Assembly: GCF_002260525.1 (NCBI RefSeq)
Contig: NZ_MRYI01000013.1
Location: 124,001 to 188,000, forward strand
Reading direction: 5' to 3'
Length of the DNA stretch: 64,000 nucleotides
Source: Hahella sp. CCB-MM4
GTDB lineage: Bacteria; Pseudomonadota; Gammaproteobacteria; Pseudomonadales; Oleiphilaceae
The position numbers were made by a program, and so were the translations under genes. Shown here piece by piece: positions 1-64,000 of the stretch. Below the pieces are notes generated by a model that worked only from the letters and a program-made list of their open reading frames with translations, was not told the origin of the DNA and did not search any database. How positions within the stretch are numbered: the stretch's first letter is position 1; each line of letters begins with the position of its first letter.

Positions 1-439
1 GGATACCCATATTGGCTATCTGATACTGCTGGGTTTCGAGCCAGTCGACGTAATCTTCTTCATATTCCAGAATTTCCGTCAGCATCGAGCGGCTGACAAA
101 ATCCTTTTCCTGTTCGCAAAGTGCGATGGCGTCCTTGAGTTGTTTGATCTGCTTAAGCTGGAATTTTAAGTCACACTCCATCATCTCCTCGGTGTTCTCA
201 CCGATATGCAGCAGATCCAGTTTTTGCAGGTTCGGCATACTTTCAAGGAACAGAATACGCTCGATCAAATCATCAGCCTGTTTCATATCCTTGATAGATT
301 TCTTATAGGCGGCTTCATTGAGTTCTTCGAAGCCCCAATTGCGATACATCCTCGCATGCAGGAAGTAGCGGTTGATCGACGTCAGCTCAGAAGTGAGCAC
401 GCCGTTAAGAGCGGTAATAATCTGATCGTTCGATTTCAT
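1..439 (-). CDS. bfr: Bacterioferritin subunit with heme ligand but degraded ferroxidase site (C-terminus cut off by window edge)
   Basis: The minus-strand frame opens at an ATG at 439-437 and runs off the left edge after 146 codons; bacterioferritins are about 155-160 aa, so only the last ten or so residues are missing. The family core is clear (ERILFLES near residues 60-67, IGENTEEM near 79-86, WLETQ near 133-137). Met52, the heme axial ligand of bacterioferritins, is present. Of the six classical di-iron ligands, Glu18 and Glu127 are kept, but position 51 is Asp, 54 is Gln, 94 is Gln and 130 is Tyr. This pattern fits the heme-binding, catalytically weak partner of a two-subunit bacterioferritin; the ferroxidase-competent partner might lie just beyond the left edge (inference). 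It would store iron in the cytoplasm. Confidence 0.9.
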   Translation of the reverse strand, partial: MKSNDQIITALNGVLTSELTSINRYFLHARMYRNWGFEELNEAAYKKSIKDMKQADDLIERILFLESMPNLQKLDLLHIGENTEEMMECDLKFQLKQIKQLKDAIALCEQEKDFVSRSMLTEILEYEEDYVDWLETQQYQIANMGI

Positions 440-752
440 GGAGCAGCACCGACGTATTGAAAGTGAGTGTTTAAAACAGAATGTACGCGAAATAAGTCGG
501 GACAGTTTAGCCACATTTGCGGAAAATCACAAAAATTTCCTTATATTTCAATCAATTATTAATGTTATCAATTTTCATTTAGATGTTGTTTTCTATTTGA
601 GAAACAGTGCTATTTGGCAACATTTCGATTCAAATTCGATAGCCGATAAGGATAAGTGCTATCCACTACTCGGTTTATGCCTATGGTGGTTCACACGTAT
701 CCAACTAGGCTTACGGGCTTTCTTAAAATACGCTCTTTTTCTTGAGGCATTT
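440..752. other. Divergent promoter region between bfr and the solute-binding protein
   Basis: 313 bp of AT-rich sequence separate the two divergent starts. The frame of the downstream gene stays open through it, but the encoded residues have no low-complexity or family signature and precede a clean signal peptide, so I treat it as non-coding. No tRNA, repeat or strong palindrome was seen. Confidence 0.5.
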
Positions 753-1490
753 ATGAAGTCGATTAGCGCATGGGTTTTACTGCTGCTTTTATCTCAGACG
801 GCTCTGGCAGACCCGGAAGTTTTTAATCTGGTTACTGAGAATTTCCCTCCTTTTAATATGAGCCTGAATGGCAACGAATTTGAACATGACGAGGAATACA
901 TTGGAGGTCTCAGCACCGAGGTTGTTCAGGAGTTATTCCACAGGGCGAAGTATCCCTATCGAATGAAACTGCGAAACTGGAACTATGCCTACAACTTTGT
1001 GCAGCGTAATCCCTATCGGGGAGTATTTGGTACCGAACTGACCGAAGCCCGGCAGCCAATGTTCAAGTGGGTCGGTCCCATCGCAAACAATGACTGGGTT
1101 CTGTTTGCTCTGGAAGACAGCAAAATCCAGCTCAAGACACTGGAAGATGCCAAAGCCTATCGTATCGGCTGTTATAAAGATGATTCCCGGGCTCAATTCC
1201 TGAAAGACAGCGGCTTCAAAGCTGCCGAACTGGACGACGACGGCCTGAACCCCAAGCGTCTGCGCGACAAGGAAATCGATCTCTGGATCAGCAGCACGGT
1301 ATCAGGCTACTACTATGCTCGGAAAGCAGGAATCACCAATATCAAACCTGTATTCACTATCCGCAGTACCAACCTGTACCTGGCCATGAACAAGGACACT
1401 CCGGATGCATACATCGACAAACTCAACGGCATCTTGTGGGAAATGAAGGAAGAGGGAGTGATTGAGAAGATTGCGGCGAAATACCGGTAA
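753..1490 (+). CDS. Periplasmic solute-binding protein, family 3 (amino-acid ABC-type)
   Basis: A 245-aa protein starting at the ATG at 753, preceded by a GAGG and followed at once by a signal peptide (MKSISAWVLLLLLSQTALA, cleavage after ALA near residue 19). The mature part has the SBP_bac_3 layout: an N-terminal strand with a FPPFN-type motif, GGLSTEVVQELFHRA, a central FGTELTEAR and a C-terminal EMKEEGVIEKIAAKY helix. No permease or ATPase gene is next to it, so it may be an orphan binding or sensing protein rather than part of a dedicated transporter. An upstream in-frame ATG at 438 exists but would bury the signal peptide. Ligand unknown. Confidence 0.85.
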   Translation: MKSISAWVLLLLLSQTALADPEVFNLVTENFPPFNMSLNGNEFEHDEEYIGGLSTEVVQELFHRAKYPYRMKLRNWNYAYNFVQRNPYRGVFGTELTEARQPMFKWVGPIANNDWVLFALEDSKIQLKTLEDAKAYRIGCYKDDSRAQFLKDSGFKAAELDDDGLNPKRLRDKEIDLWISSTVSGYYYARKAGITNIKPVFTIRSTNLYLAMNKDTPDAYIDKLNGILWEMKEEGVIEKIAAKYR

Positions 1491-1501
1491 CGGTATTTCG
1501 C
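1476..1501 (+). terminator. Perfect 11-bp hairpin spanning the stop codon of the solute-binding protein gene
   Basis: Arms GCGAAATACCG (1476-1486) and CGGTATTTCGC (1491-1501) are exact reverse complements; the four-base loop GTAA contains the TAA stop (1488-1490). No U-tract follows, so it may stabilise the 3' end rather than act as a classical intrinsic terminator. Confidence 0.4.
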
Positions 1502-1803
1502 TCAGCAGCCTCACATTCTTCTCCACGAACATTGGCTCGATTACATTCAGCACATTGACAAGCATCTATAACTCCCTATAGTTGGCCGCTGTCCGATCGT
1601 TAAGGCATAAGGGTGCATAATGTGTAAACGCCTTAATGATGGACCGGGCTATCCCCTGCCTCTATTTGTTTGCCAGCCCCCTTCACGGTCTCCGATACTT
1701 GCACTTGCCAGAGTAGGAGAAGTTCAAAGTACAACCATGTAAATCCCTCCAGGGATTTACAGACGCGGGCCTCAGGGCTTGAATATTGATAAAGGAGAAC
1801 CTC
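1491..1803. other. gltA upstream region
   Basis: 313 bp without a credible gene. It should hold the gltA promoter. The one clear structure is the palindrome at 1739-1760, listed separately. Confidence 0.4.
1739..1760 (+). promoter_or_regulatory. Perfect 22-bp palindrome in the gltA leader
   Basis: GTAAATCCCT, two bases, then AGGGATTTAC: a perfect inverted repeat ending 43 bp before the gltA start codon. The tiny loop favours a protein-binding operator or very tight hairpin. No U-run follows, so it is not a terminator. Its partner is unknown. Confidence 0.45.
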
Positions 1804-3081
1804 ATGACCGACAAGAAAGCACAACTTTCGGTGGGTAACAAAGTAATAGAGCTACCCGTCTATTCCGGCTCCATCGGACCAGATGTCATCGATATTCGCA
1901 GCCTTGCCCAGGAAGGACTCTTCACCTTCGACCCTGGTTTCATGTCGACAGCATCCTGCGAGTCAAAGATCACTTACATTGACGGCGCTAATGGGGTTCT
2001 TCTGCATCGCGGCTATCCTATTGAGCAACTTGTTGAAAACTCTGATTTCATCGAAGTTTGCTACTTATTGCTTCACGGAGAACTCCCCTCCCCGGAGGAA
2101 AACGAAAAGTTTCACGACACCGTCAAATCCCACACGATGGTTCAGGATCAAATAAGGCACTTCTTTAAGGGTTTTCGTCGTGATGCACACCCCATGGCAA
2201 TCATGTGTGGCGTAGTGGGAGCGCTCTCAGCCTTTTACCATGACAATTTGGACTTTTCAGACGAACGCCAACGTGAAATTGCAGCTTTCCGCCTGATTGC
2301 CAAGATCCCTACACTGGCTGCCATGTGCTACAAGTACACCTTGGGCCAACCGTTTATCAATCCCCGCAACGACCTTAGCTATGCGGAAAACTTTCTCCAT
2401 ATGATGTTTGCCACACCATGTGAGGAATACAAGGTGTCTCCTGTTTTGGCCAGGGCAATGGACCAGATTTTTATTCTCCACGCCGACCACGGGCAAAATG
2501 CTTCCACAGCCACCGTGCGCTTGGCAGGATCCAGCCAGGCAAACCCATTCGCGTGTATTGCGTCCGGCATTGCCGCCCTGTGGGGGCCCTCTCACGGAGG
2601 AGCCAACGAGGCAGTTCTATGCATGCTGCAGGAAATCGGCGATGAGTCACGCATCGATGAATACCTGGCAAAAGCCAGGGACAAAAACGATCCCTTCCGG
2701 CTGATGGGGTTCGGTCACAGGGTCTACAAGAACTTCGACCCTCGTGCCAAAATTCTGCGCCAGACCTGCCATGAAGTCCTACAGGAACTGGGACTACAGG
2801 ACGATCCAATGTTCAGGGTGGCACAACGACTGGAACAGATTGCCCTCGAAGACCAGTACTTCATTGAGCGTAAGCTTTATCCAAACGTGGATTTTTACTC
2901 CGGCATCATATTGAAGGCCATTGGCATTCCCCTGCCGATGCTCACCGTCATTTTTGCCGTGTCCCGCACTATCGGATGGGTTGCTCATTGGCATGAAATG
3001 ATCAGCGAAAGCTTTCGAATTGGCCGTCCGCGTCAGCTGTACACAGGACTTACCATGCGTAATCATCCTGACACAGACTGA
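1804..3081 (+). CDS. gltA: Citrate synthase (type II, NADH-sensitive hexameric family)
   Basis: 425 aa, the usual length for the Gram-negative enzyme, which condenses acetyl-CoA and oxaloacetate at the entry of the TCA cycle. The ATG at 1804 has a strong AAAGGAG seven bases upstream and gives the expected N-terminus [19 protein letters not shown]; an in-frame ATG at 1786 lacks this. Catalytic regions are intact: [10 protein letters not shown] (first catalytic His), [14 protein letters not shown] (second His) and YPNVDFYSG (catalytic Asp). It stands alone, with a terminator directly downstream shared with no other plus-strand gene. Confidence 0.97.
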
Positions 3082-3094
3082 TATTAACGCTACG

Positions 3095-3127
3095 AGCCCG
3101 CTTCAATCATGTGAGGCGGGCTTTTTA
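3095..3127 (+). terminator. Intrinsic terminator of gltA
   Basis: Stem AGCCCGC (3095-3101) pairs with GCGGGCT (3116-3122) and is followed by a run of T residues. It lies 14 bp after the gltA stop and just before the convergent parE 3' end. Confidence 0.85.
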
Positions 3128-3141
3128 TTCAAGACTCACAA

Positions 3142-5037
3142 CTAAACCGCAATCTCCGCCAGATTACCCTTCGTCTCCAGCCAGCTCTTGCGATCCCCTG
3201 CCCGTTTCTTCGCCAGCATCATGTCGAGCATCTCGTTGGTGCTGCCGTCGTCATCTTCGATGGTGAGTTGAACGAGGCGGCGGGTGTCGCGGGCCATGGT
3301 GGTTTCGCGGAGTTGCATGGGGTTCATTTCACCCAGACCTTTGAAGCGCTGGACGTTGGGTTTGCCTTTTTTCTTCTCGGCGGCGATACGGTCGAGGATA
3401 CCCTGTTTTTCATAGTCGTCGAGGGCGTAGTAGACGTCCTTGCCGATATCGATACGGTACAGGGGGGGCATGGCGACGAAGACATGACCGGCGTCGACCA
3501 GAGGACGGAAGTGACGGGTAAACAACGCACACAGCAAGGTGGCGATATGAAGACCATCAGAGTCCGCATCGGCGAGGATACAGATCTTGCCGTAACGGAG
3601 TGATTCAAGATTGGTGGAACCCGGGTCGACACCCAGTGCCACGGCTATATCATGGACTTCCTGAGATGCCAGGATCTGCTCAGAATCCACTTCCCAGGTG
3701 TTCAGGATCTTACCCCGCAACGGCATGATGGCCTGATATTCGCGGTCACGAGCCTGTTTGGCAGAGCCGCCTGCAGAATCACCCTCCACCAGGAACAACT
3801 CGCTCTGCATCGCATCGCTGCCGCTACAGTCGGCCAGCTTACCGGGTAGTGCAGGCCCTTGGGTAACTTTCTTACGTTCGACTTTTTTCGCCGCCCGCAG
3901 ACGCCGCTGGGCATTGCTGATGGCCAGTTCAGCCAATTGTTCCGCATCCGCAGTATGCTGGTTCAGCCACAGGCTGAAGGAATCTTTGACCACCCCGGAA
4001 ACAAAGGTGGCGCATTCGCGAGAGGACAAACGCTCTTTGGTCTGACCAGAGAACTGGGGCTCCTGGATCTTGACCGATAATACGTAGCAGCACTTGTCCC
4101 AGACATCTTCCGGTGTCAGCTTGACGCCACGCGGCATCAGATTACGGAACTCACAGAACTCCCTGAGAGCTTCCAGCAGGCCGGTACGCAAACCATTCAC
4201 ATGAGTACCGCCTTGAGCGGTGGGAATCAGGTTCACATAGCTCTCAGTGATCATTTCACCGCCTTCCGGCAACCACTGGACAGCCCAGTCGACCGCTTCC
4301 GTATTACCCGCCATCTGACCGATAAAGGGCTCTTCCGGCAAAGTAATCAGTGTTTGTGTAGTGCCACGCAAGTAATCTCTTAATCCGTCCTCGTAATACC
4401 ACTCTTCCTTGTCTCCGGTGTTCTCATCCCGGAAGGTCACCTTAAGACCGGAGCAAAGCACGGCCTTGGCTCGAAGGATATGGCGCAATCTGGACAGTGA
4501 AAACTTGGGTGAATCGAAGTACTTGGGATCAGGCAGGAATTTAACGGTTGTACCGGTATTGCGCTTGCCGCAGGTATCGATCACTTCCAGGTCGCTGGTT
4601 TTGTCACCATTGGCAAAAGTAATGCGATGGACTTTGCTGTCACGACGTATGGTCACTTCGAGATCCAGCGACAGAGCGTTGACCACTGACACCCCAACCC
4701 CGTGAAGACCACCGGAAAACTGATAGTTTTTGTTGGAGAACTTACCGCCGGCATGCAGTTTGGTCAGGATCAGCTCGACCCCGGGTATACCCTCTTCTTT
4801 GTGGATGTCTACCGGCATCCCACGCCCATCGTCAGTCACCGACAGAGAGCCGTCCTTATGCAACACCACATCCATCTGCCGGGCATGGCCGGCCAACGCT
4901 TCATCCACGCTGTTATCGATGACTTCCTGAGCCAGGTGATTCGGCCGGGTGGTATCGGTATACATCCCGGGCCGCCGGCGAACAGGATCAAGGCCATTTA
5001 AAACTTCAATAGAATCAGCATTATAGTTGTTGGACAA
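3142..5037 (-). CDS. parE: DNA topoisomerase IV subunit B
   Basis: 631 aa, typical of ParE. The N-terminal GHKL ATPase shows PVRRRPGMYTDT, EVIDNSVDEALAG and DDGRGMPVD, the transducer has the GQTKERL loop, and the TOPRIM part has VEGDSAGGSAKQARDR and DADSDGLHI. The short C-terminal half (no GyrB-type insertion) and the residues around the Toprim domain indicate ParE rather than GyrB. Translation begins at a TTG (5037-5035) placed seven bases after AGGAG. The enzyme pairs with ParC, not in this window, to decatenate daughter chromosomes. Confidence 0.96.
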   Translation of the reverse strand: MSNNYNADSIEVLNGLDPVRRRPGMYTDTTRPNHLAQEVIDNSVDEALAGHARQMDVVLHKDGSLSVTDDGRGMPVDIHKEEGIPGVELILTKLHAGGKFSNKNYQFSGGLHGVGVSVVNALSLDLEVTIRRDSKVHRITFANGDKTSDLEVIDTCGKRNTGTTVKFLPDPKYFDSPKFSLSRLRHILRAKAVLCSGLKVTFRDENTGDKEEWYYEDGLRDYLRGTTQTLITLPEEPFIGQMAGNTEAVDWAVQWLPEGGEMITESYVNLIPTAQGGTHVNGLRTGLLEALREFCEFRNLMPRGVKLTPEDVWDKCCYVLSVKIQEPQFSGQTKERLSSRECATFVSGVVKDSFSLWLNQHTADAEQLAELAISNAQRRLRAAKKVERKKVTQGPALPGKLADCSGSDAMQSELFLVEGDSAGGSAKQARDREYQAIMPLRGKILNTWEVDSEQILASQEVHDIAVALGVDPGSTNLESLRYGKICILADADSDGLHIATLLCALFTRHFRPLVDAGHVFVAMPPLYRIDIGKDVYYALDDYEKQGILDRIAAEKKKGKPNVQRFKGLGEMNPMQLRETTMARDTRRLVQLTIEDDDGSTNEMLDMMLAKKRAGDRKSWLETKGNLAEIAV

Positions 5038-5162
5038 GTCAAAACTCCTGAAAACTTACGTAATCGTGAGGCCTGCGCGAACTGATCAGAACCTGCGAAT
5101 TGGCAAAATGTACCTAGCCCGGAGAATTGTTTCAATGGTCAAATGCGAACTCCGTCAGGAAC

Positions 5163-5189
5163 CTCCCGGCTTTTAGGCAACGCCGGGAG
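5163..5189. other. 8-bp GC-rich hairpin downstream of the subtilase gene
   Basis: CTCCCGGC (5163-5170) pairs with GCCGGGAG (5182-5189) around an 11-base loop. It lies past the 3' end of the minus-strand subtilase gene, but no U-tract follows on that strand, so terminator function is only possible. Confidence 0.35.
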
Positions 5190-5198
5190 TGCATTTTG

Positions 5199-5250
5199 TT
5201 TCCGGGAAAGATCTAATTTCCGGGAAAATTCTTATTTCCGGAAAAAACCT
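5199..5250. repeat. 18-bp imperfect tandem repeat, about 3 copies
   Basis: Units begin TTTCCGGGAAA at 5199 and 5217, with a third TTTCCGGAAA at 5235 that runs into the stop codon of the subtilase gene. Each unit carries a near-palindromic TTTCC(G)GGAAA core. Confidence 0.75.
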
Positions 5251-7820
5251 CAGTGATGGGGAAATCCTTCCAGGGGCACCTGGACTGCCGTGCTGCTGGT
5301 GGAGACGGCTCCACTGTATCCTGTGGCAAATGTCAAACCACTGCGGTTTCCAGTGATTTCGATTACTTCCGGCTGACTGGTAAATGGATAAAAGCCGCAG
5401 GCTTCACCCTTATCGCAGATAGTTCCATCATTATCATTGTCACTCCCCGCATTCAATATATATTTACCAGCAGGAACATTGGTTATAGTAAAAGTATACT
5501 TACCATTATTAGCAACAGCTGTCGCTTGATAATAATCCTTTGCAGGGGTTCCTTGGATCGTCACAACGGAGTCCTCATCCGTTAATAATATATAGTGACG
5601 ACCTGCGTCAGGAGAGTTCGACGGGTCAACCAAAACCAGAGTAATGGGAATTGTTAAGGTTTTATTCTCTACTATTGGACCAGTGCCCGGATCCTTAGTT
5701 GAGGTGTAGTTAAATACAATTTCCCCAGAGTAACTGCCGCCCAAGTCCAAGCCTGTTTCATCCACTACGACGTTGTAGGCAGTTCCATCCATAGGCCCGC
5801 TTTCAGCTACCGTTAGCCACGACGCAGTACCTTCAGATTCAAAATTGAAACCATCCAGAACCACTCCGTCCGGGATTGTCAAAATCAGCGTTTCAGTGCC
5901 GCTGTTAGTAAAGACAATACTACTGTCACTAGCACTGATAGTAGGGAAAGTTATAGCCCCTGCGGCTTGGATGGCTTTGGGGGCACTTATTAACCCATAT
6001 CCATAAATATCATCTCTGCCAACCTCTCCCAGATCGACAGTTATATCGCCACTCTGCAGCAAACTATTAGCGTCAGCTGAATTAAATGATTCAAAGTTTT
6101 CGTTTTTTATCTGCTTCATAAGCGCCATAACCCCCGCAATATGGGGCGTTGCCATAGAAGTTCCAATCTTAAAACCGTATGAGTTCAGCACTGTCCCATT
6201 ATAATTATCCCCAGTAGTAGAATATATTTGTGAGAATTCATCTCCTCCAGGAGCTGCCACATCTATTGTTGATCCAAAATTGGAATAGTGGGCTTTCTGA
6301 TTGTTGAGATCAGTGGCTGATACTGAAATCACGCCATTATAAGCCGCTGGATAATATGGAATATTGGTTTTGTCATTCCCCGCTGCTGCAACAACAATCA
6401 CTCCAGCATCAATAGCATCAATAACAGCCTGACCAAGGGAAGAAGAATATCCGGGACCACCAAGGCTCATATTGATAACGTCAGCTTTTTTGGAAGGTAA
6501 GGTACCAGAGCTGTTGGAGAGCTGGGCGGCATAACGAATCCCTTGAATCAAATCAGCATCACTACCACTACCGTTTGACCCCAATACCCGAATTGGCATT
6601 ATCCTAGATTTATAAGCTACTCCAATTCCACCAATACTATTACTCTCTGCGGCAACAATGCCTGCCACATGAGTACCATGAAAACTACCACCGCCAGGAT
6701 CTGATGGATCAGAATCTATACCATCCCCATCACTAGAAGAAGAGGAAGAACTAACAAAGTCATAACCTACCACTGACATTCCGTTGCGCAACAGTTGATT
6801 TGATAAATCAGGGTGATCCAAGAGCACACCTGTGTCAATTACAGCAATAACCACCCCTATACCATTACTATCCTCCCAAGCCGCAGGAAGCCCGATCTGA
6901 GGATAGTTCCACTGCAAGTGGTAATCCGGATCAACAGGGGTCACTTCAAGCGACTTCCGAATGTAATTAGGTTCTGCCAAGAGGATATCCGGCCGGGACT
7001 TCAAAGACTTGATCATTTCCAATGTCTTTTCGCGAAGCTCACTACTACTTAGCCCTGCTGATTGCCTTGTTCCGCTGGACTCAGTGAAACTAAAGCGAAA
7101 CAGGCCATGGGTTCCTTCATCATTCATCCGTTCGATAAAATAACCCGGTAAAGGCACATCCGCGACACTGGTCGCTGAGATTCCCGGCACATATTGAATG
7201 ATTGCCTCCCCTGGAACAAATTCTGCGCTGTCCTCTGATGCAGCCAATGTCGCGATATCCGCATCACCGGCTACATTCAGTATGTAAGTAGACGGGCCGG
7301 CGGAGTTAATTACTTCAATGTAAAAGTTACCAGAATCAGGAGCTGTGAGCGTTACTGATGAATTATCGGCAATAACTCCAGTGTCGACAGCAATATCGGG
7401 GTCAGCTTGCCGATACAATGAAGCAGTAATAGATGTAAGCCCCGTATCCGCATCATAGGCAGAAATCATCACTTCCTGTCCGGCAATCAGTGTGGTCAGG
7501 TAGACATCCGTGGTGTCAACAAAATAGGGATACCCAGTGCTGTAGATTCCCGATGAGCTGCTGACATACCCACCAATTATCGAGGGGTTTGGCACTCTTT
7601 GGGCAACGCTGGAGGAATTATTTTCCGGAGAGATATCCGTACCACCGGTATCTGAAGTATCCGCATCAACATAGACAAACTCAGGAATGGTGACCCGGCC
7701 GCTGACGCTGAAGCTATCGTCACTACCATCACTGCTGCCGCCGCCTCCACCTCCCCCGCAGGCGACCAAAGTCACTGTCGTCGTTACGATTAAAAGCAGG
7801 CGTTGGAAACCATGAGGCAT
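5250..7820 (-). CDS. Lipid-anchored subtilisin-like serine protease (S8) with N-terminal PPC-like domain
   Basis: The ATG at 7820 is chosen because AAGGA lies seven bases upstream; this gives 856 aa with a lipoprotein signal peptide ending in LVAC (lipid-modified Cys21) followed by a poly-Gly/Ser tether. Residues about 90-185 resemble a bacterial pre-peptidase (PPC) beta-sandwich, then an inhibitor-like segment (EAIIQYVPG, LLAEPNYIR) precedes the S8 domain. The catalytic triad is Asp329 (VIDTG), His381 (HGTHVAG) and Ser555 (GTSMATPHIAG), with Asn482 (AAGND) as oxyanion residue. A C-terminal beta-rich part (about 630-856) includes a segment like carboxypeptidase regulatory domains. It should act at the cell envelope on extracellular proteins. 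The gene is divergent from the amidase. Confidence 0.9.
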   Translation of the reverse strand: MPHGFQRLLLIVTTTVTLVACGGGGGGGSSDGSDDSFSVSGRVTIPEFVYVDADTSDTGGTDISPENNSSSVAQRVPNPSIIGGYVSSSSGIYSTGYPYFVDTTDVYLTTLIAGQEVMISAYDADTGLTSITASLYRQADPDIAVDTGVIADNSSVTLTAPDSGNFYIEVINSAGPSTYILNVAGDADIATLAASEDSAEFVPGEAIIQYVPGISATSVADVPLPGYFIERMNDEGTHGLFRFSFTESSGTRQSAGLSSSELREKTLEMIKSLKSRPDILLAEPNYIRKSLEVTPVDPDYHLQWNYPQIGLPAAWEDSNGIGVVIAVIDTGVLLDHPDLSNQLLRNGMSVVGYDFVSSSSSSSDGDGIDSDPSDPGGGSFHGTHVAGIVAAESNSIGGIGVAYKSRIMPIRVLGSNGSGSDADLIQGIRYAAQLSNSSGTLPSKKADVINMSLGGPGYSSSLGQAVIDAIDAGVIVVAAAGNDKTNIPYYPAAYNGVISVSATDLNNQKAHYSNFGSTIDVAAPGGDEFSQIYSTTGDNYNGTVLNSYGFKIGTSMATPHIAGVMALMKQIKNENFESFNSADANSLLQSGDITVDLGEVGRDDIYGYGLISAPKAIQAAGAITFPTISASDSSIVFTNSGTETLILTIPDGVVLDGFNFESEGTASWLTVAESGPMDGTAYNVVVDETGLDLGGSYSGEIVFNYTSTKDPGTGPIVENKTLTIPITLVLVDPSNSPDAGRHYILLTDEDSVVTIQGTPAKDYYQATAVANNGKYTFTITNVPAGKYILNAGSDNDNDGTICDKGEACGFYPFTSQPEVIEITGNRSGLTFATGYSGAVSTSSTAVQVPLEGFPHH

Positions 7821-8071
7821 GCGGCAATCCTTAATGAACGAAACAAAGCATTTCAATATACTCAGTATAGAACATCTGTATCCAGACCGACCTTAAGTTA
7901 AGTGTTTCATTCTGTTTCAAAAATTCGGTTCAGACGCTTTAGAAATACGAGCGGTCATTTTAGAATTATCTCCCTGAGATGACGTTTAGAGCCCAAACCT
8001 GCCTTGTGAACTACACTGTTCGATATCAGGAAAACAACAAGAACTCATTATTATGTCGCGGATATTAAGAT

Positions 8072-9757
8072 ATGCCCTATGATTTGAAATCCCTGAAGGT
8101 ACCGCGTTTGGCGGGTGCTCCACTGAAATCCATCGTGGCACTGATGGAAAACAACTATTCCCGCACATTGCTATCTCCGGCGCTGATGAAGGAAACCGGG
8201 GCTTCGAAAATCCGTAGTACCAGACTTAATACACTGCCTACCTTTCTCCCCAAACACGCCTACGGCCGGCAGTTATCGGCAGAAAGAGCCAAGTCCACCC
8301 TGGAAATTTTCGCGGAACCGGATTTCCAGGCGAGCGAATCACCACTACCCAGTGTCATGGATTATGCCAGGGCCTACCGTAGCGGGCAGATCGGCCCGGA
8401 GGAAATCGCTGATAAAGTAATCGCCGCCATCACCGAAAGTGACCGCAAACAACCGCCGCTCCGGGCCATCATCACTACCTTTGACCAGGACATCCGACAT
8501 CAGGCCAGCGAGAGTGCCAAGCGCCTAGCCAATGGACAACCGTTAAGTCTGCTGGATGGTGTCCCCGTCGCCATTAAAGATGAAATTGATGCAGTCCCCT
8601 ACGCCACAACCGTGGGAACAAGGGTATACGGCAACGACAATTCAGCGGAGCATGATGCCACCGTGGTGGCCCGTCTGCGTGCGGCGGGAGCTGTGATCAT
8701 CGGCAAAGCCAACATGCAGGAAATCGGTATCGGCGTGACCGGTGCCAACAGCCATCACGGCCATTGCCGCAATCCACATAACCTGCACCACTATCCCGGG
8801 GGATCTTCCAGCGGAAGTGCAGCCTCCGTTGCTGCAGGTCTATGCCCGGTGGCCATCGGCGCCGACGGCGGAGGGTCCATTCGCATCCCAGCCTCCCTCT
8901 GTGGACTGGCGGGACTGAAGCCTACCTGGGGACGGGTCAGTGAACACGGCGCCTTTCCCCTATGCTGGTCAGTTGCCCATATCGGCCCTATAGGCCAGAC
9001 AGTCGACGATGTCGCCATGGCCTATGCCCTCATCGCCGGTGCGGACCCACTGGATCCTTATTGTGTTGAACAACCTCTGCCTCACTTGAGCGACTATCGC
9101 AATAAAGACCTTAGCGGTTTAACCATCGGAGTATTTTCCTCATGGTTCAGCCATGCCTCCCGGGAAGTAGTCCAAAAATGCCAGCTAGCTGTGGAGAAGC
9201 TGAAATCCCTGGGTGTGACGGTCAAGACCATCAACATTGAAGATCTTGATCTGCAGCGCATTGCCCACGCGCTGACCATCAGCTCAGAAATGCTGGCGGC
9301 TGTGGATATGGAACATCGCCACAACAGTAAAGTGTTTGCCCTGGATACCCGGCTCAATCTGGCTTTGGCCAAAGTGTTTTCCAGCACCGACTATGTCAAG
9401 GCACAGCGGGTCCGTACACTTGCGATCAATGAATTTAACCGGGTATTGCAGGATGTGGACATGATCGTTACACCGACCACGGCCATCACCGCTCCGCCGG
9501 TGCAGCAGGAATCGGATGACAGCGCAGAAAGCAATATCCAGGTACTGACAGAACTCATGCGTTTTGCCTTCCCGGCGAATCTTACCGGACTTCCCGCGCT
9601 GACAGTGCCGGTCGATTATGATGAGAAAGGGCTGCCGATTGGTCTGCAGCTAATGGGTAAGGCCTGGAGTGAGCACCTTCTTCTGCGCTGCGGCAAAGCA
9701 CTGGAAGGACTCTGCGAACGAAAGCGGGCGGCTTATTCGTTCAATATGCTGCGCTAA
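8072..9757 (+). CDS. Amidase signature family hydrolase
   Basis: 561 aa with the Ser-cisSer-Lys catalytic system: Lys169 in PVAIKDE, the cis-Ser in GGSSSGSA (about 245-247) and nucleophile Ser269 in [11 protein letters not shown]. The family hydrolyses amide bonds; substrates range from short amides to fatty acid amides and cannot be told from sequence alone. A roughly 90-residue N-terminal extension before the catalytic fold resembles longer amidases of the FAAH-like type. It begins 251 bp from the divergent protease gene; no strong Shine-Dalgarno is visible before the ATG at 8072, so a later start is possible. Confidence 0.9.
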
Positions 9758-9790
9758 AACCTATCACAAAATCACGGAACCAACCCGTAG

Positions 9791-9812
9791 GGGCGCACCT
9801 GCGTGTGCGCCC
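9791..9812. repeat. GGGGCG..ACCTGCGT palindromic element, copy 1
   Basis: Arms GGGCGCAC (9791-9798) and GTGCGCCC (9805-9812) around loop CTGCGT, preceded by CCCGTAG. A second copy at 21422-21443 has the same loop and flank but arms GGGCGAAC/GTTCGCCC. Confidence 0.75.
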
Positions 9813-9885
9813 TTCTACCCGGCCACTGTTTCTTATATCTCTTTTCTGACTTTTATCCCGATACAGGCCTCAATCTCGCTTCCGG

Positions 9886-9939
9886 CCTCTATCCCACTTC
9901 TAACCTCTATCCCACTTCTGACCTCTATCCCACTTCTGA
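9886..9939. repeat. 18-bp tandem repeat, 3 copies
   Basis: The unit CCTCTATCCCACTTCTRA repeats at 9886, 9904 and 9922 with one variable base; degenerate copies flank it on both sides (about 9850-9885 and 9940-9950). It sits between the amidase and the convergent glyoxalase-like gene. Confidence 0.85.
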
Positions 9940-9969
9940 CCTTTTATCTAAAGACAGCTCTTTCACCAA

Positions 9970-10608
9970 TTAGAGATCTTTAACAAATGGGTTGGAACGC
10001 CTTTCCTGTCCAAATGTCGACATGGGGCCATGACCCGGCACGAAGGACACATCATCCCCTAATGGCCAGAGCTTGCTTCTGATGGAATGAATCAGGGTGT
10101 CGTAATCTCCACGAGGAAAATCGGTACGACCGATAGAACCGTTAAACAAGACATCGCCCACCAGCGCCAGCTTGGCTCCCGGATGGAAAAACACCACATG
10201 ACCAGGGGTGTGTCCCGGACAGTGATAAACTTCCAGAGTTTCCTCTCCCACAGTCACCGTGTCCCCATCCTTTAACCATCGATCAGGAGTAAATGGTTTG
10301 GCCTGGGGAAACCCAAACATCGCACTCTGTTGTGGCAGAGCATCTATCCAGAATTTGTCTTCCCACTCAGGTCCTTCAATCGGCAACTCACGCTGCTCAG
10401 CCAGATCGGCCGTCGCACCCGCATGATCGATGTGGGCGTGAGTCAGAAGAATCTTTTCCAGAGTAAGATCATTGGCTTTCAACACCTCTTCAATCTTGGG
10501 GAGATCGCCTCCAGGATCGACCACGGCAGCCTGTCGGGTCTTGTCACACCAGATAACACTGCAGTTCTGCTGGAATTGGGTCACGGGAACAATTTTGTAT
10601 TGAAGCAT
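9970..10608 (-). CDS. gloC: Metallo-beta-lactamase-fold hydrolase, type II glyoxalase-like (YcbL/GloC type)
   Basis: 212 aa, matching the short YcbL-type glyoxalase II that lacks the C-terminal domain of GloB. The metal site is complete: THAHIDHAG (HxHxDH), [16 protein letters not shown] and PGHGP. The protein should hydrolyse S-lactoylglutathione or a related thioester in the cytoplasm. It is a single gene; the next minus-strand gene upstream is 235 bp away across a degenerate repeat region. Confidence 0.88.
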
Positions 10609-10689
10609 AAATACTCAATCAGCGGATGAATGAACACTTGGGCCGGCCACCTGAATTCAGAGTTTCCACATTGGGACGGAAGCAGACGA

Positions 10690-10810
10690 CGATGAGATAG
10701 TATATGAAGATCTAATAGTATATGAAGAACAAGCAGTAGATGAAGCGTAAATAGTAGATGAAACCGGAGGATAGAATATGAGGCAGTAAGATCGAATATA
10801 AAGCAGAGGA
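10690..10810. repeat. Degenerate purine-rich repeat region
   Basis: The segment has repeated variants of ATAGTATATGAAG and AGTAGATGAA (for example near 10696, 10717, 10732 and 10752) with drifting spacing. It lies between the HPt-REC-GGDEF-EAL gene and gloC and has no open frame of note. Confidence 0.5.
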
Positions 10811-10843
10811 ATGGAATAACAACTATCCCGGAACAAGTGCCGG

Positions 10844-13330
10844 TTAGCGCGTCAGTTTTGAACTCCCATGCAGATTTTCGATGTATTGGGATTCAAAAGC
10901 GTCGGCCGGCATGGGACGGGAGATGTAGAAGCCCTGTACGAGATCGCATTTACGCTCCCTCATCATCTGCATCTGCTCTTCATTTTCCACCCCTTCTGCC
11001 AGTAACTTTAGACCAAGAGCGTGCCCCATTTCGATAATGGCTGTGACAATTGCCAAGTCATCTTCATCATGAGGAAGGTCACGGATAAACGACCGGTCTA
11101 TCTTGATCATGTCGACAGGATAGCGCTTCAGTGAAGCCATATTGGAAAAGCCCGTACCAAAGTCGTCCACCGCCACACGAACCCCCAGCTTCCGCAACCG
11201 ATTGAGCTTATTAACCGCCGTGTCGATATCATGGGCAAGAGCACTCTCAGTGATTTCCAGCTCCAACAACCCTCCGTCCACGTCATATTCATTCAGCAGT
11301 TCAGCAATCTGTTCCACAAACTCGGGAGCGGCAAACTGGCGCGGGGACACGTTCACTGCCAGTGGAATGGCACGGCTGAAGCTCGACAAACATTTAGCCA
11401 GATAGCGTATAGAGGAACGCAGCACATATTCCCCGAGCCTCTCAATGAGCCCATGGCTTTCCGCCACGGGAATAAATTCACAGGGCGGCACCAACCCCCT
11501 ACGGGGATGCTCCCACCTGATCAGCACCTCGGCGCCGACGATATCATTGTTATCCAGCCTGACCTGAGGCTGGAAGACCAGATGAAATTCATCATTCTGC
11601 AGCGCTTTTCGTAAGTCACTGGCCAGGGTAACGCGCGCAATTAATTCAGATTCCATGCGCGATTCGAAAATCACATAGTCGTTCTTACCGGATCCCTTGG
11701 CACGGAACAAGGCGGTATCCGCCTGCTTAAACAGGGTTTTACTGTCAATTGCACGCATATGGGCCGAATAAGGCGCCACGCCGATACTGAAGCTTAACTT
11801 GACTTCATCTGCCCCGACCACAAACGGGAGGTCGCATAGTTCCAGCAGGCGTTCTGAATAATGAACCACCTGATGAGGACCGGTCATCGACTTGAAGAGA
11901 ATGGCAAATTCGTCTCCGCCAGGACGACTGACAATACAGCTGTGCGGCAACGAAGACTCCAGACGCTTGGCCATATCCACCAGCAACTGATCCCCCAACT
12001 CATGGCCGTAGGCATCATTCACCTGCTGGAAGTTATCAATATCCACCAGGAACAATGCCATATGCTTGCGCACGCCTTCCCGGACATTGCGCATCGCCAG
12101 TTTCAAGCGGCTCTCCAGCTGCATTTTATTGGGCAGACCGGTCAGTGCATCATGCTGCTCCTTAAAGGAAATTTCCTTAACCAGTTCACTGACATACTGG
12201 TTTACCATTCGGGCCCGTTTCAGGCGGGCCAGCAGATTGGTACGCAAACGCCAGGGTTCGATAGGCTTGTTAATGTAATCGTCACCGGCCAGGCGAATGG
12301 CTTCCAATTGAATATCTTCGCTGCTGTCCGCCGATAAGAACACGATTGGAATATTGGCGTACCGGACCTGCTGGCGGATGACCTGCCCAAGTTCAAGGCC
12401 GCTGCAAACCGGCATGTGCAAATCCAACACCACCAGTTCCGGCCGGAATGACTCAAGCACTTCCAGGGTTCGCTGGGGCTCCGTCAGTCCGTAGACTTTG
12501 ACACCTGCTTCTTCGAGGTTCAGGCGGTAAATGTTGATCAGATCCTCATCGTCATCCACCAACAGAATACGATAAGGATCTGAGGGCTGTTCCTCGATAA
12601 TTTCGTGCAGACATGAAATCATCGTGGTCTGGTTGACCGGCTTGGTCAGGTAGGCACGTACCCCCGCGCGCACCGCCATCAACCGTGTATTGAATTCGGA
12701 CCGGCTCGATACGATCACCACAGGCACATTGGCATCATTAAACAGGCGCATATCCTCGCAGACGCGGAGTTCAGCAGATACGTCTTCAGGTAGTATCACG
12801 TCCATAATCACCAAACGAGGTCTTTGCTTTAGAAAGCGTTCCCGCATTTCGGCAAGAGAGCGGAACATGCAGACATCATAACCGTGACTATGCAGGGCCT
12901 GATGAAACCACTCCCCCATGGCCGGGTCATCTTCCACCACGTACACGAGGTATTCTGTATCTTTCCGGAAGTGCCGGTCAGCTCCTCCGTAGTCACCCTC
13001 AACCGGTTGGGCCAGACATTTAAGTAGTTTCTGTTTTAAAGGAAGAAGCGCTTCGGGATCGCTCCGGTACTCGGTGATATCCATATCCCTGATGGACCGG
13101 TCAAGTTCCAGTGCCACACTGGAAATATCAGGAAATCCGAACGTCCTGCCGGAACCTGCCAGACGATGCAGCAGGTGCAACAGCTCACTAAGCGCTGTTT
13201 CCCCAACGGCAACAGTGGGAGGGATTTTCGATTGCTGCCAGAACAATTCCAGCTGTTCAGCCTTTTGTTCCAACTGAGCCTGGTACCGGGCCCGAATCGA
13301 GGACAATTTTTCTTTAACTACTTCATCCAT
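10844..13330 (-). CDS. HPt - REC - REC - GGDEF - EAL regulator of cyclic-di-GMP
   Basis: 828 aa from the ATG at 13330, which follows AGGAAGG by seven bases; an in-frame TTG nine codons upstream is less likely. Order of domains: HPt-like (His55 in HRLAGSGRTFG), receiver 1 (phospho-Asp177 in VIMDV), receiver 2 (Asp303 in VVLDLHMP), GGDEF (motif intact at about 471-475, no RxxD inhibitory site upstream) and EAL (Glu601 in EVLIRW, with VDDFGTGF and IKID). Both output domains look potentially active. It is last in a minus-strand signalling block after the hybrid kinase, membrane protein and lone receiver, so it is a likely end point of that phosphorelay (inference). Confidence 0.92.
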   Translation of the reverse strand: MDEVVKEKLSSIRARYQAQLEQKAEQLELFWQQSKIPPTVAVGETALSELLHLLHRLAGSGRTFGFPDISSVALELDRSIRDMDITEYRSDPEALLPLKQKLLKCLAQPVEGDYGGADRHFRKDTEYLVYVVEDDPAMGEWFHQALHSHGYDVCMFRSLAEMRERFLKQRPRLVIMDVILPEDVSAELRVCEDMRLFNDANVPVVIVSSRSEFNTRLMAVRAGVRAYLTKPVNQTTMISCLHEIIEEQPSDPYRILLVDDDEDLINIYRLNLEEAGVKVYGLTEPQRTLEVLESFRPELVVLDLHMPVCSGLELGQVIRQQVRYANIPIVFLSADSSEDIQLEAIRLAGDDYINKPIEPWRLRTNLLARLKRARMVNQYVSELVKEISFKEQHDALTGLPNKMQLESRLKLAMRNVREGVRKHMALFLVDIDNFQQVNDAYGHELGDQLLVDMAKRLESSLPHSCIVSRPGGDEFAILFKSMTGPHQVVHYSERLLELCDLPFVVGADEVKLSFSIGVAPYSAHMRAIDSKTLFKQADTALFRAKGSGKNDYVIFESRMESELIARVTLASDLRKALQNDEFHLVFQPQVRLDNNDIVGAEVLIRWEHPRRGLVPPCEFIPVAESHGLIERLGEYVLRSSIRYLAKCLSSFSRAIPLAVNVSPRQFAAPEFVEQIAELLNEYDVDGGLLELEITESALAHDIDTAVNKLNRLRKLGVRVAVDDFGTGFSNMASLKRYPVDMIKIDRSFIRDLPHDEDDLAIVTAIIEMGHALGLKLLAEGVENEEQMQMMRERKCDLVQGFYISRPMPADAFESQYIENLHGSSKLTR

Positions 13331-13502
13331 TCCTGTGCCTTCCTGCCTTGGTGGCAAAAAGCCTTATCTATCCATCAACCATCAACGCAACATCTGTTTT
13401 AGGGCCCTCTGACATATCATCAGACCCTACCTCCTTCAGGTTAAATTTTCCTTGGCATGGGACAATTTCGGGCACACCTTTCCCGAAACACTTCCTATCC
13501 CG

Positions 13503-13895
13503 TTAATCTTTATGTGCCTTAGCCCAAAGACCGCGAACCTCATCCGATAACGTCATAGGGTCAAATGGCTTGGGGATCACTCCGATAGCTCCGAGTTGAA
13601 CAAACTCATCTATCTCTGATTTCTGCACTTTCGCCGTCATGAAGGCGACCGGTATATCCTGACATAACGGGTCCTGACGCAGAGCTTCCATCGTGGAGGG
13701 ACCATCCATCTCCGGCATCATGACATCCATCAGAATCAGGTCAGGTTTTTCCACGGGAATGATATCCAGCGCCTCTTTACCCGAACTGCATAAAATCACG
13801 TTGAACCCTCCTATAGATTCCAGCGCCATCTGGGCGATAGCCTGTATATCGGGTTCGTCTTCCACGTAAACGATTTTCTGAATCGGTGGTGTCAT
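13503..13895 (-). CDS. Single-domain response regulator (CheY-like receiver)
   Basis: 130 aa, a stand-alone receiver: acidic pocket VEDEPD at 11-16, phospho-acceptor Asp57 in LILMDVMMPEMDG, switch Thr in MTAKV and Lys in IPKPFDP. There is no output domain, so it should act by protein contact or as a phosphate shuttle. It sits between the membrane protein upstream (101 bp) and the HPt-REC-GGDEF-EAL gene downstream (172 bp), which carries the HPt domain such a shuttle would need. Confidence 0.92.
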   Translation of the reverse strand: MTPPIQKIVYVEDEPDIQAIAQMALESIGGFNVILCSSGKEALDIIPVEKPDLILMDVMMPEMDGPSTMEALRQDPLCQDIPVAFMTAKVQKSEIDEFVQLGAIGVIPKPFDPMTLSDEVRGLWAKAHKD

Positions 13896-13910
13896 TACGC
13901 CATTAGTCCC

Positions 13911-13962
13911 TTCACACTTCCTACCTTCTCACTTTCTCACTTTCTACCTTCACACTTCCTAC
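13911..13962. repeat. Pyrimidine-rich imperfect repeat
   Basis: The 14-mer TTCACACTTCCTAC occurs at 13911-13924 and 13949-13962 with degenerate TTCTCACTTTC copies between. It lies just upstream of the lone receiver gene on the minus strand. Confidence 0.6.
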
Positions 13963-13996
13963 AAAGTGTAGACCTGTATCGTCAATAGGTGAAATA

Positions 13997-14530
13997 TCAG
14001 GCACCTGGATGACGCAACAGGTGATTAGTAGATGTCACCGCACCGGAATAAGCCATGATGCCTGCGATCAGCAGTACCGGTTGCACAAACATCACAAAGC
14101 GGGGCGCATCCGCACTCAACAAAACCAGAATACTCAGCATCAGACTCGGCACCAACACCACAAATACTGTCCCGGCCACCAGAAACACCAGCCGTTCACG
14201 GTACCTGGACATCCTCGCATCCGAGATCAAACCCAGGATAAATTTCACCAGCGCCAGGCCCGCCAGAATGGCAGCAGCCACAGATAAATCATATCCCAGC
14301 AGAAAGCCCTGTATCCCATGCTGCCATGCCTTGAATAATCCGATGACGGTAAACGGCATGAGTACAAACAGGATGTCCGCATAACTGCCAAGTAACACAT
14401 TAATGTCACGCTCTTCACGGGCTATAGAATCATCGCGACGATCACTGGCTGCGGCCCTGTCACTGGAGTTGGAATTGGAAATCGCATCGTCGCTATTGGC
14501 CGCCTGGGGGCCGGTGTTAAATGCATTCAT
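13997..14530 (-). CDS. Small four-helix membrane protein of unknown function
   Basis: 177 aa with about 50 polar, Ser/Asn/Asp-rich N-terminal residues, then four hydrophobic segments (roughly 50-70, 82-107, 115-140 and 146-168). I recognise no family. Its ATG overlaps the TGA stop of the upstream hybrid kinase (ATGA at 14530-14527), and AGGAGG precedes it, so it is very probably translationally coupled to the kinase. This suggests a partner or accessory membrane subunit of that sensor. Confidence 0.8.
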
Positions 14531-17500
14531 ACTTTCGCCTCCTGTTCCTGGGCAAAAACCTTAATGACATCCTGCAGCGCAAGATCGGTCTGATAAAACA
14601 TTCGTTCCAAATGGGTGGGCACCACCTTACCGGTTTCCAGGGCCTGCTCCAGTTCCTCAGCCTTCTCAGCCAGTATCTTCGCCCCGAGTGATGCTGCAGC
14701 TCCTTTCAGGCTGTGACTTTTGCGATGCGCCTGTTCAAAGTCCCCCTGATCATAGGCATCCACGATCTCATCAACCGCCTGGGAAAAATCCACACAGAAT
14801 CGATGTTGCATTTGAGTCAACATCCGACAATCGGGAAAGTGTTGCCGGGCTATAGCAAAGTTTACTGGTTGCGTAACGGTTTCATGGTACTCGGAATCAA
14901 GGTGATCGGATTTATGCTTATGTTCTACACCTTCAGAGTTTTCAATTGGAACATCATCTTCGTCGTATTCGGAGGCATCTTCAGGATGCTCCAGCCAACG
15001 CGCCAGAGTGGAATAAAGCGACGCCTGCACCACCGGCTTACTGATATAGTCGTTCATACCCGCATTCAGGCATTTCTGGCGATCACCTTTCATGGCATTG
15101 GCTGTCATGGCAATGATGGGTAATTCCTTCAATCCCAACTGGGATCGAATATGCCGAGTGGCTTCAAACCCATCCATGACCGGCATCTGCACGTCCATCA
15201 GGACCGCATCAAACCGACCTGCGCCTTCGCGCAATACTTTGAGTGCTTCCTCGCCATTTTGAGCAATGCAGACTTCTACTGCCGCCTGACTTAAATACTC
15301 TAGCGCAATTTCCTGATTGAACGGTGTATCCTCGACCAGCAGAACACAGCGGCCATTTAACAAGGCAATATTGGCACTGTCACTCTGTTCCCCGTCCGTC
15401 TTGCTGGCAGTGGTCACATGACCAAATATCTTCTGCAGCGTGTGCAGCATAATGCTCGGAGTCACCGGCTTGATCAGGGTTGCGAAGCCATGACCTTCGG
15501 CTTCCTCGATCAGGTGCTCTTCACTGCTGAGAGCCATCATCACCAGCGGAATGTCAGACATATATGGAATGGACTGGACCATCAAGGCAGCATCCACACT
15601 CCGCATCGCGGAAAGCTGGCGATCCACCAGAACCACATCAAAATCAGGACCTTTGATCACCGTCTCAAGCGTGTTCCTGAGGTTATAGTCCGGCAATAAT
15701 ACCGTCGTCTGACACCCGAACGATGACAGAATTTCCACGGTAACATCCCGGCCAATATCCTTGTCATCCAACAGGAGAACCCGAATGCCCTGCAAATCCC
15801 TGACTTCATAGATACCGGCGGTATCGGCGGAGTAGAGTTCAAACCAGGCGGTAAACGTAAAGGTACTCCCCCGGTCCTCCTCACTCTCCACCCAGATTTC
15901 GCCCCCCATCATTTCCACCAGCTGCTTACTGATGGTGAGGCCCAGACCAGTCCCGCCGAATTTTCTGGTGGTCGAGCCATCAGCCTGGGTAAATGGGGTA
16001 AACAGCTTGGCGATCTGCTCTTTGGTGATGCCGATACCGGTATCGGATACCTGGAATTGCAGACAGAGACGGCTTTCCATCTGCTGCACTTCCTTGATTT
16101 TGACAACGATCTCGCCTTCGGACGTGAACTTGATGGCGTTGTTGGTCAGGTTAACCAGGATCTGCCCCAACCTTAGCGGGTCCCCCCGCAAGTGAGTGGG
16201 AGTATCCTTACTGAGCAGTACAGACAGCTCCAAACCTTTGTCCGCCATCTTGTGAGACAACAAATCCACCAGATCATTAATGACGTCATTCAAGTTAAAA
16301 CGTACATGCTCCAGATCCAGTTTGCCGGCTTCAATTTTAGAGAAATCCAGAATGTCGTTAATAATGCCCAACAGGGACCTTGAAGAGGTTTCAATCTTGG
16401 ACAGGTAACCGCGTTGTTTGTCATCCAGGCTGGTTTTGAGAGCTAAACCGGAAAATCCGATGATGGCGTTCATCGGGGTCCGGATCTCGTGACTCATATT
16501 GGCCAGAAACTCACTCTTGGCAGAAGCCGACGCTTCCGCCGCCTCCCGCTCACGCAAGGCCTTTTCTTTATCCTTACGCTCGGTAATGTCGGTGAGGGTC
16601 CCCTCAAAATAAGGTTCCGATCCGTCGTTATCCAGAACCAGATGAGCAGAACTGGTGCCCCAGAATACTGAGCCGTCTTTACGTACCAACTGGCACTCAA
16701 AGTTAACCACCCGCTTGTGCTTCAACATGATCACTTCAAATTTTTTACGATCCTCAGGGTCCAGATAACATTGCTCACCGATATTGGCCACGGAATCGAT
16801 CAGATCCTGCTGGCTTTCATACCCGAGAATTGCCAGCAAAGATGGATTGGCTGACAGAAAACGACCATCCAACGAGCATTGAAATATGCCTTCACTGGCG
16901 TTGGACCATAGCCGCCGGAACTTATGCAGGCTCCCCTGGGAACGCTGATTGGCTTCAAGCGCTTCCTGCTGGGCGGAAAGCGCCCGGCTTTTAGCCAATT
17001 CCATTTCCCGCTTCTGGGTATTGATTCGATCCGCCAATGCCAGAGACAGAAGCAAAACGTTGCCCACACTTCCCAGCTGAGAACCATGTCCTGCCCAGAT
17101 CCCCAGGTCAAAAGCCCCGTAGGTATACGCCATAGTAATCAGCACCCCCACCACATAGGTGCTCCAGGCAAAAACGTAGTAACGCGCGGGTCGATGCCCT
17201 TTGCGCCATACAAGAATCCCCAGTATGCAAAGGATGAGCGCACAAACCGCCGTCAGATAGAGATTCATTTCAATCGCCGTTGCGTAATCGGCAATCGGCG
17301 TCATGATGGCAAACCAGATAGCAGCCGCAATCATCAGTTTGATGCAGAGGTCGGCCAGCGGAGCACGATCACGGGTCTGGAGAAACTGCCGACAAAACAG
17401 AAAGAGGAATACCCAGGTGACTGAAATACTCAGCGGCAACAGTAAACTATTGAATTTCAGGTTACTGAAAAGCTCCAACGACCAGGGAATGCCATCCAGG

Positions 17501-18222
17501 CTTGCCTGAGCCAGCAGATAAAGACCAATAGCCACCACATAATAAAGATAGGCTGAGTCCCGAATCGAAAAATATATCAACAGGTTATAAAGCAGCATGA
17601 CCGACATGGCGGCATAAAAAGCTGCCAGAAAAAGAACATCGGACACCAGATGATGCTTATAGTAAGTATCGGAGAACAGAAAGAACTGCAGGTTTTCTGA
17701 GCTGTCGGTGTCCACGCGAATCCATACGTCAGTACTCTCGGACGGTGACAGCCTGAGGGGCGTCGTAATGCGGGGAAGATCAATACCATTGTTGGCAAAC
17801 GGGCGGTGATCGCCAAGAGCTCTATGCTCAAGAGAGCCATTCGGCAGACGCCAGTATACATCGACCTGATCCAACAACGGATAGGCAGCCTCCAGCCACC
17901 AGATTGAATCGGATTTGACGGAAGCATCTGTGTTTAAAGTGAAATTGACCCAGAAAACCGAGGGTGAAAATCCACGGGTCAGCCCATTGACAGAGGCGGG
18001 CTCCAAGCGCTCAGCATACCTGCCGGCCAGCAGGTCATCGACATCAAGAGAACCGTCCCGGTCTTCCAGAATCAGGACATCTCTCAGCTCGACGCTATCA
18101 CTGGAGTCCCGCAGCAATACCCTACCCTGGGTTTCGGCATATGCATTGAGTGCGCTGGACAGCAGAATCAGCAGGGCTGTCAGGGCGAAGCCTAAGCTCC
18201 CTTCAGGTGATCTCCTCAACAC
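14527..18222 (-). CDS. 7TMR-DISM hybrid sensor histidine kinase (PAS-HisKA-HATPase-REC-REC-HPt)
   Basis: 1231 aa. After a signal peptide (1-29) comes a periplasmic 7TMR-DISMED2-type domain (about 35-185), seven helices (195-400), a coiled segment, a PAS domain (435-550), HisKA (phospho-His578 in [12 protein letters not shown]), an HATPase ([22 protein letters not shown]), a degenerate first receiver (acceptor Asp867 in LVDRQLS), a canonical second receiver (Asp1010 in [11 protein letters not shown]) and HPt (His1170 in [12 protein letters not shown]). The layout parallels BarA-type phosphorelay kinases with a carbohydrate-binding-like sensor. The start is a GTG at 18222 close to GAGGAG; TTG at 18219 is an alternative. 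The gene overlaps the next by four bases. Confidence 0.93.
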
Positions 18223-18592
18223 GGCTCCTCTTTGTCCTTTTTCTGCCGGTCTTTATCGTTACCTGCTTGGTGACCTTCATCAGTATAGATGATGTACAGC
18301 CCGGAATTAGTATCCAAGCATCGCGGTGTTGAGGATTTTTGTATCGAAACCGCTTATTTGACAGTGCGTCATCATTGATCAGAAAACAACCAAACACACT
18401 CCTCCACAAAGCCCCCACAGGATGTTACAGAAATGCTACCGACTCGGCTGGCGTGATTGGGGTATAGACAGCTAGGCTTTGAATACAGATTCATAACTTT
18501 TACACCATCATTCTTTAACGCTATCAAGCTTTAACACACTCAACCTTTAATACACTCAACCTTTAATACACTCAACTATTAACACAATAACA
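18223..18592. other. Divergent intergenic region between hybrid kinase and diguanylate cyclase
   Basis: 370 bp with no credible gene. It must hold both promoters and contains the 16-bp tandem repeat at 18529-18576. Confidence 0.5.
18529..18576. repeat. 16-bp tandem repeat, 3 copies
   Basis: CTTTAAYACACTCAAC at 18529, 18545 and 18561, with a further decayed copy running towards the start codon of the diguanylate cyclase at 18593. Its position in the 5' leader means copy number could alter expression. Confidence 0.85.
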
Positions 18593-20680
18593 ATGAGATC
18601 ACGGGCTACTCTCAGTTTTGGCCACCGAACCGCAAGCTGTTTCCACCTCACGGCCGGCATGCTGTTATGCTGGCTAATGCTGGTTGATATCCAGGCCTTT
18701 GCTGCAGAGCCTGATTCAGCCGCAACGCAGCCCACCTCTACAGTGGTAACGACCTCTGCCGCAAGGCTACCCATTTCTACCGAAAGAGATGTTTATAACC
18801 TCGCCCCCTATGTGAGCTACTACGAAGACAAGGACAGCCGGCTGAGTTTTTATGACATATTCCTGCAAAAGGTATCACCTCACTGGATAACCCAGGACAA
18901 CGAAACCCTCTCCTTCGGCTATAGTGATGCCACCTACTGGCTGGTCGTGGATCTGGAAAATATTGATATCAATGACAGTGAATGGTTTCTGGAAGTCGGC
19001 TATCCGGTATTGGATGAAGTGGATATCTTCATTACTGAAGGCGTACATCTGCTCCAGCAGTTCAACTCAGGGGACAACCTGACCTACAACTCACGTTTGT
19101 ATCCCCACAGAAATTTTGTATTCCCACTCAATCTCCAGAGTGGCCAGCCGCTGAAGATTTATCTTCGGGTCAGATCAGAGACCTCCATACAAGTTCCCCT
19201 GAAGCTGTATAGTCCCACGGCATTCCACACACTGGACAACAAAGCAACCTTCGTCGAAGGAATTTACTACGGCTTCATGCTGATCATGGCGCTGTACAAT
19301 CTGTTCCTGTATTTCTCCATCAAGCAATCCAGATACCTGTACTATGTGGCGTTTATCTGCTGCTTTTCCATGTTCCAGCTATCTCTCAGCGGTTTTGCCT
19401 ATCAGTACCTGTGGCCGGAATCAGTGCGCTGGAATCAGTTGTCATTACCCGTGTTCCTCGGCACTACACTGTTTTTCATGGCGATGTTCGTCAATCGTTT
19501 CCTGAATCTCCCGGAGCACAAACCCTGGGCCGGTCGACTGTTGATTTCCGGGGCCATACTTGCCCTCGCAGGAGCCTTGCTAAGCACGACGATCAGCTAC
19601 CGCTCCATGATCTTGTTCATGATCGCTATTTCAATGGTGAACATCACTCTGGCGCTGATCCTGGGTATCCAGCGCTCGATGGAAAAAGATCGTGCGGCAC
19701 AGTATTTCACGCTTGCCTGGTTCTCTTCCCTGATGGGCGCCATTATTCTGGCCCTGAATAAAATCCATCTGATCCCCCGAAATTTTGCTACCGAGAATGC
19801 ATTGCAAATTGGTACGGCAATCGAAGTGGTGTTGATTTCATTTGCCCTGGGAGAGTATGTCGCCCAACAACGTCGGGCGAGAGCCCAGGCCCAGCAGGAA
19901 TCCATGCGTATGGAGGTTCTGGCTCGAATGGCACAAGAAGATGCGCTGGCGGCGGAGAAAAAGTACAGCGCACAGCTGGAAGTCCAGGTCAATGAACGCA
20001 CCAATGAACTGCAGAAAACTCTCCATCTGCTGGAGAAAGCCAATCATAGCCTGGAAAAACAGAGCCACGTTGATGAGTTGACCAATGTTTTTAACCGCCG
20101 CTACTTCAATCAGCGTTATGAAATGGAGGTAAAACGAGCCGCAAGGGATGGAACGCCATTATCTCTGATCATGATTGATATCGACCATTTCAAACGACTC
20201 AATGATAACTACGGTCACCTGTTTGGTGACCTTTGCCTGCGACATGTGGCCTTGATTCTGGAAAAGGGCAAACACCGTCCCGGTGATACGGTCGCCCGTT
20301 ATGGTGGCGAAGAGTTCGTCATGCTATTGCCTGTCACCCCATTGGAAGGCGCCATGATTGTCGCGGAGCGAATTCGAGGATGGGTGGAACATGCCAGAGC
20401 ACCGCACCCGGACGATGTACCTCATTCATCTAACACAAATGCAAATTATGCAGATGCATTTACTACAAATGCTTTTAATACAAGCAGTATTCATCCGAAC
20501 AGTATCGAACCGAACATCACGATCAGCCTCGGCGTGGCCACTTTGCAGCCGGAATCACAGGCGTCCGGCAACCAATTGTTGCAATTGGCTGATGAGGCCC
20601 TCTACATGGCCAAGGAAAACGGCAGAAACCAGGTATGCTCTGCCGATTCAAAAAACTTTGAAAATACCGTCAGGAATTAG
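18593..20680 (+). CDS. 7TMR-DISM diguanylate cyclase
   Basis: 695 aa: signal peptide (1-38), DISMED2-type periplasmic domain (about 60-210), seven helices (220-420), a coiled coil (425-490) and a C-terminal GGDEF domain. The active-site motif is GGEEF (571-575), and RPGD five residues upstream is a complete RxxD inhibitory site, so a feedback-regulated c-di-GMP synthase is expected. Between the GGEEF half and the conserved ITISLGVATL strand there is an Asn/Thr/Ser-rich insertion of about 35 residues (602-640), unusual within this compact domain. It is divergent from a kinase with the same sensor type. Confidence 0.93.
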   Translation: MRSRATLSFGHRTASCFHLTAGMLLCWLMLVDIQAFAAEPDSAATQPTSTVVTTSAARLPISTERDVYNLAPYVSYYEDKDSRLSFYDIFLQKVSPHWITQDNETLSFGYSDATYWLVVDLENIDINDSEWFLEVGYPVLDEVDIFITEGVHLLQQFNSGDNLTYNSRLYPHRNFVFPLNLQSGQPLKIYLRVRSETSIQVPLKLYSPTAFHTLDNKATFVEGIYYGFMLIMALYNLFLYFSIKQSRYLYYVAFICCFSMFQLSLSGFAYQYLWPESVRWNQLSLPVFLGTTLFFMAMFVNRFLNLPEHKPWAGRLLISGAILALAGALLSTTISYRSMILFMIAISMVNITLALILGIQRSMEKDRAAQYFTLAWFSSLMGAIILALNKIHLIPRNFATENALQIGTAIEVVLISFALGEYVAQQRRARAQAQQESMRMEVLARMAQEDALAAEKKYSAQLEVQVNERTNELQKTLHLLEKANHSLEKQSHVDELTNVFNRRYFNQRYEMEVKRAARDGTPLSLIMIDIDHFKRLNDNYGHLFGDLCLRHVALILEKGKHRPGDTVARYGGEEFVMLLPVTPLEGAMIVAERIRGWVEHARAPHPDDVPHSSNTNANYADAFTTNAFNTSSIHPNSIEPNITISLGVATLQPESQASGNQLLQLADEALYMAKENGRNQVCSADSKNFENTVRN

Positions 20681-20683
20681 CCT

Positions 20684-21286
20684 CTATCCTTTGACTGCCA
20701 GCGCCAGGGCCTGCTCCGCCAGATGGTCCAAACTATAAGGCCCTTCAGGGTTATACCAGGTCACCGTCCAGCTCAATGCACCTGTCAGAAATCGACGCAG
20801 AATAAACACATCCCCATTTACCAAGCCCTCTTCTTTGGCCTGATCCAGGGTGTCCAGCCATAGCTTCTCGTAATGATCCCTCAATTTCAGAATGCGTTTC
20901 TGATTCAGTTCCGACAGGCTGCGCCACTCATATACCAGAACGGTCATGGCCTCCCCGGTTCCTCCCAGGATCGATTCAAGCTCACAGCGAATCAATGCGA
21001 GCAGGGACTCCTTCGGACTACTAGCCTTGGATAACGCCTCTTCCATTTTGGCAGTGATGTAGAGAATGGTCTCCTCCATCACGGCAAACAGAATCTCTTC
21101 CTTGCTACGAAAGTGATGAAAGATGCTGCCGCTCTGAATCCCCACGGAGGCTGCCAGATCTCTTACCGTTGTGCGTTCATACCCCTTCTCTTTGAATAGG
21201 TGAGCCGCCTTGGATAACAGCCTGCCCCGGGCACTATCAGGATCCGTCACCCTACCGTCCCGGATTAATTGTGCAAGTTGATTCAT
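20684..21286 (-). CDS. atuR: TetR-family repressor of the terpene cluster (AtuR-like)
   Basis: 200 aa. The N-terminal helix-turn-helix is typical (TTVRDLAASVGIQSGSIFHHF, residues about 40-60), followed by an all-helical ligand domain. It is divergent from atuA, the arrangement of AtuR in Pseudomonas aeruginosa, where the protein represses the atu genes. A perfect palindrome at 21585-21602 in the shared intergenic region is the candidate operator. Assignment as AtuR rests on context; the ligand is expected to be an acyl-CoA pathway intermediate. Its stop codon lies only 3 bp from that of the convergent diguanylate cyclase. Confidence 0.85.
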   Translation of the reverse strand: MNQLAQLIRDGRVTDPDSARGRLLSKAAHLFKEKGYERTTVRDLAASVGIQSGSIFHHFRSKEEILFAVMEETILYITAKMEEALSKASSPKESLLALIRCELESILGGTGEAMTVLVYEWRSLSELNQKRILKLRDHYEKLWLDTLDQAKEEGLVNGDVFILRRFLTGALSWTVTWYNPEGPYSLDHLAEQALALAVKG

Positions 21287-21421
21287 ATATAGAACAGCCT
21301 CTTAAATTACATCCACACGCATATGCTTTTTATATCCACGATCTTTCATATCCCTAAATCCTTTTATCTTTTATCTTTTACCTTTTTTATATCTATGGTC
21401 CTTCACACCCATCCCCCGTAG

Positions 21422-21443
21422 GGGCGAACCTGCGTGTTCGCCC
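21422..21443. repeat. GGGGCG..ACCTGCGT palindromic element, copy 2
   Basis: Arms GGGCGAAC (21422-21429) and GTTCGCCC (21436-21443) with loop CTGCGT and upstream CCCGTAG, matching the copy at 9791-9812 except for a paired change (C to A in one arm, G to T in the other). Confidence 0.75.
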
Positions 21444-21584
21444 TGCTCTTCCATCAGCCTTCTGCTAACCTTAGCCACCACCTCGTCAACAAAAACCAAC
21501 ATGGAAGCCTGGCCCTAGAGGCCACGCAAACTCTCAGGTTCTCATTGCTGGCGGCTAGTTTATCCTAAAATTCCCACTTTACAA

Positions 21585-21602
21585 ACCAAGCGCTTGCTTG
21601 GT
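21585..21602. promoter_or_regulatory. Candidate AtuR operator
   Basis: ACCAAGC-GCTT-GCTTGGT is a perfect 18-bp inverted repeat between the divergent atuR and atuA starts. AtuR of P. aeruginosa is known to bind inverted repeats in this intergenic region, and TetR-type regulators of acyl-CoA pathways often use ACCAAGC/GCTTGGT-like arms. Only one such site was found by eye. Confidence 0.65.
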
Positions 21603-21831
21603 ATCGTTTTTCAACCTTAGTTCAGCCAGGTTCGCGAGACGACTATCCGCTTCGACCAAACACTGAAGTAGCCGCTCTGACTGCGGACCTAACTGAAGAA
21701 CAGAAATGAAAGAAAAGAACAGAAACACAAGCGCAAGAACTGAAAGACAGGGAATCCAGAACAAGAAAAAAAAAGGGACAAGAACGACAAATAAGACAAG
21801 AAAAACAACGTGCACAATGACAGGCGGGTAT

Positions 21832-23676
21832 ATGAACGCAAAATCCAGCATCAGAATCGGTTGTGCAGCAGCCTTCTGGGGTGACACCAATTCTGCCGCA
21901 TCCCAACTAGTGGAAAAGGGTAACCTGGACTATCTGGTTTTTGACTATCTGGCGGAAATCACCATGTCCATTATGGCCGGCCAGAAAATGAAAGACCCTG
22001 GCGCGGGCTATGCGGTGGACTTCGTAAAACACGTAATAGCGCCCCTGCTGCCACAGCTGAAAGCCAAAGGTATCCGGGTATTGAGCAACGCGGGCGGAGT
22101 CAATCCATTGGCCTGCCGGGATGCATTATTGGCCGCGGCAGAAGCTGCAGGCGTCGAAATCAAAGTGGCCGTGGTCCTGGGTGACGATCTACTGCCCCAT
22201 AAAAAACAGTATGCCGAGCAGGATATTCGGGAACTGGACAGTGGCGCTCCATTGCCTCCCATGTGTGTGAGCATGAATGCCTATCTTGGAGTTCCCGGAC
22301 TCGTTGCCGCCCTTAAAACCGGAGCCGATATCGTCATTACCGGCCGGGTGGTCGACAGTGCCGTGGTTCTCGCCCCGTTGGTACACGAGTTCGGCTGGGC
22401 AATGAATGATTATGACAAGCTCGCCCAGGGTAGCCTGGCGGGCCATATCATCGAATGTGGCACCCAATGCACCGGTGGGAACTTTACCGACTGGGAATTG
22501 ATCCCCGGTTATGAAGATATGGGGTTTCCTATCGTCGAAGTTAGCGCCGATGCGAATTTTATCGTGACCAAACCGGAACAAACCGGAGGGCTGGTAAGTT
22601 GCGCCACTGTTGCCGAACAAATGGTTTACGAAATTGGCGACCCCCGCGCTTACTTCCTGCCGGATGTGGTCTGTGATTTCACCGGGGTGAAGCTTGAGCA
22701 GTTAATGGACAATGTTGTCCAGGTCACTGGTGCCAAAGGACTGCCCCCCACAGACCAATACAAAGTCTCGGCCACTTACCCGGATGGATTCAAATGCACA
22801 GCCACTTTTCTGATCGGCGGCATTGACGCTGTCCGTAAAGGTCAGGCAGTAGCCGACGCCATCATTGCCAGAACCCAGCGTATTCTGGCTGAGAAAGACC
22901 TCCCACCATTCACTGATACCAGCATTGAGCTGTTGGGGTCAGAAGCCACTTATGGCTCACACAGCCAGGCAGGACAAACCCGGGAAGTAGTGGTAAAGAT
23001 CTCCTGCACCCACCCGAAAAAGGATGCCCTGGTCACCTTTTCGCGGGAAATAGCCCAAGCCGCTACCGGGATGGCTCCAGGCCTCACCGGCATTGTAGGT
23101 GGTCGGCCTGATGTCTGGCCCAAGATCCGGCTGTTTTCCTGCCTGGTTCCCAAAGCCGGTATCGACGTCAGCGTTGTGGCCGGAGATACCCGAACCCCGG
23201 TCAACGTCGCCACCGATGGAGGATTCACCAGTGACATGGTACAGCCTCAACTGTCCTTAGATAGAAGCATCGATACAAACATTGATACAGACATGGATAC
23301 GGGTCTGGATGCGGACAGAAACACCTCCGATGCCGAAGTTCCCCTGATCAAGCTGGCCTGGGCTCGTTCCGGCGACAAGGGCAACCACGCCAACATTGGT
23401 GTTATTGCACGTCGTTCTGAATTTCTCCCATACATTCGCGAAGCTCTCACCGAGTCTGCGGTCAAACGCTATATGGCCCATGTACTTGATGCACCGGAAA
23501 GCAAGGTGGAACGCTGGGAGCTACCGGAAATCAACGGGCTGAACTTCCTGCTTCGGAACAGTCTTGGGGGTGGCGGTGTCGCCAGCCTGCGCATCGACCC
23601 CCAAGGTAAAGCATTTGCTCAACAACTATTGGATATGCCGGTCAAGGTTCCCCAATCCATGATTGACCGGCTATAG
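21832..23676 (+). CDS. atuA: Acyclic terpene utilization protein AtuA (DUF1446 family)
   Basis: 614 aa from the ATG at 21832, giving [18 protein letters not shown], where family members begin. The large N-terminal part (1-455) is the AtuA/DUF1446 domain ([38 protein letters not shown]). A C-terminal domain (about 500-614) follows, with [19 protein letters not shown] and a glycine-rich LGGGG. The two are joined by a linker made of four tandem (I/M/L)D(T/A)x units encoded by a 12-bp repeat. AtuA is required for citronellol and geraniol use in Pseudomonas; its exact reaction is not settled. First gene of the atu operon; atuB follows after 13 bp. Confidence 0.93.
23269..23316 (+). repeat. 12-bp in-frame tandem repeat in the atuA linker, 4 copies
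   Basis: Units at 23269, 23281, 23293 and 23305 encode [12 protein letters not shown] and LDAD. The repeat lies between two folded domains, so it should be tolerated as a flexible acidic linker. Confidence 0.75.
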
Positions 23677-23689
23677 CAGAGGCTACTCC

Positions 23690-24556
23690 ATGACATACAA
23701 CTCGATTTTCAAAGATAAACTGTTTCAGGGCAAAACGATGGTTGTCACCGGCGGAGGCAGTGGTATCGGCCGGTGTACGGCCCACGAACTGGCTTCTCTC
23801 GGGGCGGATGTGGTGATCATCGGCCGCAAACAGGAAAAGCTTGATCAGGTAGAGATGGAAATCCGGGAAGACGGTGGCCTTATCTCCTCTTACGTGTGTG
23901 ACATCCGGGAAGAGGAAAAGGTGACTGCCACCATCAAGGAAATCCTCAATAGCCACGGAGAAATCCATGGCCTGGTGAATAATGCCGGAGGGCAATATCC
24001 GTCGCCACTGGCTGCTATCAATCAAAAAGGCTTTGAGACAGTGGTACGCACCAATCTGGTCGGCGGCTTTCTGATGGCCAGGGAAATCTATAACCAATCC
24101 ATGCGCAAACATGGGGGGGCTATCGTCAATATCATAGCGGATATGTGGGGCGGCATGCCGGGCATGGGACATTCCGGGGCAGCCCGCTCCGGGATGGACA
24201 ACCTGACCAAAACCGCCGCCGTGGAGTGGGCGGTATCCGGTGTCAGAGTCAATGCCGTGGCTCCAGGATGGATCGCCTCCAGCGGGATGGATAACTACGA
24301 TGCCAGCATGAAACCGATGATCAAATCCCTGCAGAATGCCGTTCCCCTGAAACGACTCGGGACTGAAGCTGAAGTTTCCAGCACTATCTGTTTCCTACTG
24401 AGCCCCGGCGCCAGCTTCATCAGCGGCGAAACGATCCGTATAGATGGTGCGGCTCCGCTGGGAGGTCGTCATTGGCCACTGCCAAAAGCCAATCACGTGG
24501 AAGAGTACAACGGGTTCCACCGTTCCACGACTCCCAAGGTCTTATTGGATGAATAA
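23690..24556 (+). CDS. atuB: Short-chain dehydrogenase of the terpene cluster
   Basis: 288 aa from the ATG at 23690, preceded by AGAGG; an upstream TTG in frame is ignored. Features are those of classical SDRs: TGGGSGIGR nucleotide-binding motif (about 21-29), NNAGG, and a catalytic region where the usual YxxxK reads SGAARSGMDNLTK, so the Tyr is not in its normal place, as in 2,4-dienoyl-CoA reductase-like SDRs. Position matches atuB of Pseudomonas, proposed to oxidise citronellol or an intermediate. The last codons (LLDE-stop) are the first unit of a tandem repeat that continues downstream. Confidence 0.88.
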   Translation: MTYNSIFKDKLFQGKTMVVTGGGSGIGRCTAHELASLGADVVIIGRKQEKLDQVEMEIREDGGLISSYVCDIREEEKVTATIKEILNSHGEIHGLVNNAGGQYPSPLAAINQKGFETVVRTNLVGGFLMAREIYNQSMRKHGGAIVNIIADMWGGMPGMGHSGAARSGMDNLTKTAAVEWAVSGVRVNAVAPGWIASSGMDNYDASMKPMIKSLQNAVPLKRLGTEAEVSSTICFLLSPGASFISGETIRIDGAAPLGGRHWPLPKANHVEEYNGFHRSTTPKVLLDE

Positions 24557-24615
24557 AGTGTTATTGGATGAATAAGGTCTTAGTGGATGAATAGATGTTA
24601 TTGGATGACTAATGA
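24542..24615. repeat. 18-19-bp tandem repeat duplicating the 3' end of atuB, 4 copies
   Basis: Copies of TTATTGGATGAATAA begin at 24542, 24561, 24580 and 24598. The first is the coding end of atuB including its stop codon; the others lie in the gap before atuD and keep the in-register stop. Confidence 0.8.
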
Positions 24616-24695
24616 CTTGCAGACCTCCTCCTCGCGACGGGTCTCAATATCAGAACAGAAAACCGAACAGAATAATAAAACGAGGCACTGACATC

Positions 24696-25853
24696 ATGTT
24701 GTTTACCCAGGAACACAACGAAATTCGTCGTACGATTAAAAACTTCGTCGAAAACGAGTTGAATCCTCATACCGAAGAGTGGGAAAAAGCCGGTGAGTTT
24801 CCCATGCACGAAATCTTTAAAAAACTGGGCGATCTCGGTCTGCTGGGCATCCACAAACCGGAAGCATTTGGCGGTATGGGGCTCGATTACAGCTACAACA
24901 TGATTGCCGCAGAGGAACTTGGAACCTGTACCAGTGGAGGTGTTGCTCTTTCCATCGGGGTGCAGACGGATATGTGCACCCCGGCCATCGCCCGCTTCGG
25001 CTCTGATGAGCTGAAAGAACAGTTCCTGGCTCCCGCCATTCGAGGTGAGATGATCGGCTGTATCGGCGTCAGCGAAACCACTGCCGGTTCCGATGTGGCC
25101 GGTCTGAAGACCGTCGCCCGCAAGGACGGCGACGACTACGTGATCAGTGGCTCGAAAATGTGGATTACCAATTCACCACAAGCCGATTTCATGTGTCTTC
25201 TGGCCAACACTTCTGAAGGCAAACCCCACAGCAATAAATCCCTCATTGTGGTTCCCATGAATCTGCCGGGGATTGAAGTGGCCCCCAAGCTCGACAAACT
25301 GGGGATGCGCAGCTCACTCACAGCCCAGGTATTCCTCGATGAAGTGCGGGTTCCCCAGCGTTTTTGTATTGGCGCCGAGGGTATGGGATTCATGATGCAG
25401 ATGATGCAATTCCAGGAAGAACGCCTGTGGGGCGCCGCCAATGTCATCAAGGCACTGGAACGTTGTGTCAACGAAACCATCAGCTATTGCCGGGAACGCA
25501 CGACCTTCGGTCAGCCCTTGATCGACAATCAGGTGATCCACTTTCGCATGGCCGAACTGCAGACCGAAATTGAAGCGTTGCGGGCCCTCACCTACCGGGC
25601 CTGCGAGATGTATGTGGCCGGCAAAGATGTCACGAATCTCGCCTCCATGGCCAAACTCAAGGCCGGTCGCCTGGGCCGGGAAGTGACCGATTGCTGCCTG
25701 CAGTACTGGGGCGGCATGGGCTACATGTGGGACAACAATGTCTCCAGGGCCTATCGGGATGTCCGTCTGGTTTCCATCGGTGGCGGCGCCGATGAAATCA
25801 TGCTGGGCATTATCTGCAAACTGATGGGCACCTTGCCCGGTAAAAAGAAGTAA
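24696..25853 (+). CDS. atuD: Acyl-CoA dehydrogenase (citronellyl-CoA dehydrogenase, AtuD-like)
   Basis: 385 aa from the ATG at 24696, the normal length and N-terminus (MLFTQEHNEIRRTI) for the family; the open frame upstream to 24612 is not needed. Signature segments include GCIGVSETTAGSD, KMWITNSPQADF, RTTFGQPLIDNQ and a C-terminal YWGGMGYMWDNNVSRAYRD. In Pseudomonas AtuD oxidises citronellyl-CoA to the unsaturated geranyl-CoA, the substrate of the biotin carboxylase. Here it precedes atuC, the reverse of the P. aeruginosa order. Only 12 bp separate it from atuC. Confidence 0.9.
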   Translation: MLFTQEHNEIRRTIKNFVENELNPHTEEWEKAGEFPMHEIFKKLGDLGLLGIHKPEAFGGMGLDYSYNMIAAEELGTCTSGGVALSIGVQTDMCTPAIARFGSDELKEQFLAPAIRGEMIGCIGVSETTAGSDVAGLKTVARKDGDDYVISGSKMWITNSPQADFMCLLANTSEGKPHSNKSLIVVPMNLPGIEVAPKLDKLGMRSSLTAQVFLDEVRVPQRFCIGAEGMGFMMQMMQFQEERLWGAANVIKALERCVNETISYCRERTTFGQPLIDNQVIHFRMAELQTEIEALRALTYRACEMYVAGKDVTNLASMAKLKAGRLGREVTDCCLQYWGGMGYMWDNNVSRAYRDVRLVSIGGGADEIMLGIICKLMGTLPGKKK

Positions 25854-25865
25854 CGGAGTCCAGCC

Positions 25866-27482
25866 ATGCCGGTGATTGAATCGCTCATCAACCCGAATTC
25901 AGAAGAATTCGCCAAAAACCGGGAATCCATGGAAGTGGCCCTGGCAGAGTTCCGAACCATAGAGGAAAAGGTGCTGCACAAGGCCCGGGAAGCCAAAGAG
26001 AAATTTCATAAAAAGGGCAAACTGCTCCCCCGGGAACGTTTGAATCTGTTACTGGATCGGGGAACCCCCTTTCTGGAATTGTGCTCCCTGGCAGGCTTTA
26101 AGATGCATGACGACAAAGACGGCTCCATGGCCGGTGGTGGCGTTATCGCCGGGATCGGTTATGTACAGGGAGTTCGCTGTCTGGTTGTCGCCAGCAACAG
26201 TGCAATCAAAGGCGGAACCATTTCTCCCGCAGGATTGGACAAAACCCTGCGGATTCAACAAATCGCCATGGAGAACAAGCTTCCGGTAGTTACCCTGGCA
26301 GAGTCCGGTGGGGCCAACCTGAACTATGCGACCGACATTTTCGTACTCGGGGCCCGGGGATTTGCCAATCAGGCAAGAATGTCCGCTGCCGGGATTCCCC
26401 AGATCACCGTCGTACATGGGAATGCGACGGCCGGTGGAGCCTACCAGCCCGGTTTGTCCGACTACTGTGTGGTGGTGAAAAACAAGTCCAAACTGTTCCT
26501 TGCCGGTCCACCCTTGCTGAAGGCTGCCACCGGGGAAGTTGCGACCGATGAGGATTTGGGCGGCGCAGAGATGCATGCCTCCGTCGCCGGAACAGCAGAG
26601 TTTTTGGCAGAGGATGATGCTGACGGTATCCGCATCGCCCGGGAAATTCTGCACCAGATTCCCTGGAATGAAAGCCGTCAAAATAACGCAACACTTCAGT
26701 GGAATGAACCACTCTACCCGGTCTCCGACCTGTTGGGCATTGTGCCGAATGATCCTAAAAGACCCTATGACGTGCGGGAGATTATCGCCCGGATTGCGGA
26801 TGGATCGGAATACCTGGATTTCAAGCCCTTGTTTGATCAGCAAACAGTCTGCGGCTTTATCAAAATTCATGGCATGTCCTGCGGCATTATCGGAAACAAC
26901 GGCCCCATCACCCCTAACGGAGCTGCCAAAGCCTCGCAGTTCATCCAACTCTGTGAACAAAGCAACACGGCCATTCTGTTCTTCCATAACACCACTGGTT
27001 TTATGGTGGGAACCGACTCAGAACAAAATGGTGTCATCAAACACGGATCCAAAATGATTCAGGCTGTTGCAAACGCCAAAGTGCCGCGCATCACCATGGT
27101 CGTGGGCGGCTCCTATGGCGCCGGCAACTACGCTATGTGTGGCCGAGGACTGGACCCCCGCTTTATTTTCGCCTGGCCCAACAGCCGTACCGCGGTTATG
27201 GGCGGAGTCCAGGCAGGAAAGGTACTGCGCATCGTAACCGAGGAAAAGCAAGCCAAGATGGGCATGACGCCGGATCCCAAAATGCTGGACGCCATTGAAC
27301 AGGCCACCGCGGAGAAACTGGACAAGGGATCCACGGCACTCTACGGCACGGCACGGCTATGGGACGACGGTCTGATTGATCCTCGTGACACCCGGCAGGT
27401 TTTGGCTTTTGTATTGGATGTTTGCTATGAAGCGGAGCGGCGCTCCCTACGTGAAATCACTTTCGGCGTCGCCAGATTCTGA
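25866..27482 (+). CDS. atuC: Geranyl-CoA carboxylase, carboxyltransferase (beta) subunit
   Basis: 538 aa, the exact size of AtuC/LiuB-type carboxyltransferases. It has both crotonase-like halves: N-terminal GGGVIAGIGYVQGVRC, ESGGANL, GNATAGGAYQPGLSDY, and C-terminal NTTGFMVGTDSEQNGVIKHG, GGSYGAGNYAMCGR and NSRTAVMGG. It transfers carboxyl from biotin on AtuF to geranyl-CoA. The family also includes methylcrotonyl-CoA carboxylase; membership in a complete atu cluster favours geranyl-CoA, although some enzymes use both. Confidence 0.92.
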   Translation: MPVIESLINPNSEEFAKNRESMEVALAEFRTIEEKVLHKAREAKEKFHKKGKLLPRERLNLLLDRGTPFLELCSLAGFKMHDDKDGSMAGGGVIAGIGYVQGVRCLVVASNSAIKGGTISPAGLDKTLRIQQIAMENKLPVVTLAESGGANLNYATDIFVLGARGFANQARMSAAGIPQITVVHGNATAGGAYQPGLSDYCVVVKNKSKLFLAGPPLLKAATGEVATDEDLGGAEMHASVAGTAEFLAEDDADGIRIAREILHQIPWNESRQNNATLQWNEPLYPVSDLLGIVPNDPKRPYDVREIIARIADGSEYLDFKPLFDQQTVCGFIKIHGMSCGIIGNNGPITPNGAAKASQFIQLCEQSNTAILFFHNTTGFMVGTDSEQNGVIKHGSKMIQAVANAKVPRITMVVGGSYGAGNYAMCGRGLDPRFIFAWPNSRTAVMGGVQAGKVLRIVTEEKQAKMGMTPDPKMLDAIEQATAEKLDKGSTALYGTARLWDDGLIDPRDTRQVLAFVLDVCYEAERRSLREITFGVARF

Positions 27483-27599
27483 GATGGACATGGCGCACCG
27501 AAATAAGTTTCCGCGACATCTCCGCGACCTTTTCAGGCAAGCCTAAAAATAAGATGAATACATAAAAAGAATAAACAAAAAGAATTTAATGGAAACGAT

Positions 27600-28406
27600 A
27601 TGACATTACCCAACACAGAAACGCTTAAGCTGGAGCAACAGGACCATGCCCTGTTCATTACTCTGAACCGTCCCCAGGTCCGCAATGCCATGTCTCTTCA
27701 AATGGTGCATGAACTGATGACGGTTTTTGAAGAAATTCACTCTGACCGCACTATCCGTGCCGTGGTTTTAAGAGGTGCCGATGGAAATTTCTGTGCCGGC
27801 GGTGACATCGGCGACATGGCCAATGCCAGAAGCGCTCTCGGACAATCCTCAGAAGATCCTTTCGCACTGCTAAATCGGGATTTCGGTCGCATGATCACCA
27901 TGGTCAACGCAGCACCCCAAGTGGTAATCGCCGCCGTGGAAGGCGCCGTACTGGGAGGTGGGTTTGGACTGGCTTGTGTCAGTGATGTGGCCATAGCACA
28001 TCAGAATGCTCAGTTTGGATTGCCCGAAACCGGCCTGGGCATTCCCCCTGCACAGATTGCCCCTTTCGTCGTCAAACGGATTGGTCTCACCCAGGCCAGA
28101 CGCCTTGCTTTATTAGGTATCAGGTTCAATGGAGACGAAGCAGAACGCCTCGGTCTGGTCCACGACGTAGCAGAAAGCGAAGAGGCACTACAGGAAGCCG
28201 TTGAGGAAGTCCTGAGCATCGTAAAACGTTGTGCTCCCCAGGCCAATGCCACAACCAAAGCATTGCTTCTGGCGGTGGACCACGAGCCTCTGGAATCTCT
28301 CTTGGATAAGGCAGCACGCCAGTTCGGACAGGCTATACAAAGTGAGGAAGGCAAGGAAGGCACCATGGCTTTCATGCAAAAACGTCATCCCAAATGGGCC
28401 GAATGA
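27600..28406 (+). CDS. atuE: Isohexenylglutaconyl-CoA hydratase (crotonase family)
   Basis: 268 aa crotonase. The acyl-CoA and oxyanion motifs are visible: RPQVRNAMS, ADGNFCAGGDIGDM (about 60-73) and EGAVLGGGFGLACVSDVAIA with FGLPETGLGIPP. By position it is AtuE, which hydrates the carboxylation product in the Pseudomonas pathway. It starts at the ATG at 27600 after GGAAA, 117 bp downstream of atuC in an A-rich gap, and ends 13 bp before atuF. Confidence 0.9.
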   Translation: MTLPNTETLKLEQQDHALFITLNRPQVRNAMSLQMVHELMTVFEEIHSDRTIRAVVLRGADGNFCAGGDIGDMANARSALGQSSEDPFALLNRDFGRMITMVNAAPQVVIAAVEGAVLGGGFGLACVSDVAIAHQNAQFGLPETGLGIPPAQIAPFVVKRIGLTQARRLALLGIRFNGDEAERLGLVHDVAESEEALQEAVEEVLSIVKRCAPQANATTKALLLAVDHEPLESLLDKAARQFGQAIQSEEGKEGTMAFMQKRHPKWAE

Positions 28407-28419
28407 GGTATAGCACACT

Positions 28420-30402
28420 ATGTCCAGCAAAATCCTGAGTGCCAAGTTCAGCAAAATCCTGATTGCCAACCGGGGAGAAATTGCCTCTCGGGTCATTCGT
28501 ACGGCCAAAGATCTTGGATTTCGTACTGTCGCCGTTTACAGCAGTGCGGACCAGTTTGCCCCTCATGTGGTGTTGGCCGATGAGGCCGTCTGTATTGGTG
28601 GGCCAGCCGTAGGGGAATCCTATCTGGTGGCAGACAAGATACTGGAAGCCTGCCGTAAAACCGGAGCAGATGCCGTTCATCCCGGCTATGGTTTTCTGTC
28701 GGAAAATGCCGAATTTGCCAATCAATGTAAACAGGCTGGTATTACCTTTATCGGCCCGCCTGCCGGCGCAATCGAACTGATGGGAAGCAAGCGACTCTCC
28801 AAGATTGCTATGCAGAAAGCGGACGTTCCCTGCATTCCCGGTTACGAGGGTGAAGCACAGGATGACGAGAGTCTGCAGAGTGCTGCCGGGAACATCGGAT
28901 TTCCCTTAATGATCAAAGCCTCCGCAGGCGGCGGCGGGCGCGGCATGCGCCTAGTGTTTGAAGAAAGCGAGCTCCTCCCGCAGATAAAAACCGCACGTTC
29001 AGAAGCCCTTAGTGCCTTTGGAAGCGGCGAGCTGATTCTGGAAAAAGCGCTGATTCAACCCCGGCATATCGAAATACAGGTGTTCGCTGACCAGCATGGA
29101 CAGGCGGTTTATCTGGGAGAACGGGATTGTTCGATACAACGGCGTCACCAGAAAGTCGTTGAGGAGGCCCCCTCCCCCTTTGTGGACGAATCTCTTCGCC
29201 AACGCATGGGTCAGGCCGCGGTCAATGCTGCATTGGCCTGTCAGTATGTGGGCGCTGGCACTGTCGAGTTTCTGGTCGATCAGGATCAGAACTTTTACTT
29301 TCTGGAAATGAACACCCGACTACAGGTAGAACACCCTGTAACGGAACTTGTGACCGGCTATGACCTGGTCGACTGGCAATTAAATGTTGCTTGCGGGAAG
29401 CCTTTGCCAGTATCCCAGGACCAGATCAAGCTCACTGGCCATGCCATGGAAGTCCGCTTGTATGCGGAAGATCCCGCCAACCAGTTCCTGCCGCAGACAG
29501 GAAAAATCCTCCATTGGGAGCCGACAAAAACAAAAGGTATTCGCATTGATGACGGCATCGTTAACGGTCAATACGTCAGCCCTCACTATGATCCTATGCT
29601 GGCCAAAATCATCAGTTACGGTGCGGACCGTGAAGAAGCCCGTCGCCGGCTATCGAGAGCCATGGAGGATTCCGTGTTGTTTGGTGTCACCACCAATCAG
29701 CAGTTTCTGACCAGTATTCTGTCTCATCCGGAGTTTATTCGCGGTGAAGCCACTACCGCTTTTATCGAGGAACATCTGCAGCAGGATGACTCCATGTTGC
29801 CAGCCTCGGGAACGATGCTGAGCCACGCGTTGGCTGCCATCATTCTTTATCACGGGAAACATGGTGATAACCGGCATTTCAACTGGTGGACTGCCAACCG
29901 GGCACCCTGGCCCTACGAGTTGAGGCTGGGAGATCTGATCGTGGAAATAGCTTTGGAATCCACCGGAGAGCGCGAGTTTATTATCCGCCGGCAGGAAGAA
30001 GAGCTATCCGTGAGTGTCATTGCCTGTACCAATAATGAGCTGGTCTTTGTCACCAACGATATCCGCCGTAAGGTCCGCTACCAATGCGACCAGGACAAGG
30101 TATACCTGAATCTGCAGGGATGCACCTATTGCTATCAGGATTTAACCCTGGAAGCCGCGCAGGCCGGTGATGTTGCCGGTGACGGCAAAGTCCGGGCCTC
30201 CATGGACGGTTCCATCGTGGATGTTCTTGTCGCTGAAGGCCAGGCGGTCAGTAAAGGAGAGACTCTGGTCATTCTGGAAGCCATGAAAATGGAGCATCCC
30301 CTGAAAGCTGATACCGACGGCACAATAGGTACGGTGAATATTAAAACCGGCGATCAGGTCAGGGTCAGAGAGCTGTTAATCGAGATAGAGCCGGCTTTAT
30401 AG
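28420..30402 (+). CDS. atuF: Geranyl-CoA carboxylase, biotin-containing (alpha) subunit
   Basis: 660 aa with the standard layout: biotin carboxylase N-domain (ILIANRGEIASRVIRTAKD, about 12-30), ATP-grasp (KASAGGGGRGMR, EMNTRLQVEHPVTE), biotin carboxylase C-domain (RLYAEDP), a connector and a C-terminal biotinyl carrier domain with LEAMKMEHP, the biotinylated Lys being about residue 623. It carboxylates biotin with ATP and bicarbonate for AtuC. It is followed by a 164-bp gap filled mostly by a 22-bp tandem repeat. Confidence 0.93.
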   Translation: MSSKILSAKFSKILIANRGEIASRVIRTAKDLGFRTVAVYSSADQFAPHVVLADEAVCIGGPAVGESYLVADKILEACRKTGADAVHPGYGFLSENAEFANQCKQAGITFIGPPAGAIELMGSKRLSKIAMQKADVPCIPGYEGEAQDDESLQSAAGNIGFPLMIKASAGGGGRGMRLVFEESELLPQIKTARSEALSAFGSGELILEKALIQPRHIEIQVFADQHGQAVYLGERDCSIQRRHQKVVEEAPSPFVDESLRQRMGQAAVNAALACQYVGAGTVEFLVDQDQNFYFLEMNTRLQVEHPVTELVTGYDLVDWQLNVACGKPLPVSQDQIKLTGHAMEVRLYAEDPANQFLPQTGKILHWEPTKTKGIRIDDGIVNGQYVSPHYDPMLAKIISYGADREEARRRLSRAMEDSVLFGVTTNQQFLTSILSHPEFIRGEATTAFIEEHLQQDDSMLPASGTMLSHALAAIILYHGKHGDNRHFNWWTANRAPWPYELRLGDLIVEIALESTGEREFIIRRQEEELSVSVIACTNNELVFVTNDIRRKVRYQCDQDKVYLNLQGCTYCYQDLTLEAAQAGDVAGDGKVRASMDGSIVDVLVAEGQAVSKGETLVILEAMKMEHPLKADTDGTIGTVNIKTGDQVRVRELLIEIEPAL

Positions 30403-30410
30403 CTTTACCT

Positions 30411-30510
30411 GAGTCCGGATATGGCTCTGTCAGAGTCCGAATATAGCTTTGTCAGAATCAGGATATAAGTTTGTCAGAGTCCGGATAGAGTTCATCAAAA
30501 GCCGGATAGG
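30411..30510. repeat. 22-bp tandem repeat between atuF and atuG, about 4.5 copies
   Basis: Units start at 30411, 30433, 30455 and 30477, each opening GAGTCCGGATAT or a close variant and ending in TCA; a partial fifth begins at 30499. No unique spacers separate the units, so this is not a CRISPR array. Confidence 0.85.
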
Positions 30511-30566
30511 CGAAAAGAACCGGGAAATGTTCCCAACCCCAGATAACCCAAAGATTTGTATACCCC

Positions 30567-31397
30567 ATGAAAAACCTGAAAAACAAAACCATCATTATTA
30601 CTGGCGGCAGCCGCGGCATCGGACGTTCCATGGCTCTGAAGTTTGCAGCAGACGGCGCTAACATCGTTCTGGCAGCTAAATCTGCAGAGCCCCATCCCAA
30701 GCTCCCCGGCACCATTTACAGCGTGGCAGAGGAAGTCGAGGCAGCAGGAGGTAAGGCACTGCCAATACAGATTGATGTTCGCGATGAAGAAAGTCTGAAA
30801 ACCATGGCTCAGGCCGCCGCTGAAAAGTTTGGCGGCATTGATGTGGTAATCAACAACGCCGGTGCCATCAAGCTAAGCGGTGTTGAACATACGCCCTTAA
30901 AGCGCGTCGACCTGATGTATCAGATCAATACCCGAGCGGTTATCGCCACCGCCCAGGCAGCATTGCCCTGGCTGAAAAAGTCTGAGGATGCACACATTCT
31001 CAACCTGTCACCGCCGCTAAATCTGGATCCAAAATGGTTCGCCCAATATTCCCCCTACACCATGACGAAATACAGCATGTCCATGCTGACACTGGGCATG
31101 TCTCAGGAATTCAAACGATATGGTATTTCCGTGAACTCCCTCTGGCCACGGACGCTGATAGCCACTGCAGCAGTGGAGTTCGAGGCAGGCAATAAAAAGG
31201 CGCTGGATCGCGCCCGTAAGCCTGAAATGATGGCGGATGCCGCCTACACTCTGTTCACTTCAGAAACGCCACATTCCGGCGAATGGCTGATTGATGAAGA
31301 GATTCTGAGACAACATGGCATGACCGAGTTTGAGCACTACCGCTATCAGCCGGATTCATCAGACTCCCTGATGACAGACCTGTTTGTTGATGAATAA
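30567..31397 (+). CDS. atuG: Short-chain dehydrogenase of the HSDL2-like type
   Basis: 276 aa SDR: TGGSRGIGRSMALKFAADG (about 12-30), the NNAGAI motif, and an active site with NLSPPLNL and YSPYTMTKYSMS (Tyr-x3-Lys in the usual order). The AAKSAEPHPKLPGTIYS segment is characteristic of the HSDL2-like group to which AtuG belongs. The predicted role is oxidation of a hydroxyacyl-CoA or alcohol intermediate of terpene breakdown. The ATG at 30567 follows 164 bp after atuF, so an internal promoter is possible. Confidence 0.88.
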   Translation: MKNLKNKTIIITGGSRGIGRSMALKFAADGANIVLAAKSAEPHPKLPGTIYSVAEEVEAAGGKALPIQIDVRDEESLKTMAQAAAEKFGGIDVVINNAGAIKLSGVEHTPLKRVDLMYQINTRAVIATAQAALPWLKKSEDAHILNLSPPLNLDPKWFAQYSPYTMTKYSMSMLTLGMSQEFKRYGISVNSLWPRTLIATAAVEFEAGNKKALDRARKPEMMADAAYTLFTSETPHSGEWLIDEEILRQHGMTEFEHYRYQPDSSDSLMTDLFVDE

Positions 31398-31507
31398 TAC
31401 TGTTCGGTGGACAATGAATCTGTCCTGACGAATCATGACGGCTACCAATAATAAAAGCTTCGCATACAAAGCAACCTATAAATATAAAAGCGAAAAAAGG
31501 TATACAC

Positions 31508-33358
31508 ATGACTGCCGCAATATCACAGGAGCAGTCAGATCGCATTTCCCCGCTGGATGTGGTCCGACAGCTGCCTTTTATTACCAAGCGCCTCCCCTCT
31601 ATTGCCAAGGGGTATTACTTTTATGCTCTATTGAAGGCCGATAAACCTCTCGCGGTGGGAAACATCGTTGAACAGAATGCCGACAAATACGGGCACCGGC
31701 CTGCGGTTTACTATCAGGATTCCGTACTCACCTATCGGGAGCTGAATGCCTGGGCCAACCAGGTCGCACACTATCTGGCCGCAAGAGGCATCGGAAGAGG
31801 AGATGTCATTGCTCTGGCGGTGGAAAACCGTCCTGAGCTTCTGGCCGTTCTCATTGGCGCTCTCAAGCTGGGAGCCGCCTGCGCCATGATCAACACCTCT
31901 CAACGAGGACATGTACTGGCCCATAGCCTGAAGCTCACTAAACCCAAGCTGATCGTCGTTGGAGAGGAACAGCTTAGCCATTTTGAATCCGCCAGGAACG
32001 AAGTCAACTTTATAACATCCGATAATCTCCTGTATCTTGCAGATCGCGACACCCGAGTTGATCCGGGTACCGCCCCTGCCGGATTCATCAACTTAGCCGA
32101 AGCCGTTGAACACTATTCCGAGATCAATCCGGTAGTCGATGATCGCCCTGTAGCCGGTGATACCGCCGTCTATTTGTTTACTTCAGGGACCACCGGACTC
32201 CCCAAGGCAACCCCGTGCAGTCATCTCAAATGGTTCCGGGCCATGGGCGGACTGGGTCACATGTCCCTCTCCCTGACTCCCGATGACGTCATGTATATCA
32301 CTTTACCGCTGTATCACGGAACAGGACTGGTGGTGTGCTGGGGCGCCACACTGCTGACAGGCGCTTCGATTGTTATTCGCCGCAAGTTTTCCGCCTCAGA
32401 ATTCTGGGCAGACATCCGCAAGTACCAGGCAACATGCTTCGGCTATGTGGGAGAACTCTGCCGCTATTTGTTAAACCAGCCCCCTCAAAAGGACGACCCC
32501 CATCATACGCTCCGGAAAATGGTTGGAAATGGTTTACGTCCCTCCATCTGGCGGCAGTTCAAGCAACGCTTTGGCATCGAACAGATTTCCGAATTGTACG
32601 GCGCCAGCGAAGGAAATATTGGTTTCAGCAATTTTCTGAATCTGGACAATACCGTCGGTTTTTCCACAGCGCCTTTTGCTCTGGTCAAATTCCATGAAGG
32701 TACTCGTGAGCCGATCCGAAATGCCAAAGGCAAACTGGAAAAAGTGGCTAAAGGGGAACCCGGCCTGCTACTCGGGAAAATTACCGATCAATGGGCCTTT
32801 GAGGGTTACACACAGACGGAAGAAACAGAGAAAGCCATCGTGCGCGGGGCCTTTGATCGCAATGACGCCTGGTTCAATACCGGTGATGTGTTGAGGGAAA
32901 TCGGCTGCCGCCATCTGCAGTTTGTCGATCGGATGGGCGATACCTTTCGCTGGAAGGGAGAAAATGTTTCCACCACCGAGGTAGAAAACACGCTTGATCG
33001 TTTTGGCGATATCAGTGAAGCCATCGTTTATGGAGTTGAAATTCCAGGCACCAACGGAAAAGCAGGGATGGCCACCATTGTGTCGAGGGACGGCTCACAA
33101 CAGATGGACATGGAAAAGCTGCTGACCTACCTGCAACAAGAGCTTCCTGCCTATGCAATTCCGGTATTTATCCGACTTACGCAATCCATTGAGAAGACCG
33201 GGACCTTTAAATACCGAAAAGTCGATCTGAAAGAAGCCGGATACCAATTGAACCGTGAAGGTGATCAGGTATATGTCTATCTTCCCGGCACCCATCATTA
33301 TCAGGAGTTAACATCAGCTCTGATCAGGGATATCGAAGCCGGGCAATATCGATTCTAG
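31508..33358 (+). CDS. atuH: Very-long-chain-type acyl-CoA synthetase (AtuH-like)
   Basis: 616 aa AMP-forming synthetase of the FATP/VLCS-like group. Key motifs: YLFTSGTTGLPKATPC (about 220-235), YGASEGNIGF, NTGDVLREIGCRHLQFVDRMGDTFRWKGENVSTTEVE and a C-terminal KTGTFKYRKVDLKEAGY with the catalytic Lys. AAAAAGG precedes the ATG at 31508. In Pseudomonas AtuH is the last gene of the cluster and probably activates citronellate or geranate to the CoA ester. It ends the atu operon here too. Confidence 0.9.
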   Translation: MTAAISQEQSDRISPLDVVRQLPFITKRLPSIAKGYYFYALLKADKPLAVGNIVEQNADKYGHRPAVYYQDSVLTYRELNAWANQVAHYLAARGIGRGDVIALAVENRPELLAVLIGALKLGAACAMINTSQRGHVLAHSLKLTKPKLIVVGEEQLSHFESARNEVNFITSDNLLYLADRDTRVDPGTAPAGFINLAEAVEHYSEINPVVDDRPVAGDTAVYLFTSGTTGLPKATPCSHLKWFRAMGGLGHMSLSLTPDDVMYITLPLYHGTGLVVCWGATLLTGASIVIRRKFSASEFWADIRKYQATCFGYVGELCRYLLNQPPQKDDPHHTLRKMVGNGLRPSIWRQFKQRFGIEQISELYGASEGNIGFSNFLNLDNTVGFSTAPFALVKFHEGTREPIRNAKGKLEKVAKGEPGLLLGKITDQWAFEGYTQTEETEKAIVRGAFDRNDAWFNTGDVLREIGCRHLQFVDRMGDTFRWKGENVSTTEVENTLDRFGDISEAIVYGVEIPGTNGKAGMATIVSRDGSQQMDMEKLLTYLQQELPAYAIPVFIRLTQSIEKTGTFKYRKVDLKEAGYQLNREGDQVYVYLPGTHHYQELTSALIRDIEAGQYRF

Positions 33359-33390
33359 CGGGGAAAGCCCTGTTCCTCGGGGCCTTGCCG

Positions 33391-33435
33391 TAGCTCTAGT
33401 TCTTATAGCTCTAGTTATTAGAGCTCTGGTTCTTG
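33391..33435. repeat. 15-bp tandem repeat, 3 copies
   Basis: TAGCTCTAGTTCTTA, TAGCTCTAGTTATTA and GAGCTCTGGTTCTTG at 33391, 33406 and 33421, in the gap after atuH. Confidence 0.8.
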
Positions 33436-33599
33436 CAGCGACTCTGGCACTGGCGCCCCTTCATTCCCCCTCCTCCTTCACCTTGCCGTTGTCGCAGGCA
33501 CTTGTCCTCAGGCACTAGCGGAAAGTCCCGGCAGTGCCTGCTCAGAAAATTTTTCTGTCTATACTGATAATTGGCAACTGATCCGGTCGAGACCTGTTA

Positions 33600-36515
33600 G
33601 TGAATGGTTCCACTCCCGATAAGAACTGGACTTTGAAAATACTTATCCCCGTTAATCTGATCATCATACTATTGACGTTTTCCTTATCGGCAGCCGCCGA
33701 AGTGAGCAATCGTCTGGACGACACCTTTCAGAGCCTTTGGTCACAGGGCTACATTCCCAAGGTAAAAATACTGGAACTCAGGCCCAATGATCCTGACTTT
33801 GCGGAACCGATGACCACCATTAGAAAGCGGCTTGAAGAACAATCGATCACCCTGGCCGATGCACCGAGTTACGGGTATTCCCGCTCAGCTTTCTGGGTCG
33901 GCTTCAGCGTCACAAATGAGCAGGAGCTGAGCCGCACTTACTACCTGGAAGTTGCATATAACCGATTGGACAATGTCTATTTCCAGGTCACCCAACCGAA
34001 TACCGGTGCCGTGGTCACAGAGTTTGCCAGTGGCGACTTGAAACCCTTCTCCATGCGCCCACTGAAAGCCTCCAACTTTGTCCTCCCAATCAGATTCGAA
34101 GCGCGTCAAAGTTTCAATGTTTACATCCGCATAGAAACAGCCTCATCGGCGCAGTTCCCTATTCGGATATGGACTCCCGATCGCTTCACCGAACAAAACC
34201 AGACCTTGTCCGGCGTCACTGGCGGACTCATTGGCATGATCGGCGTCATGGCCGCCTATAATCTGTTTCTATTTCTGAGCCTGAGGGAAAAAAGTTTTTT
34301 GCACTTTGCCGTCACCCTCATCAGTTACGCGGTAGTGGAAGGTGTTCTGACGGGATTTGCCTTCCAATATGCCTGGCCCAATCTTCCCTACTGGAACGAC
34401 ACCAGCCTCACGTTTTTCGGTAATATGGCACTGGCTTCCCTGATGCTGTTTTCCCGGGACTTTCTTGCCCTCAGAGCGTCCTTCCCCCGACTTTACAAAG
34501 GGTTCAACCTGATGGCACTTGTCGGCTATGGCCTGGCCATCCTGTCACTGGTTGCGCCCTACAGAACCATGATCCAGATTACCGCTGCCAATGTGGTACT
34601 GTCGCCGGTGCTGGGGTATGTCCTGAGTTTGATCATGACGTTTCGGCGCCATAAACCCGCTTATTACTATGCCATCGCCTTTACGTTCTTTGTGATCTCC
34701 GCCGCAGTCTTTACCTTAAGCAAAAGTGGTATCATTCCGCGCAACTTCCTTACCGAGTACTCCATTCATTTGTCGGCGGTGGGCGTCGTGGTCCTGTTCA
34801 GCTTTGCTATGGCGGACCGAATTCATTACGAACGTCAGACACGGGAAAATGCTCAGCAAAGTGCGATAGATAATTTGCAGAAATACCGGGCGATTTACGA
34901 AAAGTCCCTGGAAGGCATGTTCCGGGTTCTGCCCGATGGAACGCTACTGGCCTGCAATCCCGCATTTGCACGACTGCTCGGAGTTGAGACCGAAGAAGAA
35001 TTGCTTTCCGCCATACAAAATACTGTCAGCCTGGTTCCTGCGAGTGAAGAAGCCGGCTATCAATTAATCACCCAACTTAATCAACAGGGCCATATTTTTG
35101 GTTTCGAGACCAAATGCAGAAGGCTGGACGGCTCTGAATTCTGGGGAGCTATTTTTGCCAACAAACTGGAAGATGCGGATCATCATGTGATCATTGAAGG
35201 CTCTATTGTTGATATCACCGACAAAAAAGAGAATGAGCTGCAACTCAGTTATCTGGCAGCCCACGACCCGTTGACCAATCTTCTCAATCGCAACGAATTT
35301 GAAAAACGCCTGAGAAGAGCACTGGCCACCTCACGGGAGTCAGGTTCAGAGCATGCCTTGATATTTGTCGACCTTGATCAGTTTAAAATCGTTAATGACA
35401 CTAGTGGGCACGTGGCCGGAGACGAGCTGCTGCGGCAGATCGGTTCACTGTTTCATTCTCACACCAGGGAAGACGACGCCCTCGCCAGGCTGGGAGGCGA
35501 TGAGTTTGCCCTGCTACTGAAAAACTGCCATATCGATAAGGCCACCGAAATAGGACAACGGCTACGTTCTGAAGTATCCGAGTATCGTTTCTTCTGGGGT
35601 CGCAAGGTATTTAACGTGGGAGCCAGCATCGGCATAGTGCCCGTCACCGGAGAGGCTGCATCGGTGGAAGAAGTGTTAAGTCTGGCGGATACCGCCTGCT
35701 ATGCCGCCAAGGATGCCGGACGCAACCGGGTCATCGTACATAGTCAGAAAGCCCATGATCTGACACAGCGGCAAAATGAAATGCAGGTAGCCACCAACCT
35801 GTTGGAAGCCATCAAGTCTGATCAGTTGCAATTATATTATCAGAACATAGTCTCCACTCGCCCGGAGGTGAAAGGGCTCCACTATGAAATTCTGGTACGC
35901 CTGAGACAGAATGAAGACATTATCAGTCCGGGAGCCTTTCTACCCGCAGCAGAACGCTACAACATGATCAGGGCCGTTGACCGCTGGGTGATCCAATCCT
36001 ATTTCAAATGGCTGCATGAACACCCCGGCCATTTATTTGAGCTGCATCAGGCGAATATCAACCTCAGCAGCCAGACCATCGGGGAAGCAGACTTTGAACC
36101 CTTCCTCACAAAACTCCTGGACCAATACCGCATACCGGCTTCCAGGATATGTTTTGAAGTCACGGAAACGACGGCAATTGCCAATATGGTGGAGACCGCC
36201 AAGTTTATCCGGCGTCTGCAGGCCAGTGGGGTACAGTTTGCCCTTGACGACTTTGGCAGCGGATTTTCATCCTATTCCTACCTGAAAACCTTACCGGTCA
36301 ACTCTGTTAAGATCGACGGCAGTTTTATCAGAGACATTCTGATAGATCCTGTGGATCACGCCATGGTCCGCTCCATTACCGAGGTGGCACACCTTATGGA
36401 ACTTTCAGTCGTTGCAGAGTTTGTTGAAAACGAGGGGATACAAAACGCGTTGGAAGAAATAGGAGTGGACTTTATGCAGGGTTATCATCTGCATGTCCCG
36501 AAAGCGTTGGAGTAA
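33600..36515 (+). CDS. 7TMR-DISM - PAS - GGDEF - EAL cyclic-di-GMP enzyme
   Basis: 971 aa with a GTG start at 33600; the N-terminal hydrophobic signal (about 12-33) follows directly. A DISMED2-type periplasmic domain (about 40-195) leads to seven helices (205-405), PAS (425-545), GGDEF (motif intact at 632-636, REDD inhibitory site upstream) and EAL (Glu763 in EILVRL, NINLSSQT, FEVTETTA, LDDFGSGFSS, VKIDG, AEFVENE). Both halves keep catalytic residues, so synthesis and breakdown of c-di-GMP are possible. It is the third protein in this window with the same sensor, standing alone between the atu operon and the convergent helicase. Confidence 0.92.
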   Translation: MNGSTPDKNWTLKILIPVNLIIILLTFSLSAAAEVSNRLDDTFQSLWSQGYIPKVKILELRPNDPDFAEPMTTIRKRLEEQSITLADAPSYGYSRSAFWVGFSVTNEQELSRTYYLEVAYNRLDNVYFQVTQPNTGAVVTEFASGDLKPFSMRPLKASNFVLPIRFEARQSFNVYIRIETASSAQFPIRIWTPDRFTEQNQTLSGVTGGLIGMIGVMAAYNLFLFLSLREKSFLHFAVTLISYAVVEGVLTGFAFQYAWPNLPYWNDTSLTFFGNMALASLMLFSRDFLALRASFPRLYKGFNLMALVGYGLAILSLVAPYRTMIQITAANVVLSPVLGYVLSLIMTFRRHKPAYYYAIAFTFFVISAAVFTLSKSGIIPRNFLTEYSIHLSAVGVVVLFSFAMADRIHYERQTRENAQQSAIDNLQKYRAIYEKSLEGMFRVLPDGTLLACNPAFARLLGVETEEELLSAIQNTVSLVPASEEAGYQLITQLNQQGHIFGFETKCRRLDGSEFWGAIFANKLEDADHHVIIEGSIVDITDKKENELQLSYLAAHDPLTNLLNRNEFEKRLRRALATSRESGSEHALIFVDLDQFKIVNDTSGHVAGDELLRQIGSLFHSHTREDDALARLGGDEFALLLKNCHIDKATEIGQRLRSEVSEYRFFWGRKVFNVGASIGIVPVTGEAASVEEVLSLADTACYAAKDAGRNRVIVHSQKAHDLTQRQNEMQVATNLLEAIKSDQLQLYYQNIVSTRPEVKGLHYEILVRLRQNEDIISPGAFLPAAERYNMIRAVDRWVIQSYFKWLHEHPGHLFELHQANINLSSQTIGEADFEPFLTKLLDQYRIPASRICFEVTETTAIANMVETAKFIRRLQASGVQFALDDFGSGFSSYSYLKTLPVNSVKIDGSFIRDILIDPVDHAMVRSITEVAHLMELSVVAEFVENEGIQNALEEIGVDFMQGYHLHVPKALE

Positions 36516-36530
36516 CGCCCCCGGAACATC

Positions 36531-36558
36531 AGAAAAGAACTGCGCTATAAGCGCAGTT
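36531..36558 (-). terminator. Intrinsic terminator of the DEAD helicase gene
   Basis: AACTGCGC (36538-36545) pairs with GCGCAGTT (36551-36558) around TATAA; read on the minus strand the stem is followed by TTCTTTTCT. It lies just after the helicase stop and may serve the convergent GGDEF-EAL gene as well. Confidence 0.75.
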
Positions 36559-36567
36559 GGCAGGGTA

Positions 36568-38301
36568 TTAACGGGATTTCGGCTTGCGTGGCGGACGACG
36601 ATCCGATCCACGACCTCTGCTGCTTCCACTGCCCCCACGGGTATCCGGCTTCATTTTCATGGGCTGCTGTTTCACCCGGACCTTTTGCATATGCTGCAGC
36701 ACATCGCCCGGCATACCTTGTGGCAGGTCTACCAATGAGAAATTCTCGTGAATAGCGATATGGCCGATATGACGGGATTCGATTCCTGATTCATTCGCAA
36801 TGGCTCCCACGATATCGCCCGGAGTCACATGATGCTTTCTGCCAACTTCAATACGGTAACATTGCATCGGCACTTCATCGCGACCACGGCCACCGCGCTC
36901 TCCCCTTTCGCCACGCTCGCGCCGACGGGATTTACGGTCACCACCATCGCGTCGGAAATCCTTGTCGTGCTTGGGCAGTTCTCTCAGGATCGGGAACAGA
37001 GGCTGTTCAACCTGCAGTTGAAATGCCAGAGCCGCTGCGACATCTTCCATCGTCATTTCGTGTTCCTGGGCAAATGTCAGTACGATGTCTTTGATTCGGC
37101 TGAAGTCCTGGTTTTCCAGAGTGGACAGGAGATTATCCTGGAACTGTTGAATCCGGTTCGTACTGATCTGCTCAGCAGAAGGCGCTTCGTAAGGTGTCAA
37201 CGCCTGCTTGGTAGCCCGCTCAATATCGCGCAGCAATCTGCGTTCCTTGGGCGCGGCAAACAGTATGGCTTTCCCTTCCCGCCCGGCACGTCCGGTACGA
37301 CCGATACGGTGTACGTAGGCTTCAGTGTCGTATGGAATATCGTAGTTCATTACCAGGCTGATACGCTCTACGTCCAATCCGCGAGCTGCGACATCCGTGG
37401 CGATAACGATATCCAGCAGACCTTTCTTCAGACGGTCGATGGTCTGTTCACGGATCTTCTGGGTCTGATCCCCATTCAGGGCTTCAGCGGCATAGCCACG
37501 TGCCTGCAGCTTTTCCGCCAGTTCCACGGTAGCAGACTTGGTGCGCACGAAGATGATCATGCCATCAAAGGTTTCCACTTCAAGAACCCGTGTCAGGGCA
37601 TCCAGTTTGTGGGAATTGTCTACCATCAATACAAATTGACTGATTCGTTCTACGGTTGAAGTCTTAGCGGCAATACGGACTTCTTTAGCGCCCTTGAGAT
37701 ATTGCTCTGCAACCCGCTTGATTGCCGGCGGCATGGTCGCCGAGAACAAGGCATACTGACAATCGCCCGGCGCGTTGGAAAGAATCTCTTCCACGTCATC
37801 AATGAAGCCCATGCGAAGCATTTCGTCAGCCTCATCCAGTACCACTGCACTGATTGCTGACAAATCAAGGCTCTTACGCTGCAAATGGTCCAGAACCCGG
37901 CCAGGTGTTCCCACCACAACCTGAACACCGCGTTTCAATGAACGCAATTGTCCGCGCATGTCCTGCCCGCCATATATGGGCAACACGCTGAATTCAGGCA
38001 AATACTTTGAGTAGCTCTTAAAAGCTTCTGCGACCTGGATGGCCAGTTCCCTGGTAGGAGCCAGAACAATAATCTGGGGTGAGTTGATCGATGGGTCCAG
38101 ACGATTCAACAAAGGCAAAGCAAAAGCAGCCGTTTTACCGGTACCGGTCTGGGCGACGCCCAGAATGCTTTCGCCTTGTAACAAAAGGGGAATACTCTGG
38201 GCCTGAATGGGAGAGGGCTGCTCATAGCCCACATCTTTCAATGCGGACAAAATAGGTGCGGAAAGACCAAGAGTAGCAAAATCTAGTGAATCGTCGGACA
38301 T
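36568..38301 (-). CDS. deaD: DEAD-box RNA helicase, DeaD/CsdA type
   Basis: 577 aa from the ATG at 38301 (MSDDSLDFATLGLS), where the Q-motif phenylalanine falls correctly; an upstream frame to 38349 only reads through an inverted repeat. Helicase motifs are complete: AQTGTGKTAAF, PTRELA, GTPGR, DEADEM, SAT, VRTKSA, ARGLDVERI and HRIGRTGRAGR. A C-terminal basic RERGERGERGGRG stretch, a DbpA-type RNA-binding domain (about 470-545) and an SR/RG-rich tail follow. The family unwinds structured RNA in ribosome assembly and cold adaptation. The region upstream holds a long-arm inverted repeat. Confidence 0.94.
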   Translation of the reverse strand: MSDDSLDFATLGLSAPILSALKDVGYEQPSPIQAQSIPLLLQGESILGVAQTGTGKTAAFALPLLNRLDPSINSPQIIVLAPTRELAIQVAEAFKSYSKYLPEFSVLPIYGGQDMRGQLRSLKRGVQVVVGTPGRVLDHLQRKSLDLSAISAVVLDEADEMLRMGFIDDVEEILSNAPGDCQYALFSATMPPAIKRVAEQYLKGAKEVRIAAKTSTVERISQFVLMVDNSHKLDALTRVLEVETFDGMIIFVRTKSATVELAEKLQARGYAAEALNGDQTQKIREQTIDRLKKGLLDIVIATDVAARGLDVERISLVMNYDIPYDTEAYVHRIGRTGRAGREGKAILFAAPKERRLLRDIERATKQALTPYEAPSAEQISTNRIQQFQDNLLSTLENQDFSRIKDIVLTFAQEHEMTMEDVAAALAFQLQVEQPLFPILRELPKHDKDFRRDGGDRKSRRRERGERGERGGRGRDEVPMQCYRIEVGRKHHVTPGDIVGAIANESGIESRHIGHIAIHENFSLVDLPQGMPGDVLQHMQKVRVKQQPMKMKPDTRGGSGSSRGRGSDRRPPRKPKSR

Positions 38302-38704
38302 TAACAAAAAACCTGCGAGGGATTTGTGCTGCATATCGAGAGACGACAATCGTCTGGTGACTGCGGGCGGTTAAAAAATGGTCGCTTATTGTACAGATCC
38401 AGTACCTGGATTGATAGCACAAATTGTAAAGCCAAGCATTTATTTAGCCTTCCTGGCATTATTTCCGCCTTCCATTAACCGCAAATCACCATCCCTTTGT
38501 CCTGAATTGACATTCCATGGTCAACTAACGTTCCTTCAATCATCCCTGTCCTTCCATGGCCGATTGTCGTCTCTCGATATGCAACACAGTCCCGGCAGAT
38601 TAAAGAGATCAAAAAAACTACTGAACCGAAACTAAAAATACTCGTGTGTGAATCCTGGCTTGCTTGTGAAGCTAAATAGTCATCCGGCTTATACAGCCAC
38701 CAGA
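38302..38704. other. deaD upstream region
   Basis: 403 bp of non-coding sequence between deaD and the 48-aa gene, both minus strand. It contains the 28-bp inverted repeat (38325-38352 and 38561-38588) and near-repeats of CTTCCATGG. A long structured leader would be in keeping with cold-shock-type helicase genes. Confidence 0.5.
38325..38588. repeat. 28-bp inverted repeat pair upstream of deaD
   Basis: The segment 38325-38352 is the reverse complement of 38561-38588 with one mismatch (core CGATTGTCGTCTCTCGATAT). The arms are 208 bp apart, and both lie in the deaD leader or promoter area. Similarity fades quickly outside the arms. Confidence 0.8.
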
Positions 38705-38851
38705 TCACTTAATAGGCTCCACCAACACCAGACGCATACTGCGGCCGGCAAAGATTTTATCGAGTACGTTTTGCAGGTCTGCCACGCTTTCGCTCTGGAT
38801 ACGGAAACGAAATTTGGTGCCTTTGGAAGTGAATGCGTTGATACGAAACAT
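38705..38851 (-). CDS. 48-residue conserved-looking small protein
   Basis: A short minus-strand frame starts at the ATG at 38851, which has AGGAG at a good distance upstream, and ends at a TGA at 38705. The product has about 48 residues, begins MFRINAFTSKGTKFRF and looks folded: alternating strand-like segments (TKFRFRIQ, MRLVLVEP) around an amphipathic helix (SVADLQNVLDKIF). It is rich in Arg and Lys. I recognise no family. It sits between deaD and the ethylene-forming-enzyme homologue on the same strand, 105 bp past the latter, and could be co-transcribed. Confidence 0.65.
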   Translation of the reverse strand: MFRINAFTSKGTKFRFRIQSESVADLQNVLDKIFAGRSMRLVLVEPIK

Positions 38852-38955
38852 AGTACGTTCTCCTGTGTTTTTTTCTGTTTACAGGAGCCATTCTATGGAT
38901 AGGAACGACAGAAAATGTCGCTACAAGAAAAATTTACTAATTTTTAGTCAATCGT

Positions 38956-40029
38956 TCAGAACATTTCGGCTACTGACTCGACCAGATGTTGTTTCTCCCC
39001 ACTTCGCATTGCTTCCAGCAAAGCGAGAGAACCGTTGCTGATGATCCGCCTGGTTGCCTCCCTCTCCGGGTAGCACCTCATAAACATATTGGTAAAATGA
39101 GTGCCGTAATGAATGGACTCGCCACTTTTCCCATTCAGAGGCCTGACGATGGTTTCAAAACCGGGTTCATGAAAATAGGCCAGTGCATAACGTTCCCTGA
39201 CGGCATCAAGTTCAACTTTATGGGGTGTCGAAAGAAGGTAGCTATCAGTCAGGAATTGGAGAATGTCGCCGGGAAATACCGTCAATACACCAGGCATCGG
39301 CATCACCAGATTCCAGGGTTGTTTGTCGCCATACATCCCGGCAGTGCTTTCCGTCGTCAGCCAGTTGCGATTTCTTTTTTCACCTTCAACCGGTGGACGG
39401 ATATAGAGCCCCGGCACCTCTTCCTGAGCAGCAATAACCAACATTCCATAATCAGTATGGGCACCAATTCCCCGACTGGACGCATCCGTCCCGGCAGCTG
39501 CAAACCGCAGAACCCTCATATGATGCCAACCATTTTGGGCAAGATCTGCCAGGGCGTTGAGATCACTTAGCCCCAGTCCCAGCGCAATCAACCTGAGAAG
39601 CTTGTCACCTATAGACCCTAATCCACCCATAAACGATTTCATGGCGAGTTCATACTCCGAATCAGGCCAAGGCACCGGTCCATGACAGGGCCACTGGGCT
39701 TTCGCCCGCCAATCGTCTTTCGGAATATCCGGACAGATGGTAAAAATTTCTGATTGGTCTACTTTCCCTGCTGTGATCTCTTCGCCACGAGAGACGTAAC
39801 CAGAAAAGGAATACTGGCTGATACAGGCCGCTTTTTGCGTCAGCGGCCTGCTGAAGAACCGCTTACTGGCCTCAAAAGCCCGCTTCGTTATCTGCTTCTG
39901 TTCAGCCTCTGTGTTGATTTGAAATATGCCATCCTGCCGCCAAGCCTGGATCATGTCCCGTCCAAGCTTGATATTGGATGATGTCGTGGAAATAGAAGTG
40001 GGGAGCCGGAAAGTTTGCAGATTACTCAT
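38956..40029 (-). CDS. efe: Ethylene-forming enzyme homologue (2-oxoglutarate/Fe(II)-dependent oxygenase)
   Basis: 357 aa from the ATG at 40029, whose N-terminus MSNLQTFRLP matches the remembered start of P. syringae EFE (MTNLQTFELP); AGAGG precedes it. Similarity extends along the whole chain, for example SGYV-xRGEEITAGK, AQWPCHGPVPWP, GWHHMRVLRF, RGIGAHTDYG, GLYIRPPVEGEKRNRNWL and HFTNMFMRCYP. Iron ligands His191, Asp193 and His270, the 2-oxoglutarate Arg280 and the arginine-site residues Glu84, Thr86, Arg172, Tyr194 and Arg318 are all present. The family turns 2-oxoglutarate into ethylene with L-arginine as cofactor and also hydroxylates arginine to guanidine and pyrroline-5-carboxylate. 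No obvious arginine or guanidine genes are adjacent. Confidence 0.92.
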   Translation of the reverse strand: MSNLQTFRLPTSISTTSSNIKLGRDMIQAWRQDGIFQINTEAEQKQITKRAFEASKRFFSRPLTQKAACISQYSFSGYVSRGEEITAGKVDQSEIFTICPDIPKDDWRAKAQWPCHGPVPWPDSEYELAMKSFMGGLGSIGDKLLRLIALGLGLSDLNALADLAQNGWHHMRVLRFAAAGTDASSRGIGAHTDYGMLVIAAQEEVPGLYIRPPVEGEKRNRNWLTTESTAGMYGDKQPWNLVMPMPGVLTVFPGDILQFLTDSYLLSTPHKVELDAVRERYALAYFHEPGFETIVRPLNGKSGESIHYGTHFTNMFMRCYPEREATRRIISNGSLALLEAMRSGEKQHLVESVAEMF

Positions 40030-40080
40030 CATCGTCCTCTGATAATTCACCAGTTCAGGCAAAACCGGAACGTACTTCAC

Positions 40081-40293
40081 TTACTCTTCAGTGATAACGC
40101 CATCCAATTTCTCGCCCCATGGTGCTAGCTCATGAAGGACGTTATTACGACAAAGACCCTTGGTTAGATCCATGATGTAGAGGATGTCTAACCTCATCTC
40201 TGAATTATCGTACTGCCCACCTCGATAAGGCCACTTAAAATCGGCGGATATTGCAAAATTGAACACCTGGTCACCTTGACCACTCACAAACAT
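40081..40293 (-). CDS. Short hypothetical frame upstream of the ethylene-forming-enzyme homologue
   Basis: A 70-codon frame on the same strand ends about 50 bp before the oxygenase start. The product is mixed in composition and has no motif I recognise; no Shine-Dalgarno precedes the first ATG at 40293, and an internal ATG at codon 33 is no better. It may be a small gene, a remnant, or chance. Confidence 0.25.
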   Translation of the reverse strand: MFVSGQGDQVFNFAISADFKWPYRGGQYDNSEMRLDILYIMDLTKGLCRNNVLHELAPWGEKLDGVITEE

Positions 40294-40390
40294 ACTTACA
40301 TAAGTAATCGGTAACGAAATCTATACAGTCATAATGAGGCGCTTGTTCATACGAATTCGAGAGTCGCGGGCGGGAATGAATCCTTTTAGC

Positions 40391-41296
40391 TCAATGATGG
40401 TGCTCTATATCTCGACAATTCTCGGAGATCTGCTCAAACTCAAACGTCGTGTGAGCTAGTGCATAGCCGCTTAGTGTATCTGCTATGTCTCCTTTGATCG
40501 CCGTTTGAACCTCCGTGGATATGGGCTTATCCAGCTCCAGATGGGCGGTCAGTACGTGCTTTTCGCCATCCAGAGACCACAAATGAAGGTGGTGGATGGC
40601 CCTGATATGTTCAATTTCCAGCAATTTATCCATGATCTCCTGGCGCAGCTTCCGATCTGGCACCGCCTGCAGAAACAGAAAGAGGGTTTTAATCACATGC
40701 CGCACCACATTGGACAGGATGAACAGCGTGAAAACGATCGATAGAAGCGGATCGAGAATCGGCCAATCGGCGAACAACAATACGACACTGATAATCAGCA
40801 CCGCCAGCCAGCCGAGCACATCTTCCAGCAAGTGCCAGTTCAACAGCTGCTCGTTCAGGGTTTTGCCTTTACTGACTTTCAACGCGGCGAATCCGTTTAC
40901 CGCGACTCCCAGAATGGCCAGCCAGAACATTCCTTGGGCATGAGGCATTTCCGGAGCCATTAATCGGGGAATGGCCATGGATAATACCCATACAGAGCCA
41001 ATAATAAGAATGCCGCCGTTAACCAAAGCCGCCAGCAGCGAGAATCGCCGGTACCCATAACTGAATCTGGAATCTGCCTGCCGGCCGCTTAGCTTCTGCA
41101 TTATCCAGGCAAACGCGATGGCCAGAGCATCACCGAGATCATGTACGGCATCAGCCATAATAGCGGTACTGTTGGTTAACCAGCCCCCCACAAACTCGAT
41201 CAGGGCAAATGTGGCATTCAACCAGAACGCCAAGGCAATTCGCCCGCTGCTTGCGTCGTCGTCCACGTGGGAATGATGATGGTGATGCGAAGACAT
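40391..41296 (-). CDS. Cation diffusion facilitator (CzcD/ZitB-type zinc exporter)
   Basis: 301 aa with a His-rich N-terminus (SSHHHHHSH), six predicted helices and the transport-site pairs of CDF proteins in helices 2 and 5 (ADAVHDLGDALAIA; LLEDVLGWLAVL). A second His-rich tail and a cytoplasmic ferredoxin-like domain (about 205-300) complete the usual form. The family exports Zn2+, Cd2+ or Co2+ by proton exchange at the inner membrane. It follows the VOC gene by 20 bp on the same strand, so the two probably form an operon. Confidence 0.9.
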   Translation of the reverse strand: MSSHHHHHSHVDDDASSGRIALAFWLNATFALIEFVGGWLTNSTAIMADAVHDLGDALAIAFAWIMQKLSGRQADSRFSYGYRRFSLLAALVNGGILIIGSVWVLSMAIPRLMAPEMPHAQGMFWLAILGVAVNGFAALKVSKGKTLNEQLLNWHLLEDVLGWLAVLIISVVLLFADWPILDPLLSIVFTLFILSNVVRHVIKTLFLFLQAVPDRKLRQEIMDKLLEIEHIRAIHHLHLWSLDGEKHVLTAHLELDKPISTEVQTAIKGDIADTLSGYALAHTTFEFEQISENCRDIEHHH

Positions 41297-41316
41297 TGTT
41301 ATATAGTCCCCGTCAA

Positions 41317-41721
41317 TCAGTTTTCGAGTTGCTTAAGGAAGGTTTGCTCATCGCGGATTCCGACACTGTTACCATCCGGGTCCGTGATGTTAATGGTCGT
41401 CCCCCAGGGGTAACGATTGATCTTGGGTTCAATTCCCCAATTCTTCAATGACACCGCTGCCTGTTCAATATCTCTGACGTTAAAACGAAGACGAGTGGGG
41501 TTTTCTGCCATCGTTTTTTCTCCATCTTTTTTTTCTCCATCCTTTGTCATACCGCCAGTTTCAATCATCAGGTATGCGCCGTAAAAGTCCAGACAAGCCA
41601 GCCTGAAATCGCCCTCCTGGGATTCAAACAGAATCGGCAGGCCGAACAGCTGATGATAGAAGTTTACACACTCATCGAATCGTTCGACTCTCAATATGAT
41701 TCCTGTCCGTTCAATCTCCAT
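41317..41721 (-). CDS. VOC-family (glyoxalase/bleomycin-resistance-like) protein
   Basis: 134 aa with the beta-alpha-beta-beta-beta repeats of VOC proteins: IILRVERFDECVNFYHQLFGLPI at the start, TRLRFNVRDIEQAAVSLKNWG in the middle and DPDGNSVGIRDE at the end. Metal-site residues of glyoxalase I are not clearly all present, so the reaction is unknown. A central linker has two tandem KDGEK units (about residues 60-69), encoded by a T/C-rich repeat. Probably co-transcribed with the CDF exporter downstream. Confidence 0.82.
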   Translation of the reverse strand: MEIERTGIILRVERFDECVNFYHQLFGLPILFESQEGDFRLACLDFYGAYLMIETGGMTKDGEKKDGEKTMAENPTRLRFNVRDIEQAAVSLKNWGIEPKINRYPWGTTINITDPDGNSVGIRDEQTFLKQLEN

Positions 41722-41870
41722 TCAGATGTCCTTTCAACCTATCTATTCAATGGGTCTGTTCTCTAATCTACGACAGCAGGTAGAGGGTTACAAACGACTT
41801 TCTTCTGCCAGCCATATGAGAGTAATATCTGACAAACCTGTCAAATATTTTTCCCATTCAAGGAGGCTTT

Positions 41871-42776
41871 ATGGACTATCCTCGTGACATGATCGGTTAC
41901 GGCAATCAGCCGCCCCATCCCCGTTGGCCGGGCAATGCCAGGCTGGCACTACAGTTTGTTGTTAATTACGAAGAAGGGGGTGAGAACTGTATCTTGCACG
42001 GTGATGCAGCCTCGGAAGCCTTCCTGTCTGAAATCGTCGGAGCACAGCCCCTCCAGGGTGTGCGCCATATGAACATGGAGTCCATTTATGAATACGGCAG
42101 TCGGGCAGGATTCTGGCGCCTGCACAGGTTATTCACCCGGTTTAACTTTCCGGTGACCGTATTCGGCGTGGCCACGGCTTTAGAGAGAAATCCTGAAGCG
42201 GTCGACGCCATGTTGGAAGCAGACTGGGAAATTGCCAGCCACGGACTTAAATGGATTGATTATCAATATATGTCTGAAGAGGAAGAGCGCAGCCATATCC
42301 TGCAGGCGATAGACATCCATGAACGGGTCACGGGCTCCCGCCCGTTGGGCTGGTATACCGGCAGAATGAGCCCTAATACCCGCCGTCTGGCAGTGGAAAC
42401 CGGTGAACTTCTGTATGATGCTGACTCATACGCAGATGACCTGCCCTACTGGCTGCATGACTTTGGAAAACCTCATCTGGTGGTTCCCTACACCCTGGAC
42501 ACCAATGACATGCGTTTTGCCACTAACCAGGGATTCAATAGCGGAGACCAGTTCTACACCTATCTCAAGGACAGTTTTGATGTTCTTTACGAGGAAGGAG
42601 CCACCGCCCCAAAAATGATGAGTGTCGGGCTACACTGTCGCCTGGTAGGTCGTCCGGGACGGCTGGCAGCATTGTCCCGATTCCTGGACTATGTGAGTCA
42701 GCATCAGGACGTTTGGGTCTGTCGACGCGTCGACATTGCCCGTCACTGGCACGATCATCACTACCCCGTCTCCTAA
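41871..42776 (+). CDS. puuE: Metal-independent-type allantoinase (PuuE, NodB-fold)
   Basis: 301 aa, opening MDYPRDMIGYGNQPPHPRWP, which is typical of PuuE; AAGGAGG precedes the ATG at 41871. The NodB-like deacetylase fold appears as FVVNYEEGGE, RAGFWRLHRLF, ASHGLKWIDY and GWYTGRMSPNTRRL. PuuE enzymes open the hydantoin ring of allantoin to allantoate in purine breakdown. No other ureide gene lies in the window, so the pathway role is inferred from the family alone. A clean terminator follows. Confidence 0.9.
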   Translation: MDYPRDMIGYGNQPPHPRWPGNARLALQFVVNYEEGGENCILHGDAASEAFLSEIVGAQPLQGVRHMNMESIYEYGSRAGFWRLHRLFTRFNFPVTVFGVATALERNPEAVDAMLEADWEIASHGLKWIDYQYMSEEEERSHILQAIDIHERVTGSRPLGWYTGRMSPNTRRLAVETGELLYDADSYADDLPYWLHDFGKPHLVVPYTLDTNDMRFATNQGFNSGDQFYTYLKDSFDVLYEEGATAPKMMSVGLHCRLVGRPGRLAALSRFLDYVSQHQDVWVCRRVDIARHWHDHHYPVS

Positions 42777-42787
42777 AAGTCCACCTT

Positions 42788-42818
42788 AGAGGGACAAACA
42801 AGATGGTCCCTCTTTTAT
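42788..42818 (+). terminator. Intrinsic terminator of the allantoinase gene
   Basis: AGAGGGAC (42788-42795) pairs with GTCCCTCT (42806-42813), followed by TTTTATT, 12 bp after the stop codon. Confidence 0.85.
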
Positions 42819-42822
42819 TCCT

Positions 42823-42915
42823 CAATCCTGAAGCTTTGCTATTTCTCAGTCCTGGCTTTGCTATTTCTCAGTCCTGGCTTTGCTATTTCTCAGTCCTGAA
42901 GCTTTGCCTATCCCT
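42823..42915. repeat. 22-25-bp tandem repeat, 4 copies
   Basis: Units with CAGTCCTGGCTTTGCTATTT begin at 42823, 42847, 42869 and 42891; the first and last carry extra bases. The array fills the gap between the allantoinase terminator and the stop of the convergent chemoreceptor. Confidence 0.85.
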
Positions 42916-44603
42916 CAGACCTGAAACTGCCTCAACAATACATTCAATTCAGCCGCCAAGGCTGAAAGCTCCGAAGCGATCTGCTGGTTCGTCTGCGTCG
43001 CCTCTGCCGTCGTTTCGGCTTCGGCCAGAATATTGACCAGATTTCGATTGATGCTCTCGCTGACCTGGGACTGCTCATCTGAAGCGGTGGCAACCTGAGC
43101 ATTGAGATGATTGATAAGACCTACCGCCTGGAGGATATCATCCAGGCAAGTTGCGGTACTTTGCGAATGCGACACGGTCTCTTCGCCCACATACTGACTG
43201 GATAACATAACTTCAACGGCTTCTTCGGACCCTTGTTGCAACCTCTCAATCATGAGTTGGATTTCTTCGGTACTACTTTGGGTTCGACTGGCAAGAGTTC
43301 TGACTTCATCAGCCACAACAGCAAACCCGCGCCCTTGGTCACCCGCCCGGGCAGCCTCAATCGCGGCGTTGAGAGCCAGAAGATTGGTCTGTTCGGCAAT
43401 TCCCCTTATCACGCCGAGGACGGAGACAATTTCCCCCACATGCCCTTTGAGATGCTCAATCACTCCTGATGCCTTACCTACTGAATCTACCAGTGATTGC
43501 ACCGATTCGGCTCCTCTGGCCACCACGTCCCTGACCTGGCCACAGTTGTCATTGGCAGAGCCTGCCGCTGAGGCTGCTTCAACAGCATTGCCCGACACCT
43601 GGAGGGCGGAAGCCGACATTTGATTCATGGCGGTCGATACCATGTCCGTCTGCTGTCGTTGCAGGCTGACTGACCGGGATATCTGTCCGGACAGCTCAGT
43701 GCCTTTTTCAGCCGCCTCGATGACTTTCATTGCTGTCTCTGAGGTCTTGCAAACCAATGCATGAACCTTGCTGACAAACAGGTTAAAGGCTGCCGCCAAT
43801 GATCCCAACTCATCGTTGGAATCCACATTAAGCCGCTGGGTCAGGTCACCATCCTCACTGGCAATATCGTTAAGCCTGTCAGTGACTTTCTGCAGGGGTT
43901 TGACAATGGTTCGGGTCACTGCCAATGACAGCCCAACCAAAACAATCGCCAGCGCAATTCCAAGTACCAGTGCAGACCGGATTATCGAGGCTAGCTGCTG
44001 GCGTTGCTCCTGCTCAAGCGCAGCAATCGTGTCATCGATGTCATCAATATAAAAACCGGTTCCCAGCATCCATTGAACATCAGGTAACCAGACGGCATAA
44101 CTTAATTTTGGAAATTGCCCTTCCTGCTTGAGCTTGGGCCAATCATACTCAACATACCCTCCGCCATTTTTCGCGACTGCTATCAACTCCTGAATGATGG
44201 CCACGCCCTTTTTCGACTTCAGCCCGATCAGATTCTTGCCAATAAGATTTTTCTTGGCGTGGGCAGTCACCGTACCGTCTTCAGAATATGCAAAAAAATA
44301 GCCGTCCTTGCCGAATCTGAGCGAACTGATTCGCTCCCCCAACGTCGCCTCTTCTCCTTTGCCTTCCCCTTTTCCTTCTACTTTCCCTTTCCCTTCTGCC
44401 AGCATTTGCTGAATCGCTGATTGGGCGAGCTGGGTATATTGTTTGAGTTCGGCTTTCTTTGCGGCCATGAGGCTTTGTCGGGTATCAGCCAGACTACGCT
44501 CAAACAACTGCTGCATACTGATCAAATTGAGAATACTGAATCCCAAGGTACTCAGCATAATTGTCGCGATCGCGAGAGTAATAATTTTGGTCTTAATAGT
44601 CAT
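42915..44603 (-). CDS. Methyl-accepting chemotaxis protein with single Cache sensor
   Basis: 562 aa from the ATG at 44603, eight bases after GAGGT. Helix 1 (about 5-27), a periplasmic sCache_2-type domain (about 35-190, [46 protein letters not shown]), helix 2 (about 200-222), HAMP (224-275) and the signalling hairpin tip ([35 protein letters not shown]). Before the Cache core there is an [14 protein letters not shown]-type repeat, encoded by C/T-rich repeats at about 44343-44402. Cache_2 receptors often sense organic acids or small amines; the ligand is unknown. It would feed a CheA elsewhere in the genome. Confidence 0.93.
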
Positions 44604-44660
44604 GATCATCACCTCAAATATCTTCAGGTGTTCAGGGCTTGCTGACAGTCCTCTATCCAG

Positions 44661-45281
44661 CTATCTGGCCAATCCCTTTTCGAATGCGTACCGGATAATT
44701 CCAAGAGAGCTCTGGGCACCAATCTTCTGCATGATATTGCGCTTATGGCTTTCCACGGTTCTAACGCTGATATTCAACTCCCTTGCCAGGTGTTTGTTAC
44801 TTAATCCGTTGGCAATCAGGCATACGATCCTGGTTTCACGATCGGTCAGAAAGCGGCCGTTGGGATGGCAACTGAACTCATGAAGAACCGAGAGCGCTAT
44901 CTCACAAAAGGCTGTTTTTCCGTGGTAGACACGCTTAATGGCGCTGATAAGATCCTGGCCATTGATATCTTTCAGCAGGTATCCCATTGCTCCACCGCGA
45001 ATGAGGTCCAATATGCCCTCGGGATCGTCGCTGATACAGAGAAAGATGAACCGTACCTGATCCATTTTTGCAGTGACGGATTCAAGCACGGCTAACCCTG
45101 GTTTATCCGGGGTGCTGGGGTCCATAATGACGATATCCGGCATTGCACTACGAATAAGTTCAAGTGCCCTGCTCCCGGATTCGGTTTCTCCAACAATATA
45201 TATGTCCTGATCCAGATCGATCCTTGCAGCCAGCCCTTCCCGGAAAATAGGGTGGTGATCAACAAGAAGTACTTTAATCAT
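44661..45281 (-). CDS. NarL/LuxR-family response regulator
   Basis: 206 aa from the ATG at 45281 (MIKVLLVDHHPIFREGL). Receiver domain with Asp54 in VIMDPSTPD as the phospho-acceptor and Lys in YLLKDING, then a LuxR-type helix-turn-helix (LTDRETRIVCLIANGLSNKHLARELNISVRTVESHKRNIMQKIG, about 145-190). No histidine kinase is next to it. It lies downstream of the orphan TRAP binding lipoprotein on the same strand (153 bp) and upstream of a chemoreceptor, so the trio may share a signal (inference). Confidence 0.92.
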   Translation of the reverse strand: MIKVLLVDHHPIFREGLAARIDLDQDIYIVGETESGSRALELIRSAMPDIVIMDPSTPDKPGLAVLESVTAKMDQVRFIFLCISDDPEGILDLIRGGAMGYLLKDINGQDLISAIKRVYHGKTAFCEIALSVLHEFSCHPNGRFLTDRETRIVCLIANGLSNKHLARELNISVRTVESHKRNIMQKIGAQSSLGIIRYAFEKGLAR

Positions 45282-45434
45282 CCTGTGACCCCGTATTTTT
45301 CGATGAATAGGTAGCGGCCACCAATGGTTCGGCATATCGGCGACCGCCAGATGGTGTGTGAGTGTCTATAGATAACGTTGAATCAAAGGTGCTCGAATGA
45401 TTCGCCGTCTAAGCAGACTCACAACGATTGAAAT

Positions 45435-46568
45435 TCAACCTCTGGGTTGACTATTGAGGTATGCCTGATCTGAAATTCGGGTCCACCGGCGGGCCTTCCA
45501 TTGGAAACGGGATTGGGAATCCAGAATTTCCTTGGCAAGGGGATCCTGTCCAGCCCGTACTTTGAGTAATTCTTCCGTAACATCGTACATGGCTTCAATC
45601 ACCTTGGGAGGAAAGGTACGGATCTTGACGCCGGGGTATTCCACCTGGATGGTGGACCAGTTCTGAGCACTTTCATAGGTTGACTGCACGTACATATCAA
45701 ACGCCGCTGTACGCATGGCAACTTTGAGTATCTTCTGCAGATGCCCGGGCAGGCGGTTCCAGCTGTCATTATTAATGAGAAACTGCAGCTCAGTACCAGG
45801 CTCGTGCCACCCGGTGTAGTAGTAGGGGGCAATTTCATGAAACCTCATCCCCAGATCAAGAGATGGTCCGACCCACTCCAACGCATCAATCTGTCCTTCC
45901 TTCATGGCTGCATATAACTCGTTCGGGGCGATATTCACCGGCTCGACACCAAGCTTCTGCAACACCTCACCGGCAAAGCCCGGCACTCGCATCCTAACGC
46001 CCTGAAAATCTTCCAGTGAATTAATTTCCTTACGAAACCAGCCACCCATCTGATTGCCGGTATTTCCTCCAGGGAAAGAAAGCAAATGGTGTTTACCGTA
46101 TACTTTCTGCATCAGCTCCATGCCACCGCCATGATAGAACCAGGCATATTGCTCCTGAGCCAGCATCCCAAAAGGTAAGGTGGTAAAAAAGAGGGTATTG
46201 GGATCAATGTCCTTCCAATAGTATGAGGCGGAATGCCCCATGTCGTATTTGCCGTCTTTCACCATATCAAAGATGCCGAATGGCTGGTGATGCTGATCAG
46301 CAGAAGTAATCTCGATGATCAGTTGGCCATCCGACAGCTCTTTCACCATTTGCGCAAAATTTGCGGTTGTTTCGGCAAATATTGGGGCTTTCTGCGTCCA
46401 GGACTGGGCCAGGGAAAGCTTATATACCGTCGGTTCAGGCGCTTTATTAGAGACAGGCACATCAGAAGCGATGGCTTTAGAAGTGGAATCATTGCAGCCG
46501 GATAATAAGACCGCAATCAACACAGAGAGAATTAACGCATTCAGTTTGCCAACTTGCACGGGATACAT
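45435..46568 (-). CDS. Orphan TRAP-type solute-binding lipoprotein (DctP family)
   Basis: 377 aa with a lipoprotein signal (LLSGC, lipid Cys about residue 25) and a full DctP fold: SLAQSWTQKAPIF, DMVKDGKYDMGHS, the central GVRMRVPGFAGEVLQKLGVEPVNIAPNELYAAMKEGQIDALEWVGP with the carboxylate-binding Arg. The YYWKDI and WVGPSLDLGMRFHEIAPYYY stretches resemble the group that binds aromatic or keto acids. No DctQ or DctM permease gene is present nearby. A membrane-anchored, permease-less binding protein beside a two-component regulator suggests signal capture rather than uptake (inference). Confidence 0.88.
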   Translation of the reverse strand: MYPVQVGKLNALILSVLIAVLLSGCNDSTSKAIASDVPVSNKAPEPTVYKLSLAQSWTQKAPIFAETTANFAQMVKELSDGQLIIEITSADQHHQPFGIFDMVKDGKYDMGHSASYYWKDIDPNTLFFTTLPFGMLAQEQYAWFYHGGGMELMQKVYGKHHLLSFPGGNTGNQMGGWFRKEINSLEDFQGVRMRVPGFAGEVLQKLGVEPVNIAPNELYAAMKEGQIDALEWVGPSLDLGMRFHEIAPYYYTGWHEPGTELQFLINNDSWNRLPGHLQKILKVAMRTAAFDMYVQSTYESAQNWSTIQVEYPGVKIRTFPPKVIEAMYDVTEELLKVRAGQDPLAKEILDSQSRFQWKARRWTRISDQAYLNSQPRG

Positions 46569-46802
46569 ATACGACCTACCTGTTTATATTTATTTTTTAG
46601 ATTCAGTCGAATCACGTTTTTGTCATTCGCAGCTCATGGTCACAATTCGAGCAGCCAGGAACAATCCGTATGAATGACCAAAATTTGCGCAGGAAGTACT
46701 TAGAAGGATGTTTGGGGAGGGTAGGTATTTGTACCTAGGTAGCTGTGGAGCAACGAGCGCCTGAAGGACTTATGTCAAGAATTCAGCAGTACGTAGTTTT
46801 TG

Positions 46803-46852
46803 CCAGCTTAGGGGCTTTTAGCAATAACCAGCTTAAAGGCTTTTAACAGCAG
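46803..46852. repeat. 25-bp tandem repeat, 2 copies
   Basis: Two adjacent copies starting CCAGCTTA at 46803 and 46828, sharing GGCTTTTA, with a few substitutions. Confidence 0.7.
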
Positions 46853-47078
46853 CAGCCTGATTCAAACACAGAAGCGCTTGCCAATCTAACCACTTTTTAC
46901 CAAATGACATCAGACTACTCCTATTAGCTCTTAGTCCAATCCAACTCATCCCTATCCCTTTCAGCCTTTCCTCTCATAACTCAGTTCGAATCTCCCCCCC
47001 TGGCCTAAGTGCAAACCCTGATTAGGTTTGCGTGCATTAACGGATGCCTGAGCAGCCCCATGTCGGATCAACCTAAAA

Positions 47079-47123
47079 AAAGCTCCCGGCACAGTCGACC
47101 GATGACTGATTGCCGGAAGCTTT
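47079..47123 (+). promoter_or_regulatory. Hairpin in the porin 5' leader
   Basis: AAAGCTCCCGGCA (47079-47091) and TGCCGGAAGCTTT (47111-47123) pair over 13 positions with one mismatch, around a 19-base loop. It lies 62 bp before the porin ATG, has no following U-run, and could be a regulatory RNA structure. Confidence 0.4.
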
Positions 47124-47184
47124 GACTGACTGGCGACCATCTCTGGTAGCCGGCACAAGCATAACTCTCTGACAGGAACAAAAC

Positions 47185-48231
47185 ATGAATAATATCCCTG
47201 CCATTTTTCTTCTGGGCAGCATGGCCTGTGCAACCTCCGCTCACTCCACACTGGTCGTTGATCTGCCCAACGATGCCAAACTGAGTTTTGGAGGCTATTT
47301 CAAACTCGATCTTCGTCATGTCAATGGTGACCTGGCATACCGGGACTTCTGGATCAGTAACAACGCCCCGGCAGAAGATACCGAAGAGACCCGGCTGAAT
47401 ATCAGAGAATCACGTTTCAATATTCACTATGATCAAGGGGACCTCCAAGGAACTCTCGAGTGGGACTTCTATGATGATCAGCAACCTGTTGGCGCAACGG
47501 AGAGTGTAACAGGCGGACATTCTCTCAGACTCAGACATGCATTTTTCAAATACGAAGACTGGCTGCTGGGACAGACATGGTCCACATTTATGCCTTTGGC
47601 CAGTATTCCAGAGGCCCTGGATTTTGGTGGGCCGCATGTTGCCCAAACCTTTGTGCGTCAATCACAGATCAGATATTCCCGGGACAGCCTGGAACTTGCC
47701 CTGGAAAATCCTTCCACTTTCAGCGGTGAAAGCCAGACTATTCCAGATGCAGTCGCCAGATATACCTTCAAAGGAACCTGGGGGCAGATAGGTGTAGCCG
47801 CCCTGCTCCGCAGTATGGAAGATTCAAATAACGATGGTGGCGCAGACGGTTTACAGCTCGGATACAACCTCCACGGAAAAATCAGTACCTTCGGAAAAGA
47901 TGATTTTCGCTTTTCCTACAACGGCGGAGCTCAGGGACGTTATACTGGCCCCGGTGCCAATATTGCGGATACCGCAGACGCCCATGGAGATATTCTCGAT
48001 ACAGAAGCCTACACGGCCGCTTACCGCCATTTCTGGACTGATTCCTTGCGCAGCAGTTTATACTACGGCCACATTGAGATTGACGACACAAGCGTCGACA
48101 GGTCTCATTGGGCAGTTAACCTGCTGCAGGATATCAGGCCCGGCTTCACTGTAGGGGGGGAGTTCGGGAACTACGAAACAGAATCAGGCGACGACGATTA
48201 TCTGCAATTTTCCGCTAAATATAGCTTTTAG
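47185..48231 (+). CDS. Outer-membrane porin, DcaP-like
   Basis: 348 aa with a signal peptide (MNNIPAIFLLGSMACATSAHS, about 1-20), an N-terminal strand DAKLSFGGYFKLDLRH, repeated amphipathic beta strands and a C-terminal YLQFSAKYSF ending in Phe, as needed for BAM recognition. The GQTWSTFMPLASIPEALDFGGP segment is typical of DcaP-type porins. Such trimeric porins take up small, often negatively charged solutes. AGGAA precedes the ATG. It is followed 90 bp later by a periplasmic binding-like protein. Confidence 0.85.
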   Translation: MNNIPAIFLLGSMACATSAHSTLVVDLPNDAKLSFGGYFKLDLRHVNGDLAYRDFWISNNAPAEDTEETRLNIRESRFNIHYDQGDLQGTLEWDFYDDQQPVGATESVTGGHSLRLRHAFFKYEDWLLGQTWSTFMPLASIPEALDFGGPHVAQTFVRQSQIRYSRDSLELALENPSTFSGESQTIPDAVARYTFKGTWGQIGVAALLRSMEDSNNDGGADGLQLGYNLHGKISTFGKDDFRFSYNGGAQGRYTGPGANIADTADAHGDILDTEAYTAAYRHFWTDSLRSSLYYGHIEIDDTSVDRSHWAVNLLQDIRPGFTVGGEFGNYETESGDDDYLQFSAKYSF

Positions 48232-48321
48232 GCTAATTGTTAACCCCTCCTCCAATTTGGCAAGCTATGCCAGCTTGCCATTTCTGGCAGGAGCGTAGTC
48301 AAATTGAGAAGTATAAAAACA

Positions 48322-49047
48322 ATGAAAAGCCCAGATGTACGCACCATCAAATACTGCCTGGTATTTCTGTTCATGATGATTGCCGGAAATGCAGTGTCCG
48401 ATCCTCTGGACTCCAAGCCTTTGGATTCCAAGTCTTTGGATTCCAGCCCCCTGAAGATCGGTATTATAGAAGCCGCACCCTGGGCTTATCTTGAAGGCTC
48501 TTCCTACACCCCGAAAGGATCTCTAGTCCTTTACGCCAGACAGCTATTCAATCAGCTTCAGATTAAGCACAAAATTCTGGTCCTTCCAAGCAAACGTCTC
48601 AACTATATGGCCGAAAAGGGTCAGTTGGATATTGCCATTGCCCTGGACGATGGGCGTATCCATCATTACATGAATCCAGTGAAGCTTCTTGAGTCTGTTG
48701 AAATATTAGCCCTGAGCCTGCGGGAGGACAGCCCTATTGAGCTGGAACTGACCAATCGCCCTCTGGATGTCATGCATGGCTATAAGACGGATCAGGATCA
48801 GCATAGCGTTTCTGTCGATATTAACAGTGCAGAGCAACTGTTTGCCTTGTTTGATGCCAAACGTATAGATAGTGGCTTCGGTTTAAAGCCCTTGCTGATG
48901 TATGGAGCCAACAACCGTCATCATGATCTGCAGTTGCGGCAAGCCCAGCCTGTTGGCTACGCCGATATCGTGATCTGGTCCAATCCTCATATAACAATGG
49001 AAATTTCGAGAAAGGTCAGGCCTCTGTCGCTATCCCTGAATATTTAA
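48322..49047 (+). CDS. Small periplasmic solute-binding-like protein
   Basis: 241 aa from the ATG at 48322; an upstream in-frame TTG at 48304 is less likely. A signal peptide (about 1-27) is followed by three tandem PLDSK-type units and then a single-domain version of the family-3 binding fold (KIGIIEAAPWAYLEGSS, KGQLDIAIALDDGRI, RIDSGFGLKPLLMYG). It is shorter than transport SBPs and lacks nearby transporter genes. Similar truncated binding proteins are common in marine Gammaproteobacteria near sensors; ligand unknown. The next genes, 360 bp on, form a chemosensory module. Confidence 0.7.
   Translation: MKSPDVRTIKYCLVFLFMMIAGNAVSDPLDSKPLDSKSLDSSPLKIGIIEAAPWAYLEGSSYTPKGSLVLYARQLFNQLQIKHKILVLPSKRLNYMAEKGQLDIAIALDDGRIHHYMNPVKLLESVEILALSLREDSPIELELTNRPLDVMHGYKTDQDQHSVSVDINSAEQLFALFDAKRIDSGFGLKPLLMYGANNRHHDLQLRQAQPVGYADIVIWSNPHITMEISRKVRPLSLSLNI
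48406..48450 (+). repeat. 15-bp in-frame tandem repeat, 3 copies
   Basis: CTGGACTCCAAGCCT, TTGGATTCCAAGTCT and TTGGATTCCAGCCCC encode LDSKP, LDSKS and LDSSP directly after the signal peptide. Confidence 0.85.
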
Positions 49048-49407
49048 TGAACGCAGTAAAGCTCATACTCCCTGAAGCATAACGATGCACCAAAGTGGAA
49101 ACTACCTACTTATTTCCAGCACCATTCAAATGCAATCTGTCATGACCTGATCCGCACCGTTAGTGTGCAATCTGATAATTCATCAATCCAGTCATCAGCA
49201 CAGCTCAAAATCACAACGACATTACTTCTCATATATCAGCAACTTATAAAACAATTACAATTCCTAACCAAGGCCATACATTAATTTTCCCAACTTGGTT
49301 CGCATTCTGCTTTGGCTAATCGACACGTCACATTCGGAGAGCCATCCGCCCCGACATAACAATAATCAGCGAATGTCCGTGAACGTTTAACATCAACGGA
49401 GAGAACC
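49048..49407. other. Promoter region of the PilJ-N/HPt kinase operon
   Basis: 360 bp, AT-rich, no credible frame on either strand and no strong palindrome seen. A GGAGAG precedes the kinase start at 49408. Confidence 0.5.
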
Positions 49408-51516
49408 ATGTTCAAACTCGACTATGGCAAATACAAAGGAATCATAATATCAGTGGCATTATTCCTGTTGTTGGATGCCTCGGTATTGATGCTTAACTTC
49501 TATATCTCATTCGAAATTGCCGAAGACGCCAATAGCGTCAATCTGGCAGGACGTCAGCGTATGTTGTCACAAAGGATGGTGAAGTCTCTCTATGACTTCA
49601 AAGAATCCCTGGGAGAGATAGACGAAGAACAGCGAGCTTTAACAGAGCTCAAGCTTACCTATAACCTTTTTGACCGCACGTTAACGGCGTTTGCCGAGGG
49701 AGGCACAACGACCGGTGCAGATAACCAGAATGTTTCACTGGAACAGATCACCACTGCCAACGGAGCAGAGGCTTTAAAAACAGCCCAGGATATCTGGACT
49801 CCCTATTCCAGCAGATTCCAGGAAATATTTAGCCGGTATGACCAGGGCATCAATGATGAACAGATGCAGGTATTGCTGGCGGATCTGATGATCTACGCCA
49901 AGGCCAACAACCTGGAGCTGTTGAAGCTCATGAACATACTCACTGTGGATCTGGAGCAATACGCCGCTTCCAAAGCGACCCGTCTGCGAATGATTCAAAC
50001 CGTGGGAATTTCCCTCGCGGTTCTTAACTTTCTGCTCATCATGTTCCACTTTCTGCGTCAGTTACGTGAAAGCGACGTGAAAATTGAAGCCGCGCGCAAA
50101 GAGACCACAGATATTCTCAATACAGTGAACGAAGGATTATTCCTGATCAGACCTGATATGACCGTGGGGCTCCAGCACTCCCGTCAACTGCTCGATATTT
50201 TTGGCATCGATTCAGTTGCGGCTCAACCTGTCGAGAGACTACTGAAAGATATAATCAGTGAAAAAGACCTTAAAACCGCGATGGGTTTTATCGAATTGTT
50301 GTTTAACGACAGAATCAAGGAAAAGTTAACAGGAGACCTTAACCCACTCCAGGGTATAGAGGTCAATATTGCCGATCAAAGCGGCCGTTATCATACAAAA
50401 TATCTTAATTTTGATTTTGCCCGGGTGTCCAACCAGGGAGTCATCGACGAAATACTGGTGACAGTGACGGACATTACCCAACAGGTCAACCTTGAGAAAG
50501 AGCTGGCCGCCAGTAAAGCCAGCAGCGAACAGCAGATGGAGATGCTGACCAGCATCCTCCACGCCAACCCTTCAGTCTTAAAGGCCTTCGTACAGGAAGC
50601 CTATAAAAACTTCGAAAGAATCAATGATGAACTAAAACGCCCCGAGAAAGGCCAATACCAGTATTTGGATAAAATTCAGGCCATATTCACCATCATCCAT
50701 AAATTTAAGGGAGAGGCCAGCGCCCTGAATCTGGATCGGTTTGCGGCGATGGCTCACGACTTCGAAACCTCGCTGACGAATCTGCGTAACCGGGATAAAC
50801 TGACCGGGAATGATTTTCTTGATCTCGCGGTGCAATTGGACAAGCTTTTCAGCTATACCGATGCAGTCCAGCAATTGGTAGAGCGTCTTGCCCAGTTCAG
50901 TGAGTCCCGAAAGTCTGACAAAGCCAGTCTCCTGCAAAGTGAGAGAAACTGGGATCACCTCAGCCACCTGGTACAGACTATCTCCACCCGGCAAGGCAAG
51001 AAGATTCAATTGGCCACTTGTGGGCTCAACGAGAACCTGCTGGACGATGACATGGCCAACATGATCAATAACATCTGTATTCAGTTTCTGCGCAATGCGG
51101 TCTCTCACGGCATTGAGTCTCCACTAGAACGTCAGAGACAAAGGAAATCACCCACAGGTCGAATCGATATTCGCCTGGTCAATCTCAATAGCGGAGATAT
51201 CGAACTGACCGTGGAAGATGATGGCCAGGGTATCGACTGCAATGTCCTGCGCCAGAAAGCACTTGAATCGGGGCGCTGGTCTCCGGACTTGGTAAACAGC
51301 TGGTCCAACCGTCAGTTGATAGGGCTGATATTCAAGCCTGGATTTTCAACAGCCGAGAAGCTTTCCGAAGATGCCGGCCGAGGCATTGGCATGGATGTCA
51401 TCAAACAACAGATTCAAGGTGCCGGCGGTAAACTCAGCGTTGCCCATAGAAGCGGACGATTCTGCCGCTTTACCGTGACGATACCTCAAACAATTTCTGC
51501 TCAGGTCGCGGCCTGA
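49408..51516 (+). CDS. Membrane receptor-kinase fusion: PilJ-N sensor, PAS, HPt and CheA-like catalytic domain
   Basis: 702 aa. Helix 1 (11-32), a periplasmic PilJ_N/type-IV-pili-MCP-type domain (about 38-190, NLAGRQRMLSQRM), helix 2 (197-216), a PAS-like domain (about 228-360), an HPt region (about 378-500, His431 in HKFKGEASALN) and a CheA-type HATPase (about 510-695: N-box FLRNAVSHGIESP, EDDGQGID, GRGIGMDV, GGKLSVAHRSG). There is no CheW-like P5 domain, no P2 and no MCP signalling hairpin, so sensing and kinase are joined in one chain. The next two genes are CheY and CheX, 26 bp and an overlap away. Confidence 0.88.
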   Translation: MFKLDYGKYKGIIISVALFLLLDASVLMLNFYISFEIAEDANSVNLAGRQRMLSQRMVKSLYDFKESLGEIDEEQRALTELKLTYNLFDRTLTAFAEGGTTTGADNQNVSLEQITTANGAEALKTAQDIWTPYSSRFQEIFSRYDQGINDEQMQVLLADLMIYAKANNLELLKLMNILTVDLEQYAASKATRLRMIQTVGISLAVLNFLLIMFHFLRQLRESDVKIEAARKETTDILNTVNEGLFLIRPDMTVGLQHSRQLLDIFGIDSVAAQPVERLLKDIISEKDLKTAMGFIELLFNDRIKEKLTGDLNPLQGIEVNIADQSGRYHTKYLNFDFARVSNQGVIDEILVTVTDITQQVNLEKELAASKASSEQQMEMLTSILHANPSVLKAFVQEAYKNFERINDELKRPEKGQYQYLDKIQAIFTIIHKFKGEASALNLDRFAAMAHDFETSLTNLRNRDKLTGNDFLDLAVQLDKLFSYTDAVQQLVERLAQFSESRKSDKASLLQSERNWDHLSHLVQTISTRQGKKIQLATCGLNENLLDDDMANMINNICIQFLRNAVSHGIESPLERQRQRKSPTGRIDIRLVNLNSGDIELTVEDDGQGIDCNVLRQKALESGRWSPDLVNSWSNRQLIGLIFKPGFSTAEKLSEDAGRGIGMDVIKQQIQGAGGKLSVAHRSGRFCRFTVTIPQTISAQVAA

Positions 51517-51542
51517 ATCAGGGTGATAGCAGTGGAGGAACT

Positions 51543-51914
51543 ATGCTGAAACTGATGATTGTGGATGATTCCAATATCATCCGCCGGAAAATCGAGAGGG
51601 CCCAGCAAGGCTCACACATTCAAGTGGTCGCAACAGCCCGAAACGGGAACGATGCCCTGGCAGAGTTTAAAAAGCATCAGCCGGACGTGGTTACCATGGA
51701 CCTGACCATGCCGGAGATGGATGGTATCGAATGTATTGAGGAACTGATGAAGCTCAATCCGGAAACGCTGATTCTGGTCATCTCGGCCCTATCAGACAAA
51801 GCCACAGGCATCGAAGCTTTACATAAAGGCGCTCGCGGCTTTCTGTGCAAACCATTCGACGAAGAAAAATTGGGTAATGCTTTAAAGGAATTAACGGAGG
51901 GATTACATGTCTGA
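51543..51914 (+). CDS. CheY-like response regulator of the kinase-CheX operon
   Basis: 123 aa single receiver: IVDDSNIIR (acidic pocket), phospho-acceptor Asp53 in TMDLTMPEMDG, switch Ser in VISALSD, and Lys in FLCKPFD. GGAGGAACT precedes the ATG. The stop codon overlaps the CheX start by eight bases, so the two are translationally coupled. It is the obvious phospho-acceptor of the upstream HPt and the substrate for the CheX phosphatase. Confidence 0.93.
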   Translation: MLKLMIVDDSNIIRRKIERAQQGSHIQVVATARNGNDALAEFKKHQPDVVTMDLTMPEMDGIECIEELMKLNPETLILVISALSDKATGIEALHKGARGFLCKPFDEEKLGNALKELTEGLHV

Positions 51915-52359
51915 GGCTACTTTACAGGTATTTATCGACGGCGTTGTCAGATACTTTGAACACACCTCAGACAAAGAGGTCAAACTCGGCACCCCATATC
52001 TGATCGATAACAACGCACCAGCCGCCTTTGATTATACCGGGATCATCGGCGTTTCCGGACCATACAGGGGGTGTGTCTATTTTACCGCCCCTCGCGCGTT
52101 ACTCCGTCACCTGCTGCTCAGCCTGGGAGAACCAGAAACCGGTACCGAAAACATGATCGATCTGGTAGGAGAAGTCGCCAACACCATATCGGGAAATGCC
52201 CGCAGTGAGTTTGGCAACGAATTCATGATATCAGTCCCGGTGGTGGTACAGGGAGCGCCGGATAGCATCCACTTGCCGAAAAGCCTTCGATCCTATGTGA
52301 TTCCAGTGTATTGGAAAGCCTACAGCGCAGCGGTTGTGATTTCATTGACGAGCTACTAA
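51907..52359 (+). CDS. cheX: CheX-family CheY-P phosphatase
   Basis: 150 aa, the CheX size. The diagnostic helix DLVGEVANTISGNARSEFG (about 83-101) carries the ExxN catalytic pair that dephosphorylates CheY-P. The remainder has CheX-type strands (GIIGVSGPYRGCVYFTAP). It starts inside the end of cheY, with ACGGAGGG upstream, and a terminator follows. The three genes contain stimulus input, phosphotransfer and signal removal. Confidence 0.92.
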   Translation: MSEATLQVFIDGVVRYFEHTSDKEVKLGTPYLIDNNAPAAFDYTGIIGVSGPYRGCVYFTAPRALLRHLLLSLGEPETGTENMIDLVGEVANTISGNARSEFGNEFMISVPVVVQGAPDSIHLPKSLRSYVIPVYWKAYSAAVVISLTSY

Positions 52360-52381
52360 GTCTTCCTCTCTACAAACGACA

Positions 52382-52407
52382 AGAGCGGCTCATCTGCCGC
52401 TCTTTTT
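52382..52407 (+). terminator. Intrinsic terminator of the kinase-cheY-cheX operon
   Basis: AGAGCGGC (52382-52389) pairs with GCCGCTCT (52396-52403) followed by TTTT, 23 bp after cheX; it may also act on the convergent sphingomyelinase gene. Confidence 0.85.
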
Positions 52408-52415
52408 CATGCAAA

Positions 52416-53429
52416 TCAATATTGGAAAGTTGCCATTACCGGATAATGATCTGACAGGTCTGTCGTGTACCCGTCATGCCAGTATGACCCGCTGCAAAGA
52501 TCCCACCAGCCGCGCAGGTACGACCAATACCATGCGGTTGGAGACTTCAATGCAACGACCTGCATTTCTGCACTATTAGTCGGCTGCAAGTGGTCCGTGC
52601 GTGACATGACATAGTCCAGGGTGTCGTCATAGCACATGTCGTAACCGAAATAATAGTTGTAAGCACGGGACATCCAGTTATCTTCAGGATAGGAGCCGAA
52701 GCCCTGAGTATTAGGAAAATTCAGTGACGCATTACTATGGGATTGCATGTCGTTGATCTGAGAGGTCAGGCTGAAATCCACATTCATATCGCCCGCCAGA
52801 ATCACAGGCTCACTAGTCGGTACTGACAGGCCATCCACCCAGGTACGGATTTCATCAAGCTGTCCCATGCGAACGTTGTGTTCCTCATCTGCACTACCGT
52901 CATGGGTTGCCTGCAAATGGGTGCCGACGACATGATATACATAGCCGTCTTTTTCGATACTCACATATGCAGCGCCCTTGTTCGCCTGATAATCCCAGGA
53001 TCCCTTCAGGCTGGCGTAGAAAATATGCTGGTGCTGCGAAATGATGGGCCATTTACTGGCAATGACGACCCCGCCCCGAATGACAAACGGGCTATTGGAA
53101 CAGTTTCCAGTGGTGGAATCCCATCCTCCTCCACTGCAGCTCAAACCCACAACCGGCGTCAAATATGGGTAAACATCGTCGAGCGACTGCAAGGTGTTAT
53201 AGGCATCGTCGGTAAATACTTCACTGAAGGCGATAACGTCAGGGGTTTGCGGCATTGCACGAATGGCATCTCCCAAATGCGCCAGACGTTGTGTCTGATC
53301 CCAGTCCTGAACCGGTAACTGCATGATGTTATATCCCATCACCGTCAGATCCGGACGTTCAGCCCAAGCTTGTGACGCCGCGCTCACCAACACGGCAAAT
53401 CCCATCAGAATTTTAGATAACAGATTCAT
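52416..53429 (-). CDS. Secreted sphingomyelinase-C-like phosphodiesterase (DNase I fold)
   Basis: 337 aa from the ATG at 53429, nine bases after GGAG, giving a signal peptide (about 1-26, AASQAWA). The exonuclease/endonuclease/phosphatase fold shows the metal and catalytic residues: VMGYNIMQLP, FSEVFTDDAYNTL (metal Glu), GGVVIASKWPI, NKGAAYVSI, VVGTHLQA, ILAGDMNVDF and DLSDHYPV. NKGAAYVSIEKDGYVYHVVGTH and YPYLTPVVG are typical of bacterial neutral sphingomyelinases such as beta-hemolysin and SmcL. The predicted role is hydrolysis of sphingomyelin or a related phosphodiester outside the cell; the substrate is not proven by sequence. Confidence 0.87.
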   Translation of the reverse strand: MNLLSKILMGFAVLVSAASQAWAERPDLTVMGYNIMQLPVQDWDQTQRLAHLGDAIRAMPQTPDVIAFSEVFTDDAYNTLQSLDDVYPYLTPVVGLSCSGGGWDSTTGNCSNSPFVIRGGVVIASKWPIISQHQHIFYASLKGSWDYQANKGAAYVSIEKDGYVYHVVGTHLQATHDGSADEEHNVRMGQLDEIRTWVDGLSVPTSEPVILAGDMNVDFSLTSQINDMQSHSNASLNFPNTQGFGSYPEDNWMSRAYNYYFGYDMCYDDTLDYVMSRTDHLQPTNSAEMQVVALKSPTAWYWSYLRGWWDLCSGSYWHDGYTTDLSDHYPVMATFQY

Positions 53430-53824
53430 TCGATCCATCTCCGTTGATTTATTATGGTCTAGACCAATCATTATTATTTATCATCTTTGTCTGCTCACTT
53501 AATAAACAGACAACTGGTATATACCAGATAGGAGATCACTTTACAGTGTTCATATTTCACATTTGTGTCGAATTTATGATCTTTTTGGTGAAAGTTTCGC
53601 CTGTGTCACTTTTTGAGCACAAAAAAAGCAACAAATAGACACGTGATTGCAATGCGAATTGAAAGACTGTTTGGAGTTACAAAGGAAGGGAGATGAACTA
53701 AAAAATAGATAATTTGATGACTAAAGAATGGTCTATCATGTTGGTTCAACGGCCTGATTATAAAGCTGGAATCAGGTTATTTGTTGCCTATATTTTGCTA
53801 TCAGGAATAAGCCGCATCAGTTAT
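53430..53824. other. AT-rich intergenic region
   Basis: 395 bp upstream of the sphingomyelinase-like gene. I see no credible gene, strong hairpin or tandem repeat. Confidence 0.5.
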
Positions 53825-54157
53825 TTATTCTGCTGACTTCGTTAAGCGCACTCCATCAACAACCATCACCCACTGATTGTCTTCCTGATGAGGCGGCTCA
53901 CTGACTTGAAAAGTTGTTGAGAAGGGACCAATTCCAACGTCAAAATTATCCCCATGAAACTCTTTCAAAGGTGCATTGATGGAAACACTTCCACCATCTT
54001 TAAGCCTCTTATAATCAACTGTTCCATCAGCCAGTATCAGCAGGTACATCTCCCTGCTTTGCCACTCTCCAGCGTAATGAAGCCTGTCAGTGGGTATTGG
54101 ATCGCTACATCCGACCAGGAAAACCATCAATAATACCGGCATCCATTTCTTTAGCAT
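53825..54157 (-). CDS. Small hypothetical lipoprotein
   Basis: 110 aa from the ATG at 54157, preceded by GGGA at good spacing; two earlier in-frame ATGs (54181, 54169) are possible. The signal ends in FLVGC, giving a lipid-modified Cys near residue 17. The mature part is a small, polar, strand-rich domain (YAGEWQSREMYLLILADGTVDYKRL), reminiscent of lipocalin-like or DUF-type lipoproteins, no family named. It follows the RDD gene with the stop and start within 30 bp, so they are probably one operon. Confidence 0.75.
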   Translation of the reverse strand: MLKKWMPVLLMVFLVGCSDPIPTDRLHYAGEWQSREMYLLILADGTVDYKRLKDGGSVSINAPLKEFHGDNFDVGIGPFSTTFQVSEPPHQEDNQWVMVVDGVRLTKSAE

Positions 54158-54183
54158 GTTGTTTCCCATAGTTTCCGACATGG

Positions 54184-54714
54184 TTATGAATAATTGCTGT
54201 TGCAGCTTTCATACATAAGATTTAAGCCGAAGGCGAATATTCTCGCAACACGAATTGGTGCAGTCTTGTCTATGGGGGTTGCTGACCTCTTAACGACAAT
54301 GGTATTGCAAAAGCAGTCTCTGATAGCACGGCGCTCTTTTACAACAGTAATGAAGAACAAGTCGGTTAAGAAGTTTACGGGGCCAAGTAGCCAAAACAGT
54401 AGCCGCAAAGTCATTCTCATTTGTCCTGGACGACTTCCGAAAATGGTCTCAATTCGGGTGTTTGTCAGGCGTTGCCCTATAGATCCGAAACTGGAAGCTT
54501 TCATGGTCGTCAGGTAAAAATACGCGAGAGCTAAAGAGAAATATGAACAATATAGGTCGTCATAATATTCATGGTTATTTGCCCAGACATCCAACTTAAA
54601 TCCAACAAAAACCAAACTCCATACGATGAAAAGATCCACCAGCAAGGTTAAGAGACGACGCCAGAATCCAGCATAATCTTCTTCCTCGTATACAACCCCA
54701 ACAACCTTTTGCAT
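54184..54714 (-). CDS. RDD-family membrane protein
   Basis: 176 aa from the ATG at 54714; a GTG three codons upstream is an alternative. YAGFWRRLLTLLVDLFIVW near the start carries the Arg and Asp of the RDD family, and the second Asp-containing helix pattern (SIGQRLTNTRIE, RAIRDCFCNTIVV) follows. Three or four hydrophobic segments are visible. RDD proteins are inner-membrane proteins of mostly unknown function, some linked to ion exchange. It is linked to a small lipoprotein downstream. Confidence 0.82.
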   Translation of the reverse strand: MQKVVGVVYEEEDYAGFWRRLLTLLVDLFIVWSLVFVGFKLDVWANNHEYYDDLYCSYFSLALAYFYLTTMKASSFGSIGQRLTNTRIETIFGSRPGQMRMTLRLLFWLLGPVNFLTDLFFITVVKERRAIRDCFCNTIVVKRSATPIDKTAPIRVARIFAFGLNLMYESCNSNYS

Positions 54715-54814
54715 ATATTTCACTACTCTATGACTTTACCTGATATCGATTTCTAAAAGTCCCTCCCAATATCCCCTTTTTAACGGGGATGCCAGCTTGT
54801 GCTGGATGCTAGAT

Positions 54815-56293
54815 TCAAATCAAAGGACTGAAAAGGTGCATGACGTTTTCAACAAAGCGCTTACGGAGGCTTCTCTGTTCCCATGCTTCCGCATCGAGAG
54901 GAATGGAGTCCTGAATATATCCTTCAACAATTTCCTTTAGAACCTCTGTGGTTTGACTATCATACACGATCAGGGTCATTTCAAAGTTCAACCACAGGCT
55001 TCGCAGATCCATATTCACCGTGCCGAAAAAAGAGAGCTTACCGTCAATGAGTACACACTTGGTATGCAGCAGTCCCTGGTCATACTGGAAGATTCTGACG
55101 CCGGCCTGGAGCAGCTCTTCAAAATAAGAACGACTGGCGTATCTTACCAGAAATGAATCCACTCGCTTTGGCAGAATCAGACTAACCTTAACTCCCCGTC
55201 TGGCGGCAATTCTAAGCGCCTGGGACAACACCTCCCCTGGCACAAAGTATGGCGTCACAATCAGGATTTCATGTTTTGCGGAATAGATGGCCTGGAGAAG
55301 AGAGTTAAGGATGCTCTCCTTTTCAACGTCAGGGCCAGAAGGGGCCGCCTGAATCACAGCTGCCGAATCATTGGGTTCAATGGTCGCAGGAGAGAGCGGC
55401 AGCCGATCGCCAGCCTCAATGTTCCAATACCATCGATAGACCCCATCAATCACCCGCACTGAGGGGCCTTCAATGCGGGCCATGACATCAATCCATTCCC
55501 CGACTCCCTGGTCCTGCTTGAAATAGCGGGGATCAATCAGATTGAAACTGCCTATGTAGCCGACCTTGCCATCAATCACCATCATTTTGCGGTGATTACG
55601 TAAGTCATATCGCGCCAATCGCCAGGGGATAAAACCAATTGGACACGCTTTGATCACAGGTATCTGATGTTTACGTAACAATCGGGAGAGATGAGAACGG
55701 AAAAAGGTCTGACTGCCCACCGCATCGAGCATCACCCGGCACACAACCCCCCGTTCCTTGGCTCTAACCAGCGCATCTGCCACCAAGTCAGCATTCCCGC
55801 CGGGGTGCCATATATAAAATTCCAGGTGGCAATATTCGGTGGCCCGGTCAATATCGGCCACCATGGCATGAATGGTATCTTCTGCGTGACTCAGGAACTG
55901 AATGGTATTCCCCCCAATCGCCGGGAGCCCTGTCGTACTCAGTTCATAGTTGGCAAGTGCCTGACCACCATTATGAATACGATCCAAAAGCCGGACCTGC
56001 AAAGCTTCTCCATCCATTTTGACCTGCTGATAGGAAGACAAAAGACTCTCCTGTCGGCGGCGTCTTTTAGATCCCAGGTAGCGCTCTCCAAAAAGGATAT
56101 ACAGTCCGACTCCCACATAGGGAAACAATAAAAGAATAATCAGCCAGGACAACGATGCCCCTACGGGCAAACGCTTCATGATCACTCGGCCGGTAAATAT
56201 GATGACCAGAAGGAAGTTTCCCCACACCAGCAACAAGCCGATCAATGAGGCCAGGAAAGCAATATCCATCTGTAGATTATCAAGCGCCGGCAA
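54815..56293 (-). CDS. cls: Cardiolipin synthase (phospholipase D family)
   Basis: 492 aa with two N-terminal membrane helices (about 10-60), then two HKD phospholipase D motifs: NHRKMMVIDGKVGYIGSFN and HTKCVLIDGKLSFFGTVNMD. PYVGVGLYILFGERYLG between the helices and catalytic part is typical of ClsA. The start is a TTG at 56293 because AAGGAG lies seven bases upstream; the ATG at 56269 has none. The enzyme joins two phosphatidylglycerol molecules, or PG with another donor, at the inner membrane. Confidence 0.93.
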   Translation of the reverse strand: MPALDNLQMDIAFLASLIGLLLVWGNFLLVIIFTGRVIMKRLPVGASLSWLIILLLFPYVGVGLYILFGERYLGSKRRRRQESLLSSYQQVKMDGEALQVRLLDRIHNGGQALANYELSTTGLPAIGGNTIQFLSHAEDTIHAMVADIDRATEYCHLEFYIWHPGGNADLVADALVRAKERGVVCRVMLDAVGSQTFFRSHLSRLLRKHQIPVIKACPIGFIPWRLARYDLRNHRKMMVIDGKVGYIGSFNLIDPRYFKQDQGVGEWIDVMARIEGPSVRVIDGVYRWYWNIEAGDRLPLSPATIEPNDSAAVIQAAPSGPDVEKESILNSLLQAIYSAKHEILIVTPYFVPGEVLSQALRIAARRGVKVSLILPKRVDSFLVRYASRSYFEELLQAGVRIFQYDQGLLHTKCVLIDGKLSFFGTVNMDLRSLWLNFEMTLIVYDSQTTEVLKEIVEGYIQDSIPLDAEAWEQRSLRKRFVENVMHLFSPLI

Positions 56294-56386
56294 CAGTGAA
56301 CTCCTTTAAACTATCGGGGAGTTCACTATACACACTCATCGGGAAGTTTTGATCCCCTTAATTTTTTGGAGGCAGACCTATCCCAT

Positions 56387-56737
56387 TTAATCTTCGGTAT
56401 GAGCCTGTTTGGAGTCTTCCGGCGCTTCTGCACGAGCATACATGCCATAGTCGCGGACGACCTCAGCCACTCGCAGGCGATAATGAGAAAATAACTCTTT
56501 CCGGCCTTTTTTCTGGGCCTGCCGATGAGCCTCCAGGTTACGCCACTGCTGGATCGCCTCCTCATCGCGCCAGAATGAAAGAGAGAGCACCCTACCTGGC
56601 TGACTCAAACTCTCAAATCGCTCGATAGAGACAAAGCCTTCAATTTCCTGAAGTAGAGGGCGTAGTTCCCCTGCCTCATCCAGATAACGTCCTGTCATAC
56701 CCTCATGGGGCTCCAGTTCGAAGATGACGGCTAACAT
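56387..56737 (-). CDS. Antibiotic-biosynthesis-monooxygenase-fold (ABM) protein
   Basis: 116 aa from the ATG at 56737, after GGGAGGGAA. The ferredoxin-like ABM pattern is visible: LAVIFELEPHEG, IEGFVSIERFESLSQPGRVLSLSFWRDEEAIQQWRNLEAHRQAQKKGR, then RLRVAEVVRDYG. Proteins of this shape with FWRDEEAIQ-WR-HR often act on heme or reactive electrophiles, but the substrate is unknown. It starts one base after the stop of the NIPSNAP-like gene, so they form an operon. Confidence 0.82.
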   Translation of the reverse strand: MLAVIFELEPHEGMTGRYLDEAGELRPLLQEIEGFVSIERFESLSQPGRVLSLSFWRDEEAIQQWRNLEAHRQAQKKGRKELFSHYRLRVAEVVRDYGMYARAEAPEDSKQAHTED

Positions 56738-56738
56738 G

Positions 56739-57098
56739 TCACATTCCCTCCCAATCAGATCTTTGGCCCATGATTGCACTCTGATTCAGGGTACCTTCCA
56801 CAATTTCAACAAAAGTGCGTTCCTCTCGCAGGATAAAACGCTGCTGCTGGGCCATGGCAAAGTTTCCACTGCCGGCCTCATCAGCTCTGAGGCGTTTGCG
56901 ATACCTTTCATAATCGGCCAGTGAATCAAAACGAATTAGCCCCCAGGCAATATCGTTGGTCCCTTCTGAGGGGAGAAAATAACCAAGCAGATCACCCCCA
57001 CACCGGGGAATGATGCGGCCCCAATTTTCTGCATACGCTCTAAAAGCTTCTCTTTGAAAGGGATCAATCTGGTAACGGATCATACAGACTATCGACAT
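56739..57098 (-). CDS. NIPSNAP-family protein
   Basis: 119 aa from the ATG at 57098 (AGGAG upstream). The sequence [41 protein letters not shown] and [19 protein letters not shown] is typical of bacterial NIPSNAP proteins, which form dimeric alpha/beta barrels. Function is not established. The gene is divergent from an ArsR-type regulator and precedes the ABM gene by a single base. Confidence 0.85.
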
Positions 57099-57154
57099 CG
57101 GGATTTTCTCCTGTTTGGAATGTGACGACATTCTGTACTGTCGACATAACCTGA

Positions 57155-57176
57155 TGCTTCGCTCGCGAACGAAGTA
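57155..57176. promoter_or_regulatory. Candidate operator between the ArsR regulator and NIPSNAP-ABM genes
   Basis: TGCTTCG and CGAAGTA flank an eight-base centre CTCGCGAA; one position of seven is mismatched. It lies centrally between the divergent starts and would suit a dimeric winged-helix repressor. Confidence 0.45.
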
Positions 57177-57239
57177 TGCAACTTTTACCCGATGTATACT
57201 GTTCTGGTCTTTCCTACTGAACGGATACTCACAGCATCT

Positions 57240-57950
57240 ATGAACACCAACGAAATAGCCCGTATAGCCGCTTTGGTTGGAGAACCCGCCCGTACGGCAA
57301 TGCTGCTGGCGTTGATGGATGGCAGAGCCTTTACTGCCCACGAATTGGCAGAAGCTGGAGGCATTACCCCCCAAACAGCCAGCCGTCACCTGTCGCAATT
57401 GGTTGATGCCGGCCTACTTAGTGTGGAAAAACAGGGCCGCCACCGGTACCACCGTCTGGCTTCAGAAAAAGTAGCTATTATGCTGGAAGGTATCATGCAG
57501 GTAGCGTCTATACAGAGAACTGCAGTAGCGCCGATTGCCACCGGCCCCAAAGACCAGACTATGCGCCGAGCCAGGATGTGTTATGACCATATTGCCGGAC
57601 GCCTTGGGGTAGCGATCGCCGAACATCTGATTTCACGGGAAGCGATTATTCTGGACTCGGGAAGCGGCCAGATAACCGAACAGTTAAACCAGGCCCTCGC
57701 GCCTATCAAGTTACAATTGGACCTTCCTTCACCCAATAAAACCAAAGCCCTTTGTCGTCCCTGCCTGGACTGGAGCGAACGACGGTATCATGTGGCGGGG
57801 CACTTGGGACGGCAGATCTGTGATCACTTGATTGAGCACGGATACCTGAGAAGGAAACAGGGAGAGCGAGCGCTGACGATTACGACAAAAGGAGCCACCG
57901 AATTACGTCAGTGGCTCGGACAGGAGTGTTGGGAAAGAGCACAACTATAA
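57240..57950 (+). CDS. ArsR-family regulator with extended C-terminal domain
   Basis: 236 aa from the ATG at 57240. The N-terminal winged helix (about 1-85) shows [41 protein letters not shown]. The C-terminal half has conserved [40 protein letters not shown] and a final [14 protein letters not shown], a known form of longer ArsR-type proteins. Cys residues in these segments could sense a redox or metal signal (inference). It is divergent from the NIPSNAP-ABM pair and probably controls them. Confidence 0.87.
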
Positions 57951-58016
57951 ATGATGAAAGTCTCAAAAAATTACCAGAGTCGCTCAAAATTGCCAAAGTT
58001 GCTCGCTGTTACCAAA

Positions 58017-58658
58017 TCACTTGGATTTACCAAAATCACATACGAGCGAAGCCATTTCAGCATCACGTTGCTGACCGGTACGACTTAATCCGCTAATGAC
58101 ACTGGTTTTATTCTGTGCCGGCTGATTCTGGCTCACCTTCCACTTGCCGGTCAGGCTGGTGATTTCCAATTCAATACCCACAATGGCGGATAAAAGCTTA
58201 TCGGTATATTCAACCGGCGCATCTGAAACTGCCCAGGGTTCATCAAATTCGGCTTCATTATGGGAGGTAAAAGCTTCCAACTGGGAACGTACCCAGGCCG
58301 CATCATCAATTATTCGAAAAATGCCATGAGCATGTACCACGGCATAGTTCCAGGTCGGCACGACTTTCCCGGTCTCCTTTTTGGTCGCATACCAGGAAGG
58401 AGAAATGTATGCTTCCGGTCCCTGAAATATCACCAATGAAGGCATGCCACTTTCCAGATCTTTTAAAATCGGGTTGGCCCGGGCAACATGCCCCTGCAAT
58501 ACCCCAAACTGTCCGCGCGAATCCACCAGATGAAGAGGTATATGGTTGGCATTCAGTTCCTCACCAGATTGGGTAATGATGGTGGCTAATGAATGCGAAC
58601 GAATTAACTCATGAAGGACTTCTATTCTTTGCTCTTCGAAATGTTTGGGGATGTACAT
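58017..58658 (-). CDS. paiB: FMN-binding protein of the PaiB family
   Basis: 213 aa, the normal length. MYIPKHFEEQRIEVLHELIRSH at the start, the ANHIPLHL and GPEAYISPSWYATK motifs and TWNYAVVHAHG mark the PaiB/FMN-binding split-barrel family. PaiB of Bacillus affects protease production and sporulation; in Proteobacteria the role is unclear and it may bind FMN or heme. AAAGGAA precedes the ATG. It stands alone. Confidence 0.9.
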   Translation of the reverse strand: MYIPKHFEEQRIEVLHELIRSHSLATIITQSGEELNANHIPLHLVDSRGQFGVLQGHVARANPILKDLESGMPSLVIFQGPEAYISPSWYATKKETGKVVPTWNYAVVHAHGIFRIIDDAAWVRSQLEAFTSHNEAEFDEPWAVSDAPVEYTDKLLSAIVGIELEITSLTGKWKVSQNQPAQNKTSVISGLSRTGQQRDAEMASLVCDFGKSK

Positions 58659-58826
58659 GTAGTTTCCTTTTACCAGATTTGCTGATCGCTATCATTAATC
58701 TGCTTCCCATAAGCCGGGCGTCCAATATATTTTTTCCGCATGAGAGAAGCTGGATTAGACCGAATTACCTAATTGGAAATCAGTGAGTTAACAATCATAG
58801 TATATGTTTTTTTGTGCACGAATATC

Positions 58827-59498
58827 ATGAAAAACCTTAAGACTCTCCTGCTGCCCCTTTTACTATCCATCTCTCTGGTTGCCTGTGGCAGTGATCGGCT
58901 TAAATGGAATTACGATGGCACAGTCTCGAGCGAAGAAAGAGTAATCAAAACTTCATTACAAAACGCCTACACCGCTCAGGAAACACCAAGTGGACTCTTT
59001 CTCGGCGGCTTTAAAATAGATGATCAGGGAATCAACTATCCCTATATTGCCTATGTGTCGAGAGATTTGAGTCAACAGCAAGAATGGCCGATGGATGATA
59101 TGGTGTCGCAGATATTTGTATTCGACGACCAAGTGTATGTTGTACTTTCAGAAGGAGAGGCGCTAAGCCTTCAAGGCGCAGAGTGGAATTCTTCGGATCT
59201 GAAATTCAAGCCAGACTCAATTGTCGTTTGGTCAGACAAAGATATCATCGCTTGCACCCCATCTCCCCTCCCAAAAGCATCCACCGGACAAGGGAGCTGT
59301 TATTCACTATTTAATCGCTGGAAAGTATCTGCAAACTGGCAGACTCAGAAGCCGATTGTATGTGAGGGATATCTTTTAGTCCCAGATCGACATGGCTCAG
59401 AGATGGTTTTACGCCAAATAGATATAACTAATGGTGACGTTGTAAAAAATAAAACGCTCAAAAAAGAAGTATCTGATTGGTGCTCAGTAGACTTCTAG
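58827..59498 (+). CDS. Hypothetical lipoprotein
   Basis: 223 aa from the ATG at 58827; the signal is MKNLKTLLLPLLLSISLVAC, lipid Cys20. The mature domain looks like a strand-rich single domain (QTPSGLFLGGFKIDDQGINYPYIAYVSRDL), perhaps a propeller or YncE-like fold. Codon use is more AT-rich than its neighbours. No family recognised. No clear Shine-Dalgarno is seen before this ATG; upstream in-frame start at 58773 would give a longer N-terminus without the canonical signal. Confidence 0.75.
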   Translation: MKNLKTLLLPLLLSISLVACGSDRLKWNYDGTVSSEERVIKTSLQNAYTAQETPSGLFLGGFKIDDQGINYPYIAYVSRDLSQQQEWPMDDMVSQIFVFDDQVYVVLSEGEALSLQGAEWNSSDLKFKPDSIVVWSDKDIIACTPSPLPKASTGQGSCYSLFNRWKVSANWQTQKPIVCEGYLLVPDRHGSEMVLRQIDITNGDVVKNKTLKKEVSDWCSVDF

Positions 59499-59529
59499 CA
59501 GTAAACGGACTACAAAGTCCGCTTACTGC
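59498..59529. terminator. Hairpin between convergent genes
   Basis: GCAGTAAACGGACT (59498-59511) and AGTCCGCTTACTGC (59516-59529) form a 14-bp stem with one mismatch and an ACAA loop. It overlaps the stop codon of the upstream lipoprotein gene and has no strong U-run, so it may be a bidirectional terminator between it and the DUF2058 gene. Confidence 0.55.
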
Positions 59530-59555
59530 ATCCCTAATAAGAAGCTGCCCCAACC

Positions 59556-60095
59556 TTACCACATCAAATCATCCGGAATCGGATAATCCGCATATGGATC
59601 ATCTTCAGCAGCCTGTTCATCGGTGGCTTTTTCGGGCATTTTCACCATGGCCTCAGGGTCTCTCTGGATGATTTTATCGGCAATGACCCTGGGAATCAGT
59701 TCATAGCTTTCATTCAGAGCGGCAATCCCCACCTGACCGCGCACTAACTGGTCGTATACCGCCTGAGTGACATAGATCTTCTTGATCTTGTTGTCGTCGA
59801 CAAACTGGTATGGAACGTCCCCTTCTTCCCGCTTGATCCGATGCTGTGTGATGATTTGTTTGACCTGGGCTTTCAAGGCTTTTTGTTCAGCCTCTTTTTG
59901 GCGTTCCAGATTCATCTGGCGATCTTTCTCAGATTTTTCCTTTAGCGCCTGACGTGCACGTTCTGCGGTCTCATTCACAACAGCCTGCCCTTTGGGCTGC
60001 TGCTTAGATTGCTTACGCTTTTCCTGCTTGACCTGCTTAGCCTTTTTCTTATCTACCAATCCTGCTTTCAGCAATTGATCCTGAAGAGAAGCCAC
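59556..60095 (-). CDS. DUF2058 (YaiL-type) protein
   Basis: 179 aa with a GTG start at 60095 set by AGGAGATC upstream. MASLQDQLLKAGLVDKKKAKQVKQEKRKQSKQQ opens the sequence, a lysine-rich coiled-coil core (about 45-95) and a C-terminal domain with PYQFVDDNKIKKIYVTQAVYDQLVRGQVGIA follow, all typical of DUF2058. The family is conserved in Gammaproteobacteria and is predicted to be nucleic-acid associated; function unproven. Confidence 0.9.
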   Translation of the reverse strand: MASLQDQLLKAGLVDKKKAKQVKQEKRKQSKQQPKGQAVVNETAERARQALKEKSEKDRQMNLERQKEAEQKALKAQVKQIITQHRIKREEGDVPYQFVDDNKIKKIYVTQAVYDQLVRGQVGIAALNESYELIPRVIADKIIQRDPEAMVKMPEKATDEQAAEDDPYADYPIPDDLMW

Positions 60096-60315
60096 TGTGA
60101 TCTCCTGACTTGAGTTACCAATGTTAATTGCCGCTCAAAATACCAATTCTGCGTCATCATTGCCATGGCTTCCGGGAAACCTTGATATTTTGTCAGCTTT
60201 AAGCTTTATTTTTAGTGTAGGCCGGGGATCTGTAGTGATTCCCAGAAAGTGGACTACGAGTGATAGGCCTGCTGTTGACCTGTCTCACCCTTTCACAAAA
60301 GGAAGGAGAAGCGTG

Positions 60316-61521
60316 ATGACCGACAGTACCCCTCCTCCAGATCCGGCCAAGGAGATAGCTCGCCTGACCGAAGAACTTCGCCAGCTGCGCGAAGATGTGG
60401 ATTCCTCCTACTATCGAATTCCCAAACAGGAATTTGAAAGCATCACGGTTCGTAACATCACCCATGATGTGACCGAACATATGAACTCCAAGCTTGCCAC
60501 TATACGTAACTGGCTTGGCGGCGGCCTGCTGGTATTTTCTTTTCTGGGCATTACCCAGATCGGGAAAATACTGGAGTTGGAAACCCAGAAACTGGCTTCA
60601 AACCTGAATACAGAACTGGATAACCGCATGGATTCAGAGCTTGCCACGATTAATTTGGAAATAGCCAATCAAACCCGGCAAAGTGAACTCAACCAGGCTG
60701 AGTCCAAGGTTTACCTGAGGCAGGAACTAGCCAGAATAGAAGACCAGATCAATAGCAAAGCCGTCCTGGTGGAACGCAAACAGGAAGATCTTGAAAGCAA
60801 GATGACCAATCTGTTTGCTGACGTGGAGTTGGCTCAATCTTCCATTTACCGGGCAGAATTAGCCTCTATCAGAGATGGTCTGGCAAAAGGATATATGGAT
60901 TTTAAGCCTGCCCGCAGGCAGGCTCTATCCAGGCTGACCCCGCTATTGGCCCGTGTTACCAAGCTCCAGGACAGCACTCTCGCCAACGAGTATCTGGATG
61001 AACTATTCAGATGGACTTTTCAGCTGGGTGAATATGAAAAACTGGACCAGTATCGGGTGGAATATGAAGAGAACTTTGAGTTCAACCCGACGACCTGGGC
61101 CAATATCGCAATTGCAGACATGTTTCTCTATGAAGAAAGCGGTTCTCCGATATATCTGCAAAGAGCCCTGGATGCCAATGACAAGGCCTTACAGAGACTA
61201 CCCAGTTATGGCGTGCCTCTCGCTGTTCGCTTGATTCTTCACGCCATCGAAATTGACCGGGCTGCCGATGAAGCGACCAAAACCCAACAGGTCAGCGATG
61301 CAGATACGTTGCTCCACCAATTGAACTCGGGATCAAACCTCATCACCGTGTATGAAGCCTATGACTATCTGAAGCAGCTGGAATCTGATCATGTGGCCAG
61401 CCGATATATCAACAAGCTGCATGATTACTTCAGCGCAAGCCTCGACACCATGGAACAGGGGTACACCGACTATCTGATCTCCAGGGGTGAACTGCCTGCT
61501 GCCGGTGAAGATGGTTACTAA
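60316..61521 (+). CDS. Single-span coiled-coil protein with TPR-like C-terminus
   Basis: 401 aa from the ATG at 60316, where GGAAGGAGA lies upstream; a longer in-frame extension to 60121 has no support. N-terminal coiled coil (IARLTEELRQLRED), one membrane helix (about 78-98, WLGGGLLVFSFLGITQIG), a long coiled coil (about 105-190) and an alpha-helical C-terminal half with TPR/SEL1-like features (LANEYLDELFRWTFQLGEYEKLDQYRVEYEENFEFNPTTWANIAIADMFLYEES). The architecture suggests an anchored scaffold, but no family is recognised. Confidence 0.8.
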   Translation: MTDSTPPPDPAKEIARLTEELRQLREDVDSSYYRIPKQEFESITVRNITHDVTEHMNSKLATIRNWLGGGLLVFSFLGITQIGKILELETQKLASNLNTELDNRMDSELATINLEIANQTRQSELNQAESKVYLRQELARIEDQINSKAVLVERKQEDLESKMTNLFADVELAQSSIYRAELASIRDGLAKGYMDFKPARRQALSRLTPLLARVTKLQDSTLANEYLDELFRWTFQLGEYEKLDQYRVEYEENFEFNPTTWANIAIADMFLYEESGSPIYLQRALDANDKALQRLPSYGVPLAVRLILHAIEIDRAADEATKTQQVSDADTLLHQLNSGSNLITVYEAYDYLKQLESDHVASRYINKLHDYFSASLDTMEQGYTDYLISRGELPAAGEDGY

Positions 61522-61546
61522 GAGAGGATTGAAAGGAAAAATAGAA

Positions 61547-61578
61547 CCTTGAGAGAGCGCTAACCCGTTCTCTCAAGG
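61547..61578 (+). terminator. 10-bp hairpin after the coiled-coil protein gene
   Basis: CCTTGAGAGA (61547-61556) pairs with TCTCTCAAGG (61569-61578) around a 12-base loop. A run of seven T residues begins only about 14 bases later, so termination is plausible but not canonical. Confidence 0.5.
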
Positions 61579-61690
61579 CCGAGGCGACTATTTTTTTAGC
61601 ACTATAGATAGCACTATTTATATGTGCCGCATGTCACGAGTCATCACTGCCAATACTTGGGGTTGCCACGATATTGTTTGCAATGGCTTC

Positions 61691-61753
61691 GTGATTATTG
61701 GCTATGAGTTGGTGATTACTAACTATAGGTTGATAATCACTAGCAATGACTTG
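61691..61753. repeat. 21-bp imperfect tandem repeat, 3 copies
   Basis: Units at 61691, 61712 and 61733 share GTGATTA-x-TA and end TTG with several differences; related fragments precede them from about 61640. The array is in the gap between the convergent genes ending at 61521 and 61775. Confidence 0.7.
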
Positions 61754-61774
61754 ATTTAATGGTAATGGCGTCGC

Positions 61775-62704
61775 TTAATTTTTTCCGACTCTAGTGCCAT
61801 CCAACGCCAGGGGATCGATTCTGTATCCTGTCACTCGTCCCAATTGCATTTCCGGAACCCATAAAATTCCTGACTCAGAATTCCATCCCAGATCTGCACT
61901 ACCAGGGTTCAACTGGAGTACTTTATCAGTTTCACCGTTTACGCCAACGGAAACCACTTCTCCACTGAGCCAGTTGCTGACCAGCCATTGGCCACCCACA
62001 TCGACAACACCATCCCAATTACCGCGAGGAGTGTTAGTCAAAGTACCAAGCTTTCCATTCTTCAAAGAGACCTGAAGAATATGACCCGGGCTCTTGGTGG
62101 AAAAGTCTTCCTGGATATCCGATCCCCAGGTAACGACCGTGAGTTGATCACCAGAGATGCTCAATCCGTTAGGAGTATCAAGTTGGCTGCTCTGAATCCA
62201 GGGGGTCAGCTCTCCATCTGTCAATTGATACAGGGTATTGCCAAAGAAATCTGACACATAAACCTGCCCTTCAGGACTGATAGCAATTCCATTCAACATT
62301 TTGGCATCGGCCACGGGGTATCGTGCAATGACCTTCCCTTTTTCAACATCAATGACGACCAACTCTTTGAGATCTGCCACATAAAGTCGCTTACCATCCA
62401 GCGCCAGTCCTTTCGGTGCATGAAGGCCCTCCACCCATTTAACTTCAAGCCCCGAGCCATCGGGTCTTACCCGGCTGATATAGCCGATGCCGTCTTCTTC
62501 CAGTGGGTGGCCGGCAATATTGCTGACATACAGATAGTTCCGGCTAACATCTGCCTCAACGGACTCAGGTTGGGCAAATCCTTCAATGGTAGCCACCAGA
62601 TTTTCCGGTTTGGATATTGGTTTAGCAGCATCGGCCTGGGCATAACCGGCCCAACTGATGGCAGCTCCTAAAACACTGATGACGAATTTTTTATGCAAAC
62701 GCAT
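61775..62704 (-). CDS. Periplasmic SMP-30/NHL-like beta-propeller protein
   Basis: 309 aa with a signal peptide (MRLHKKFVISVLGAAISWAGYAQA, about 1-24). The rest is repeated propeller blades: RNYLYVSNIAGHP, PKGLALDGKRLYVADLKELVVIDVEKGKV, GIAISPEGQVYVSDFFGNTLYQL, PNGLSISGDQLTVVTWG and SESGILWVPEMQLGRVTGYRI. It resembles SMP-30/gluconolactonase-like and Vgb-type propellers; catalytic residues are not obvious. GGAGAAGGAGCT precedes the ATG. It is divergent from an XRE regulator with an 18-bp palindrome between. Confidence 0.85.
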   Translation of the reverse strand: MRLHKKFVISVLGAAISWAGYAQADAAKPISKPENLVATIEGFAQPESVEADVSRNYLYVSNIAGHPLEEDGIGYISRVRPDGSGLEVKWVEGLHAPKGLALDGKRLYVADLKELVVIDVEKGKVIARYPVADAKMLNGIAISPEGQVYVSDFFGNTLYQLTDGELTPWIQSSQLDTPNGLSISGDQLTVVTWGSDIQEDFSTKSPGHILQVSLKNGKLGTLTNTPRGNWDGVVDVGGQWLVSNWLSGEVVSVGVNGETDKVLQLNPGSADLGWNSESGILWVPEMQLGRVTGYRIDPLALDGTRVGKN

Positions 62705-62778
62705 AGCTCCTTCTCCTGTGGATGGATGCTTGAAATTAGAAAAAGACTGGTTGAAGCGCGCTTACCTTAACAAAGCTA

Positions 62779-62796
62779 AATAAAGTAAACTTTATT
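62779..62796. promoter_or_regulatory. Perfect 18-bp palindrome in the divergent SMP-30/XRE promoter
   Basis: AATAAAGT-AA-ACTTTATT lies between the two divergent starts (62704 and 62826). It is a candidate operator for the adjacent XRE-family protein or another dimeric regulator. Confidence 0.6.
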
Positions 62797-62825
62797 CACA
62801 ACATCATTCAAAAAAGGTTCACTAT

Positions 62826-63614
62826 ATGACCCCTAACACCGCTCTCAAGGTTACTGAGATGCACCGCGCAGAAAACTGGGAGCTTATGCGAGCACTGCGG
62901 CGCGCGCTGAAAGCACGGGGAATGACCTATCGTCAGTTGGGAGATGAGTTGGGTATTTCAGAAGCGACGGTAAAACGCATGTTTCGGGAGCAAGACTGCT
63001 CATTGAGCCGATTGACCCAGATATGCAGTCTTCTGAATATCAGTGTTTATGACTTGATGAGTGTCGCCCAGCAGCAGGAAGAAACCGCTACTCAGCTGAC
63101 ACCGGAGCAGGAAGAATACCTGGCCAGCCACCCTGGTCACTTCGCATTCCTGCTATGTCTTATTCAGAGACAGTTCCCGGACCAGATCCAGTCCCGTCAC
63201 CAGTTATCAGATCGTTGTATTTTCTATTACCTAAGGGATCTCGATCGTCAGGGATTTCTTGAACTGGCCGAGCATAATCGCTACCGCCTGAAAGTCGGTC
63301 CCCAGGTGAAATGGTCTCTGCAAGGCCCTCTTCAACAGAGACTGAAGGAAGTAAACCAGATCTTCGTCAAGCATGTCATGGACCATAACCAGGAGCCGGG
63401 TTATGCCTTCGAGAGCAACTTTCGATTCATGAGCCAATCCACCCTGGATGCATTCTGCGAAGATCTACGGCAATTATCCCGAAAATACCGACGGCATTCT
63501 GCTCAGGAAGACGCTTTATTACCTGAAAATACTCTCAGAGGCGTTAAATGGACCTTATGCATTGCTCCGTTTGCCCCGTCCGGTGTCCTGGATATCCCCG
63601 AAATCAGCGCCTGA
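62826..63614 (+). CDS. XRE-family transcriptional regulator
   Basis: 262 aa. Residues about 18-75 form a Cro/CI-type helix-turn-helix (ALRRALKARGMTYRQLGDELGISEATVKRMFREQDCSLSRLTQICSLLNISVYDLM). The remaining 180 residues have a conserved-looking helical domain with FAFLLCLIQRQFPDQIQSRHQLSDRCIFYYLRDLDRQGFLELAEHNRYRL, a second winged-helix-like part. The class is common in Oceanospirillales-like genomes. It is divergent from the SMP-30-like gene, which it probably regulates (inference). Confidence 0.9.
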   Translation: MTPNTALKVTEMHRAENWELMRALRRALKARGMTYRQLGDELGISEATVKRMFREQDCSLSRLTQICSLLNISVYDLMSVAQQQEETATQLTPEQEEYLASHPGHFAFLLCLIQRQFPDQIQSRHQLSDRCIFYYLRDLDRQGFLELAEHNRYRLKVGPQVKWSLQGPLQQRLKEVNQIFVKHVMDHNQEPGYAFESNFRFMSQSTLDAFCEDLRQLSRKYRRHSAQEDALLPENTLRGVKWTLCIAPFAPSGVLDIPEISA

Positions 63615-63628
63615 TCCTCGATAGAAAA

Positions 63629-63660
63629 ATCACCTTTTGGCCGCAATGGAAAAAGGTGAT
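63629..63660. terminator. 10-bp hairpin after the XRE gene
   Basis: ATCACCTTTT (63629-63638) and AAAAGGTGAT (63651-63660), starting 15 bp after the stop. Both arms pair perfectly; no downstream U-run, so efficiency is uncertain. Confidence 0.55.
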
Positions 63661-63764
63661 GTATTCACATCATCAGCCGTAAACACGCCCACGAATTATT
63701 ACGTAAAATCACGTATATACAGAATATTCACCTAAAATATGAAACAGAAAAGGATATTTTTCTG

Positions 63765-63792
63765 AGAAACTCAAATATTTCAGAGAGTTTCT
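63765..63792 (+). promoter_or_regulatory. Hairpin in the symporter leader
   Basis: AGAAACTC (63765-63772) pairs with GAGTTTCT (63785-63792) about 100 bp before the symporter start, with a looser outer pairing of AACAGAAA and TTTCTGTT-like bases. It could be part of a leader structure; AT-rich sequence surrounds it. Confidence 0.35.
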
Positions 63793-63890
63793 GTTTTCAT
63801 TCACAGGTAGTATTAGGCCCCCTAAAAACAATATCAATCCATCCCGCTGCGATCCCTGTGTCTGCAGCCCTTAATCCAGGAGGTATAGCC

Positions 63891-64000
63891 GTGCAATCAG
63901 CGGTTGATTTTCTCAATGGTATTATCTGGAGTCCGGCTCTGATCTATCTGTGTCTGGGCGCAGGTCTCTTCTACTCCATCGTGACTCGCTTCGTTCAAGT
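63891..64000 (+). CDS. Sodium:alanine/glycine symporter, AGCS family (N-terminal fragment)
   Basis: A GTG at 63891 follows AGGAGGTATAGCC. The first 36 codons encode QSAVDFLNGIIWSPALIYLC and LGAGLFYSIVTRFVQV, the first membrane helix and the conserved TRF(V)Q loop of AGCS transporters. The frame is cut off by the window edge, as expected from a protein of about 450-500 aa. The family imports alanine or glycine with Na+. Confidence 0.85.
   Translation, partial: MQSAVDFLNGIIWSPALIYLCLGAGLFYSIVTRFVQ

Follow-up and report, generated by a model that had tools for sequence, protein, structure and literature searches.

Ethylene production has been shown for five ethylene-forming enzymes (EFEs), from three cyanobacteria, a myxobacterium and Ralstonia (PMC9101411), and was shown earlier for a myxobacterial EFE (PMC4202696). 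Because the enzymes of both studies make ethylene, the presence of EFE outside plant pathogens is no longer new. The guanidine that EFEs also release is toxic to cells unable to remove it (PMC12186494, PMC8390497). The reference enzyme used here, PsEFE, comes from a plant pathogen, Pseudomonas savastanoi/syringae pv. phaseolicola PK2 (structures 5v2y, 6vp4 and 5lun). We analysed a 64,000-nucleotide stretch of DNA (the window) from a 200-kb contig of Hahella sp. CCB-MM4, which carries a predicted EFE beside a CDF transporter. No report of an EFE in Hahella was found in the open-licence literature (main texts, titles and abstracts), and neither PMC9101411 nor PMC12329707 mentions Hahella in its main text.

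Similarity to characterized ethylene-forming enzymes

The Hahella protein was compared with the sequences of solved structures using phmmer. The best match was the EFE crystal sequence 6vp4, with an E-value (4.4e-137) that excludes chance resemblance. The nine top sequences were all EFE chains (E 4.4e-137 to 1.1e-133), followed by the EFE of Penicillium digitatum (E 7.7e-112); values then fell steeply, to the reconstructed EFE ancestor 9ovh (E 3.5e-24) and the best natural non-EFE chain, 6jyv (E 4.8e-18). Identity to PsEFE was 60% over 339 residues, and this similarity exceeded that to other 2-oxoglutarate (2OG) oxygenases. The two proteins are alike in length, fold, start, metal triad and 2OG arginine. 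The EFEs of Scytonema sp. NIES-4073 and Nostoc sp. ATCC 43529, both active (PMC9101411), are about 62–64% identical to the Hahella protein and have the same pocket, while the P. digitatum enzyme (9eir, 9eis) is 51–52% identical over 307–309 aligned residues and has Asn at the Cys317 position (PMC12060275). A predicted model of the Hahella protein has the EFE fold; its pLDDT is lowest at key sites, namely the lid block 81–90 (mean 60) and block 181–190 (mean 55), which precedes the Fe-binding H191 and D193.

A scan of GTDB representatives returned 71 loci, of which 43 were EFE-grade (55–72% best-segment identity) and the other 28 were distant oxygenases at 23–32%. The Hahella protein was aligned with PsEFE residues 1–340, 41 EFE-grade relatives (loci L005 and L043 were omitted from the 43) and 8 of the 28 distant oxygenases. 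The residues that the initial annotation had named as functional, H191, D193, H270, R280, E84, T86, R172, Y194, R318 and C319, aligned exactly with PsEFE H189, D191, H268, R277, E84, T86, R171, Y192, R316 and C317. Thus the Fe(II) triad of PsEFE (H189, D191, H268) is conserved as H191, D193 and H270, and its 2OG residues R277, R171, L173 and F175 are conserved as R280, R172, L174 and F176. The L-arginine pocket (E84, T86, D91, Y192, F314, R316, C317 and Y318 in PsEFE numbering) is identical throughout, as are the supporting residues Y306, E285 and F310. When the 23 iron, 2OG and arginine ligand residues of 6VP4 were taken from PMC9101411, 22 were identical, the exception being V85, which is Ile in Hahella; two enzymes found active, those of Ralstonia and Nostoc, likewise have Ile at this position (PMC9101411). 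Three residues of the arginine site, R316, T86 and Y318, and the supporting residue Y306 (PMC11025135, PMC9101411) were present in all 41 EFE relatives, versus 1, 1, 1 and 0, respectively, of the 8 distant oxygenases.

We also compared ten positions correlated with ethylene production in PMC4202696, excluding the site R236 of that study, which corresponds to Pro in our numbering of 6vp4. Seven are kept in Hahella, including A199, V212/E213 and I304, at which mutation reduced ethylene (PMC4202696). The other three are changed (E235Q, F278Y and I322E). Among the mutations made in that study, F278Y, E235D and I322V were without significant effect, E235Q and I322E lying outside the mutant set (PMC4202696). 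A further difference from PsEFE is C280, which is Leu in Hahella; a C280F mutation reduced the activity of PsEFE, and Cys is absent at this position from all 41 relatives as well. By every sequence and fold test that was run, the gene is a genuine EFE gene, with predicted activity. The initial annotation had called it a full-length EFE homologue, a description that sequence, pocket residues, tree and model all back.

The gene and its locus

The EFE reading frame runs uninterrupted from ATG 40029 to its stop codon, with no internal stop, and is the only copy in the 6.66 Mb genome (Table 1). Its boundaries had been given correctly in the initial annotation, but the strand had gone unstated. The mechanically called open reading frame extends 17 codons further upstream, to GTG 40080. 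In Hahella ganghwensis DSM 17046, by comparison, the EFE frame has just 16 open codons upstream of the start and no ATG, GTG or TTG among them, and an ATG occupies the same aligned position in 39 of the 43 EFE-grade loci (the exceptions are L007, with TTG, L035, L039 and L042, a partial locus). ATG 40029 is therefore the likely translation start as judged from these comparisons, and an N-terminal extension from GTG 40080 was not supported.

Table 1. Positions of the EFE gene, its leader and its neighbours in the window
Feature	Coordinates	Strand	Remarks
EFE coding sequence	38956..40029	minus	357 aa, ATG start; homology, pocket residues, tree, model
Conserved leader with AGAGGA ribosome-binding-site-like stretch	40030..40079	minus	directly upstream of EFE start
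CDF efflux transporter	40391..41296	minus	upstream neighbour; beside EFE in H. ganghwensis too
Glyoxalase-like protein	41317..41721	minus	in block common to both Hahella
Allantoinase PuuE	41871..42776	plus	shared block; TIGR03212, 551.8 bits
DeaD-type RNA helicase	36568..38349	minus	other side of EFE; not found beside EFE in H. ganghwensis

The leader is identical to that of H. ganghwensis in 44 of 50 columns; of the 50 columns that precede it, 23 match. This conservation possibly reflects a ribosome-binding site together with a regulatory leader. A structured leader was not supported, the predicted RNA fold being little stronger than that of shuffled sequence (z -0.71 and -0.93). The window as a whole had no Rfam match. 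Between the EFE and helicase genes lies a 48-codon open frame (MFRINAFTSKGTKF...; 38705–38851, minus strand) with a good ribosome-binding-like site.

The same locus is found in H. ganghwensis, on contig NZ_AQXX01000120.1, where the EFE, 72% identical and the nearest relative detected, has the same neighbours on one side. Window positions 38996–52793 are colinear with it and include genes for a porin-like protein, a TRAP-type solute-binding protein, a response regulator, PuuE, the glyoxalase-like protein, the CDF transporter and EFE; the exceptions are one-sided genes such as that for a chemotaxis receptor (42915–44612), which H. ganghwensis lacks. Synteny extends as far as the stop codon of EFE, downstream of which H. 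ganghwensis has other genes. EFE was detected in 2 of 7 genomes of the genus and 2 of 163 of the family (E <= 1e-30, own genome counted), and in 1 of 390 sampled genomes of the order (E <= 1e-60, own genome counted). The CDF gene (E <= 1e-40) and the PuuE gene (E <= 1e-60) are each likewise present in 2 of the 7 genus genomes. Because EFE, CDF and PuuE are each found in two of seven genomes and at the same locus, the pattern is consistent with the block having been inherited within a single branch of the genus.

Between the two Hahella EFE genes, codon positions 1 and 2 differ by 19% and position 3 by 61%, indicating purifying selection on the protein. Even so, EFE is the fastest-changing of the genes compared, with a dN of 0.22 versus 0.07–0.19 in six neighbours. 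Its GC content is 50.9%, against 50.1% for the window. The initial annotation had spoken of an arrival that no flanking mobile element or guanidine exporter explained. Neither was found in a Pfam scan of ten neighbouring proteins, none of which was a transposase or phage protein; the arrival itself need not be recent, given the local base composition and the same position in H. ganghwensis, and recent arrival on a mobile element was thus unsupported. No tRNA was found in the window. Among mobile elements, 50,697 phage records contained no EFE relative (E 1e-20), nine stretches of viral contigs fitted a pattern but none was confirmed as EFE, and 72,556 plasmid records yielded one relative (39%), carried by a plasmid of Streptomyces clavuligerus.

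Elsewhere in the window, positions 20684–33358 were read as encoding a TetR-type regulator, an AtuA-like protein, an SDR, an acyl-CoA dehydrogenase, a carboxyltransferase, an enoyl-CoA hydratase, a biotin carboxylase/BCCP, a second SDR and an acyl-CoA synthetase. The region looks like a cluster for acyclic-terpene (atu) or branched acyl-CoA degradation; a scan of eight of the proteins at E 1e-60 supported five, while the remaining labels, like the name atu, come from our reading of the frames.

Relatives, phylogeny and EFE neighbourhoods

The EFE-grade loci lie in Cyanobacteriota, Actinomycetota (Frankia, Streptomyces, Lentzea, Kutzneria and others), Myxococcota and Pseudomonadota. EFE had been described at the outset as rare and patchily distributed, which is true but less surprising now that 43 such loci span four phyla and several of the enzymes are known to make ethylene (PMC9101411, PMC4202696). 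In a tree of 51 rows, the 43 EFE rows, Hahella sp. and PsEFE included, were split from the 8 distant rows with support of 100/100, and the two Hahella EFEs paired at 100/100. This tree also grouped the Hahella pair with six cyanobacteria (92/94), and the Scytonema and Nostoc enzymes, from another phylum, were the nearest rows by path after H. ganghwensis, in a grouping that is not firm. In a second tree of 39 rows, built without outgroup, with L005 added and five near-duplicate or partial rows dropped, the cyanobacterial grouping was lost and a single Hahella plus Pseudomonas clade was not rejected (p-AU 0.36). A cyanobacterial donor is a candidate at most, and the two trees assign no firm source to the Hahella EFE, if there was any donor.

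Partner genes were sought by blastp of neighbouring open reading frames within 6 kb on either side of EFE at the 43 loci (E 1e-15), using mechanically called frames, spurious ones included. Twelve neighbour families were common to at least 2 groups: response regulators in 5, P450-like proteins in 3 and ten others in 2. None of the 12 looked specific, and no conserved partner gene of EFE emerged. Among the families listed, those present at many loci were otherwise confined to Lentzea. In ten Lentzea loci (L021, L025–L027, L030–L033, L036 and L038) EFE lies within a conserved stretch beside an arginine biosynthesis region. All ten have an argC-like gene some 4.9 kb upstream of EFE and nine have a pheT-like gene some 4.6 kb downstream, both named by reading of the frames. 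No paper on an ethylene-forming enzyme in Lentzea was found in the open-licence literature.

Seven of ten Streptomyces loci (L014, L020, L022, L028, L029, L034 and L043) carry a common motif that includes a short inverted repeat (CCCCTCA..GGGGGTAGTGGA) in the 60 bases before the EFE start; L016 has a variant, and the motif was not seen in L013 or L039. It is possibly an operator or leader. In the record of Streptomyces stelliscabiei DSM 41803 (L043, 8001–9025) the EFE gene falls into two reading frames; none of the other Streptomyces copies retrieved has a stop within the match. In Pseudomonas brassicacearum CDVBN10 (L018) a CrcZ small RNA gene (7383–7786) lies about 210 bases upstream of EFE, which starts at 8001.

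Predicted reactions and the handling of guanidine

We consider it highly probable that the Hahella gene encodes a working dual-reaction ethylene-forming enzyme. Since both reactions are established in other EFEs, the Hahella enzyme would by analogy carry out the ethylene and the arginine reactions, with catalytic steps following the established EFE mechanism (PMC10467617). It would be an Fe(II)- and 2-oxoglutarate-dependent oxygenase that binds L-arginine, with Fe(II) held by H191, D193 and H270, 2OG chelated with the help of R280 and R172, and L-arginine bound through E84, T86, Y194 and R318. In the main reaction, O2 would fragment 2OG to ethylene and three CO2/bicarbonate. In the side reaction, L-arginine would be hydroxylated at C5 as 2OG is converted to succinate, and the hydroxyarginine would break down to guanidine and pyrroline-5-carboxylate. 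The initial annotation had suggested ethylene and guanidine as possible products of this organism, and sequence, pocket residues, tree and model support it to this extent.

Known means of guanidine handling were then considered. Guanidine-I, -II and -III riboswitches numbered zero in the Hahella sp. and H. ganghwensis genomes, with up to 150 candidates scored per genome. The only SMR protein of Hahella sp. scored 107 bits with EmrE versus 61.7 bits with 6wk5, which we take to be Gdx-Clo, and no clear Gdx exporter was found in this genome. Its single arginase-family gene was read as histidine-pathway HutG, because it adjoins an imidazolonepropionase-like frame, and is probably not a guanidinase. 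No urea/guanidine carboxylase (TIGR02712) exceeded the cut-off of 1303.85 in either species, the best scores, 527 bits in Hahella sp. and 530 bits in H. ganghwensis, covering the biotin-carboxylase part only. No paper linking H. ganghwensis with guanidine was found in the open-licence literature.

An EFE-free genome of the same genus (G010), in contrast, has three guanidine riboswitches, two guanidine-I and one guanidine-II. About 90 bases downstream of the guanidine-II riboswitch is a carboxylase match that passes the TIGR02712 cut-off (1332 bits), in which model positions 1–860 run to the contig end and positions 876–1200 are on another contig. One guanidine-I riboswitch, the guanidine-II riboswitch and the carboxylase match occur together on one 21.7-kb contig, and the second guanidine-I on another (contigs C149 and C94; L074, L075, L085 and L101). 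Of the seven genus genomes, 2 have EFE, 1 has guanidine riboswitches and 4 have neither, a contrast that may be due to chance. More widely, a guanidine-I search of 43 EFE-bearing genomes gave matches at E 0.001 in 7 and, under stricter filters, matches above the cut-off in 6, so guanidine makers are not always without sensors. A guanidine riboswitch beside EFE was rejected as a general feature, there being none near EFE in 43 loci (L002–L044; Rfam gathering thresholds, mostly 8 kb on either side, some cut by contig ends); the Rfam matches over these loci numbered three in total, CrcZ, a 5'ureB sRNA and a tRNA.

Other readings of the gene were weighed against these data. An EFE-family arginine 5-hydroxylase that mainly yields guanidine and pyrroline-5-carboxylate, with negligible ethylene, has precedents: Arabidopsis Din11 is EFE-like and makes guanidine without ethylene (PMC11018352), a Penicillium chrysogenum homologue made no ethylene (PMC4202696), and 3 of the 10 ethylene-correlated positions differ in Hahella. 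We nonetheless regard it as unlikely, given that 22 of the 23 ligand residues are those of PsEFE, that cyanobacterial relatives at 62–64% identity make ethylene (PMC9101411) and that the plant 2-ODD-C23 enzymes are just 26% identical to EFE (PMC11018352). That the protein is some other 2OG oxygenase, merely EFE-like and acting on a different substrate, is very improbable; what speaks for it is that most such genes are automatically annotated as 'isopenicillin N synthase family oxygenase' (PMC9101411), that Pfam returned the general 2OG oxygenase domains PF14226 (DIOX_N) and PF03171 (2OG-FeII_Oxy) only, and that no NCBIfam model matched at E 0.001.

It is hardly credible that the gene, though intact, is a silent or functionally idle remnant of a past transfer, because its frame is open, its leader is conserved, and the two species that have it at the same locus show purifying selection on it. 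What speaks for this reading is that EFE occurs in only 2 of 7 genus genomes, no specific neighbour is common to EFE genes of different groups, and known guanidine-handling genes were not found in the Hahella sp. genome. A seagrass metatranscriptome study did not detect efe transcripts (PMC5863793), and marine efe expression consequently draws no support from it. A working dual-reaction EFE remains the preferred reading. A broader scenario, which we think improbable, would have the genus split guanidine making, in the two EFE species, from guanidine sensing and degradation, in the genome with riboswitches and carboxylase; the makers would release ethylene and guanidine through an undescribed exporter or by leakage, and the product that matters ecologically would be guanidine and not ethylene.

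The Hahella EFE adds a member to a known, widely scattered family, extending its distribution and introducing no new class. If active, it would make Hahella species producers of ethylene and guanidine outside plant pathology, and a natural source of the guanidine to which bacterial riboswitches respond. It would also offer a way to study what leads a bacterium to consume arginine and 2-oxoglutarate in such reactions, and a 60%-identical enzyme with a few changed second-shell positions would be useful for structure–function work on bio-ethylene.
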